Source of the DNA: Planctomycetota bacterium
GTDB lineage: Bacteria > Planctomycetota > Planctomycetia > Pirellulales > Pirellulaceae
NCBI GenBank assembly: GCA_027619595.1
Contig: JAQCHP010000028.1
Location: forward strand, 1 to 42,583
Direction: 5' to 3'
DNA: 42,583 nt
Positions 1 through 42,583 of the stretch are shown here, piece by piece. The notes under the pieces are model-generated. The model saw only the letters and a program-made list of their open reading frames with translations, had not been told where the DNA came from and ran no database searches. The position numbers and the translations under genes are program-made. The stretch's first letter is position 1. Every line of letters begins with the position of its first letter.

Positions 1-457
1 CTTCGTCGCGAACTCCGATCTGCCGCATCTCTACCCGCGTTTGAAACTCCGCAGCGACGAGCTTTACAAGTTCACGAAAATCGACACGTTGTTCCGACAG
101 ATAATAGATAACAACGCGCTCGCCACCGAACATGTGTTCAATGTCGACAAGTTGCATCGGAAGCCCGAGTTGGTCAATAAATTTATTGCATAATTCAAAT
201 CCGCGTCGGTCCTCGAGTAGGACGTGCGAAAGTTCATGTTCGTCCTGTGACGTCATTTCGCGCACGACTTGGCCAAAGGCCGGATTCGGTAGCTGAGCCA
301 CAACGGCATCGGTCGCTTCGCAGAGGATCTCACCTACTTCCATACCGCGCGGAGTTCGTGCCAGAACTCGCGTTCCGCGCAACATTCGTTCGCTTCCGCG
401 AACTGTGACAACCGCCAGCCCACGCATGATTCCATAACGTACAACGTAGCGTGCCAT
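1..457 (-). CDS. PSP1-domain (RicT/YaaT-like) protein, 3' end cut by window edge
   Basis: The minus-strand frame from ATG 457 is open to the window edge, about 152 codons. It begins MARYVVRYGIMRGLAV and contains RTPRGMEVGEILCEAT, the usual start of PSP1 proteins. The visible end carries RVDFRELVKLVAAEF followed by TRVEMRQIGVRDE, the signature of the PSP1 C-terminal domain, which normally continues into a Cys-rich GGxGxCGxxxCC motif lying outside the window. In Bacillus the RicT member works with RicA and RicF, which carry iron-sulfur clusters, and affects RNase Y and sporulation. Its role in planctomycetes is not established. The gene diverges from the GTPase at 562, 104 bp away. A start at ATG 343 is possible, but the 38 upstream residues match the family, so 457 is preferred. 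The ribosome site is weak. Confidence 0.85.
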   Translation of the reverse strand, partial: MARYVVRYGIMRGLAVVTVRGSERMLRGTRVLARTPRGMEVGEILCEATDAVVAQLPNPAFGQVVREMTSQDEHELSHVLLEDRRGFELCNKFIDQLGLPMQLVDIEHMFGGERVVIYYLSEQRVDFRELVKLVAAEFQTRVEMRQIGVRDE

Positions 458-510
458 CGGTCGGTCACCAACAATGGAAGGTAAAGAAGCAGGTCATCTC
501 GCTGAGCAAC

Positions 511-552
511 CGCTCCTGGGGAGCGATGTAGTATACTGGAGCCTCCCGGAGG
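511..552 (+). promoter_or_regulatory. Control region of the MnmE-like gene: -10-like box, two inverted repeats, SD
   Basis: Three elements sit in the divergent gap. A perfect 6-bp inverted repeat, CGCTCC-TGG-GGAGCG, lies at 511-525. A TATACT box at 532-537 resembles a sigma-70 -10 element, although no convincing -35 was found. CCTCC-C-GGAGG at 542-552 places the ribosome site GGAGG (548-552) nine bases before the GTG at 562 and opposite a complementary CCTCC. The sites are read directly; a regulatory role is inferred. Confidence 0.35.
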
Positions 553-561
553 TCGAAAGTC

Positions 562-1701
562 GTGTGCACAATGGATAATAATTTGTTTGGTTGGCTGACT
601 CCAGCAGGGAGAGGAGGGATTGCGACCATGGTTTGTTCCGGTCCGCAGGCGGAAGCTGCTTTGTCTGATTTTTTTCGACCCATTGCCGGCCGCCACCCGA
701 CAGCCAATCCGAAACGTCCTCGGTTCGGGCTCTGGGCGTTTTCTAACAATCCTTCCGTGGTCGAAGAAGTTGTCGTCGTGAATGATTTCGGTGACCAATT
801 TGAGCTACATCACCATGGAGGAGTGGCAATCCAGGCGTTATTACGCGAGCAGCTTGGCCGGTTGGGGTTTCGCGAAAGGACTTGGGGGGAGTGGATTGTA
901 GCTGGTGAGCCAGATCCGATTCGCCAGGCCGCGTTGGTTTCGCTCGCAAGTGTCCTGACACGACGTGGTGCGGTCCTATTGCTTGATCAATACCATGGCG
1001 CGTTGCGTTGCGCGATTCAACGAATTCGGCAAATGCTGCAAGTTGGGCAGCTGGAGTCGGCGCGGCAGGAGATGCTGGCATTGTCCGAACGGAGTCCCTT
1101 TGGATTGCGGACTAGCGTTCCTTGGAAAGTCACATTTACGGGACCGCCGAATGTGGGAAAAAGCAGTTTGCTCAATGCAATGCTAGGTTTTCGTCGTGCC
1201 ATTGTCACCGACGAACCGGGGACGACACGGGATGTTGTGACTGAACTTACGGCGTTGGACGGCTGGCCGGTCCGGTTGGCCGATACCGCGGGTGTTCGGT
1301 CAACACCCGAGAGTCGCGTCGAAGCCATCGGAATGGCTCAGGCAGAACAAGAAATCCTGCAGGCCGACGTTGTTGTCCAAGTCCGCGAATGTGGTGGACC
1401 CGAGTTTGCGCCGCTGAGCAGTGTCCGCGTCCCGATCTTGCGCGTTACCAACAAGTCAGATCTCCTACCAACGGAAAACCGCACAGATTCGGTCAACGAT
1501 TTCGCCGTATCGGCAAGAACAGGTGATGGCATCGCGGCACTTGCAGTGCGAATTGGCAAGCTATTGGGGACCCATCCCCCGCAGCCAGGTGCTGCCGTAC
1601 CTTTCCTGCTGGAACAGGTACAATCACTGCACAGTGCCGTATCGGCTACGGAGCAGCGTGACGCCGCAATCGCGCTTCAGGCCTTGGCGGTGTTTGGTTG
1701 A
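562..1701 (+). CDS. MnmE/TrmE-like GTPase, shortened and without the C-terminal Cys motif
   Basis: The protein has 379 residues from GTG 562, chosen because GGAGG stands 9 bases upstream; ATG 571 is the alternative. It opens with LFGWLTPAGRGGIATMVCSG, matching the MnmE N-terminal folate-binding domain, but the middle is shorter than in MnmE. The G domain lies at about residues 188-330: P-loop GPPNVGKSSLLNAM, G2 PGTTRDVV, switch II DTAG, G4 TNKSD and G5 SARTGDG. Canonical MnmE has about 450 residues and ends in a C(I/L)GK motif whose Cys is needed for tRNA wobble-uridine modification. This protein ends ALQALAVFG with no such Cys. It keeps the GTP switch but probably cannot do the full MnmE reaction with MnmG. 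Its end overlaps the convergent Hsp70 gene by 25 bp. Confidence 0.85.
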   Translation: MCTMDNNLFGWLTPAGRGGIATMVCSGPQAEAALSDFFRPIAGRHPTANPKRPRFGLWAFSNNPSVVEEVVVVNDFGDQFELHHHGGVAIQALLREQLGRLGFRERTWGEWIVAGEPDPIRQAALVSLASVLTRRGAVLLLDQYHGALRCAIQRIRQMLQVGQLESARQEMLALSERSPFGLRTSVPWKVTFTGPPNVGKSSLLNAMLGFRRAIVTDEPGTTRDVVTELTALDGWPVRLADTAGVRSTPESRVEAIGMAQAEQEILQADVVVQVRECGGPEFAPLSSVRVPILRVTNKSDLLPTENRTDSVNDFAVSARTGDGIAALAVRIGKLLGTHPPQPGAAVPFLLEQVQSLHSAVSATEQRDAAIALQALAVFG

Positions 1702-4526
1702 GCAAGATCTAGTTGCAGGCCTGGCGGGAGTGAGTCGCCCCATACATCAAGTTGTGTATCGCGGTTCATTTCGCCGATCGTTTCGACCAGCGCGGATAAA
1801 GCCGGCGAAACATTCCGTTGAGCGAACCAGTCGAGGACTCTCTGACGGGTCCCCTCGCCAATATCACGCTGCCGATCTCCCGTACACCGGGCTAGTTGCA
1901 TCATGGCCAAGAAGATGGGTGTACCGTCCGGCGGGTCAATATCCATCAAACGTTGTATCCACTTCTCCGCATCCGCGGAAGCGACCACTGCATTCAGTGG
2001 GCCGTAAAGCGGAACACGACTTCCAAGTCGGCCGACCGACCAGATCCAAGGCGAGTGCACAGAGGTCCATTTCTTGCGTTCGATCAGATCGAAAAAGAGG
2101 TTCCCCAGTTCTCGCTTCGATTCCCTCGGCAGCAGTTCCAATGCGGCCAACATGCGGTAGAGCTCCCCAGCTTCGTGCAGTTGAAACCCTATGTCGACGC
2201 GCACGCCGCCCGAGCTCAACCAATGCTTGCGCGAGGAACGCAAAGCCGATAGGAACGGTTCAGCCAATGATTTTTGGTGTTTGGCGCTCAGTCCGCCAGC
2301 GACCCGACGCCACAGAACCCACATCTCATTTCTACACTCCGCGGTACTGTTGACAAGTTTTCCTTGCACAATTCGCCAAGTTTCCGCCACTCGCCAATCG
2401 TCGACTGCCATGCCGTAGCCTGGTCGCAGAGAAAATCCAACGAGGTTAAGCCATCGCGATTCATGTTGAGGGCTCATGCGGCAGCCATCTTTTAACGCGA
2501 GAAGCGTTTCCCAGATTCGTCGCAGCAGTGGCAAGGACCATTCGTTACGGTGTTGTCCAATGGCGGTAGAGAGCCGTCGAACAACTTGGGATGGCTTTTC
2601 CCCTGTCTTGGTTCCAAACGTGTCGACGAGAATCGATTCCAATTTGGACCAAGTTGATTCCTCCCATACTCCTGCGGCTTCTCCTGACGACTGCTGCGAT
2701 ACAATGTCGGTAGCGACGGCCGATCGTGCGTCGAATTGAAGCCGCCAGCGGCGTTCGTCTTGAGCGGATAGGCACCAAAGTTCCAGCGTCCCAATTTCTG
2801 TCAGATCGGCACGCAGTTGTACGGCCACTGTTTCGGATTTGCTTCTTCTCACTCCTGTTTGAAGCGCCGTCCTAATGGGAGGCAGGGGCTTCATGTGATC
2901 TCGATCCAGATCCAGAATCTGGCCGGGTCGGTCGGCCAATCGGGTACTCGAGACAAACAAAGGAAATTCAGCAGGTTGGGAGACCAACAGTTGGAAGTTC
3001 GGCTGCTCCAGCACTATCGAGTCCCCTGGTTCGGCGGTGCCTGGTACTAGGCACACGACTTGTGGCGGTGTGGCGTTGATACCCAAGTAGTACGTTCGCG
3101 CCAGTCCCGCCGCTATGCGTTCGCCTTGTCCGCGACGGACCATTCCATAGTAGGCAGCGCCATGTGCCACAGCCTGATCGAGCCGGGCATTGGGTAAGAC
3201 TTGTGGCGACCAGGGCCGATTCGCCTCAGAAAACCACCGGCATAAAACGTCAACGACGCGTGCGCGAATCTCAGGAGATGCAAACGCGCCTCCGTTAAAA
3301 AGCACAATGTCAGGCCGTACAGCTCGGACGTCGTCTACCGTATGGGCAAGCTCGTCGGTTGCATGGTCCCGTAGAAATTGCGCCAGGTAGCGGGTCACCG
3401 CTGCGTCTTTGGCGTAGGGGAGACTGAATTCCTGAAAACCCGATTGTGCCGCTTGCGGGTCGTCCGTCAGTTTGGCATACGGAAAGAAACCGTCCACCAA
3501 AAGAGTGACAACTTGATCGCGCGTGATACGAATCTGGTGACCTTCGCTGATAATCCTCGATCCCGTACCTGCTAGGTGAATGGTCAACTCTTCCGGCGGA
3601 AGGTCTCCCAAGAGAATTTCCTTGGCGCGGCGACATTGTCGTAGCAGGTTTTCCCAATTGCGGCTGTCCAACTGTCCTTGAATCGATTGTTCAACATGGT
3701 GTGCAAGAGCAAGATCGAGATTGTCCCCGCCTAGGATCAGATGATTTCCGACGGCAACGCGATGAAATTGAATTTCTCCTTGGTCATTTGGTAGATTGCG
3801 GCGGCGAACGCGGATCAGCGTTAGGTCAGTCGTTCCGCCACCGACATCGATTACCAGAATATTTTGCCCTAATGCAACGTGATCATTCCAATTCGAACGA
3901 TGCTGTTCGACCCATGCGTAAAATGCAGCTTGTGGTTCTTCAATCAGTGTAATCTTGGGCAGACCGGCGGCAGCCGCTGCTTGGATCGTTAGTTCCCTTG
4001 CAATTTCATCAAATGACGCAGGGAGGGTGACGACTACATCCTGTTCTGCGAGAGGAAATTCAGGAAAGGCGTGATTCCATGCATCGTGAAGGTGTTGAAG
4101 GTATCGCCCGCTGGCTTCCACTGGAGAAATCGGATGGGTACCTTCCAGTGCATTCCACGGCAGTATGTTTGCAGTACGATCTACGCCCGCGTGGCATAGC
4201 CACGACTTTGCCGACACGATCACGCGGCCGTGACTTGCTTGGCTATGGTCACGTGCCAAGACGCCGACAACATACGTAGCCGTGGCGCGCCAGGGCAACG
4301 CCAGAACTTGAGGGGCCATTTCGCCGACCGCTGGCTCGAAATGGAACGAGGGGAGTGTTTCACGCCGCTCAACTTCACCCGGTGCGATCACTTGGGGTAT
4401 ACGAAAAATCCGCACGCGCCAGGGAATTTCGTGCGTGTCGACAAAGTTCAGCGCCGAATTGGTGGTCCCTAAGTCAATTCCAACGACATAGCGCGGAGGT
4501 GTATCGGCTTCCAAAGATTTTTGCAT
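1677..4526 (-). CDS. Long Hsp70-family protein with ~340-residue C-terminal extension
   Basis: The product has 949 residues from ATG 4526. A longer frame to 4643 exists but would overlap the upstream Hsp70 gene and lacks homology before the ATPase. The Hsp70 nucleotide-binding domain shows phosphate-1 IGxDLGTTNS-type VVGIDLGTTNSALNF, phosphate-2 VIDVGGGTTDLTLI and the adenosine-site segment IVLFNGGAFASP. A short beta-type substrate domain ends near LTEIGTLELWCLS, which has a close counterpart at the C-terminus of the neighbouring shorter Hsp70. Beyond it come about 340 largely helical residues, resembling the region annotated DUF3731 in some Hsp70 proteins (recalled from memory, not searched). 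It is the third gene of an operon, 22 bp after the short Hsp70. Its client is unknown. Confidence 0.9.
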   Translation of the reverse strand: MQKSLEADTPPRYVVGIDLGTTNSALNFVDTHEIPWRVRIFRIPQVIAPGEVERRETLPSFHFEPAVGEMAPQVLALPWRATATYVVGVLARDHSQASHGRVIVSAKSWLCHAGVDRTANILPWNALEGTHPISPVEASGRYLQHLHDAWNHAFPEFPLAEQDVVVTLPASFDEIARELTIQAAAAAGLPKITLIEEPQAAFYAWVEQHRSNWNDHVALGQNILVIDVGGGTTDLTLIRVRRRNLPNDQGEIQFHRVAVGNHLILGGDNLDLALAHHVEQSIQGQLDSRNWENLLRQCRRAKEILLGDLPPEELTIHLAGTGSRIISEGHQIRITRDQVVTLLVDGFFPYAKLTDDPQAAQSGFQEFSLPYAKDAAVTRYLAQFLRDHATDELAHTVDDVRAVRPDIVLFNGGAFASPEIRARVVDVLCRWFSEANRPWSPQVLPNARLDQAVAHGAAYYGMVRRGQGERIAAGLARTYYLGINATPPQVVCLVPGTAEPGDSIVLEQPNFQLLVSQPAEFPLFVSSTRLADRPGQILDLDRDHMKPLPPIRTALQTGVRRSKSETVAVQLRADLTEIGTLELWCLSAQDERRWRLQFDARSAVATDIVSQQSSGEAAGVWEESTWSKLESILVDTFGTKTGEKPSQVVRRLSTAIGQHRNEWSLPLLRRIWETLLALKDGCRMSPQHESRWLNLVGFSLRPGYGMAVDDWRVAETWRIVQGKLVNSTAECRNEMWVLWRRVAGGLSAKHQKSLAEPFLSALRSSRKHWLSSGGVRVDIGFQLHEAGELYRMLAALELLPRESKRELGNLFFDLIERKKWTSVHSPWIWSVGRLGSRVPLYGPLNAVVASADAEKWIQRLMDIDPPDGTPIFLAMMQLARCTGDRQRDIGEGTRQRVLDWFAQRNVSPALSALVETIGEMNRDTQLDVWGDSLPPGLQLDLAQPNTAKA

Positions 4527-4548
4527 GGTGACGTGAAAATCCGACACT

Positions 4549-6327
4549 CTAAGCCGGGTCTCGTACGCTAAATTCCAATTTCCAACGTTGCGTCGCGATG
4601 GTACTGACGCACCATAACTCCAACGTTCCGATTTCCGTAACACGAGCTTGAAAGCGTATTGGTACGATCTGCTCGGTGCATTCGGCCGGACGTGTCAGCA
4701 TTGTCTCCAGCGAATCGGTTTCCTCAAGTTCGTTGGGCCCCCATCGGGTTAGTAGTTTTCCTGGTGCGTCTTGTTGACGTACCGAAGAACTAAAGAAACG
4801 AAATCGAGCAGATTCGCCAAGCAGAAGTCCGATTTCGCGGGAGGGCACGTCAATCGACGTCCCTTCTTCCATACCAAACGGGACGACACACAGAGCGTGT
4901 AGGGGGCGAGACGCTCCAGGCACGGCCAGTCCGGTACTCTCGAACCCGACGTAGTAGGATCTCGCAGTACCTCCACGTATGCGTACCCCTCCATGGGTTT
5001 GCGTCCAAGCGCAATACGCGGCGCCGCGTGCGACGGAGTGGTCGAGGTGGACACTGCTATCGAGAGTAACGGGGGGCTGCTCCGGAAACCATGCGGCAAG
5101 CGTTTCGAGTATTCGACGTTGAAATGCCGTAGACCGAAAGACGCCACCGTTGAATAGCACATGCGTAGGTGGCCGAGGCGGCGAAGTGGCATGATCCCCT
5201 AGGAATCGGGCCACGTGTTTCGTTATGGCAGTATCTAGCTCGTACGGCAGTCCCAACTCCAGGAAACCACTCTGGCGTTGAGCTTGCGGGCGGTCCAACA
5301 AGCTACAGGGCGGAAAAAAACCGTCCAAGATGGATCGCTGGACATCGTCTCGACGCATTTCCAGGGAAACCGTACCACCGATCAACTTGGTTCCTCGCCC
5401 TAAGATGGACAAGGAATAACTTTCGGGACCGCTAGGCTGTAGCAGGGTTTCTTTGGCCCGCCGGCAGGCGTGCCACAACGAGACCGATTGCCATGGATCC
5501 AACGAGACGCCCTGTTGTTCAAACCGTGCCGCTGCTTCATGGGCCAAAAGCAGATCCATATTATCACCGCCAACCAACAAGTGGTTTCCAACGGCGAGGC
5601 GCTCTAGGTGGAGTTCCCCCTCCCGCTCGACAACTTCGATCAACGATAAATCGGTAGTGCCGCCACCAACATCGCAAACAAGCAACCGATCTCCAACGCC
5701 CAGCGTCTTGCGCCAATGCGGTTCCTGGTCGGCGAGCCAGGCATAAACGGCGGCCTGCGGTTCTTCCAGAAGGGTTACCTGTTCCGGTAGCCCTGCGGCG
5801 ATGGCGGCTTCTCGTGTCAGTTCTCGCGCACTTGCGTCGAACGATGCGGGAACGGTCAGTCCAACGATCTGTTCGCGAAGAGGGGCGTCAGGATGATCAT
5901 GGTCCCACGCCTGTCGCAAGTGTTGCAGGTAGTGCGTCGACGCAGTCACTGGAGAGATTTTTTCTATTTCGTCGGGTGCATCCCACGGTAGCAGGGGTTG
6001 TTGGCGATCCACGTGATGAAATGCCAGCCAACTCTTGGCACTGCCGACTGTACGTTCCGGTGCGATCGCCGACTGCAACCGCGCGATTTCGCCGACGCAA
6101 TATCCCATCTCGGATTCCCAGGGTAAAGCGTAGATCGAGCGATCCTCCGTTACCGCTGGCAAAAAGGCAAATGACGGAAGTTCAGTACGATTTTCGGTCG
6201 TCATTGCGGCGACCAGTTGCGGAATGGGTACGACTTGGCCAATTCCGGACTCAGAGTCGAGTGGTACAGCCGCCATCACAGAATTTGTCGTGCCTAAATC
6301 GATGCCTATCGCATAGCGAGCTGTCAT
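4549..6327 (-). CDS. Short Hsp70-family (DnaK-like) protein
   Basis: The 592-residue protein opens with YAIGIDLGTTNSVMAAVP (phosphate-1), has CDVGGGTTDLSLIEV (phosphate-2) near residue 220 and VLFNGGVFRS (adenosine site) near 400. It ends soon after VTEIGTLELWCVS, so it has the ATPase and a compact beta domain but not the helical lid or C-terminal tail of DnaK. At 592 residues it belongs to the YegD/uncharacterised Hsp70 group rather than canonical DnaK (about 640). ATG 6327 lies 3 bp after the DUF2760 stop, with GAGGT ten bases upstream inside that gene, so translational coupling is likely. No DnaJ or GrpE gene is nearby. Substrate and partners are unknown; a paired function with the adjoining long Hsp70 is inferred. 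Confidence 0.9.
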   Translation of the reverse strand: MTARYAIGIDLGTTNSVMAAVPLDSESGIGQVVPIPQLVAAMTTENRTELPSFAFLPAVTEDRSIYALPWESEMGYCVGEIARLQSAIAPERTVGSAKSWLAFHHVDRQQPLLPWDAPDEIEKISPVTASTHYLQHLRQAWDHDHPDAPLREQIVGLTVPASFDASARELTREAAIAAGLPEQVTLLEEPQAAVYAWLADQEPHWRKTLGVGDRLLVCDVGGGTTDLSLIEVVEREGELHLERLAVGNHLLVGGDNMDLLLAHEAAARFEQQGVSLDPWQSVSLWHACRRAKETLLQPSGPESYSLSILGRGTKLIGGTVSLEMRRDDVQRSILDGFFPPCSLLDRPQAQRQSGFLELGLPYELDTAITKHVARFLGDHATSPPRPPTHVLFNGGVFRSTAFQRRILETLAAWFPEQPPVTLDSSVHLDHSVARGAAYCAWTQTHGGVRIRGGTARSYYVGFESTGLAVPGASRPLHALCVVPFGMEEGTSIDVPSREIGLLLGESARFRFFSSSVRQQDAPGKLLTRWGPNELEETDSLETMLTRPAECTEQIVPIRFQARVTEIGTLELWCVSTIATQRWKLEFSVRDPA

Positions 6328-6330
6328 GAG

Positions 6331-6930
6331 CTAGGGCACCTCAATTTCAGCCGGTGCTATGATCAACGAGCTTTCTTTGGCGCCAGACCACTGGGGGAGT
6401 TCCAGTCGACTGGCTTCCCAACCATGGTGAATCAACCGTCCTCGATAGGGCGGACTGCCGGTGACACGACCGCTTAATTGCCAGCGCGCTGCGTCAATGA
6501 CCGTCGGTGTTTCAACTTCTGCTCCCTCTTCGAATGCGACGACCGGCTTGAGGTCCAACGTACGTCGTAAAACGTCTTGGCAGCCTCGCAAAACGGTTCT
6601 CGCAGCAGCTCCAACCTGTGCGTCGCTGTACGCGTCAAGATTTTCTTGGACTAGATCCAACCAGCGTGCTTCCCGTTGCAAGGCTGCCAAGAGCGAAATC
6701 GCATCGTTCCGCCGACTCGCCGGCTTCGTGGAAACCTTTTCCTGGTTCGGCGTGGTTGACGCCGGCGGATGATCTTCGGTTAGCGACGGGAGGCTTGGAA
6801 TCGCTCCCTTCCCTGCGAGCGCACGTTTCGCCGCAACGCTTTCAATGAGCGTGCGTTCCATGGTGTCGATCGACACCGATCCGAATAAAGTGGCAAACAT
6901 GGCTCGGATCGCCACAAAAAAACGCCGCAT
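6331..6930 (-). CDS. DUF2760 protein, partner of the Hsp70 pair
   Basis: The product has 199 residues from ATG 6930, chosen because AAGGGG stands upstream at good spacing; a TTG at 6984 would add 18 hydrophobic residues. The N-terminus MRRFFVAIRAMFATLFG and the core SLLAALQREARWLDLVQENL followed by YSDAQVGAAARTVLRGC are the diagnostic parts of DUF2760. A Pro/Ser/Thr-rich linker at about residues 50-75 joins the two. DUF2760 genes are known to precede one or two Hsp70-family genes in other bacteria, and the same order is seen here with a 3-bp gap. The C-terminal half contains a conserved PPYRGRLIHHGW segment. The function is unknown; it may be a dedicated cofactor or client adaptor of the two Hsp70s. 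Confidence 0.85.
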   Translation of the reverse strand: MRRFFVAIRAMFATLFGSVSIDTMERTLIESVAAKRALAGKGAIPSLPSLTEDHPPASTTPNQEKVSTKPASRRNDAISLLAALQREARWLDLVQENLDAYSDAQVGAAARTVLRGCQDVLRRTLDLKPVVAFEEGAEVETPTVIDAARWQLSGRVTGSPPYRGRLIHHGWEASRLELPQWSGAKESSLIIAPAEIEVP

Positions 6931-7096
6931 GCGCTGAGCCCCTTCGATGCAAACAATAAGGATGAGCACAAAATAGATGAGCAAACATCCTAGCGAGTTG
7001 CCACGTCCCGTGTCAGCCCCGTCGATGAATCACGCGATTCGACCAGGGTGATCCCTTGGAATTACTCGCAGTCGCCTTTGGCGTCCCGTGGCCGCG

Positions 7097-8404
7097 TCAG
7101 ACTTCCGCCAATCGTTCGCGCGAATCACCAAACTCGGTCAGGTGAATGTCACACTTGTCGAGCATCGATAGGTAGAGGCTGCACATTTTGCGGTTGGACT
7201 GTTCGGTGTAGTCGAGTACACGACCACTCTGAAGCTTCCCACCACCGCCGCCCAATACCACCACTGGCAAACTGTTTGCCTCATGGTTGCCGGTCAACAT
7301 GCTGGAGCAATACAGTAACATGGAGTTGTCCAAAGCGGTGCGTTCTCCTTCCTGGATCGTGTCGAGCTTACCAGCGATGTAGCCGAGTTGCTCCAAAAAG
7401 AATTGGTTTACCTTAAGCCAGTCTGCTGTGTCCGAATGGGACAAGAGATGGTGGATCATGTAATCGACCCCCAAATGTGGGAATCGCATGGCGCTGTGAT
7501 CGTTGTTCAGTTTGAGCGTGCAAACACGAGTTGTATCGGTTTGGAAGGCCAGTACAAGAATGTCGCACATGAGACGCATATGATCGGCGATGTTCTGAGG
7601 GATTCCATCAGCGGGTCGAGCCATGTTGGGTTTGTCGAGCGTTGGACGCCATCCCTGAAGCTCACCTTTCTTGCCCGCCTGATCAATCCGTAGCTCGATC
7701 TCCCGGACGGAGTCCAAGTACTCGTCCAATTTGACCTGATCCGAATGGCTAATATGCTGCCGAAGGCTTGTGGCATCTTCCAGTACGGCGTCCAGGACAC
7801 TCTTGTCGCCGCGCTGCACTTCGTCTTTGAAGAGTCGATCAAAGGCAAGCGAAGGGTACAATTCCAGGGGAGTGGGCGCGGTTGGTGACGTCCACGAAAT
7901 ATGGGAACTGTAAATCATGGAATAATTTTTATGAACGGACGGATTCGATTTTTCGCAGCCGAGCACCAAACTTGGCACTTTCGTCGAATGGCCATGCCGC
8001 TGAGCAATCAATTGATCCACACTCGTTCCGGAACGAATATCGCCGCCCGATGCGAGAGGTGCTCCGGATAAAAGATTGCCAGTTTGCGAGCTGTGGATGT
8101 TCCCCTTGAGTGCCTCCTCATTGAAGAGTCCGCGGATAAACAAGAGCCGATCGCGAAAGTCATTGAGCGGCGATAGTACTTTTCCGAGTTCCATCGCTTT
8201 GCCAGATCCCTTGGCCCACCATTCCTTGCTGTGAAACCCATTTCCGGAAAACAGCACTGCCATGCGCACCGGCGCCTCGCTGCCGGCGTGAGATTTCTGG
8301 TTGGTTTCGTCTCCCCATACCTTTAGGGATTCCATCCAAGGCAGTGCCATCGTTACGCCAACGCCACGCAAAAACGTCCGGCGGGCAAAATGATGCGACT
8401 TCAT
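7097..8404 (-). CDS. DUF1552 protein, Tat-exported
   Basis: The 435-residue protein begins with a twin-arginine signal, FARRTFLRGVGVTMALP, and matches the DUF1552 family in its MAVLFSGNGFHSKEWW-type start, GTSVDQLIA, SLVLGCE and DLKLNNDHS-type segments. ATG 8404 has AAGGA seven bases upstream. DUF1552 genes typically follow DUF1592/DUF1588-type cytochrome genes in planctomycetes, and here the gene lies 72 bp after one. Family members are predicted to act outside the cytoplasmic membrane; no reaction has been assigned. It may be cotranscribed with DUF2760 (166 bp downstream), but that gap is long enough for a separate promoter. Confidence 0.9.
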   Translation of the reverse strand: MKSHHFARRTFLRGVGVTMALPWMESLKVWGDETNQKSHAGSEAPVRMAVLFSGNGFHSKEWWAKGSGKAMELGKVLSPLNDFRDRLLFIRGLFNEEALKGNIHSSQTGNLLSGAPLASGGDIRSGTSVDQLIAQRHGHSTKVPSLVLGCEKSNPSVHKNYSMIYSSHISWTSPTAPTPLELYPSLAFDRLFKDEVQRGDKSVLDAVLEDATSLRQHISHSDQVKLDEYLDSVREIELRIDQAGKKGELQGWRPTLDKPNMARPADGIPQNIADHMRLMCDILVLAFQTDTTRVCTLKLNNDHSAMRFPHLGVDYMIHHLLSHSDTADWLKVNQFFLEQLGYIAGKLDTIQEGERTALDNSMLLYCSSMLTGNHEANSLPVVVLGGGGGKLQSGRVLDYTEQSNRKMCSLYLSMLDKCDIHLTEFGDSRERLAEV

Positions 8405-8476
8405 ATTTGAGTCCTTGTGGTTATAGGGATGGTCGTCGTGTTTGGTTGAAAGACAATTGGATCGTCAACGGGGTCG

Positions 8477-11400
8477 CTACGGCGTAAAACCCTTTCCTCG
8501 AATCTTCAGAAATTGTTCACTCAGTATAATCGTTTCAATGGCAGCTGAGAATCGATAATCGTTGGCGGCAAGTTGCTGTTGGATTTCATCAAGGAGCGGT
8601 TCATCCGAAAGCTGGGTGGCTCGACCTAGCGAATATCCCAAGAGTTTGCGACAGAATTGCCGGAGGAATACCTCCTGACGGTCGGTCGCCAGATACTCAC
8701 GCAAGCCCGCCAGGCCGTCGATCACTTGGCCATCGGGAAGTGTCGTCTGGGCGTCGATCGGGCGGTTGGCTAGGTCGGTCTGCCTTAGTCGTCCGATTGC
8801 GTCATATCCTTCCAATGCAAACCCAAACGGGTCGATCTTCTGGTGGCACGATTGGCATTTTTCGTCAGTTGTATGTCGAGCTACGAGTTCGCGGACGGTC
8901 AGGCCATCCGTTGCCTGTTCGTCGTCCGGGAGACGCGGTACGTCTTTGGGTGGACGCGGCAGCTTGTCGCCCAAGAGTACTTCGCAGACCCAGTTTCCAC
9001 GCAAGATCGGACTTGTACGAGAAGCACCCGACTGTGTTGCCAGTGTCGTGGCGAACCCTAAGATGCCACCACGTCCCTGCGTCTGGACTTGGTTGACACG
9101 CCGCCACGCATCCCCTTGTACTTTGGGTATGCCATAAAACTTCGCCAGCCTTTCGTTCAGGAAAGTGTGGTCGGCATTCAGGAGATCTCGCAGCGACCCG
9201 TCACGTTGAAACAGATCGGAGAAGAAGAGGATCGATTCTTCGTACATGTCGTGACGAAGTTCAGTGAATTCGGGAAAGTACTTTTCGCTTTTTTCGTCCA
9301 ATGTATCAAACTGATAGATGTGGAGCCATTGACAGGCAAATTCTGTGGCAAGTCGACGGGACTTGGGGTCTTGCAACATGCGTTTTGCCTGCTGCTTCAG
9401 CACGGCTGGCTCATGCAACTTGTTCATGGATGCCAATGCTCGGAGTTCGGCGTCAGGCGCCGATGACCAGAGGAAATAGCTCAATCGTGTCGCAAGTTCG
9501 TTACCGGAAATGTGCTGCGCGAGCGTTCCTTCGGGTGATCGCTCGAGTCGGTACAAGAAATCAGGGGCGACAAAGATCCGCGCCAATACGAATCGGAACG
9601 CCTCTTCATGAGGTAATTCTTGCTTTCGTAACGACTGATACAGTTCGAGCAACCTGCTACGGTTCGCCTCCGTCAGCGGACGTCGATAGGCGCGTGCCGC
9701 GAAATCGATGAGAGCATCAATTTGATGAGGTTCCGCTTCCACGAGCTTTTTGCGGAATTTTTCAGCTCGATCGAAGATCGGTTTTCGCATCGGTGCGAAT
9801 GCAATTACTAAATCGGGACGATCCTGCGTTGCGTATTCCGTTAACTGTTCAAACGCGTCGACGAGTTGCAATGCGTCCTGGCTGACGAAGCGAAGTTCCG
9901 CCCACAAATCATCCAGCTTTTGTATTTCGGAGTCGCTCAACATCAACCGCTGCAGCGGTTCGTCTTCACGATGGAAAAGCGTCAAAGTGACTACTTCATC
10001 GACAGGGACAATTTTGGAGTAGCACAATGCGATGGGAAATACTTGGCGAAATTCTTCAAATGCCGTGTGGAAACGTTTCGATGCCACGCTGTTTTCTTGG
10101 ACGACTACTGGCATGGATGGCTCAAGCTGAGCCGACGTGACGCTCGAAGTTGTCGCTTCGAGTTGTACGCTTCCGTCGCCGCCCGACTCGGTATGCAGCG
10201 AACCCTCGGTGACCAATTCGCTTTCCGCGACCAGGTCTGCCGGCAGTCGGAATTCGACGACGGATGGAGCTTGCACGCACAGGCTACCTGGTTCAACTTT
10301 AAGGCCGCGTGGGTGACGCCCAAAAAGAGCGGGATCGAGTCCGAAGTCCGTTGCTTGTCGCTCACCGGGAGTTGACGCGGAATCCAGCGGCTCCGTTGCG
10401 ACACGCTGCCACGCCCGCATGAGAAATGGACCCCGGATCTCGGATAGTTGTTTATGTAGCACGGAATTAGGTTCCGACGTTTCTTTGTCGGGACCTGTGG
10501 CCAGCAAGTTCTGAATTGCTGTCGCAAGGGCCGTTTTCTCGGAGTCTGTTGTCGCAGTCTGCCACTGTGCCAAGAACGACCCAGGTGGTACGGAAGCGTC
10601 ATTGCCGGAGGGCGTGATCGGTTCGGTATAAAAATGCCAGACGTGGTCGTTCCCGAATTGGTCGGCGTGTGGATTTCCGGCAAGGATACTTGGGGACACG
10701 TCCTGCACGAGGTTCCAACTTTGTGCCGCGTTGTTCGTTGACTTGATAGCAAACTCTACTTCGGTGTAGTCGCAGCCCTGGGCGTCCCGCGGACCAAAGA
10801 CGAGCGACAAGAAGTCGCCAGGTCGAACCGTTACACTTGCCGTTTGACTTATCGAAACCGGCGTGTCTCCATTGGCGTCGCCACTGGCAAGCCTGAGTCG
10901 CGTCGCCCCGCGCCGCAACTCAAGTAACCATGAGACGCCATCCCCACACTCCGGGTTGACGTGCGTGATCTGGCCTTCAATTTGTACTGTTCCCGCGATC
11001 GGGCTCTGCCAGCCAATCGCCATCTGGAGCTTCGAGGACGGATGGACACAGATGCCATGTGGCTTGACAGTTCCCGGAATTCGCACCTCATGCTCCGACG
11101 CATTCGCCACGATAAACGGAGCCTCCGCGGTACCCCAACCGCTGACGGACGAATGGTCCAACACATTGGTGCGCTGGCTGGTGAGCAGATTGAGTTTTGG
11201 CGAAACGCGATCGCCAATGCCAAGGTAGTCGAGCCATGCGTTCAAGGATTCAAGACCGACGTTGTGTTGATGCGCAATCGACACACGGTCGAACTTCGTC
11301 GAAGTTTCGGTCCCGTCGATGGCTGCAGCTGCTGCCAGTGCCTTTGCCGTCGATGTGACGAGACGCTCGCGAAGAAGTTTCATGTCGCGATAGAACTTGC

Positions 11401-12754
11401 GCACCTCTAACAACGGGAGGTCGAGTCGTCCTGGAGCAACGAGACGCGGTTGTTGCCAAACGACGAAGTCGTTGGCGTTGCCGTCGCCAGCGTCACGTGC
11501 GACGAGCCTCATCGTCACTTCTTTCTGGTCCGTAGCCGTTAAGGGGAGACGAATCTCTTGTTGGTGAACGATCGGCGTAACCGGTTCTTGCCAAGATTTG
11601 GGGCCATTTTCTCGGCCAATATGGCCAATGGCAGAGAAACGCCAGAGGAATTTTTGCCACTGAATAATCCATTGGGCGATCGCCGGCGCGTCGTCGGATG
11701 TGGCCTTGCTCCATTGCTGGCCAAGCTTTTCCAGAAGCAGGGACGGGGTGCGTTGCGTAACGGCGTTCCGAAATATGTGCAAATACTTGGCGTTCAGGCC
11801 GTGTTGCTTTGCCAATGTGTTCACCGACTCTTGGCCATCCAGCAATCGGTGTTTCTCCGCAAGAGCGGTGGTCAGGTATCGTTCAAAGGGGAGTCGAATG
11901 CCTTGGTTGACGTCAAATTCGATTCCCTTGGCCGCCTCAGCGGTCATGTCGGTCGAGACAACTGGTGCCTGATACAGTGTCCGAATTTCCGCTATTGCAG
12001 CGTTGGTCCAGTCGCTGCGTGTGGTCGACTCGGTAAATCGAAACCCCTGGGGTAGTAGCTCAGCATGTGCCGCGATTTCTTTACCCGCAGCTAAGTACTT
12101 CGTAAGAAGCGATGGGGACATGACCAACGAATTGCCCGTGTTGGTGAATCCTTCCCCAGAAGCTCCGTCGGCGGGGAATTCGCGTGTGGGATCGAGTGGT
12201 ACACCGGTGAGATCCCGGATCGAATAAGTGTACTCGGCATTATTGAGCCGCCGCAGGACTACCGGGCCGGGATCTCCGGCATGGGCCAACGCTTCTGCGT
12301 GTAGATACGCGCCGATCCATTCGCGGAGTTGCTTCCTTTGTGCGGGAGTTGGCTGTAGGGCGTCCTTGGGGGGCATTTCGCCATTTTCGAGCATCTCCAC
12401 TACATGCAGCCACACAGGCACGTCGTTCCTGACTGACGCAAGGTCTGCAAATCGCTCCAGGTCAAGTTCTCCTTCTTGCTTCTCCGTGGAATGGCATTGA
12501 AGGCAAAACTGTTTCATCAGGGAATGAGCCACACTCGTGTACGAATCGGCCAACTTGTCAAACGAATCGTCGGATGGTTGCCCAGCAAACAACACTCGAG
12601 TTGTGCCACTAAGCAAAAATAGGATGAGTGTTACGTGCACCGTGGCAACTAGGATGCGACAGCCGCGAGTGACTCGACGCAGCCAAAAAAATGTTGAGAA
12701 GCGTCCCGCTACAGGGAGCGGAATCGTTTCTTCTGAATTGTGTAGCACGGCCAT
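8477..12754 (-). CDS. Giant planctomycete cytochrome protein (DUF1587/1592/1595/1588/1585)
   Basis: The 1425-residue protein has a long N-region and a hydrophobic segment at about residues 34-52 (VATVHVTLILFLLSGTTRVL), so it is exported or anchored. A haem motif FCLQCHS follows near residue 83, with the EMPP motif of planctomycete cytochromes. DUF1587 (LRRLNNAEYTYSIRDLTGV) starts near residue 167. A beta-rich domain resembling carbohydrate-binding modules occupies about 570-690 (PGTVKPHGICVHPS). Then come DUF1595 (RAYRRPLTEANRSRLLELY), DUF1592 (LATRLSYFLWSSAPDAELRAL), DUF1588 with a second CxxCH (EKCQSCHQKIDPFGFALEGY) and DUF1585 (VFLRQFCRKLLGYSLGRAT). It pairs with the DUF1552 gene downstream. 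Extracytoplasmic redox or polysaccharide-linked roles are often suggested for the family but are unproven. Confidence 0.92.
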   Translation of the reverse strand: MAVLHNSEETIPLPVAGRFSTFFWLRRVTRGCRILVATVHVTLILFLLSGTTRVLFAGQPSDDSFDKLADSYTSVAHSLMKQFCLQCHSTEKQEGELDLERFADLASVRNDVPVWLHVVEMLENGEMPPKDALQPTPAQRKQLREWIGAYLHAEALAHAGDPGPVVLRRLNNAEYTYSIRDLTGVPLDPTREFPADGASGEGFTNTGNSLVMSPSLLTKYLAAGKEIAAHAELLPQGFRFTESTTRSDWTNAAIAEIRTLYQAPVVSTDMTAEAAKGIEFDVNQGIRLPFERYLTTALAEKHRLLDGQESVNTLAKQHGLNAKYLHIFRNAVTQRTPSLLLEKLGQQWSKATSDDAPAIAQWIIQWQKFLWRFSAIGHIGRENGPKSWQEPVTPIVHQQEIRLPLTATDQKEVTMRLVARDAGDGNANDFVVWQQPRLVAPGRLDLPLLEVRKFYRDMKLLRERLVTSTAKALAAAAAIDGTETSTKFDRVSIAHQHNVGLESLNAWLDYLGIGDRVSPKLNLLTSQRTNVLDHSSVSGWGTAEAPFIVANASEHEVRIPGTVKPHGICVHPSSKLQMAIGWQSPIAGTVQIEGQITHVNPECGDGVSWLLELRRGATRLRLASGDANGDTPVSISQTASVTVRPGDFLSLVFGPRDAQGCDYTEVEFAIKSTNNAAQSWNLVQDVSPSILAGNPHADQFGNDHVWHFYTEPITPSGNDASVPPGSFLAQWQTATTDSEKTALATAIQNLLATGPDKETSEPNSVLHKQLSEIRGPFLMRAWQRVATEPLDSASTPGERQATDFGLDPALFGRHPRGLKVEPGSLCVQAPSVVEFRLPADLVAESELVTEGSLHTESGGDGSVQLEATTSSVTSAQLEPSMPVVVQENSVASKRFHTAFEEFRQVFPIALCYSKIVPVDEVVTLTLFHREDEPLQRLMLSDSEIQKLDDLWAELRFVSQDALQLVDAFEQLTEYATQDRPDLVIAFAPMRKPIFDRAEKFRKKLVEAEPHQIDALIDFAARAYRRPLTEANRSRLLELYQSLRKQELPHEEAFRFVLARIFVAPDFLYRLERSPEGTLAQHISGNELATRLSYFLWSSAPDAELRALASMNKLHEPAVLKQQAKRMLQDPKSRRLATEFACQWLHIYQFDTLDEKSEKYFPEFTELRHDMYEESILFFSDLFQRDGSLRDLLNADHTFLNERLAKFYGIPKVQGDAWRRVNQVQTQGRGGILGFATTLATQSGASRTSPILRGNWVCEVLLGDKLPRPPKDVPRLPDDEQATDGLTVRELVARHTTDEKCQSCHQKIDPFGFALEGYDAIGRLRQTDLANRPIDAQTTLPDGQVIDGLAGLREYLATDRQEVFLRQFCRKLLGYSLGRATQLSDEPLLDEIQQQLAANDYRFSAAIETIILSEQFLKIRGKGFTP

Positions 12755-13132
12755 AGTTCAAGTTCCGAAAAATAGTGTGCCCGATACAGCGTCGGAGAGA
12801 TTCGCTCATCGCGAAGCAGTAGCGTGACGGATCGGTACGGAAAGAGTAGGTGCGAATCGCGGTGGGGTTGGATCAAATCAACGGTACAGTATAGACAAAA
12901 GCGGCGGCCGAACAACTGAGCTATATGCTAGTGTACGTGTGGTAAATTACCTTTCGGCTAGCGAGGGCATAAGGGACGAATTGTCGCCGCTTTATCCGGA
13001 CCGAGTTTTTTTGTTGCAGCGATTGTGGTATGTTGGCGGTGGTTACAGCCTTGACGAACTCCTAGTAGCGCTTGGGACGGATACTGTTTTGTGGTGTTTC
13101 GCCGAAAACTCTGCGCGATCGAGGATATGACA
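12755..13132. other. Intergenic region between divergent DUF1592 and DUF1559 genes
   Basis: These 378 bases hold the start regions of two divergent genes. The minus-strand gene at 12754 has GGAAC about 7 bases upstream. The plus-strand gene has GAGGA at 13121-13125, seven bases before its ATG. A 63-codon plus-strand frame at 12939-13130 has no ribosome site or recognisable content. No clear promoter hexamers, RNA gene or repeat was found. Confidence 0.5.
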
Positions 13133-14119
13133 ATGAAAGTTAGAGCACGTCACCGAGTTGGCTTTACGCTAGTGGAGTTGCTGGTAGTTATCGCCATCAT
13201 TGGCATTTTGATTGGGTTGTTGTTGCCGGCGGTTCAAATGGCGCGTGAGGCGGCCAGCCGTACCGCGTGTACAAATAATCTCAAGCAAATTGGACTGGCG
13301 TTGCAGACATACAATACGGAGATGAATGCTTTTCCCGCGGGCGGGACCGGTTGCAGTAATGGTTACTACGGTAGTTCTTGGTGGATATCGGTCCTGCCGT
13401 GGCTGGAGGAGACGTCCATTTACGATCGGTATGACAAGACAGGTCGCGAGAGTGGCAGATCATATCAGTCAACGGGATGGATCATGACCGAGGACGGTGC
13501 TGCGAACCGCCATAATTTCAAGGTGCTCAACAAAGTGCCGTTACCGATTGCAAAATGTGCCTCCAGCCCGATACCGGCGTTGTACCATTACCGGAATGAC
13601 TTTTGGCTGTTCAAAGCCGACTATGTCGCCATTTCGGGGAGTAGCGATCGTCCGCTCGCCGACCTGCAAAACGGCTACTATTCGGTTGGCATCATTTCGG
13701 GAAGTGGTATCTTGACTCCGAATGCCTGGATCCGCATGAAGAGCATCACAGACGGTACAACGAAAACAATGGTTGTGGGTGAGCAGTCCGACTACTGTTA
13801 TTCGGCCGATGGAAGTCCCTCGTATTGTAGTAGCTCGTGCCTACATGGGTTTTCCATGAGCATTGCCAATTCCTTTCCGGGAGGTGACAACCGCGCTTTC
13901 AACATGGCAACGATTCGCTATCGAATCAGTAAAGACGCGTCTCTACTGAATTCCAATGGCTGCGGTGCCAACAGCCCACTCCAGTCCGCACATCCCGGGG
14001 GAGCGAATGTTCTGATGGCCGATGGCCATGTGCGGTTCTTGAACGAGAACACAAATATCCGAGCTCTCAAGGCAATGGCGGACCGGGATGATGGACAAGA
14101 CTTTGATGCAGAAATCTGA
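13133..14119 (+). CDS. DUF1559 pseudopilin-like protein
   Basis: The 328-residue protein has a type IV pilin-like N-terminus, GFTLVELLVVIAIIGILIGL, with the G/F cleavage site and the Glu at +5. This is followed by LLPAVQMAREAASRTACTNN and LKQIGLALQTY, both typical of DUF1559. The C-terminus carries the planctomycete motif HPGGANVLMADGHVRFLNE. ATG 13133 is preferred over ATG 13127 because GAGGA is 7 bases upstream. DUF1559 proteins are very numerous in planctomycetes and are thought to be processed by a prepilin peptidase; what they assemble into is unknown. The gene overlaps the following lipoprotein gene, suggesting coupled translation. Confidence 0.93.
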   Translation: MKVRARHRVGFTLVELLVVIAIIGILIGLLLPAVQMAREAASRTACTNNLKQIGLALQTYNTEMNAFPAGGTGCSNGYYGSSWWISVLPWLEETSIYDRYDKTGRESGRSYQSTGWIMTEDGAANRHNFKVLNKVPLPIAKCASSPIPALYHYRNDFWLFKADYVAISGSSDRPLADLQNGYYSVGIISGSGILTPNAWIRMKSITDGTTKTMVVGEQSDYCYSADGSPSYCSSSCLHGFSMSIANSFPGGDNRAFNMATIRYRISKDASLLNSNGCGANSPLQSAHPGGANVLMADGHVRFLNENTNIRALKAMADRDDGQDFDAEI

Positions 14120-14612
14120 GTGGACGGAGCAGGTTGGGCAATCGCTGATGTGGTCGTTGTGTCGTATCGCCGGTTGTCGGTTGCATGCTTTCCATTTGAC
14201 CCCCGTCATTGCAGCAGTATCGGTGGTGCTGATGGTCATGGCGGGTTGTCAGCGGCACGTCCCCTTGGGGAAAGCGGTCGGCATCGTGACGTTTCGAGGG
14301 AAACCGGTCGAGGCGGGGGCGGTAATCTTTAGCAACGACGCGGAGGGAGTAGCGTACGTAGGCCATTTGGGGCCAGGGGGGAACTTTCGATTCGAAGTGG
14401 CCGCTGGGTATGGCTTGCCGCCCGGTACGTACCAAGTTGGCATTGGTCCGCCACAACCGAAGCCTTCCCTTGAGGTCGACCTTGCACGAAAGACGGACGT
14501 CCGATCACCTTTCCCCGAAATTCCCAAAAAATATTTCGATCCCGCGACAAGTGGATTCACGGCGACCGTGGCGGATGGTGAAAATGAGCCGTTCCGGTTT
14601 GAGGTTCCATAA
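14088..14612 (+). CDS. Small lipoprotein with carboxypeptidase-regulatory-like fold
   Basis: The 174-residue frame contains a lipobox-like VLMVMAGC ending a hydrophobic stretch. The mature part starts GKAVGIVTFRGKPVEAGAVI and includes LPPGTYQVGIGPPQPKP, the pattern of the transthyretin-like or carboxypeptidase-regulatory domains found after DUF1559 genes in planctomycetes. The start is uncertain. ATG 14088 gives a 53-residue leader overlapping the DUF1559 gene by 32 bp; ATG 14148 gives a more normal 33-residue leader. It is probably attached to a membrane in the periplasm and cotranscribed with the pseudopilin gene. The ligand is unknown. Confidence 0.8.
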   Translation: MMDKTLMQKSEWTEQVGQSLMWSLCRIAGCRLHAFHLTPVIAAVSVVLMVMAGCQRHVPLGKAVGIVTFRGKPVEAGAVIFSNDAEGVAYVGHLGPGGNFRFEVAAGYGLPPGTYQVGIGPPQPKPSLEVDLARKTDVRSPFPEIPKKYFDPATSGFTATVADGENEPFRFEVP

Positions 14613-14670
14613 ACGGGTGCGCAGTCCACAGCACACTCCACTGTCCGCTTTTCTTTGTTTTTTTTATGCA

Positions 14671-15585
14671 TCAACTGGCATGCTGAAGGTTGTGCCGGTG
14701 TGTGCCATCGCCCCACGGCAGTCGTGTGACAAGTGTGAGGAGATTGATTTCGGGTGGGCAGTTCAACCGTAACGGGATCCCCGACTCCCGCAACCCGCGA
14801 GATACAAAGACTTGAGACGCGGGACCACGTACCAGGCCGGCGCGGTACTTTTCTCCGTATCGTGAGGGAAGCCACCGCGCGCCCAAACGGGGGACGTAGA
14901 TTTGTCCGCCATGCGTATGGCCGCTCAGCATCAAACCGACGCGCGGATCGGGTGATAATTCGGCAAAGTCGGGATTATGAGCCAATAAGATCACGGCTGA
15001 CCGATTGGGTATCCCGTGGACCGCGGTATTCACATTGGGTTTTCCCCAATACAGGTCGTCGACCCCGGCAATCCACAGTTTTTCGGCACCACTTCCGAGG
15101 CAAATGGTGCGATTCGTAAGATCGGTGATGCTGGTTTGTGCGACAATGTCGCGATACACAGCGCCCCCGTGCATCATGTCGTGGTTTCCTGGAACCGCGT
15201 ACACCCCTAGTGGTGCCTTCAGCCGTTCCATAACTTCGAGACACGGTGGCAATTCGACGTCGGTGTGCGTGCCACGGTGACCAAAGTCGCCCACCAGTGC
15301 GTAGGCGTCTGCCGACAGAGATTGAGCTAGTTCAGTCGCTTGTCGAATGAACGATAGGCTCACTAAAGGCCCATGGTGCAAATCAGCCAAGACTGCGATC
15401 GTCATACCATCGAATTCAGGAGGAAGATGGGGGAGATGTACTGTCCGACGAAGGATGCGTATTCTAGAGGCCTCCCAATAGCCGTAGCCGACTGTGGATA
15501 CGGGCAACGCGGCCAAGCCAGCGCCGAGCTTCATCGCGCGTTTGAGCCACTTACGACGGTGGATTTTGCCGCTCGGTTGCGTCAT
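14671..15585 (-). CDS. Calcineurin-like metallophosphoesterase (YkuE/YaeI-type), exported
   Basis: The 304-residue protein has the metal-binding motifs of the family in order: AVLADLHHG, ALVGDFGHRG, PGNHDMM, LLAHNPDF and LSGHTHGGQIYVPR. The second motif reads GDFG instead of the usual GDxxD, so one metal-coordinating residue may differ. The N-terminus, HRRKWLKRAMKLGAGLAALP, resembles a Tat signal or a signal anchor. ATG 15585 has GGAGGGG seven bases upstream. The closest known enzymes act on lipid-linked phosphate esters such as UDP-2,3-diacylglucosamine. It lies 86 bp after the DUF1501 gene on the same strand, so it may be the last gene of that operon. Confidence 0.88.
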   Translation of the reverse strand: MTQPSGKIHRRKWLKRAMKLGAGLAALPVSTVGYGYWEASRIRILRRTVHLPHLPPEFDGMTIAVLADLHHGPLVSLSFIRQATELAQSLSADAYALVGDFGHRGTHTDVELPPCLEVMERLKAPLGVYAVPGNHDMMHGGAVYRDIVAQTSITDLTNRTICLGSGAEKLWIAGVDDLYWGKPNVNTAVHGIPNRSAVILLAHNPDFAELSPDPRVGLMLSGHTHGGQIYVPRLGARWLPSRYGEKYRAGLVRGPASQVFVSRGLRESGIPLRLNCPPEINLLTLVTRLPWGDGTHRHNLQHAS

Positions 15586-15671
15586 TCTGGTACCCCTCCG
15601 GCCTTGAGAATCAGTAGGTCGAGAGTCGGTACGTGGCGGATCGGAGAGTGGTTCGCAACCCTCGGCTGCGG

Positions 15672-17162
15672 TTATGCAATAATGTCGTGAACAACATGGC
15701 CATGAACGTCGGTTAAACGATAGTCCCGACCGCTGTATCGGTACGTCAGCTTTTCATGGTCGAGTCCCATCAGATGCAGCATGGTCGCGTGTAGGTCGTG
15801 CACATGCATACGGTTCTCGATGGCCGAGAAGCCAAACTCATCAGTGGCCCCGTAAGCGAGCCCCCCTTTGACACCACCTCCTGCCATCCAGACGGTAAAG
15901 CCGTGATGGTTGTGGTCGCGGCCATTGTCCCCCTGTGAGGTTGGCGTACGTCCAAATTCGCCCCCCCACAGGACAATTGTATCCTCAAGTAGTCCCCTCT
16001 GCTTGAGGTCCCCCAACAAGGCGGCGATCGGTTGATCGATGACGCGTGACAGACTGCGATGTCCGTCGGTGTTCTTTCCGTGGTGGTCCCATGGTTGGCT
16101 CTTACCGCAGTAGATTTGCACGACCCGAACTCCTCGCTCGACCAGGCGTCGCGCCAAAAGGCAGTTGCGACCGTAGATTTTACGATCGAACTTGCCCGCG
16201 ATACTTTCGGCGACGAGGTTAGCATCAGGGCCCGTTAGTCCGTACATTTCCAACGTCGCGGCTGTTTCTTGGCTCGTGTCGAATGCCTCGGAAGCCCGCG
16301 TCTGCATGCGGTACGCCAATTCCAGCGATTGAATCCGCGCGTTCATGGCGTTTTCGGCTCCCCGCTCTTTCATGTGCATCTGGTTGAGGTGCTGAATGAA
16401 TTCCAGTTCGCGTCGCTGGGACGCGGGCGATAAGAGTGAATTTTGCAGGTACGGCATCACTTCGTTTGGTTGATATGTCGTGGGCAGCGTCACTTGGCAT
16501 CCTTGATAGATGCCAGGCAAAAAACGGCTACTCCAATTGGAGGGACCGTTAACCGGCTGCCCTTCACCCAGCACGACAAAGCCGGGGAGATTTTCGTTTT
16601 CGGTTCCAAGTCCATAGAGAAGCCATGAGCCGTACGATGGGCGTACGGGCTGAACACTGCCCGTGAACATCATCCAGTTGGAAGATTCATGGACCGGATT
16701 GTTCGTATGCATGGACCGAATCACACATAGGTCATCAGCAAATCGTGCGACGTGGGGGAATAACTCACTGACTGGTAGCCCCGACTCTCCGCATCGTTTG
16801 AACTTGAATGGTGACGGCATCAAGCCACCCGTCTTATTCTCCGTCGTGAGATTCACGGTCCCAGCGGGACGTTGGCCGGCAAATTGGGCCAGGGCTGGCT
16901 TCGGGTCAAACGTGTCGACCTGCGACGGAGCTCCGTTCATCCAAAGGTGGATGATGTGCTTGGCCTTGGCCGCAAAGTGGGGTCGCTTAAAGGCCAGTGG
17001 GCTGTTCGAAGAAGAACTATCCAAAGCTGCAGCGCGAACGTTTGTCGCCGGATTCCCCCATACCGCCGCCAATCCCAACACACCCATCCCGTTAAAGCAG
17101 TTGCTCAGCAAGGCACGCCGTGAAACCAAGAATTCGTTATTGCGATGAGGCTGTGGTACCAT
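15672..17162 (-). CDS. DUF1501 protein, Tat-exported
   Basis: The 496-residue protein starts with VSRRALLSNCFNGMGVLGLA, a Tat-type leader. It shows DUF1501 hallmarks: AKHIIHLWMNGAPSQVDTFD, LPVSELFPHVARFADDLCVI, GFVVLGEGQPVNGPSNWSS, LARRLVERGVRVVQIYCG, WGGEFGRTPTSQ with GRDHNHHGFTVWMAGGG, and a final HATMLHLMGLDHEKLTYRYS. The family is related to the alkaline phosphatase/sulfatase fold, but no activity is established. It follows the DUF1549/DUF1553 gene by 52 bp, the standard planctomycete pair, and is likely cotranscribed with it. Confidence 0.93.
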   Translation of the reverse strand: MVPQPHRNNEFLVSRRALLSNCFNGMGVLGLAAVWGNPATNVRAAALDSSSSNSPLAFKRPHFAAKAKHIIHLWMNGAPSQVDTFDPKPALAQFAGQRPAGTVNLTTENKTGGLMPSPFKFKRCGESGLPVSELFPHVARFADDLCVIRSMHTNNPVHESSNWMMFTGSVQPVRPSYGSWLLYGLGTENENLPGFVVLGEGQPVNGPSNWSSRFLPGIYQGCQVTLPTTYQPNEVMPYLQNSLLSPASQRRELEFIQHLNQMHMKERGAENAMNARIQSLELAYRMQTRASEAFDTSQETAATLEMYGLTGPDANLVAESIAGKFDRKIYGRNCLLARRLVERGVRVVQIYCGKSQPWDHHGKNTDGHRSLSRVIDQPIAALLGDLKQRGLLEDTIVLWGGEFGRTPTSQGDNGRDHNHHGFTVWMAGGGVKGGLAYGATDEFGFSAIENRMHVHDLHATMLHLMGLDHEKLTYRYSGRDYRLTDVHGHVVHDIIA

Positions 17163-17214
17163 ATTGCATTCCGATCCTCTGACATCAAGACCTACGCCCG
17201 CTACGCAAGTGTCC

Positions 17215-20200
17215 TCACGGCAGAAACATGAATTCGTTACTCGACAGCAAGGCGTGTGCGAGTTGCTGCCAATGATCTAACTTGTCGGTATTGGCTGTAT
17301 TGGCAGATGCTTGCAAAAATTCCACAGCTGCTGCGATTTCTTCGGGCCTGGGCGCACGGGAATATGCCAAGTTCCAAGCCAATTCGATACGTTCGGTATC
17401 GGATCTCGATGTCTGCGAAATGCGATCCGCAAATTGGCGGCTCATTGCCATCATTAGTTTACTATTGAGTACAAATAGCTGCTGTTGAGGGACCGTGGTT
17501 GAATTGCGTTGGTCGTTCGTAACGTTTGGTTCCGGAAAATCAAACAGTGTGAGCGCCGGATTGGGAGCGTAGCGGCTAATGATCGAATAGATCGTCCGTC
17601 GGCGATTCTCGGGATTATCTGCTTCGAAGCCGTTCATGCGAGTAAAGAACTCGAATTCTTTGTCTTCTTTGATACCAGGATTCTTGAGGTCGATCGTTGG
17701 ACCGCCGATGCGTTCGTCAAGTTGTCCCGCTACAGTCACTACCGCGTCTCGCCATGCTTCAATGTCGAGGCGCCGTGGAGTCATCCGCCAGAGGAATTCA
17801 TTTCCTGGGTCAATTGCCATGTTGTCCGAATCTTGGTCGCTACTCAAACGGTACGTCGCAGAGAGCATGATTTCTCGGTGGAGCCACTTCATGGACCAGT
17901 CCGATTGCATGAACCGTACCGCCAGCATGTCGAGGAGTTCGGGATGCGTAGGTGGCGTGCCAAGGCGACCGAAATTACTAAGAGTCGTCACGATTCCGCG
18001 TCCGAAGTGGTGATGCCAAATCCGATTGACGATGACGCGAGCTGTCAGTGGGTTGTCTCGATTTGCAATCGCCTCTGCGAGTTCGACTCGTTTCAACGAA
18101 CCCGCGCGAGACGGTTCGTTGGGCCGGCTGAGGATTTGCAGAAATCCGGGAGGGGCTGGTTCGCCAACGTGTTCGGGATTGCCTCGTAGAAAGACGTGCA
18201 TGGGCTCTCCCCCGCCACTGACGCTCGGCATACGAGGTCCGAGGGGTGGTTCTTTGGCCATGTGGGAGGCTAAGTCGGCTCGCAACTGTGCATCGTGTTT
18301 GGCTGCCGGTTCTTTCAGCAGAAGCTGTAAATTCTGTTCGTCGACGAAGAACGGGGCCTTGCCTCCAGCCGCCAATGTTTTCAGCAATTGCTGCTGTTTC
18401 TGCGAGAGTACTTTCTTTTGCTGTTCGAGATCGGTGGGGTTTTCCGTGGAATCCAAGACGGCGATAATCGCGTGCACGTTCCCTTGTAAGGTGTTTAGTT
18501 GCTGGCGTAAATCGGCGGGCAGGGAGGTGCGATCGTCTGCGGACGCGGCCTCAACTGCCGTCCGAAAAGTCATAATCGCTGGTTCAATGGTGGGGTCGAC
18601 AAGATGTTGTACCCAACGCTGTAGGAAATACGGTTCCAACCCGTTTTGTCGCGCCAGTTCCTCTTCATTTAGTGTTTGCTTGTGTTGTCGGGCGACGAGG
18701 ATCGTCCAGGCTGCCTCTGCGTATGTCTCAATTTTTGGCAGGGCCAGGTATCCTAGGCGACGCCCCTGTTCGAGAGACCATTTCTGGATGGTTGCCGTCT
18801 GCTCGTCGACTTGCGTTTGCCACGTTTGATGGGCTGCGACCAATTCAGGTGACGATAGGGCGCGTTCAAACCACGTGGCACCATTGTACGCAGTCGCCAG
18901 TGAGTAGTAATCCCGCGTGGGAATTGGATCAAATTTGTGATCATGGCAACGTGCACATGATACAGTCAAGCCAAGCAGACTCCGGGAGAGTGTATCGACT
19001 CGGTCCTCAAGTTCATCGGCTTTGGCTTTGGCGTCACCCGCCGCACCTTTGCGAAATTGCGGCCCTAATCCCTGGAAACCGAGCCCTGCCAAACGGTCGA
19101 CGTAGTCGTTGGTCGGTTCGGATAGTTCGTCACCAGCAATTTGTAGTCGAATGAATTCGTCGTATGGTCGGTCTCGATTGAATGAATGGATGACCCAGTC
19201 ACGATACAGGTATGCAGACGGCGTGGGGGTCAAGAAAGAGTTGCCCTGGTCGTCTGCATAGCGTGCGAGATCGAGCCAATGCCGTCCCCAACGCTCACCG
19301 TAGTGTGGTGAGGCCAATAGTCGATCGACTACCCGTTCATACGCGTTCGGTGACCGGTCACCATCGAACGCATCACATTCCTCCAGCGTGGGTGGCAGGC
19401 CGATTAAGTCCAAAGTGGCTCGGCGGATCCATTCACGGCGCGTCGCTTGCCGGACCGGCTTGAGTTTCTTTTGATCGAGCTGCTCCCGAATGTAAACGTC
19501 GATTGAATTTTTCGCCCAGTTGCGTTCCGCTACCTTAGGGATTGGGTGGAGGACCGGTGAGCGAAACGCCCATCGGTTCCGCGCCTCTTCCCAATCGATA
19601 CCGGCGTTCCGCGCCTCGGCATTCGAGTCTATGGGAACCGGTGCCCCCATCGCGACCCACTTTTCAAAATCCGAAATAATCGCGTCGGGTAATTTTCCCT
19701 TCGGCGGCATTTTGAGGTCGTTGTGTTGCAGGGCTTCGATGAGCAAACTTTCGGCTGGCTTCTCAGGATGTACGATGGAACTAGCGCTGATTCCGTTACC
19801 GCTGTCGAGGAATAACTCCGCCTTCAACTGGTGCTTCTCTTGGGCCGCCTCGGAATGACACTCATAGCAATGTTCAGCCAACACAGGGCGGATTCGTGTT
19901 TCAAAGAAGTCGAGTCCTTCTCCCTGCGCCCCACCGACTTCTGACGGCCGTTCGTCTCCCAGCACGCAGTCAGGTGCGGAGGCAAGGAAGTACAGCGACA
20001 AACAGATCATTAGGAGCTGACTTCCGCACAAACGGATGAACGCATGTCGGAAGCAGGAGGTTGATTGCCAACCGATCGCTCCCGCCTCGAACTCTGCTTG
20101 TCGGACGCACGCCATGATGGCTTCGCTATCAGTTGGGTGGGGTACGGTGTGCGGAAGGCCAAGATCGCTGCCAACCTCGGACTGCTCCATTGTAACAAAC

Positions 20201-20403
20201 TTCGCCCCAGGCGCGATGGGCAGACCGACGATTCGATCCGGAAAGTCTGTCATCCCGGACCGCCGAATGCGGGGGAAACGGGCCTCACGTTCCACTCGTG
20301 TAGGATTTCCCGAGTAGATTGGGGGAAGGTTTCGACAGGCCTCTTGCCTCACTTGGAGCGGTAGGCATGGGATACCTCCGCTCCAAGTTCGATGAGTACT
20401 CAT
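17215..20403 (-). CDS. PSCyt1-DUF1549-DUF1553 cytochrome protein
   Basis: The frame encodes 1062 residues. A haem motif HCYECHS lies near residue 180 followed by the PSCyt1 ending ELFLDSGNG. DUF1549 spans about 290-500 (RATLDLIGLPPTLEECDAF; ERWGRHWLDLARYAD) with a second CxxCH, CARCHDHKFDPIPTRDYY. DUF1553 occupies the last third (RVIVNRIWHHHFGRGIV; LSATYRL). A hydrophobic export segment is at about 125-145. ATG 20403 has a strong GGAGGG six bases upstream but adds about 95 residues of Pro/Arg-rich sequence before the leader. ATG 20190 or 20115 would give a more usual signal peptide but lack good ribosome sites. It precedes DUF1501 and follows the broken sigma gene by 58 bp. Confidence 0.9.
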   Translation of the reverse strand: MSTHRTWSGGIPCLPLQVRQEACRNLPPIYSGNPTRVEREARFPRIRRSGMTDFPDRIVGLPIAPGAKFVTMEQSEVGSDLGLPHTVPHPTDSEAIMACVRQAEFEAGAIGWQSTSCFRHAFIRLCGSQLLMICLSLYFLASAPDCVLGDERPSEVGGAQGEGLDFFETRIRPVLAEHCYECHSEAAQEKHQLKAELFLDSGNGISASSIVHPEKPAESLLIEALQHNDLKMPPKGKLPDAIISDFEKWVAMGAPVPIDSNAEARNAGIDWEEARNRWAFRSPVLHPIPKVAERNWAKNSIDVYIREQLDQKKLKPVRQATRREWIRRATLDLIGLPPTLEECDAFDGDRSPNAYERVVDRLLASPHYGERWGRHWLDLARYADDQGNSFLTPTPSAYLYRDWVIHSFNRDRPYDEFIRLQIAGDELSEPTNDYVDRLAGLGFQGLGPQFRKGAAGDAKAKADELEDRVDTLSRSLLGLTVSCARCHDHKFDPIPTRDYYSLATAYNGATWFERALSSPELVAAHQTWQTQVDEQTATIQKWSLEQGRRLGYLALPKIETYAEAAWTILVARQHKQTLNEEELARQNGLEPYFLQRWVQHLVDPTIEPAIMTFRTAVEAASADDRTSLPADLRQQLNTLQGNVHAIIAVLDSTENPTDLEQQKKVLSQKQQQLLKTLAAGGKAPFFVDEQNLQLLLKEPAAKHDAQLRADLASHMAKEPPLGPRMPSVSGGGEPMHVFLRGNPEHVGEPAPPGFLQILSRPNEPSRAGSLKRVELAEAIANRDNPLTARVIVNRIWHHHFGRGIVTTLSNFGRLGTPPTHPELLDMLAVRFMQSDWSMKWLHREIMLSATYRLSSDQDSDNMAIDPGNEFLWRMTPRRLDIEAWRDAVVTVAGQLDERIGGPTIDLKNPGIKEDKEFEFFTRMNGFEADNPENRRRTIYSIISRYAPNPALTLFDFPEPNVTNDQRNSTTVPQQQLFVLNSKLMMAMSRQFADRISQTSRSDTERIELAWNLAYSRAPRPEEIAAAVEFLQASANTANTDKLDHWQQLAHALLSSNEFMFLP

Positions 20404-20407
20404 TCAG

Positions 20408-20420
20408 GGCCCTCCGGGCC
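20408..20420 (-). promoter_or_regulatory. Inverted repeat covering the ribosome site of the DUF1549/1553 gene
   Basis: On the minus strand, GGCCC-GGA-GGGCC forms a perfect GC-only 5-bp stem with a 3-base loop. The GGAGGG ribosome site of ATG 20403 lies partly in the loop and partly in the stem, so folding would hide it. The structure is read from the sequence; a role in limiting translation is inferred. Confidence 0.4.
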
Positions 20421-20461
20421 GCGAACAGGCATTTCGATGAACCATGGCTCAGCATGGCAAA

Positions 20462-21026
20462 TCAAACTGCCACGGCTTCCTCGTTGATTTCCTCCGCCAG
20501 GCGTTTTCTCGCCACGTGTAAACGTCGCTTGATGGTACCGAGCGGTGCCTCAAATTCGTCCGCCATTTCCAACAACGACTGGCCATGCACATAGAACGCC
20601 ACCAGAGTCTCCCGGTCCATACGACCAAGCCGTCCCAGTCCTGCTCGGACCTGGCCCGCTTGCTCTGCTTGGACTGCAAAGCTCAATGGGGTCCGCATTT
20701 CAATGCACGAAGCTTCCATCACCTGCGGATCGGCGGCGACGCACATTGACCGCCGCAGTCCTCGATTGATCGCCATGCGCTGCGCGATCGATCGATCGAA
20801 TCCAACTACCGAAGCAAGCGGCTTCGCGCAGTTGGTGCAGCTTCAATAGCGCTTGCACGAAGACCTCCTGGCACAGCTCCTGAGCTTCAGCAAAGTTTCC
20901 TAAACGGCGCAGGCCGACCCCCATGACGACGTCCTGGAATCTCAGCAGCAGGTCCCCTTGAGTTTGCCGATTTCCTGACTGTGCCAAGCGCACTAGATTC
21001 TCGAATTCATCAATTTCTGGATCCAT
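20462..21026 (-). pseudogene. ECF-type sigma factor, frameshifted by a 4-bp GATC unit
   Basis: From ATG 21026 (GGAGAG five bases upstream) the frame reads sigma region 2: LLLRFQDVVMGVGLRRLGNF, EAQELCQEVFVQALLKLHQL, then CFGSWIRSI. It then leaves the family pattern and stops at 20700. The other half is in another frame, from QRMAINRGLR to the region 4 helix-turn-helix METADEF-like segment LLEMADEFEAPLGTIKRRLH and stop at 20462. The switch falls exactly on three GATC units at 20786-20797. Removing one unit restores WIRSIAQRMAINRGLRR, giving a normal 186-residue ECF sigma factor. As written it yields a 108-residue fragment, with possible re-initiation at ATG 20776. It lies upstream of DUF1549/1553. 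It may be a true mutation, a switchable tract or an assembly error. Confidence 0.85.
20785..20798. repeat. (GATC)3 tetranucleotide tract at the sigma-factor frameshift
   Basis: The tract CGATCGATCGATCG is a 14-bp palindrome made of three GATC units. It sits in the coding sequence between regions 2 and 4 of the sigma gene. Two units put the whole gene in frame; three units break it. Three copies are few for classical phase variation but suffice for rare slippage. Confidence 0.85.
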
Positions 21027-21202
21027 CGCAACTCTCCAACGATTGGAAACGCTCGCCGTCCGCTCGACTTTCAGCAGGCAGTTTGCCGCGAAAATTGCGC
21101 AACAAGGCGCCGTCGAGGTACAGGGATCGCTTGAACTAGGCACAGGCTTGGATGTGGAACAGGAGGCCAGTCAAAACTTGGCAAACTGTCCGAATCGTGA
21201 CG

Positions 21203-21538
21203 TTAACCAGCCGCGTGGGCGATCGGTTTTGCGGAATACATTGCGTATTTCGCAGTTTGCATCACGAGGAACGCGGATCGTTGTCCAGCACGAAGTAGAT
21301 CGTGCCGGGACCTCGATTCCTGAGGATCATGCGACGCATGTCGTTTTTCGGATAGGGTGTGCTCGTGCGAGCCGCCACTTTCCGGACACGTCGTAATCCA
21401 CATCGTTCCTTTCCAAGCCCTCGGTGAGATACGCCCTAGGTCGAGGTGACCGAGCGTGCGCAAACCACCTACCACGCTGTTCAACACAGCGAAATTGCTT
21501 GCAAGTGCTAAGCTGGCAGATTGATCGACGGCACGCAT
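21203..21538 (-). CDS. Doubtful 112-residue ORF, possibly a decayed small gene
   Basis: ATG 21538 has a textbook GGAGG five bases upstream, arguing for a real gene start. The first 35 residues, beginning MRAVDQSASLALASNFAVLN, look protein-like, but the rest is rich in His, Ser and Arg. The two other minus-strand frames are more protein-like further on: one reads YLTEGLERNDVDYDVSGKWR, the next MRRMILRNRGPGTIYFVLDN before a stop. One reading is a single gene broken by two frameshifts; the other is chance. No family was recognised. Confidence 0.3.
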   Translation of the reverse strand: MRAVDQSASLALASNFAVLNSVVGGLRTLGHLDLGRISPRAWKGTMWITTCPESGGSHEHTLSEKRHASHDPQESRSRHDLLRAGQRSAFLVMQTAKYAMYSAKPIAHAAG

Positions 21539-21847
21539 GATTACCTCCACAGGCGCTATGGCGCAGAGAGTTGTTGGAATCGTAACAAAAGGGTGAAGCC
21601 AACTTCCTGTTGGCAGTCACGACCATCATAAAGGGAAGGTTGGGGTTTTTCTACCCGAAAAATTCGGTCCCATGGGACGGTACCCGTCGCGGCAGAACAC
21701 CCCAACACTTGCCATCGACGTGATAGACGTCGTCTACGCATTTTGGTTCGCGCGTTTGGAAAAAAAATGAAAAAATCTGGTGTCCTCCCCGAAAGTAGGC
21801 GTGGCCTGCTAAATTCGTGGGTGTCCAGCCACCTTACGCCTAATTCG
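21539..21847. promoter_or_regulatory. Intergenic region with overlapping inverted repeats upstream of the beta-propeller gene
   Basis: A perfect 12-bp palindrome GTCCCATGGGAC (21667-21678) overlaps the inverted repeat GACGG-TAC-CCGTC (21676-21688). The stretch also contains possible alternative starts of the next gene (GTG 21743, ATG 21767). The repeats could be an operator for either flanking gene; nothing in the sequence decides this. No RNA gene was recognised. Confidence 0.3.
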
Positions 21848-23152
21848 ATGAGATTCCCCATGCACTTTCCCCCGTATTTCGCCCGGACCCTCGGATGCTT
21901 CCTGGCAATCGTTCCGATTTCTACAGGCTTATTAAATGCCATGGATTGGTTGGAATATAGAGGGCCCCATGGGAACGGCCACTCCGAAGCCACCGATTTA
22001 CCTGTCCGCTGGTCTGAACAAGAGAACGTTGTTTGGAAGGTCCCAATCCACGGGCTAGGTTGGTCGACTCCGGTCGTTCTCGACGGTCAGATTTGGTTGA
22101 CAACCGCCACCGAAGATGGGCACACCATGTCGGTGTTGTGTTTGAATCGGAGCACCGGGGAAATCTTGTTTGATGACAAACTGTTGGAAGTGTCGGACCC
22201 GCAGCCACTCGGAAATAAGCTCAATAGTTATGCATCTCCGTCGCCTGTTGCCGAAGCAGGGCGAGTGTACGTTCATTTTGGTACCTATGGCACCGCCTGC
22301 TACGACGTGAAAACTCGCGAAGTCCGTTGGCTGCGCCGCGATCTTCCTTGTAATCATTTTCGGGGACCGGCATCTTCGCCGGTGATTTTTGAGAATCTAC
22401 TCATTTTTCACATGGATGGCAGCGACTACGACTATATCGTTGCACTCAATAAAGAAAATGGCGAGACGGTGTGGTCGACCAATCGTTCTACCGACTACGG
22501 AGATCTCGGACCCGACAACAAACCGGCCGCCGATGGCGACTATCGTAAGGCATTTAATACTCCCATTTTGATCACCGTAGGCGATTCGGTGCAACTTATT
22601 AGCCCGAGTGCAAAGGCGGTCTACGGTTACGATCCACGTACGGGTCGAGAGATTTGGCAAGTGCGACACGATGGGCATTCCACTGCGTGTCGCACCTTGT
22701 TCGACGGAAAGCATGTCTTGGTAAATACTGGGTCGGGTACAACCGAACTATTGGCCATTGATCCCAACGGATCGGGGGACATTACCGACACGCACATTCG
22801 ATGGCGTGAGCGGCGGCAGATTCCCAAAAGGAGTTCCCCACTTTTGATCGCAGATCGCATTTACAGTGTGACCGACCAGGGAATTGCGGCCTGTCACCGT
22901 GTAGAAAACGGAGAACTCGTATGGCAACATCGCGTTGGGGATGAGTTTTCCGCATCCTTACTATTTGCCTGTGGCCGCATCTATTGTTTCGACCAGTCGG
23001 GGGATGGGATTGTACTTGACCCGAGCGATGAATACCGCGAACTTGCGAGAAACCGCTTGGACAACGGTTGCATGGCGTCGCCCGTCGCCGTGAACCATGA
23101 ATTATACCTCCGTACCAAGTCGCATCTATACTGTCTGCGCGCTGCGAATTAG
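21848..23152 (+). CDS. Exported PQQ-like beta-propeller protein
   Basis: The product has 434 residues from ATG 21848. A leader, ARTLGCFLAIVPISTGLLNA, precedes WLEYRGPHGNGHSEATDLP, the usual planctomycete PQQ-repeat opening (W..RGP.GNG). Several propeller blades follow, marked by YDVKTREVRWLRRDLP, VALNKENGETVWSTNRS, YGYDPRTGREIWQVRHDG and CHRVENGELVWQHRVGDEF. Such proteins resemble the BamB/PQQ-dependent dehydrogenase fold but lack dehydrogenase domains; most probably bind proteins or ligands outside the membrane. The frame is open back to GTG 21743, so up to 35 further residues are possible, and no good ribosome site marks any start. A HAD gene follows 49 bp downstream. Confidence 0.85.
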   Translation: MRFPMHFPPYFARTLGCFLAIVPISTGLLNAMDWLEYRGPHGNGHSEATDLPVRWSEQENVVWKVPIHGLGWSTPVVLDGQIWLTTATEDGHTMSVLCLNRSTGEILFDDKLLEVSDPQPLGNKLNSYASPSPVAEAGRVYVHFGTYGTACYDVKTREVRWLRRDLPCNHFRGPASSPVIFENLLIFHMDGSDYDYIVALNKENGETVWSTNRSTDYGDLGPDNKPAADGDYRKAFNTPILITVGDSVQLISPSAKAVYGYDPRTGREIWQVRHDGHSTACRTLFDGKHVLVNTGSGTTELLAIDPNGSGDITDTHIRWRERRQIPKRSSPLLIADRIYSVTDQGIAACHRVENGELVWQHRVGDEFSASLLFACGRIYCFDQSGDGIVLDPSDEYRELARNRLDNGCMASPVAVNHELYLRTKSHLYCLRAAN

Positions 23153-23201
23153 TCAGTCATCCAATTTTCCTTGCAGATTCGGAAACAGGTTGTTCGTGAT
23201 C

Positions 23202-23888
23202 ATGCCGTTAACTCCACCACGTACGATTCGTGCCGTCGCATTCGACCTCGATGGCTTGATGTTCAATACCGAAGATATCTATCGCGAGGTTTGCGCGCAA
23301 TTGACAGGGCGGCGCGGATACCCGATGGAACAGGGGGTGCTCGACCGGATGATGGGACACCCTGCGCCGCAGGCGTTTCAGATACTCATTGATTGGTATA
23401 AACTCAGTGATTCCATTGCCGACTTACGCGACGAAACGGAAGAGATTTTCTTGGGTCTGTTACCGCAGCAACTCCGTCCGATGCAGGGCCTGTTGTGCCT
23501 ACTAGCGGCGATCGATGCTGCGGGCATCCCGCGTGGAATCGCGACGAGCAGTCGTCGCGTATTGGTCGATGCGATTCTCTCTGGATATGAAATGCGACAG
23601 GGGATGCAGTTCATTTTCACGGCAGAAGATGTGCAGCGTGGCAAACCCAATCCTGATATCTATTTGAAGGCGGCCACCGCTTTTCAAGTTGAGCCCCATG
23701 AAATGCTGGTGTTGGAAGACAGTGGTACTGGGTGTCGTGCGGCAGTGGCGGCCGGTGCCTACGTCATCGCGGTGCCGTCAGAACATAGCCGACACCATGA
23801 TTTTCCTGGAGTCGCGTTTCAGGCCGATTCGCTGGCGGATCCGCGGATCGACACGGCCTTGGGAATTTGCCGCCGATCGGTCGCGTAG
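23202..23888 (+). CDS. HAD-superfamily phosphatase (beta-phosphoglucomutase-like)
   Basis: The 228-residue protein has all HAD motifs: motif I AFDLDGLMFNTED (nucleophile Asp15, acid Asp17), motif II ATSSRRV, motif III RGKPNPDIYLKAA and motif IV LVLEDSGTGCRAAVAAG. An alpha-helical cap lies between motifs I and II, placing it in the beta-phosphoglucomutase/phosphonatase group; the phosphorylated substrate cannot be read from sequence. ATG 23202 was chosen because homology starts there, although the ribosome site is weak. It follows the beta-propeller gene by 49 bp and ends in a perfect inverted repeat. Confidence 0.9.
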   Translation: MPLTPPRTIRAVAFDLDGLMFNTEDIYREVCAQLTGRRGYPMEQGVLDRMMGHPAPQAFQILIDWYKLSDSIADLRDETEEIFLGLLPQQLRPMQGLLCLLAAIDAAGIPRGIATSSRRVLVDAILSGYEMRQGMQFIFTAEDVQRGKPNPDIYLKAATAFQVEPHEMLVLEDSGTGCRAAVAAGAYVIAVPSEHSRHHDFPGVAFQADSLADPRIDTALGICRRSVA

Positions 23889-23910
23889 CGACTTCCAGGG
23901 AAGTCGCTAC
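23885..23910. terminator. Perfect 12-bp inverted repeat between convergent genes
   Basis: GTAGCGACTTCC and GGAAGTCGCTAC are separated by two bases, giving a perfect stem that overlaps the HAD stop codon. It lies between two convergent genes (HAD ending 23888, surface protein ending 23941), where a bidirectional terminator is expected. There is no T-run after it, so it may act through another mechanism or stabilise the mRNA 3' end. Confidence 0.55.
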
Positions 23911-23940
23911 ACGAACCAATGTGGCGTGATTGCTCAAAGA

Positions 23941-24669
23941 TCAAACTCGGGCGGAAGCGACGTCGGATGCCAATTCGGTTGGGATCTCCGATTCGCGAGT
24001 AACCGTCCGTTCGAAAGACGTGAATAAGCGTCCTCGTATGACATTATCCGTGTCTTGAACGAGAACGTCGCGGCCGTCGCCGCCCGCCAGTCGTGTCGGT
24101 CCATTCAACGTGGAACCACTGACGGCCAGTTGGTCCGTTCCAGCACCGAGATGGATGTTGTTCGGACCGTGGAGGCGTGACTCGCGAATGGTGACGCGGT
24201 CCGATCCCTCTCCTGTGGCTAGATGGAGTCTGCCAGCTAACACTTGATGTAAGGAAACATGATCGTCGCCCGACCCGCTATTCACGACGATATTGCCGGC
24301 ACGAATTGCATCCATGCTAATACGGTCGTCGCCCATACCCGTTTCGATGCGGAGTGTCCCTCGTAAATGGAGGTCTTGCGCGCGAACGGAGTCGTTCCCA
24401 GCTCCGGTTCTGATCAAGATATTGCCGCGCACGCCGTCGAACGTCACAGAGGCTTGGCCGTTAATGAGCGTCGTGTCGTTTCCCGAGATAACGACCTGTC
24501 TCGGTTCCGCTCCACTACGAACAACAAACTGATTGTGCATCGCATCGCCGGAGACTCGGAGATTGCCTTCGACGATTTCGGCCAACACATCGCCGGCCAA
24601 CATTTTTCGCGTTTCGAGCCCCTCGACCTGTAACTTCCGCCCACCGGACCGCCGTTGATTGATCGACAT
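23941..24669 (-). CDS. Secreted RTX-like repeat protein with planctomycete LExRxxLAGD start
   Basis: The product has 242 residues from ATG 24669, with GAAGAGG upstream; TTG 24687 is less likely. The N-terminus contains VEGLETRKMLAGDVLAEI, the short LEPR-type motif found at the start of many planctomycete surface proteins. From about residue 90 to 205 there are six repeats of roughly 22 residues, each with a GxGxD-type core: GAGNDSV, GMGDDRI, GSGDDHV, GEGSDRV, GAGTDQL and GGDGRDVL. These resemble calcium-binding RTX nonapeptides, but each occurs once per longer repeat, so the protein may form a right-handed beta-helix with spaced calcium sites. No catalytic domain was seen. Confidence 0.75.
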   Translation of the reverse strand: MSINQRRSGGRKLQVEGLETRKMLAGDVLAEIVEGNLRVSGDAMHNQFVVRSGAEPRQVVISGNDTTLINGQASVTFDGVRGNILIRTGAGNDSVRAQDLHLRGTLRIETGMGDDRISMDAIRAGNIVVNSGSGDDHVSLHQVLAGRLHLATGEGSDRVTIRESRLHGPNNIHLGAGTDQLAVSGSTLNGPTRLAGGDGRDVLVQDTDNVIRGRLFTSFERTVTRESEIPTELASDVASARV

Positions 24670-24906
24670 GGTATTTGCCTCTTCCAAAAAGTTTCGCAGA
24701 ATGGAGTATCCCGCGAAGCGATAGGCGCGTCATAAGCACTGTTTTGCCCAGTGTTACACCGAGCTAACCAGCTCAATACGCGACAAGTCACCGCGCGGCC
24801 TCCACTTAGAACCCCATGCTAGGCGTTGGGTTTCGCACTTTCGGAAAAAAGAATGTGAGAAACGCGCGTAAGGCAGCGCTCGGATGCCGGCAAGTCTTTG
24901 CCAGCG

Positions 24907-26202
24907 TCAAGGAGCCTCTGCCGTCGATAGAAGACTCGGCAGCGTGTCCCGCAAGATATCGTGTACGTCCTGCCGGTCTTGGGTGGAAAGGTGCCGAAAT
25001 TTCTCCGAGCCGTCGCGTCCCGACAAGATTTCAATCAGGCGAAGTCGGACATGCTCCAGTACCGGTAACGGCAGTGCGGAAAAGGCCTCTGAATAGATCA
25101 AGAAACTACAAGGGAATCGGAAGAGCCGCTTTCGCAAGTCGAGCTCCTTTAGCGAGCGTCCTTGACTGTCCTTGATCCCGCCATCAGAAAAGATTGCGGC
25201 AAAGTCCGTCGTTCCTTGGACGGAGTCCTGTAGCAGTGGTTCCCCGGCGAACAGAAGGTGTTCGACGAGATTCTCGCTGGCCGATTGGATCCGACGAAGC
25301 GTGCTATCGCTTCGAAAGGATTCGTCTCGCTCCAGGGCTCGATTCATGATGAGGTCGTAGTGGCCGGCCTGACGCGCAACGTAACTCGCCTGAGTGATCG
25401 CATTGTGCATTTGTGATTGATGCTCAAGCACCATTAAGGCGACGATATCGCTGTGTTTTTCCAGATAGGAACTGACGTCAAATCGGTGGGCGAGTTCGAC
25501 GCAATTGGCGCCGTCTTCCATGTTCAGCGGCGGATTTCCATTTTCTTGGGCAATCGCATTGCCTCGATGACGCATTTGCCCGTGTGTACCCGTCACGTAC
25601 CAGCCACCGAATCGTTCAGGAAAGGGCGTACGATGGTCGGTGGTCGTACTGCCGAGTGTCAACAAGGGCTGACCTTCCCCCGAAGGGAAAACGGAACGTA
25701 CCAGGAATCCGGGTACATTTTGCGTTCTGGGAGTCGCATGGCACGACAAGCATTCGCCTTGGTCTCGCAAAAATCGGGGTGGTTGTCCCTGACGTTGCGG
25801 GACATTGTAAAAAACGGCGCCCAATTGTCGATCGACGGCGGCCACTTCCAGTTTGTCGCCCTGCTGGACCCAACCGACGTAGACGTCGTCGTTAAAATAG
25901 AGTGCTCGGGGAGTGGCTGGAGAAATTTTTCGCAACTGTAAGCTGGTCTTGGAGAAGACCAGCGTCTGGGAAGCCCTCGGTAACTTCAATTTGTCCAGCA
26001 AGGATGGCAGCCAGCCAAATTTTGCGTCCCATTCTAAAATGACTTGCCCAGCCTCGATTTGGTCCCGCAAATGAGCCACTCTGTCGGTCGGCGTCGCGTG
26101 ATCGTAATCGATCGGCGGACGCTCGAATTCGAACTCCGACCCGCGCCCTAGGCCGCAAAAGCTCGATACCACAACGACAAAAATTAAACTGGTGCGAAAC
26201 AT
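24907..26202 (-). CDS. Exported monohaem c-type cytochrome-like protein
   Basis: The product has 431 residues from ATG 26202; the leader MFRTSLIFVVVVSSFCGLG fixes this start, although the frame is open to 26304. One haem-binding motif, ECLSCHATPRTQNVPGF, is at about residue 150. Next to it are segments common in planctomycete and verrucomicrobial hypotheticals: RALYFNDDVYVGWVQQGD, GAVFYNVPQ, TDHRTPFPERFGGWYVTG, GQMRHRGNA. The His/Met-rich LMVLEHQSQMHNAITQASY may supply the distal haem ligand. It is separated from aldose epimerase by only 10 bp, so the two are probably cotranscribed. Its electron partner is unknown; the nearby polytopic membrane protein is a candidate. Confidence 0.8.
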   Translation of the reverse strand: MFRTSLIFVVVVSSFCGLGRGSEFEFERPPIDYDHATPTDRVAHLRDQIEAGQVILEWDAKFGWLPSLLDKLKLPRASQTLVFSKTSLQLRKISPATPRALYFNDDVYVGWVQQGDKLEVAAVDRQLGAVFYNVPQRQGQPPRFLRDQGECLSCHATPRTQNVPGFLVRSVFPSGEGQPLLTLGSTTTDHRTPFPERFGGWYVTGTHGQMRHRGNAIAQENGNPPLNMEDGANCVELAHRFDVSSYLEKHSDIVALMVLEHQSQMHNAITQASYVARQAGHYDLIMNRALERDESFRSDSTLRRIQSASENLVEHLLFAGEPLLQDSVQGTTDFAAIFSDGGIKDSQGRSLKELDLRKRLFRFPCSFLIYSEAFSALPLPVLEHVRLRLIEILSGRDGSEKFRHLSTQDRQDVHDILRDTLPSLLSTAEAP

Positions 26203-26212
26203 ACCAGTTATT

Positions 26213-27184
26213 TTAGCTGGCCGGCGGGTGGTGGTATAGTCCCAGGGAAATGCGGTATTCAAAGGACTGCTGCGGTTCGAGGACAAGGAGTCCGGTATCG
26301 ACACCTTGGTCCGCTAGTCGGAAGGGGTCGGGTACGCAAGTGATCGGTTCGATACAGATGGCGCCCCGATCCTCGGGCGTGTAGACGATGCATTCGCGGA
26401 AGGACTTGTCGAATTCGATCGTCAGTCGGCAATGATTTGGTTCGTCGATGATTTCCGCTGTTCCGGTGGGGCCGCTGAATTGTAGATCCGATAGGACGCA
26501 ATCGACTCGTAGTTGGCGGAAGGGCTGCCCAGCTACGAATTCCTCGGCGTTTGGCAGGCGGTGTTTACGGCCGGTCGTGATGAGTTGTTCCAGTTCCCAA
26601 GTACTCGTCCCCGGAAGTCGTATCGTGCAGTCTTCGGCGTCCCCCAACGGGCCCAAGGGTAAGTGAAAGTACGGATGGATTCCCAAGCCACAAGGGAGCG
26701 GCTCGGTGCCCGGATTCGAGACGCGATAGACCATTTGGAAGCGATTTTTGGCCAGTTCATAGTCGGCCGAAATACGAAAATCGGAAGGCCATTGGCGCAG
26801 CAGTTCGGGTGCATCGCGTCCTGCTTCGAACTCAGCCACGATCCGCTGAGGTTCCTGTGAAATAACGCGCCAAGGCCGATCCAAGACAAACCCATGGATT
26901 GCGTTACCCTGACCGTCCCCTGCTGGAAGTGGATACGTCTTGTTCTTCCAACGCAACTCGGTACCAAGAATTCGGCCCGGGAACGGGAACATGACCGGCA
27001 GCCCGCTGCCGGTCGGATTTCCCGCATGCGTGGAAAAATCGGGGGATGATCGCAAGACCTCAACGCTCTGCGTGTCACAGTCCAATCGCAACCGATGGCA
27101 ATTAAAGCCGAAACCGACAAGTATTTCTGCGACTGCATTGGAATGCGGGTCGGCCAAGACTACGTTTTGTAGCGAGTGCGTCAT
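26213..27184 (-). CDS. Aldose 1-epimerase family protein
   Basis: The 323-residue protein has the galactose mutarotase pattern: a core GLPVMFPFPGRI, the first His in NAIHGFVLDRPW, the second in GLGIHPYFHLPLGPLGDAED, and the C-terminal acidic residue in CIEPITCVPDPF. These correspond to the two histidines and the glutamate that interconvert alpha and beta anomers of hexoses. No export signal is present, so it is cytoplasmic. AAGGA lies five bases before ATG 27184. It sits between a membrane protein gene and the cytochrome-like gene on one strand; a sugar-phosphate specificity (YeaD type) cannot be excluded. Confidence 0.9.
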   Translation of the reverse strand: MTHSLQNVVLADPHSNAVAEILVGFGFNCHRLRLDCDTQSVEVLRSSPDFSTHAGNPTGSGLPVMFPFPGRILGTELRWKNKTYPLPAGDGQGNAIHGFVLDRPWRVISQEPQRIVAEFEAGRDAPELLRQWPSDFRISADYELAKNRFQMVYRVSNPGTEPLPCGLGIHPYFHLPLGPLGDAEDCTIRLPGTSTWELEQLITTGRKHRLPNAEEFVAGQPFRQLRVDCVLSDLQFSGPTGTAEIIDEPNHCRLTIEFDKSFRECIVYTPEDRGAICIEPITCVPDPFRLADQGVDTGLLVLEPQQSFEYRISLGLYHHPPAS

Positions 27185-27268
27185 GTTTTTCCTTTTATTT
27201 CGGGCGTGAGAATGCGGTCACCAAGGGATCATTGAAGTCGGGTCGGATATCGATCGGCATCGGGTCCC

Positions 27269-28324
27269 CTAGTTTGTTCCGAATTCAGTTGTTTCGCTTT
27301 GCAGTAGCAATAGCACCGCCGACATGAGAAAGACGATCATGACAACGATTCCCAGAATCCAACCGATATTCTTTCGGGACGGCCTTCCGAAAGCCGCTTG
27401 CGACATCCAATTCAGGGCGATAAATGTGGCCAGGATCGAGCAGCAGGACAGGGTCGAAGCAGCCACATCCGTGCCTAAAACGGCGAATTGCTGCGCGGGC
27501 GGGAGTTGGACAATGATCCAGATCCCAGTGACAATTTGTGCGACGGTACCACCCAAGCACCAACAGGCTCCAAGGGCGCGTAGATCGCTCGGTGAATCAG
27601 GCCGAACGGTTGAGAGATTCGATTCGAGATCCGCGTCCGTTGCATTGGCGGGCTCTGACTTCTTCGTGCTGATCGCGTTCGCCGGAACGAGGTAGCTGAG
27701 CACAATTCCTGCAACGGCGACCGAGGCCCCCCAAACGTGAGTTGTCTTGGCCCAAATTAGGGGCTGAACTAACCAGGCTCGGTAGTCGGAAGATGTTAGA
27801 AGAGTTTGGTCGTCGGTCTGAGCCAGTTCTGCCAACACGCTAAACAACGGTGGAAAGTGGTACAACAGGTTGGTGGCAGCGGCAATGGCGAGCAATCGGT
27901 GAACGACTCGATGCGTACGGAGTTGGCGTTTTCCGTAACGGAACCATGCCACGTAAATCAACAGAAACACCAACGAAAACGCGATCTCTGCCACGCCCCA
28001 CCACAAGCGGGGTCGGAGTCGCAGCGCGGCTTGAAGGTAGTCGTCGCGGCGGAAGTAGTACAGCCAATACGTAGCTGCCACTCCTAACAGCACTCCCATC
28101 TGCAGTCCGATGAGGCTCGACAACGCGAGCCGGTGGGCGGTTCGCTGCAGAATGTCGGATGAGGAACGACTCACGATCAGGGTGCTATGATCGCCTGTGT
28201 CACGGAGCGAGCGCCGAACTGCCAACCATTCCAGCCAGACGCACAAAAGAGGACCGGCGCTGGCGAGATTCATGCACAGCAGATGGCACCCCAATGTCAT
28301 AATCCGGAATCCGAAGACCATCAT
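27269..28324 (-). CDS. Polytopic membrane protein, unknown function
   Basis: The 351-residue protein from ATG 28324 (AGAGA upstream; TTG 28378 less likely) has about eight hydrophobic segments. These include IMTLGCHLLCMNLASAGPLL, LSSLIGLQMGVLLGVAATYW, VAEIAFSLVFLLIYVAWF and a C-terminal GWILGIVVMIVFLMSAVLLL. Histidines and Cys occur in or next to helices (GCHLLC, HRLLAIAAATNLLYHFPP, KTTHVWGASVAVAGI), the sort of spacing seen in haem-binding membrane subunits. I could not place it in a family. A soluble loop of about 40 polar residues lies near the middle. Location 84 bp upstream of the epimerase and cytochrome-like genes on the same strand suggests one operon. Confidence 0.7.
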   Translation of the reverse strand: MMVFGFRIMTLGCHLLCMNLASAGPLLCVWLEWLAVRRSLRDTGDHSTLIVSRSSSDILQRTAHRLALSSLIGLQMGVLLGVAATYWLYYFRRDDYLQAALRLRPRLWWGVAEIAFSLVFLLIYVAWFRYGKRQLRTHRVVHRLLAIAAATNLLYHFPPLFSVLAELAQTDDQTLLTSSDYRAWLVQPLIWAKTTHVWGASVAVAGIVLSYLVPANAISTKKSEPANATDADLESNLSTVRPDSPSDLRALGACWCLGGTVAQIVTGIWIIVQLPPAQQFAVLGTDVAASTLSCCSILATFIALNWMSQAAFGRPSRKNIGWILGIVVMIVFLMSAVLLLLQSETTEFGTN

Positions 28325-28696
28325 TCTCTGCGCCGCTCGATCTGGGGTTAGGGGCGGGAAGCTTCGCCCTGGTGGCAAAATACCCGACCACCCGAGTAGA
28401 ATCCACGGTCACAATTACGGCGGGCCTCTCAGAATCTAACATTTTAGAATGCTTGCAGTAAGAAGGGTTGCAGCGGTTGTAGTCAAGAGAGGGGGAATGC
28501 CTGCCGTCACCCAGGGCAGCCCAAGGCATTGTCGCGAAGCGACGGTTTGAAATGCGGTTACTTGCTTGTTAGAATCAGACACCATGAATTGTTGATAAAA
28601 CGTCCGGCCATCTGCCGATATTTGGCAATCGCGCTCGTGCGACCCGTCGAGGCGCGCATAGGCGACTTTTACGCTACGTCGATCTCGCGGTAAAAT
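28325..28696. other. Intergenic region between membrane protein and methionine aminopeptidase genes
   Basis: These 372 bases contain the divergent starts of two genes and no ORF worth calling. A small perfect inverted repeat, GTCGC-GAA-GCGAC (28531-28543), lies about 150 bp before the aminopeptidase gene. TAGAAT about 30 bases further on could be a -10 element, but no -35 was recognised. Confidence 0.4.
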
Positions 28697-29515
28697 ATGA
28701 ACTCAGAGTCAGCCATGCTGTACGGCAAGAAAAGATTGCAGTTAAACGAGTCCGAACGAATTGCCATGCGCCGTGCGGGAAAGTTCAACGGTCAACTGAT
28801 GGATTTCGCCAGAACGCAAGTGCGTGCGGGAGTACGTACCAGCGACATTGATCGATTGATCGTCCAATTTACTCGCGACCATGGTCACCTTCCGGCTTGT
28901 CTTGGATATCAAGGATTTCCCAAAGGATGTTGTATTAGTGTCAATGACATCGTTTGTCACGGAATTCCTGGCGCCTACGTGTTGCAGGAGGGTGACATCG
29001 TCAACATCGACGTGACGACGGTGGTAGACAGATGGTTAGGTGACCAGTCGGAGACGTTTTTTGTGGGCCAGGTATCGCCAGTTGCGAGACAGCTAACTCA
29101 ATGCGCTTTCGATGCGCTTTATTTGGCAATCGATGCATTGGCTCCCGATTGTCGAGTATCCGAAATTGGCAAGGCGGTTGTCGCCCGCGCGCAACGGGAC
29201 CGATTTTCCGTTGTACGCGAATACGTTGGGCATGGGATTGGTCGGCGATTCCATCAGGAACCGTCGATTCCACACTATCCGAGTCGCCAGGCGAGCATCG
29301 ATCGTTTGCTACCTGGCATGTGCTTTACGATTGAACCGATGATCAATGAGGGGACGAGGGATACGGTTCTCGACCGTTGTGATGGTTGGACTGTAAGGAC
29401 TCGCGACGGGAAATTGACGGCCCAATTTGAGCACACGATCCTCATGAAGGAAGAGGGCCCCGAGATATTGACCCTGACGGAGCACGGCCCCCAAAAGGGA
29501 CATCAATTCACTTAA
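28697..29515 (+). CDS. map: Methionine aminopeptidase, type I
   Basis: The 272-residue enzyme removes the N-terminal methionine from new proteins. The five metal ligands are all visible: Asp105 (NIDVT), Asp116 (GDQS), His179 (YVGHGIG), Glu212 (TIEPM) and Glu245 (QFEHT). The substrate-pocket segment YQGFPKGCCISVNDIVCHGI with conserved His88 is also present. There is no N-terminal zinc-finger extension, so this is the short MetAP-Ia form. ATG 28697 was chosen over ATG 28715; neither has a strong ribosome site. A CoA-transferase gene follows 33 bp downstream. A planctomycete may carry more than one such gene, so this need not be the essential copy. Confidence 0.95.
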   Translation: MNSESAMLYGKKRLQLNESERIAMRRAGKFNGQLMDFARTQVRAGVRTSDIDRLIVQFTRDHGHLPACLGYQGFPKGCCISVNDIVCHGIPGAYVLQEGDIVNIDVTTVVDRWLGDQSETFFVGQVSPVARQLTQCAFDALYLAIDALAPDCRVSEIGKAVVARAQRDRFSVVREYVGHGIGRRFHQEPSIPHYPSRQASIDRLLPGMCFTIEPMINEGTRDTVLDRCDGWTVRTRDGKLTAQFEHTILMKEEGPEILTLTEHGPQKGHQFT

Positions 29516-29548
29516 GGCACCTGCTCGTGCCACGATTGGAAATTACCC

Positions 29549-31087
29549 GTGCACGACGTTCGCCAGAAAATTTGCACCGCAGCGGAAGCTGTCGCATTGA
29601 TCCAAAACGGCCAAACGGTAGCGTGTGGAGGTTTTGTTGGCGCCGCGCATCCAGAATCGCTCACGGCTGCGTTGGAGCTTCGTTTTCTTGATTCCGGCGA
29701 CCCCCAAGGGCTGACGTTGCTCTATGCCGCAGGACAGGGAGATGGCAACCGACGTGGCCTGAACCATCTGGCCCATGATCGGCTCATCCGACGGGTCATT
29801 GGCGGGCACTGGGGTTTAGTTCCTCGCATGGGACAATTGGCCATCGAGGAAAAAATCGAGGCCTACAATTTTCCGCAGGGTGTGATTTGCCATTTGTTGA
29901 GGGACATAGCGGCGGGACGACCAGGCTGCATCACCCACGTTGGCCTCAACACGTTCATTGATCCGCTTCGTGGCGGTGGCCGGCTCAATGAAAGAACTCC
30001 TGCGGGAGCCGTGGAACGCCTGCAGCTCAATGGTCGCGACTACCTCTGGTACAAGTCATTCCCCATCCATGTGGGACTGATTCGAGGTACTGCCGTTGAT
30101 CCTCGTGGCAATTTGCTGATGGATCGTGAAGCGGTGATCGGCGAAGTTCTTCCGATGGCTCAAGCGGTCCACAATAGTGGTGGACTCGTGATCGCACAGG
30201 TGGCAGAGATTCGTCGTGAATTGGCACCACCCCAGTCAGTGCGTGTGCCAGGAATACTCATTGATCGTGTCGTATTGGCCGCGGCGGATGAGCACGAACA
30301 GACTTTTGCCGAGGCATATAACCCAGACTACTGCAGCGCGGGAGAAATTGACGACGATTCAAGTCGACTACCATGGAGTGTACGTCGAGTCATCGCGGCG
30401 CGTGCATGCGATGCAATTCAACCCGGCGATATCGTCAATTTGGGGATTGGATTACCTGAGGGCATAGCACGCATCGCGGCTGAACGTAAACTACTTAACG
30501 AGTTGACTCTGACGGTGGAAAGTGGTCCTGTGGGGGGGCTTCCCGCCGGTGGACTCAGTTTTGGTGCCTCCAAGTTCCCCTTCGCCGTTGTCGATCAGCC
30601 AGCCCAATTCGATTTTTATGATGGGGGAGGCCTCGATTTTGCCGCCCTCGGCGCCGCTGAAGTCGATCAGCATGGGAACGTCAATGTGTCACGATTCGGC
30701 AACCGCTTGGCGGGGGTCGGCGGTTTTGTGAACATCACACAGAACGCACGACGCGTTGTATTCTGCGGAACTCTCACCACGGGAAATGCGGAGTATGATC
30801 TGCATAATGGCCAGTTGCAGATTTTGCGGCAAGGTTCCACGCGAAAGTTTCTTTCGAATGTGCAGCAGGTCAGTTTCAGTGGAGATGCCGCTCGGCGAAA
30901 CGGACAAGATGTACTCTATGTGACGGAACGGGCCGTGTTCCAACTGGACCGCGACGGCGTACGGCTGATCGAATATGCACCGGGTGTTGATGTACAACGG
31001 GACATCCTCGATCAAATGGAGTTTACTCCGTTGGTGGGACAGCTGCGCCCGATGGCGGCGACGGCGTTTTCGTGGCCAACGTCCTGA
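29549..31087 (+). CDS. Family I acyl-CoA:carboxylate CoA-transferase (YdiF-like, fused alpha-beta)
   Basis: The 512-residue protein joins alpha and beta CoA-transferase halves in one chain, as in YdiF and propionate CoA-transferase. The alpha half has VACGGFVGAAHPESLTAAL and a GHWGLVPRMGQL segment. The beta half has INLGIGLPEGIA-type VNLGIGLPEGIARIAAERK and the active-site TVESGPVGGLPAGG, whose Glu forms the covalent glutamyl-CoA intermediate. It moves CoA between short-chain carboxylic acids; whether acetate, acetoacetate or another acid is used cannot be told. Translation starts at GTG 29549 with GGAA upstream. It is probably cotranscribed with the aminopeptidase gene. Confidence 0.92.
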   Translation: MHDVRQKICTAAEAVALIQNGQTVACGGFVGAAHPESLTAALELRFLDSGDPQGLTLLYAAGQGDGNRRGLNHLAHDRLIRRVIGGHWGLVPRMGQLAIEEKIEAYNFPQGVICHLLRDIAAGRPGCITHVGLNTFIDPLRGGGRLNERTPAGAVERLQLNGRDYLWYKSFPIHVGLIRGTAVDPRGNLLMDREAVIGEVLPMAQAVHNSGGLVIAQVAEIRRELAPPQSVRVPGILIDRVVLAAADEHEQTFAEAYNPDYCSAGEIDDDSSRLPWSVRRVIAARACDAIQPGDIVNLGIGLPEGIARIAAERKLLNELTLTVESGPVGGLPAGGLSFGASKFPFAVVDQPAQFDFYDGGGLDFAALGAAEVDQHGNVNVSRFGNRLAGVGGFVNITQNARRVVFCGTLTTGNAEYDLHNGQLQILRQGSTRKFLSNVQQVSFSGDAARRNGQDVLYVTERAVFQLDRDGVRLIEYAPGVDVQRDILDQMEFTPLVGQLRPMAATAFSWPTS

Positions 31088-31279
31088 CGGGAAGTCGAGT
31101 GCTTTGTCGACCTTCTACCTTACGGTCCGCGCTCGATCAGGACCGGGGTGCATGAACGCGTTTCGATCCCTCGCTGACGCATTCGGGTTACCAGGACGCG
31201 GAGTTTGGTCGATTCATCCATGTATCCCTGTTTCGGCCTTGTACGATCGCCAAATCCAATTTGAAAATCTTGCAATGCT

Positions 31280-32362
31280 CTAGTTTATGGAAAAGTATCG
31301 CAACCAATTCCCGATTTGATGTTGATCGGCGCAGCATTGCGTGACTCGCTCGTTGACTCGTGATGGATTGTCGAACGTTTTCTGTTCCACCCAGAGCCAA
31401 TAGAGCCAATTCATTCCAGATAATAAGAGTGTGGCCAAGTGTGAGGCCTGAACAGCGGCGAGTTCCACCGCGGTGAGGGGACGGAGTTCCGTATATGCGA
31501 TGAGACCCACATTCCATCGATCCATGTCGTGTTGGACCATACTTCCAAGGAGTCGGGCAATGTCGGTGGCAACGCTATCAAGGCGCATCGCACCAAAGTC
31601 GACAATTCCGGTCACCTGATCTCCCTCGAATAACACATGGTCATGCCAAACGTCACGTATACAGGGTTGAAGCGGCAATCGATGCGCGTGCTGTGCTGAT
31701 TGTCGTAGACTCATGGCGACCGCTGGCGCAAATTCTCTAAAACTTGCAATCATTTCCCTTGCCAGGAACGCATCATGAATGGTCGGCGAACTACGCAATG
31801 AGAATTCGATCTCAAGGACACGCTGTTCTTGGAATGTGTTGAGGGTTAAAAGTTTCTGCTGGATGCCAACCGCTTGTGTCGCGACGCGATTCGTGGACAG
31901 TGCTTCGCCATCCTGAGGCAACCAGACGGCTCGATGGAATTGAGCCAAGAGATTGAGGGCTGCCCTCAACCGGATAGGGTTGGGATGTGCATGGAAGTCG
32001 GCTTGACCTGGTAACCAGGGCGTCATCTCCCAAGCGTGGCCGTTAAATTCGACAATTGTTGTTCCTTGGAGCGTCCGGTAGGGGACCGGCAAAACGCGGC
32101 ATCCGCGAGACCACGCCAGTGACAACATGCGATGGATCCATTGCAATCGCGTCCGGTCGGGTTGGTCGGCAGGCCATCGGCGGAGGCAGTGGATGCCTGA
32201 TTTGAGCCGAATTTCACTGTCAGAGGCGAGCGGTTCTCGGCATTTCCACAAGCGGGCTCCGCTAAATCCACCGCCCGGGGCGGCAGGGTCCAAGGTGCAC
32301 TGGGTGGCATTTGGATAGTGTTTAAGGACTTCTCTCGCCGCAAATTCGTACTGATCGCGCAA
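31280..32362 (-). CDS. Aminoglycoside-phosphotransferase-fold kinase (APH family)
   Basis: The 360-residue protein starts at TTG 32362 behind GGGGGGAG. The catalytic loop CIRDVWHDHVLFEGDQVTGI and the metal motif IVDFGAMRLDSVATDIARLL are the Brenner and DFG motifs of APH/choline-kinase-like enzymes. The N-terminal lobe has FSGARLWKC as a nucleotide-loop candidate, and the hinge region reads VEFNGHAWEMTPWLPGQAD. APH-fold kinases phosphorylate many small molecules (choline, homoserine, fructosamine, methylthioribose, antibiotics). Nothing here indicates drug resistance. The gene stands alone, convergent with the CoA-transferase gene at 193 bp. Confidence 0.85.
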   Translation of the reverse strand: MRDQYEFAAREVLKHYPNATQCTLDPAAPGGGFSGARLWKCREPLASDSEIRLKSGIHCLRRWPADQPDRTRLQWIHRMLSLAWSRGCRVLPVPYRTLQGTTIVEFNGHAWEMTPWLPGQADFHAHPNPIRLRAALNLLAQFHRAVWLPQDGEALSTNRVATQAVGIQQKLLTLNTFQEQRVLEIEFSLRSSPTIHDAFLAREMIASFREFAPAVAMSLRQSAQHAHRLPLQPCIRDVWHDHVLFEGDQVTGIVDFGAMRLDSVATDIARLLGSMVQHDMDRWNVGLIAYTELRPLTAVELAAVQASHLATLLLSGMNWLYWLWVEQKTFDNPSRVNERVTQCCADQHQIGNWLRYFSIN

Positions 32363-32561
32363 AATAGAATACTCCCCCCACGTGGAATTCTCTCCCGTTT
32401 GTGTCTAAGAATAGGAAGTATGGGTTATATTTACGGGGGCCATTCCGGCCGCATCCTGCTAGTATCTTCCAGTTGACTCACTAATTCGACCTACAACTAA
32501 TTCTGGTCTACTGGACTGCTGTAAGTTTGGCAGGACAGTGCCTCGCGCGAAAGGGCTGTGC

Positions 32562-35330
32562 ATGCGATCCAGTCAATCTTGGGCTCTTAGTTCGAAATTG
32601 GCACTGATAGGGTGTCTCATTTTCGCCCAGGGGGTACGAGCCGATCAAGAGCCGGGTACCGATAAGGCCGGTCCGGGACCAGGGGCCGCTGCTGCTATGG
32701 CAGGCGGTAAGGGTGGTGCGGCTGCGGCTGCCAGTGGTGAGCCCGAGTACGCGAAATTGCTCAAAGACGCCAAAAAAGAAGAAGGCCTGATCACAACCTA
32801 TCGTGATGGCGAAAAACTATACGCGGAATTCTCCGGCACAAATTACAGTACCGAGTATATCGTGCTCATCGCCATCGCGAGAGGAATCGGCCAGAATCCG
32901 GTCCTCGGTGGCATGACCTGGAGTATGGGCGATGATTGGGTTTGGCAGTTTCGCAAGGTCGATGACAACGTTCATATCGTTCGCAAAAACGTTCGATTTC
33001 GCGCCGACAAAGGCAAGCCGGAGGAAACGGCGGTCGACTATGCTTTTACGGACAGTATTTTGTTTAGTCTACCCATAGCGGCCAAGGGGCCGCAGGGTGG
33101 TGATCTTGTCGATCTGAGTCCGGTCTTCTTCAGCGATCTTCCACAGCTTTCGATGGTCCTGCGCGGGTTTGCGTTTTCACCCAGTCGCTCGACCTGGGCG
33201 ACCGTCAAGGGATTTCCCAAGAACTTGGAACTTGAAATCGCGGCGACTTATGCGTCGAGCGGCATGGAAGAGATTGAAACGGTTCCCGACACACGTGGCG
33301 TTACGATCAATGTGCATTATTCCATTAGCGCAGTGCCCAAGAGCAATTACACGCCACGTCTGGCCGACGACCGCATCGGCTACTTTTTGACGGCAGTTAA
33401 AGATTTTTCGATCAAGTCGTCACGTGACCGTTTTGTGCGTTACATCAATCGCTGGAACCTCAAGAAAGTTGAGCCCGAAGAAAAAGTCTCGCCGCCGGTG
33501 CAGCCGATCAAGTTTTACTTGGAGAAGACTGTCCCCTATAAGTACCGCAAGCCGATCCGCGAGGGCATTTTGGAGTGGAATAAGGCATTTGAGGCGATTG
33601 GATTTGTGAATGCCGTCGAGGTCCAACAGCAAGACGAAGAGAGCGATATCGACCCCGAGGATGTGAGTTACAATTTTTTTCGTTGGATTACCTCCAGCGC
33701 AGGCTACGCCATGGGGCCGTCGCGGGTAAATCCGTATACGGGGGAGATCTTGGACGCCGACATTATTTTCGACGCCGATTTTCTCCAGTTTTGGAAAGAC
33801 GAATACGCAACGTTTATTGACACCCCCTCCCCTCCTGGTCCAACGCCGACAAATCCATCGTCAATCCTGCTTCGAGGCAATCCTTGGGGTGCTGAGCAGC
33901 AGATACGTGCAGAAGTGACCGGTCGGCAAGCCGACACGGACCTACGCAGGAGTTGCCAATTGGATTCTGGCATGGCATTCAACTTCGCGTTTGGAAGTGC
34001 GGCACTCGCCGCTGTTGCTAAGCCGGAAGAGTTAGAAGCGTTAAGTGAGAAGCTCATCATGCAGGGCCTCAAAGAGGTCACCATGCACGAAGTGGGGCAT
34101 ACTTTGGGGCTCCGCCATAATTTCCGCGCTAGTACGCTCTTGTCTTTGGAAGACGTCAACAATCCCGAGAAAACGAAACAAACGGGAATGACCGCCTCGG
34201 TGATGGACTACGCTCCGGTAAATATCGTGGGCAAGGGTGCCACACAGGGTGACTATTATTCGACCACGATCGGACCCTACGATATGTGGGCGATCGAGTA
34301 CGGATATAAGCCCCTGTCTGGCGGCACGAACGGCGAATTGAAGGAGCTTGAAAAGATCGCCGCACGCAGCGGTGAACCTTCTCTGGCGTTTGCCGATGAT
34401 TCCGATGCACCGTTACCATTCGACCTTGACATAAGTCCCGACCCACGTGTTGCGCGATTCGACTTGGGAAATGATCCCGTCGCGTTCGCTCAGCGCCAGT
34501 ATCAACTGGTGCAACAACTCTTGCCGACGGTGGTCGACCGAATGACCGGCGACGGCGATAATTTTGTGCAGGCGCGACGCGCGTTTCAGGTGTTGCTTGG
34601 CACGCATGCACTGGCCGTCGAGCACGTGGCGCGACAGGTTGGTGGCTTGTACGTGAGTCGTAGCCACAAGGGAGATGCGGGTGGAACCCAGCCCATTACG
34701 CTAGTTGACGCGAAGCGACAAAAAGAGGCATTGGACTTGATCCATGAACAGGTGCTTGGCCCACAAGCTTATAACATAGCGCCCGAAATCTTCAATAAGT
34801 TGGGTGCCTCTCGGTGGTTCCATTGGGGCACCGAAACGCCCCTTCGTCCCGATTTTCCCATTCATGACTCGATCAGCCGTTGGCAATTTCGGATTCTCCG
34901 ACCCTTGCTTTCATCGACGACCTTGCGCCGAATTCATGACAATGAAGCTCGCGCGGGGGCGGAAGACGACGTGCTTACGATCGCCGATTTGTTCCAAGGA
35001 CTTACCCGTTCGATTTATGCCGAAGTGTGGGAGTTGCCACAAGGTCCCTTTTCCACACGCAAACCAGCGATCAATCCGTTGCGGCGAAACCTGCAGAAAA
35101 TCTATGTGCGGCGACTGGCCGATTTTGCCCTGGGACGAGCCTTTGTTCCTGCCGATTGCCAAACCTTGGCCTTCTTGGAATTGAGGGAACTGAATGGAAA
35201 GATCAGCGATCTGCTAGGATCTGCCGAGCGAAGTGGAGGGCTCGACCGCTACACACGGGCACATTTAGTGGAAACTTCCGAACGAATTGCGAAGGTCTTG
35301 AACGCTGACTTTTTTCAGTTTGCTCCGTAA
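32562..35330 (+). CDS. Secreted zinc-dependent metalloprotease (DUF5117-type metzincin)
   Basis: The product has 922 residues from ATG 32562, with AAGGG upstream; GTG 32538 is an alternative. A signal peptide, LSSKLALIGCLIFAQGVRA, is followed by a Gly/Ala-rich low-complexity stretch (about residues 40-60). The zinc site is HEVGHTLGLRHNF, with His509, Glu510, His513 and His519, and SVMDY forms the Met-turn. This is the extended HExxHxxGxxH site of metzincins. The N-terminal domain (FSGTNYSTEYIVLIAIARGI) and a long C-terminal helical domain match the DUF5117/DUF4953-type proteins common in Bacteroidetes and planctomycetes. It probably digests proteins outside the cell. It appears to be monocistronic; a TTGACT at 32473 may belong to its promoter. 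Confidence 0.9.
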   Translation: MRSSQSWALSSKLALIGCLIFAQGVRADQEPGTDKAGPGPGAAAAMAGGKGGAAAAASGEPEYAKLLKDAKKEEGLITTYRDGEKLYAEFSGTNYSTEYIVLIAIARGIGQNPVLGGMTWSMGDDWVWQFRKVDDNVHIVRKNVRFRADKGKPEETAVDYAFTDSILFSLPIAAKGPQGGDLVDLSPVFFSDLPQLSMVLRGFAFSPSRSTWATVKGFPKNLELEIAATYASSGMEEIETVPDTRGVTINVHYSISAVPKSNYTPRLADDRIGYFLTAVKDFSIKSSRDRFVRYINRWNLKKVEPEEKVSPPVQPIKFYLEKTVPYKYRKPIREGILEWNKAFEAIGFVNAVEVQQQDEESDIDPEDVSYNFFRWITSSAGYAMGPSRVNPYTGEILDADIIFDADFLQFWKDEYATFIDTPSPPGPTPTNPSSILLRGNPWGAEQQIRAEVTGRQADTDLRRSCQLDSGMAFNFAFGSAALAAVAKPEELEALSEKLIMQGLKEVTMHEVGHTLGLRHNFRASTLLSLEDVNNPEKTKQTGMTASVMDYAPVNIVGKGATQGDYYSTTIGPYDMWAIEYGYKPLSGGTNGELKELEKIAARSGEPSLAFADDSDAPLPFDLDISPDPRVARFDLGNDPVAFAQRQYQLVQQLLPTVVDRMTGDGDNFVQARRAFQVLLGTHALAVEHVARQVGGLYVSRSHKGDAGGTQPITLVDAKRQKEALDLIHEQVLGPQAYNIAPEIFNKLGASRWFHWGTETPLRPDFPIHDSISRWQFRILRPLLSSTTLRRIHDNEARAGAEDDVLTIADLFQGLTRSIYAEVWELPQGPFSTRKPAINPLRRNLQKIYVRRLADFALGRAFVPADCQTLAFLELRELNGKISDLLGSAERSGGLDRYTRAHLVETSERIAKVLNADFFQFAP

Positions 35331-35482
35331 CATCAATCTATCAGAACGGCACGCAATCACATAGCAGTTGCCTGCCGCGATGTGTCGCCAGTGAGTGCGG
35401 TACGGATACCGGCTTTGCGCGGCGTTTCCAGCGTGATAGTCTTCTGATAGGGGGATGGGAGTTGCCCAAGGAGATGACCGGT

Positions 35483-35830
35483 GTGAAACTATTGCTTGCA
35501 GTTGTACAGCCGACCAAAGTTTCTGCAGTGCGTGATGCATTGCAACGTATCGGTGTAACCCGCATGACTCTTTGTGACGCACAGGGTTACGGACGACAGC
35601 GAGGGCGGAACGAATCGTACCGTGGTCACGAGTATCAGTCGATTCTTCTGCGGAAAGTAGCACTCGAGATCGCTGTCAACGATGACTTCGTCGAAAGAAC
35701 GATCGAGACGATTCAGGGAGTTGCACGCACCGGACCCGAAGGAAATATCGGGGATGGAAAAGTGTTCGTTCTGCCGCTGGAAGAGACCCTACGGGTGACC
35801 GATGGCGTCACGGGTCCCGAGGCGATCTAG
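35483..35830 (+). CDS. P-II signalling protein, atypical
   Basis: The product has 115 residues if started at GTG 35483, with AAGGAG nine bases upstream; ATG 35474 is an alternative. With this start the numbering fits E. coli GlnB: Gln39 (GRQRG), Tyr51 (YRGHEY, the uridylylation site in proteobacteria) and Lys58 (LLRK). The B-loop reads ARTGPEGNIGDGKVFVLP, three residues longer than the usual TGKIGDGK. Arg101 is kept in LRV, but the usual Arg103 is Thr. P-II proteins sense ATP/ADP and 2-oxoglutarate and regulate nitrogen transport and metabolism. No amtB, glnA or glnD gene is nearby, so its target is unknown; the insertion suggests altered ligand binding. Confidence 0.88.
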   Translation: MKLLLAVVQPTKVSAVRDALQRIGVTRMTLCDAQGYGRQRGRNESYRGHEYQSILLRKVALEIAVNDDFVERTIETIQGVARTGPEGNIGDGKVFVLPLEETLRVTDGVTGPEAI

Positions 35831-35915
35831 CAACCGCTCTGCTATGTGCACTTGTGAGTGTCACAACTCTTACTCGCTCGCAGTTGCAGGATAGTTCCCC
35901 TGCCTCCGTCAGATC

Positions 35916-35999
35916 ATGTCGACATCAAAATTCGGTCGTATCCTAGCGATTGTTTTGATTGGACCCTTTGGAACGAAGGTATCCGCTGCGGAAGCTTAA
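35916..35999 (+). CDS. 27-codon ORF encoding only a signal-peptide-like sequence
   Basis: ATG 35916 to TAA 35999 encodes MSTSKFGRILAIVLIGPFGT followed by KVSAAEA and a stop. It is a nearly ideal signal peptide, with a positive start, hydrophobic core and VSA-A cleavage site, but ends right after the predicted cut. No ribosome site was seen. It may be the remnant of a secreted-protein gene or chance. Confidence 0.25.
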   Translation: MSTSKFGRILAIVLIGPFGTKVSAAEA

Positions 36000-36105
36000 C
36001 TGTTTTCCGATGATAAGATGGACCGATGGTAGCAAGAATCGCTGTTGGTGAAAATCGTGCGGATTTGCGACTTGCGCTATTTCCATTTTGGGGGAGAAAC
36101 TTGCG

Positions 36106-36648
36106 ATGAGCGGTAAAACAGACGGCAGTAATACGGGCAGTCAGACTTCCAATCGTGTCGGTAAGGAATCTTCGGCAAAACGTCGGCGAATGTCGACGGC
36201 AGGGACCAGCAGGTACCGAATTGGTCTGGATCTCCATCAACAGGGCGATCTGACGGGTGCCAGAAGCGTTTATTGCGATGTCCTGGAGAAAAATCCGAAC
36301 CATGCGGATGCTTGGCACATGCTTGGCGTTGCCTTGCATGAAGTGGGCGTCCATGATGCGGCTGCCGATTGCCTAGAGCAAGCGGTCACAATTCGCCCGC
36401 GCCATGCTGATCAATTAGAGCATTTGGGACTCGTCTATCGAGACCTCGGCAGACGTCACGACGCCGCGTTGGCCCTTGAGTTGGCGTTGACGCTGAAACC
36501 CGACCACATTCCCGCGCGGAATAGTCTGGGGACAATCTACCTCGAATCCAACGAACCACAACGCGCGGAAGAACAGTTTCGGCAAGTCCTGATGCACGAT
36601 CCTAACAATGTCGTGGCGTTGTCGAAGTTGCCACGCGCAGAAGGATAG
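36106..36648 (+). CDS. TPR-repeat protein
   Basis: The product has 180 residues from ATG 36106, about ten bases after GGGGGAGAAA. After a polar N-terminus of about 35 residues, rich in Ser, Lys and Arg, come at least three tetratricopeptide repeats: LHQQGDLTGARSVYCDVLEK and ADAWHMLGVALHEVGVHDAA, then LGLVYRDLGRRHDAALALEL, then LGTIYLESNEPQRAEEQFRQ. TPR repeats bind other proteins. There is no signal peptide or membrane segment, so it is probably cytoplasmic. It ends convergently with the small membrane protein gene 28 bp away. The partner is unknown. Confidence 0.85.
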   Translation: MSGKTDGSNTGSQTSNRVGKESSAKRRRMSTAGTSRYRIGLDLHQQGDLTGARSVYCDVLEKNPNHADAWHMLGVALHEVGVHDAAADCLEQAVTIRPRHADQLEHLGLVYRDLGRRHDAALALELALTLKPDHIPARNSLGTIYLESNEPQRAEEQFRQVLMHDPNNVVALSKLPRAEG

Positions 36649-36676
36649 ATACTGCTTCTGTATCCAACTTGGACGC

Positions 36677-36844
36677 TCACTCGGTCTTCATCCACATGGG
36701 GGCCGTTATGAGCCACACGACTGTGGAAACAAACATGGAGGACTTCACAGGTTCCAACGGAATCATGTGAAGTGCAAAAAGTACCGGTGGTACGATCGTC
36801 CCAGCAAGGGAAAACAGGCCGATGATCTTAGCGAACTGAATCAT
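36677..36844 (-). CDS. 55-residue membrane protein overlapping the permease gene
   Basis: The frame starts at ATG 36844 with GAGAG upstream, inside the last codons of the permease gene (17-bp overlap). It encodes two hydrophobic segments, FAKIIGLFSLAGTIVPPVLF and SSMFVSTVVWLITAPMWM, separated by HMIPLEPVK. The overlap and ribosome site suggest translational coupling and a role as a small accessory subunit of the transporter, much as small proteins accompany other permeases. No family was recognised. Confidence 0.65.
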   Translation of the reverse strand: MIQFAKIIGLFSLAGTIVPPVLFALHMIPLEPVKSSMFVSTVVWLITAPMWMKTE

Positions 36845-38231
36845 GCGCTCTCTCGGGGTAGGCAAGTCGGCTGGAGCCGAATAGTTTGCAGAAAATTATG
36901 TAAAGCACTCCCGTGGCCAAGGTGCAGGGCAACGGGAGGTACGAAGGAAAAACGTGATATTCCACGTAACCGTACATACCAATTCCAACAGGGATCAACC
37001 AAGAAAGCAGCACGGCGAAGTCAAATTTTGAGCCGATCGTCTCCGCCCGATTTTCCGGAAGTCCTAGTGCTTGGCCCCAAAAATGATCTGCCAAGATGAT
37101 TCCTCCGATCGGCGCAAGGACCGTGCCGTACAGTCCAACAAATGACAAGAGATTCATGGCGAACGCTGGGAAAATTCCGGCCGCGATACAGAGTCCGCCG
37201 GCAATCAGGGTGCTCGTCATACGGGACATACCAGGATAGATCGCTTGGAACGCTAAGCCTGCCCGATAAATGGTCGGATTTGCCGTGGTCCATCCGGCAA
37301 TGATGATACAGATCAAGCCGCCCCAGCCCACTGCGTCATGAACCATGGTGCCAGGATCTTTCCCTTTTGTTGGGTCAATGCCATGCTGCCGCACCCAATA
37401 GACCAACAACAAGGCGGCGCACATCCAGGCAACGTAGTGACCTAGGAACATACCCGCTGCGGAAGCCCATCCACAATTTGGGTTTCGAGCGAATCGCAGG
37501 ATGGAAAGATCGGCCATGCCAATGTGCATGGCGGCGTTGCAGAACCAAGCAAAAAAAACCACGCCTAAAAACGAAATTTTTTCCTTCGTTCCCACCGGCG
37601 GCGTGAGCAATTCCCAAACGTCCCATGTTTGCAGCCGTCCTAGTGTTACCAAAGCGCATGCCACAAACACGAGAAACATCCAAGGAGCAGCATAGTGGCC
37701 AACTTTGGCGATTACTCCGTAGCCCTTCATTGCAACCAGCGTCATGATACTACCGATGGCGGCACACGAAACGACCCAGGCAATCCCCGTGGGAAGTGTG
37801 TCTTCAAACGTCGGCATCACCATCGTGCCTTCAGGGAAAAAAGGTCCGACTGCCGTCGCGGAAACGGTAACCATCGAACCAGCTAGAAAGCAAAAGAGCA
37901 GTCCATTGGCCAAATTGTAGAACTTGACCAAAGTGCTTCCACCAATTTTCTCCATCTTGTAATACAGCGTCAGCCTTTGTTTTACAGCGATGGGTGCGGT
38001 GAGATATCGCCATGTCAGCACGGCCAGAAGATTGCCGAGCAGCAGTCCGAATATCAAACTGGATGCGGTCGCTCCCCAAGCGATAAACAAGGGACCGATC
38101 ATGAATTCGGTACCGGCAGTGTGTTCGCCGGCGTACATTCCCCAAAAAGACGACGGTCCTTTGAGGGCATAGTCAGGTACCGGCTGTCGTTCAAACTCGG
38201 AGTTGGCTTCGGCTGCTGAATCGTCGTTCAT
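36828..38231 (-). CDS. NCS1-family nucleobase/cation symporter-like permease
   Basis: The product has 467 residues from ATG 38231; the frame is open to 38315, but the upstream residues are not family-like. About 12 membrane segments are visible, for example PLFIAWGATASSLIFGLLLG, ALLLVYWVRQ and SFVGLYGTVLAPIGGIILAD. NCS1 permeases (cytosine, uracil, allantoin, purines, hydantoin) show the same helix pattern, with segments such as GWTTANPTIYRAGLAFQAIY near helix 8. The substrate cannot be read from sequence, and no nucleobase catabolic gene is adjacent. A 55-residue membrane protein overlaps its 3' end. Confidence 0.85.
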   Translation of the reverse strand: MNDDSAAEANSEFERQPVPDYALKGPSSFWGMYAGEHTAGTEFMIGPLFIAWGATASSLIFGLLLGNLLAVLTWRYLTAPIAVKQRLTLYYKMEKIGGSTLVKFYNLANGLLFCFLAGSMVTVSATAVGPFFPEGTMVMPTFEDTLPTGIAWVVSCAAIGSIMTLVAMKGYGVIAKVGHYAAPWMFLVFVACALVTLGRLQTWDVWELLTPPVGTKEKISFLGVVFFAWFCNAAMHIGMADLSILRFARNPNCGWASAAGMFLGHYVAWMCAALLLVYWVRQHGIDPTKGKDPGTMVHDAVGWGGLICIIIAGWTTANPTIYRAGLAFQAIYPGMSRMTSTLIAGGLCIAAGIFPAFAMNLLSFVGLYGTVLAPIGGIILADHFWGQALGLPENRAETIGSKFDFAVLLSWLIPVGIGMYGYVEYHVFPSYLPLPCTLATGVLYIIFCKLFGSSRLAYPERAHDSVR

Positions 38232-38587
38232 TTCGGGGCAACCTTCCATCGTAAAAAATTCCACATGATTAGCACGTGGCGTCTTGATTTCGGCCGAGAC
38301 GCACCAAGCCAGCACGGTTTCGCTTTAATCACCCTGCTGCTCGCTCCAGGTTAGTTCGTAAGATGGGAAGCTGGGTTAATTTGGCAGCTGCCCGAACTGG
38401 TGGCCGCATTCTACGTATTCCCAACCCGTGGGGCAAGCCATCGCGTCGCCGTCAAAAGGGAGCAGCGTCGCCTCCGTGCCGTATTGCGGTGTATTTAGAA
38501 CTCCGGCACAATAATCTTCTGGGGGGCCGATTGTGGTTTAGTGCGGCTTCGGGCTCACGTCCGACGTGTCGCGTGGGGGATTATAGG
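38232..38587. other. Intergenic region between divergent permease and small membrane protein genes
   Basis: These 356 bases separate two divergent genes. The frame of the downstream gene is open back to 38363, but the translated upstream part looks non-coding (Arg/Pro-rich, no ribosome site). A GGCAGCTGCC palindrome lies near 38380-38390. No RNA gene or clear promoter was recognised. Confidence 0.4.
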
Positions 38588-38965
38588 ATGAAAGTCAATC
38601 AGCTTAGCGCGAACACGATCGGCGCACGTGAGGAATTTTCGCACCTCCATCACCGCGTTGAACGTCCGAGCCGCTGGCCAGCACGTGTGGCCGTCTTCGC
38701 CTGGATTTCCTGCTTGGCCGGCTTGGTCGTTTGGTGGAAATATCCGTTGTTTCCGAACATGACGCAGGGCGGGGACGCGTACGATAGTATGCAACTGTTG
38801 TGGGCTTGGTTCCGTTCGTTCGCGCTCTTGGTAGGGCCTGGCTTAATCGTCGCCTTGTGTTGCCACGCGGTTAGCGGCATGATCGGTGGGCACGCAGCAG
38901 ATGATCCGGCAATTCGATTTGGTGTTATGAAGTCGATAGTGAGTGATGAGCGGGATCGTCGTTGA
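38588..38965 (+). CDS. Small two-helix membrane protein, unknown
   Basis: The product has 125 residues from ATG 38588, with GGGGGA nine bases upstream. Two hydrophobic segments, VAVFAWISCLAGLVVWW and SFALLVGPGLIVALCCHAV, enclose a short acidic loop containing MTQGGDAYDSMQLLWAWF. Its 3' end overlaps the convergent decarboxylase gene by 41 bp. No family was recognised. Confidence 0.55.
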   Translation: MKVNQLSANTIGAREEFSHLHHRVERPSRWPARVAVFAWISCLAGLVVWWKYPLFPNMTQGGDAYDSMQLLWAWFRSFALLVGPGLIVALCCHAVSGMIGGHAADDPAIRFGVMKSIVSDERDRR

Positions 38966-40406
38966 TGTTGATCTGTTGGCCTGTTCGGCCGATCAAATCC
39001 AGTAGAGTTGCCAAATGTTCTGTGGTTGTCTTCGGATTGGACAAAGTAGTTCGCAACCAAATGGTGCCGCGAAGGCTCGTCTGCACAAGGTAAAAATCAC
39101 CTGAGCGTACAATTTGCTCTCGGATACGCATGTTGGCTTGGTCGATCTGATGACTATTCCAGCTGGCCGTTGCATACCGGAAACAGACGATGTTGGCTGG
39201 TGGATCGATCGCCAGTTCCATTTGATCGTGACATCGGATCATTTCCGCAAACGTCTTGGCCAGTTCGAACAGATATTCGATCTGCGCCTGGAAGATTTCG
39301 GTTCCATGACATTTCAAGATGCTGAATACCTTGAGGCTCATCATATGCTTAGTACACTCGAAGGTCCTGCGGGCTAGGTTGTACCATTCAGTGTCGTCTG
39401 TATCAGCGAACAGATAGTGGGCCTGTTGAGCAAACGTACGGTAGGAATCCTGATCGTTGCGAAACACAAGGGCACTGGTGATAGCCGGTGTCATGAGGAG
39501 TTTATGAAAATCGAGCGTCACACTGTCGGCTCGCTCAATACACCTGATCAGGTGTCGATGTCGAGGCGAGAAACAGACAGCCGCTCCGTGAGCTCCATCG
39601 ACATGTAGCCAAATGTTGTGCATTTCGCAAAAATCGGCAATCGATTCGAGGTCGTCGTACGAGCCAGTGGAAGTGGAACCCGAGTTGGCCACGACGGCAA
39701 AAACGTGACCGCCCCGACGTTCAATCGTAGAATGAGCATCCGCCAGCAAGTCGGTACGCATCTGGAAGCGATCGTTGACGGGGATGCGGTAGATCCCCTC
39801 GGTGCCAAGCCCCATGATGCGAAGGGCGCGATCCACACAATAGTGAGCAGAGTCTGATACGATTGCTACCAGCGGCCGCACGTTGCCACGTTGCCATACG
39901 TTGTCGTTTGTCAGTCTTGCCCGAGCCGCCAACAGAGCCGTGAGGTTGGCTAAACTTCCGCCGGATGTCATGAATCCACCAGCCGTAGTCGGCATGCCAA
40001 AAAGTTCTGACAAGGTTTGCAGCAAAAGTCGTTCCATGGCGGTTCCGGCCATTCCCATGTCGTAAACGCCCATGCCATTGTTGAGCAGATCAACGACCAG
40101 CGACGCCAAAGCACTCACGGGAAGCGGAGGATTAATCTGGTGACCGACGTACCGGGGGTCGTGTAGGGCGACGCTGTTGGCAAGTGTTTGACGGATGAGT
40201 TCATGGAAGCTCCCCTTGGCATTAAACTGTGACCAGAACTCCAGGCAGTCTTCCGGGGATTTCCAAGGCAGCGTGGGGCGAGAATTTCCGCTTTGTGCTT
40301 CGGTCAGGTATTGCGCGAGCTGCTCGATCAGCTCATGACCTAACCGACGAAATTCTTGTGGCGAAGAGGCTTGTTCCAAAATCGGCGGTCGTGGCGGGGA
40401 CTTCAT
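38925..40406 (-). CDS. PLP-dependent group II amino-acid decarboxylase
   Basis: The product has 493 residues from ATG 40406; a TTG at 40418 is open in frame. Motifs in order are FMTSGGSLANLTALLAAR, ANSGSTSTGSYDDL, HVDGAHGAA with the Asp that binds the pyridine nitrogen (about 270), and LDFHKLLMTP with the Schiff-base lysine at about 302. Most relatives have DPHKWL; here Phe and Leu replace Pro and Trp. Family members decarboxylate aromatic amino acids, glutamate, histidine or 2,4-diaminobutyrate; the closest fit by length and start is the pyridoxal-dependent decarboxylase (Ddc-like) group. The ribosome site is weak. It follows the EboB-like gene by 48 bp and may be cotranscribed with it. Confidence 0.9.
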   Translation of the reverse strand: MKSPPRPPILEQASSPQEFRRLGHELIEQLAQYLTEAQSGNSRPTLPWKSPEDCLEFWSQFNAKGSFHELIRQTLANSVALHDPRYVGHQINPPLPVSALASLVVDLLNNGMGVYDMGMAGTAMERLLLQTLSELFGMPTTAGGFMTSGGSLANLTALLAARARLTNDNVWQRGNVRPLVAIVSDSAHYCVDRALRIMGLGTEGIYRIPVNDRFQMRTDLLADAHSTIERRGGHVFAVVANSGSTSTGSYDDLESIADFCEMHNIWLHVDGAHGAAVCFSPRHRHLIRCIERADSVTLDFHKLLMTPAITSALVFRNDQDSYRTFAQQAHYLFADTDDTEWYNLARRTFECTKHMMSLKVFSILKCHGTEIFQAQIEYLFELAKTFAEMIRCHDQMELAIDPPANIVCFRYATASWNSHQIDQANMRIREQIVRSGDFYLVQTSLRGTIWLRTTLSNPKTTTEHLATLLDLIGRTGQQININDDPAHHSLSTS

Positions 40407-40454
40407 AGGTAACTGCAAAACGCGTCACAGAGTTCTTCTCGATTCGCATCAGAC

Positions 40455-41294
40455 TCAGTTGGATACGGGCAGCGATTGCTCGTGGATAACGATCGGCAAA
40501 ATATCAAATTTTGGATTTTGGCCTAAGAAATGGCAGGGATTGTTGTGGAAGATTTCTACGGCTTCCTGCAGCGAATGGCCTCGCCGGCGAAAGTCGACAA
40601 CACACTCCTGCAGCGTGAAAGGATCGCTTGGTCCCCAGTCGGCTGACGAGTTGACAAGAATTCGTTCTCGGCCGTAGAGTTCGAGCATGTCGACTGCTCG
40701 CCGTGGTGAACATTTTGTAATTGGGTAAAGCGTAAATCCGACCCAATAGCCAGCATTCAAAGGCTCGCGAATCGTATGTTCCTCCACGTGATCGATCCAA
40801 ACTCGGTCGGGATTGGCTCCCAAGTGTTTCAGTACTTCCAGCGTTCGGCGGGTTCCACGGACCTTGTCTTGCAGATGAGGTGTATGGATCAGAATTAGCT
40901 GATCATGCCGCATCGCCAGATCGACTTGAGCTTCGAAAATCTCTTCTTCATTGCGAGTTGTTTTATGGAAGCCGATTTCTCCCACACCCAGGACGTTGGG
41001 ATTCTGAAAGAAGTCGGGCATTTGACGAATGACCTCCCGGCTGAGATGCGTGTTCTCGGCCTCTTTGGGATTGACTGCGACCCACGAGAAGTGCCGAATT
41101 CCGTATTCCGCCGCGCGCGTCGGTTCGAATTCGCTGATTTGACGGAAGTAATCGATGAACGTCTCTGGGTAATGCCGGTCGAAGCCCGCCCAGAAGGCTG
41201 GTTCGGCGACGGCTACGACACCGGACATCGCCATCCGCTCATAGTCTTGGGCTGTGCGAGCGATAGCGTGGTAGTGGGGTTGGATAATCTGCAT
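40455..41294 (-). CDS. TatD-family metal-dependent hydrolase, EboB-like
   Basis: The 279-residue protein from ATG 41294 (AAGG eight bases upstream) has the HxH metal site PHYH (His7, His9), VGEIGFHKTTRNEEE with the ligand Glu, LIHTPHLQDK, IDHVEEHTI and NSSADWGPSDP. The strings AMSGVVAVAEPAFWAG, AAEYGIRHFSWVAVNPKEA and FTLYPITKCSPRR match what I recall of EboB from ebo clusters, where it accompanies a UbiA-type prenyltransferase and a dehydroquinate-synthase-like protein. None of those partners is in the window. The 84-residue gene lies 90 bp upstream and the decarboxylase 48 bp downstream on the same strand. Substrate unknown. Confidence 0.85.
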   Translation of the reverse strand: MQIIQPHYHAIARTAQDYERMAMSGVVAVAEPAFWAGFDRHYPETFIDYFRQISEFEPTRAAEYGIRHFSWVAVNPKEAENTHLSREVIRQMPDFFQNPNVLGVGEIGFHKTTRNEEEIFEAQVDLAMRHDQLILIHTPHLQDKVRGTRRTLEVLKHLGANPDRVWIDHVEEHTIREPLNAGYWVGFTLYPITKCSPRRAVDMLELYGRERILVNSSADWGPSDPFTLQECVVDFRRRGHSLQEAVEIFHNNPCHFLGQNPKFDILPIVIHEQSLPVSN

Positions 41295-41384
41295 GGATTC
41301 GAGCCTTTTGAATTACAGCAGCATTTGTTGACAAACAGCACGAACTAACGGTGCAAAAAAACAATGCAAAAAATATTAGTGGGA

Positions 41385-41639
41385 TCAGCTCAAATCGGAA
41401 AACATGAGCAAGATTTGCTCGCTGCGATTGGCGTTCGAGGGGTTCGGTTGTGAAAGGAGTTTGAGTGCCTGATAAATTTTGGCAACTTGTGGCGGTTCAA
41501 CAGCCGTTTGCTTGCCGTTCGTTTGTGAGTGACCTGCGGACACCGCTCGATCGAATCGGTCGAGCATGGCAGCAATTTCGATGAGTTTGCAGCGAGTATC
41601 CAAGAAATAGTTGGCAAGTACCTGGTCCGGCGTTAACAT
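41385..41639 (-). CDS. 84-residue protein upstream of the EboB-like gene
   Basis: ATG 41639 has GGAGG nine bases upstream. The protein begins MLTPDQVLANYFLDTRCKLI and continues EIAAMLDRFDRAV, a helical start, then a polar middle of about 20 residues, then PPQVAKIYQALKLLSQPNP and a short C-terminus. No signal peptide, membrane segment or catalytic motif is visible. Similar small genes seem to precede TatD-type genes in other planctomycetes, from memory and not checked. It could be an accessory subunit of the hydrolase. Confidence 0.7.
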   Translation of the reverse strand: MLTPDQVLANYFLDTRCKLIEIAAMLDRFDRAVSAGHSQTNGKQTAVEPPQVAKIYQALKLLSQPNPSNANRSEQILLMFSDLS

Positions 41640-41829
41640 GCCAGAAATCCTCCGCGGGGATGACTTAGAAAATCGGTAACATTAAGCGTTCGCAAACGGT
41701 TGGGGTCTCCCCCCAGTATCTTCGAGGAGAGTGTTGAATTCAATACAATGGGCGCGGGTCAAGGTGCTGCCACCGACGGTGGCTCGCTACCGGTGGACTC
41801 TGTTCTTTTTTTATTTCCGGGAAAATGCC

Positions 41830-42390
41830 ATGAGTTTGTTCTTCGGTTGGGATTTAGGACTTTCGTATGACCGGTTCTTGGAAGCAAGCGGCAACCCCGT
41901 GCACGCCCGTCGATGGGAGGTGGTTTTCGACGAAACGGTACTTGAGCCTGAGCAAACGACGCTACTCGGGTCTTTTACGCGAAAAATGCAGGTGCTTTGC
42001 TTGGCTGGGGTCTGGTGCGGGGATTGCGTCGAGCAATGCCCGATTTTTAGAAGGTTTGCCGAAGCCACAGCGGCGATCGACTTGCGATTCTTGGACCGAG
42101 ATGCCAATCCCGAGTTTCGCAACGCTTTGTCGATTTGCGGAGGCAACCGTATCCCCGTCGTCGTTATTTTTAACGAAGATGGGCAGGAGGTAGCCCGATT
42201 TGGCGATCGAACGTTGGCCCGATACCGGCACCTGGCCAGGGCACAAACGGGCGCCGCTTGTCCCACAGGGGTTGTCGCTCCACCGCAGGACCTACAGCGC
42301 GTGGTAGTTAAAGAATGGCTCGATGTTTTTGAGCGAGCGCAATTGCTATTGAGGCTGTCGCCTCGTCTTCGAGAAAGGTACGGGGACTGA
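41830..42390 (+). CDS. Thioredoxin-fold protein with WCGDC motif
   Basis: The product has 186 residues from ATG 41830, with GGGAAA upstream; the frame is open back to 41731. The active site GVWCGDCVEQCPIFRRF (Cys63, Cys66; a further Cys70) and the cis-proline RIPVVVIF (Pro109) define a thioredoxin fold. The motif CGDC occurs in thioredoxin-like proteins of the Thioredoxin_9 group rather than classical CGPC thioredoxin. A helical N-terminus of about 45 residues precedes the fold. No export signal is present, so cytoplasmic disulfide reduction is the likely role. It diverges from the 84-residue gene by 190 bp. Confidence 0.85.
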   Translation: MSLFFGWDLGLSYDRFLEASGNPVHARRWEVVFDETVLEPEQTTLLGSFTRKMQVLCLAGVWCGDCVEQCPIFRRFAEATAAIDLRFLDRDANPEFRNALSICGGNRIPVVVIFNEDGQEVARFGDRTLARYRHLARAQTGAACPTGVVAPPQDLQRVVVKEWLDVFERAQLLLRLSPRLRERYGD

Positions 42391-42525
42391 CGCCCGATCG
42401 TAATGTCTGTCTGACACCCTAGCAGCGCTGCGTCCTAAACCACTTTCCGGCCCCCACAGCGGGTCAGCCGAACCAACGCTGGTAAATTCCGCACCTTGAA
42501 CACGAGGGTTTAAAAGAAAAAGGAG

Positions 42526-42583
<58 letters not shown>

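Follow-up and report, generated by a model that had tools for sequence, protein, structure and literature searches.

What do three adjacent genes for a DUF2760 protein (D), a short Hsp70 (S) and a long Hsp70 (L) do together? They lie in the window, our term for the whole 42,583-nucleotide stretch of planctomycete DNA analysed here, and the original prediction took them for one compact chaperone cassette in which D is the Hsp70s' own cofactor. D, S and L are a real, conserved Hsp70 unit, a conclusion that is well supported, and the cofactor reading of D is plausible. As far as we searched, the module is undescribed: DUF2760, DUF3731, 'DNA-K related protein', PF10816 and PF12531 were not found in the literature covered, with a mention in a J-domain survey possible (Barriot 2020).

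Table 1. Cassette genes and their parts, with positions in the window.
Feature	Coordinates	Strand	Description
DUF2760 protein D	6331..6930	minus	ATG start, 199 aa; PF10816 2.9e-41; AF2 model
Short Hsp70 S	4549..6327	minus	592 aa, NBD + SBD-beta, no lid; PF00012 2.1e-16
Long Hsp70 L	1677..4526	minus	949 aa, NBD + SBD-beta + DUF3731; PF00012 1.5e-16, PF12531 1.7e-71
N-terminal helices of D, F-rich, amphipathic	6811..6927	minus	AF2 model, hydrophobic moment
DUF2760 core of D	6340..6708	minus	PF10816 positions 3-124; two helices, then seven short strands (DSSP on model)
SBD-beta of L	2733..3095	minus	Ten strands in model (strands 11-131); Foldseek best rows are Hsp70 SBDs
Helical domain of L containing DUF3731	1728..2684	minus	About fifteen helices, HEAT/ARM-like in model; Pfam match 1710-2474

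The predicted layout holds, with two refinements. Gaps of 3 bp (D/S) and 22 bp (S/L) separate the genes as first described, and an upstream TTG is a possible alternative start that would extend D to 6984. S was called lidless, and in alignment with DnaK it indeed ends at SBD-beta. The extension of L is helical in our model, as had been proposed; what the earlier reading missed is that it matches a family already named in Pfam, DUF3731 ('DNA-K related protein'). The segment TEIGTLELWC, pointed out as common to both Hsp70s, is present in both (from residue 564 in S and 576 in L), and it is not a special shared insert. It is common Hsp70 heritage because it aligns with G482-I483-L484 of DnaK SBD-beta: the G482 equivalent is glycine in 49/49 S and 47/48 L, and the L484 equivalent leucine in 47/49 S and 45/48 L. 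DnaJ and GrpE are absent from the cassette, again as predicted; the host genome, an assembly of 5.18 Mb in 281 contigs, has outside the cassette a DnaK, a single GrpE and four matches to the DnaJ domain. Another Hsp70-like match, in a frame of 897 aa (G000:C161:19637-20842), is distinct from both DnaK and the cassette.

Gene order is conserved among D-bearing loci. A contig search with D returned at least 515 relatives, of which we used the best 80, by title mainly Betaproteobacteria. D-S-L stood on one strand in 72 of these 80 loci; the others had L split (one), L cut (two), D-S (four) or D only (one). For four loci without a full adjacent L, DUF3731 was present in 4/4 of their genomes (L115 served as control). 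Of 91 D/S pairs measured, 68 overlap by 4 bp. The ORFs of the fetched loci contained no J-domain or GrpE match, and sigma32-like promoters upstream of D were in no excess over shuffles. A conserved fourth gene was sought and rejected, ten representatives of recurrent neighbour families all being common ones (LysR, GGDEF, SDR, protein kinase, histidine kinase, MCP). In genome G004, D and a GrpE gene share a contig (C85), about 10 kb apart. GrpE-like matches number four in G016 and three each in G018 and G020, possible dedicated exchange factors of other Hsp70s.

Some copies of the cassette reside on conjugative plasmids. D occurs in 11 of 72,556 plasmid records. Two Bradyrhizobium records and one from Comamonadaceae are annotated DUF2760 - Hsp70 - hsp70, that is D-S-L, and the same order was found by script in the Burkholderia and Caballeronia records fetched. 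A Thiodictyon plasmid carries D-S, DUF3731 being absent from that record. On a conjugative Bradyrhizobium plasmid, groES-groEL directly follows the cassette (L086 14255-16299).

Across genomes, D is the near-obligate third part of the unit, by co-occurrence. We sampled 294 genomes of the window's phylum and 349 of Pseudomonadota, 643 in all, each sample including the genome it centres on. D was over its cut-off in 33 and 27 of these, respectively (60/643), and S/L-type Hsp70s were present in all 60 D genomes and in one more, G282. The notion that DUF2760 occurs mostly without Hsp70 genes is thereby dismissed. In the window's phylum, S/L-type Hsp70s, called at E<=1e-40, occur in 34/294 genomes: the 33 with D and, in addition, G282, a 54%-complete genome in which DUF3731 and an S/L-type Hsp70 occur without D. 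DUF3731 is found in 30 of the 294, together with D in 29; two D matches and one DUF3731 match in this sample were below cut-off and excluded. In Pseudomonadota, DUF3731 occurs in 26 of the 27 D genomes and no others, and S/L in the same 27. Fisher tests of co-occurrence gave 1e-34 to 1e-43, values that are overstated because the sampled genomes are related. With D-S-L in 72 of the best 80 of at least 515 loci, the 60/60 co-occurrence bears out the prediction of a dedicated, conserved cassette.

Exceptions and dispersed copies fill in this picture. DUF3731 is present in 55 of the 60 D genomes overall. Among the D genomes without it, a contig end truncates an L-like piece in G065 and G253, G277 carries another S/L-type piece, a partial one, and no L-like piece is present in G214 (67% complete); in G324, from Pseudomonadota, 82 bases lie between S and the first base of the contig. 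All three genes are kept in G283, where D, S and L lie near 4.52, 0.58 and 1.73 Mb of one contig, and in G216, where they lie on three contigs. S is missing from two genomes of one genus, G235 and G290, in which D and L are kept.

S and L are Hsp70s distinct from the DnaK, HscA and HscC types, a distinction that is well supported. PF00012 is over cut-off for both, and their identity to E. coli DnaK, HscA, HscC and YegD is 21-25%; S and L are 42.6-43.9% identical to each other (42.6% over 606 columns). In a tree of 29 rows, with one E. coli sequence per Hsp70 type as reference and the C161 Hsp70-like match left out, a branch with support 100/99 separated DnaK, HscA and HscC from every S and L. 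S forms one clade, and L as one clade is not rejected by the AU test (p-AU 0.479), so that L may have gained the extension or S may have lost it. Equivalents of D8, T11, K70, E171, D194, T199 and D201 are present in 49/49 S and in 48/48 L, or 47/48 with one gap at D8 and T11; P143 is likewise kept in all 49 S and in every L having the position. All catalytic and switch residues are invariant in the 49 S, and in the 48 L only R151 varies (46), where the position is present. With these residues, S and L should bind and hydrolyse ATP. The SBD-beta model of L matched Hsp70 SBDs in Foldseek with a probability of 0.97-1.00 in most rows and a best E of 1.1e-3; pocket positions M404 and V436 were excluded because the alignment there appeared shifted.

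The linker between the two domains is replaced in both families. In the sections of a 2021 review that treat DnaK, the linker residues and D393 raise the ATPase rate, L391 and R167 touch the J-domain, and replacing the linker or D393 abolishes or greatly lowers linker stimulation (PMC8215388). The DnaK linker VLLLD, which is MLLLD in HscA and VILTD in HscC, reads IRGGT in the window's S and IAAGL in its L. The D393 equivalent is T in 43/49 S, and S, L, A or I in 45/48 L. At the R167 equivalent, arginine is never found in the 49 S and is kept in 23/48 L, in which a J-contact is therefore possible. Because the linker is not of the DnaK, HscA or HscC kind and the positions used by the J-domain are changed, S and L probably work without a J-protein, as judged from sequence.

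Lobe IIB retains a DnaK-length loop in S and L. The K270-R302 stretch measures 33 residues in DnaK, 23 in HscA and 25 in HscC; its equivalent has 34-35 residues in 47/49 S and 34-37 in 47/48 L, and a regular expression for the glycine-rich IIB pattern matched 44/49 S and 32/48 L. HscA and HscC are without the GrpE-signature motif and are believed to work independently of GrpE, in the part of the review concerned with them (PMC8215388). The loop kept in S and L fits a partner acting at IIB. In the nucleotide cleft, the same source names K55-E267 as one of the salt bridges slowing ADP release in DnaK (PMC8215388, in its passage on the cleft). The equivalents read R/R in most S and L, so this salt bridge is lost, and exchange may therefore be fast unaided.

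The DUF3731 end of L is predicted to be a HEAT/ARM-like solenoid, not a lid. We modelled L from linker to end (482 aa, 51 sequences; mean pLDDT 80.4, pTM 0.68), and the model runs from SBD-beta into solenoid-like helices in place of the alpha lid. With VIA, the helical part matched CAND1, importins and ARM repeats at Z 12-15, a likeness that describes shape because helical repeats readily score high.

D combines a hydrophobic end with the DUF2760 core. Its AF2 model (50 sequences; mean pLDDT 74.6, pTM 0.48, core blocks mostly 85-96) runs from two N-terminal helices through a disordered stretch to two helices and seven strands. The N-terminal helices, residues 2-16 and 21-40, have pLDDT mostly 57-79 by block. 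Many members have an F-rich amphipathic helix at this end (hydrophobic moment 0.50 in the window's D), and in two Bradyrhizobium D the N-terminal segments are hydrophobic enough for transmembrane helices, which suggests that the N-terminus may contact the membrane. Between N-terminal helix and core, D of family f21 (L042, L044, L045, L047) has a charged coiled-coil-like stretch, others a Pro/Ala-rich one. Weak matches to MnmE_helical were seen in 6/29 D members, best E 0.00065.

A GrpE-like fold for D is a lead from structural modelling. Foldseek gave no match to the D model at E<=0.001. In a second look with VIA against 128 chains, five GrpE entries took ranks 1-5 at Z 4.3-3.7, with the FIP200 claw next at 3.4, values that can arise by chance. 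The modelled layout of D, helices then a C-terminal beta domain, is compatible with that of GrpE. If the alignment is contiguous at its end, PAEIEV of D falls on AAMVTV of GrpE (1dkg_B). When 18,819 ungapped profile windows were scored, the top four fell in that register, but 20/300 shuffles reached a maximum as high; the scan was not blind, a C-terminal PAxVxV likeness having been noticed beforehand.

Tests on sequence profiles did not extend this likeness. Against 22 checked GrpE rows, HHalign of D was not above chance (its score was reached by 28/150 shuffles), and a GrpE HMM placed D not above decoys (AUC 0.46-0.51) and below reversed D. GrpE was absent among the weak Pfam families listed for 79 D members (25 of 107; 13 of 13), and two DUF2760 profiles found no match in a PDB sequence search. 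The GrpE link of D is a hypothesis because these tests give it no support. The HPD motif of J-domain proteins was found in 0/119 D.

Known systems share single features with this unit. Like the DnaK of DnaK-DnaJ-GrpE, S and L have all Hsp70 catalytic residues and a GrpE-signature region of about DnaK length, and D may have a GrpE-like fold. Unlike that system, S and L are only 21.7-23.6% identical to DnaK, with linker replaced and K55-E267 lost, S has no alpha lid, and the cassette has no J-protein. HscA-HscB and HscC-DjlB/DjlC resemble it as specialised Hsp70s with dedicated partners and a scattered distribution. Among NCBIfam models S and L match HscA best, but they score 76-80 bits where the cut-off is 620; moreover the partner D is not a J-protein, S and L keep the IIB loop, their linker is not MLLLD or VILTD, and they fall in a separate clade. 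Eukaryotic Hsp70-Hsp110 pairs unequal Hsp70s, one of which has a long helical C-terminus. The S/L pair is likewise unequal and L has such a C-terminus, a likeness in outline only, whereas the modelled L domain is HEAT/ARM-like and there is a third obligate protein, D. For Pfam DUF2760 (PF10816) and DUF3731 (PF12531), of which the window proteins are plain members, the family entries give no function. A 2015 review, in its part on exchange factors, knows GrpE as the one bacterial exchange factor (PMC4753570). The part of a Myxococcus study dealing with a GrpE homologue reports that it shares an operon with DnaK2, to which it binds (PMC11019930), which is a precedent for a dedicated exchange factor.

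The reading we lean towards, tentatively and with a little less than even confidence, is a dedicated Hsp70 machine that is associated with the membrane and probably independent of J-proteins. Its cofactor would be D, perhaps as an exchange factor resembling GrpE. D, S and L would form one dedicated machine beside DnaK/DnaJ/GrpE, in which S and L would bind and hydrolyse ATP, probably without a J-protein. The most likely role of D would be nucleotide exchange in the manner of GrpE, with the beta domain of D opening the S/L cleft at lobe IIB, and the hydrophobic N-terminus of D would tether the machine to the membrane on the cytoplasmic side. Lacking a lid, S would clasp peptide in extended segments, and a client or partner would be held by the solenoid of L. 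The clients are perhaps, at a guess, membrane or secreted proteins. Counted against this reading are the weak GrpE likeness of D (Z about 4), R167 in 23/48 L, the lost K55-E267, the absence of S from G235 and G290, and the GrpE gene about 10 kb from D in G004. In a rival reading, D would be a membrane-anchored adaptor or regulator of a dedicated Hsp70 pair and not an exchange factor, with L Hsp110-like towards S or no exchange factor needed. We regard that as quite possible, short of expecting it. The hydrophobic N-termini of D agree with it, as does the lack of sequence support for GrpE likeness, and the cleft salt bridge is lost as in HscA, which works without GrpE in the review's account of that protein (PMC8215388). 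Against an adaptor stand the IIB loop, kept in S and L unlike in HscA and HscC, and GrpE as the best structural match of the D model. The large helical C-terminus of L argues for L as an exchange factor; in G235 and G290, however, L cannot serve S because D is kept there with L only.

It is improbable that S and L are ordinary Hsp70 paralogues using the cell's DnaJ and GrpE, with D an accessory client or regulator: both proteins are available in the host genome and nearly half of the L proteins keep R167, but the linker and D393 are replaced in both families and S/L co-occur almost perfectly with D. A defence or mobile-element module is very improbable. Copies do ride on conjugative plasmids, the Thiodictyon copy has annotated anti-phage genes around it, along with genes for a VapC toxin and for a TIR protein (L084 1-16369), and PADLOC weakly matches NBD residues 220-306 of L to PDC-M61B (E 8.6e-6). 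PADLOC is blank, however, for S and D, D is absent from 50,697 phage records, the recurrent neighbours scanned belong to common families, and dispersed copies are kept in single chromosomes; a search for DUF2760 in IMG/VR gave 78 pattern matches, none a relative. We give almost no credence to the cassette as a unit for folding or quality control of the exported cytochrome/DUF1552 proteins encoded next to it, a link that the original prediction had raised. In the window these genes are adjacent on the same strand (DUF1552 to DUF2760, 166 bp), but neither has a homologue among the other fetched loci's flanking ORFs (E<=1e-10), and the cassette also occurs in 27/349 Pseudomonadota genomes.

The remaining surroundings in the window are varied. 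A 379-aa TrmE/MnmE-like GTPase (562-1701, plus strand; MMR_HSR1 6e-19, weak TrmE_N, far below the MnmE cut-off) is convergent with L, the two genes overlapping by 25 bp at the end of L; a link to this GTPase was rejected, with no homologue among other loci's flanking ORFs (E<=1e-10). On the minus strand, 7097-20403 holds exported modules of planctomycete type: in the first, DUF1552 accompanies PSCyt/DUF1592, and in the next, DUF1501 accompanies PSCyt/DUF1549/DUF1553 and a metallophosphatase. Two further minus-strand ORFs of 465 and 495 aa (24907-26304 and 36828-38315) have no Pfam match at 1e-5.

S and L amount to an Hsp70 lineage of their own, with D as near-obligate partner, set against the three prokaryotic types, DnaK, HscA and HscC, counted in the relevant section of the 2021 review (PMC8215388). 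In its fullest form, a fourth bacterial Hsp70 machine would combine two lid-free Hsp70s, a J-independent linker, one HEAT-like arm and a membrane-anchored, diverged GrpE-like DUF2760; that whole combination is doubtful, and we hold it loosely. If a J-protein is not needed, the unit would represent another way to drive the Hsp70 cycle. Under the preferred reading, DUF2760 and DUF3731, both families of unknown function, also acquire roles that can be tested.
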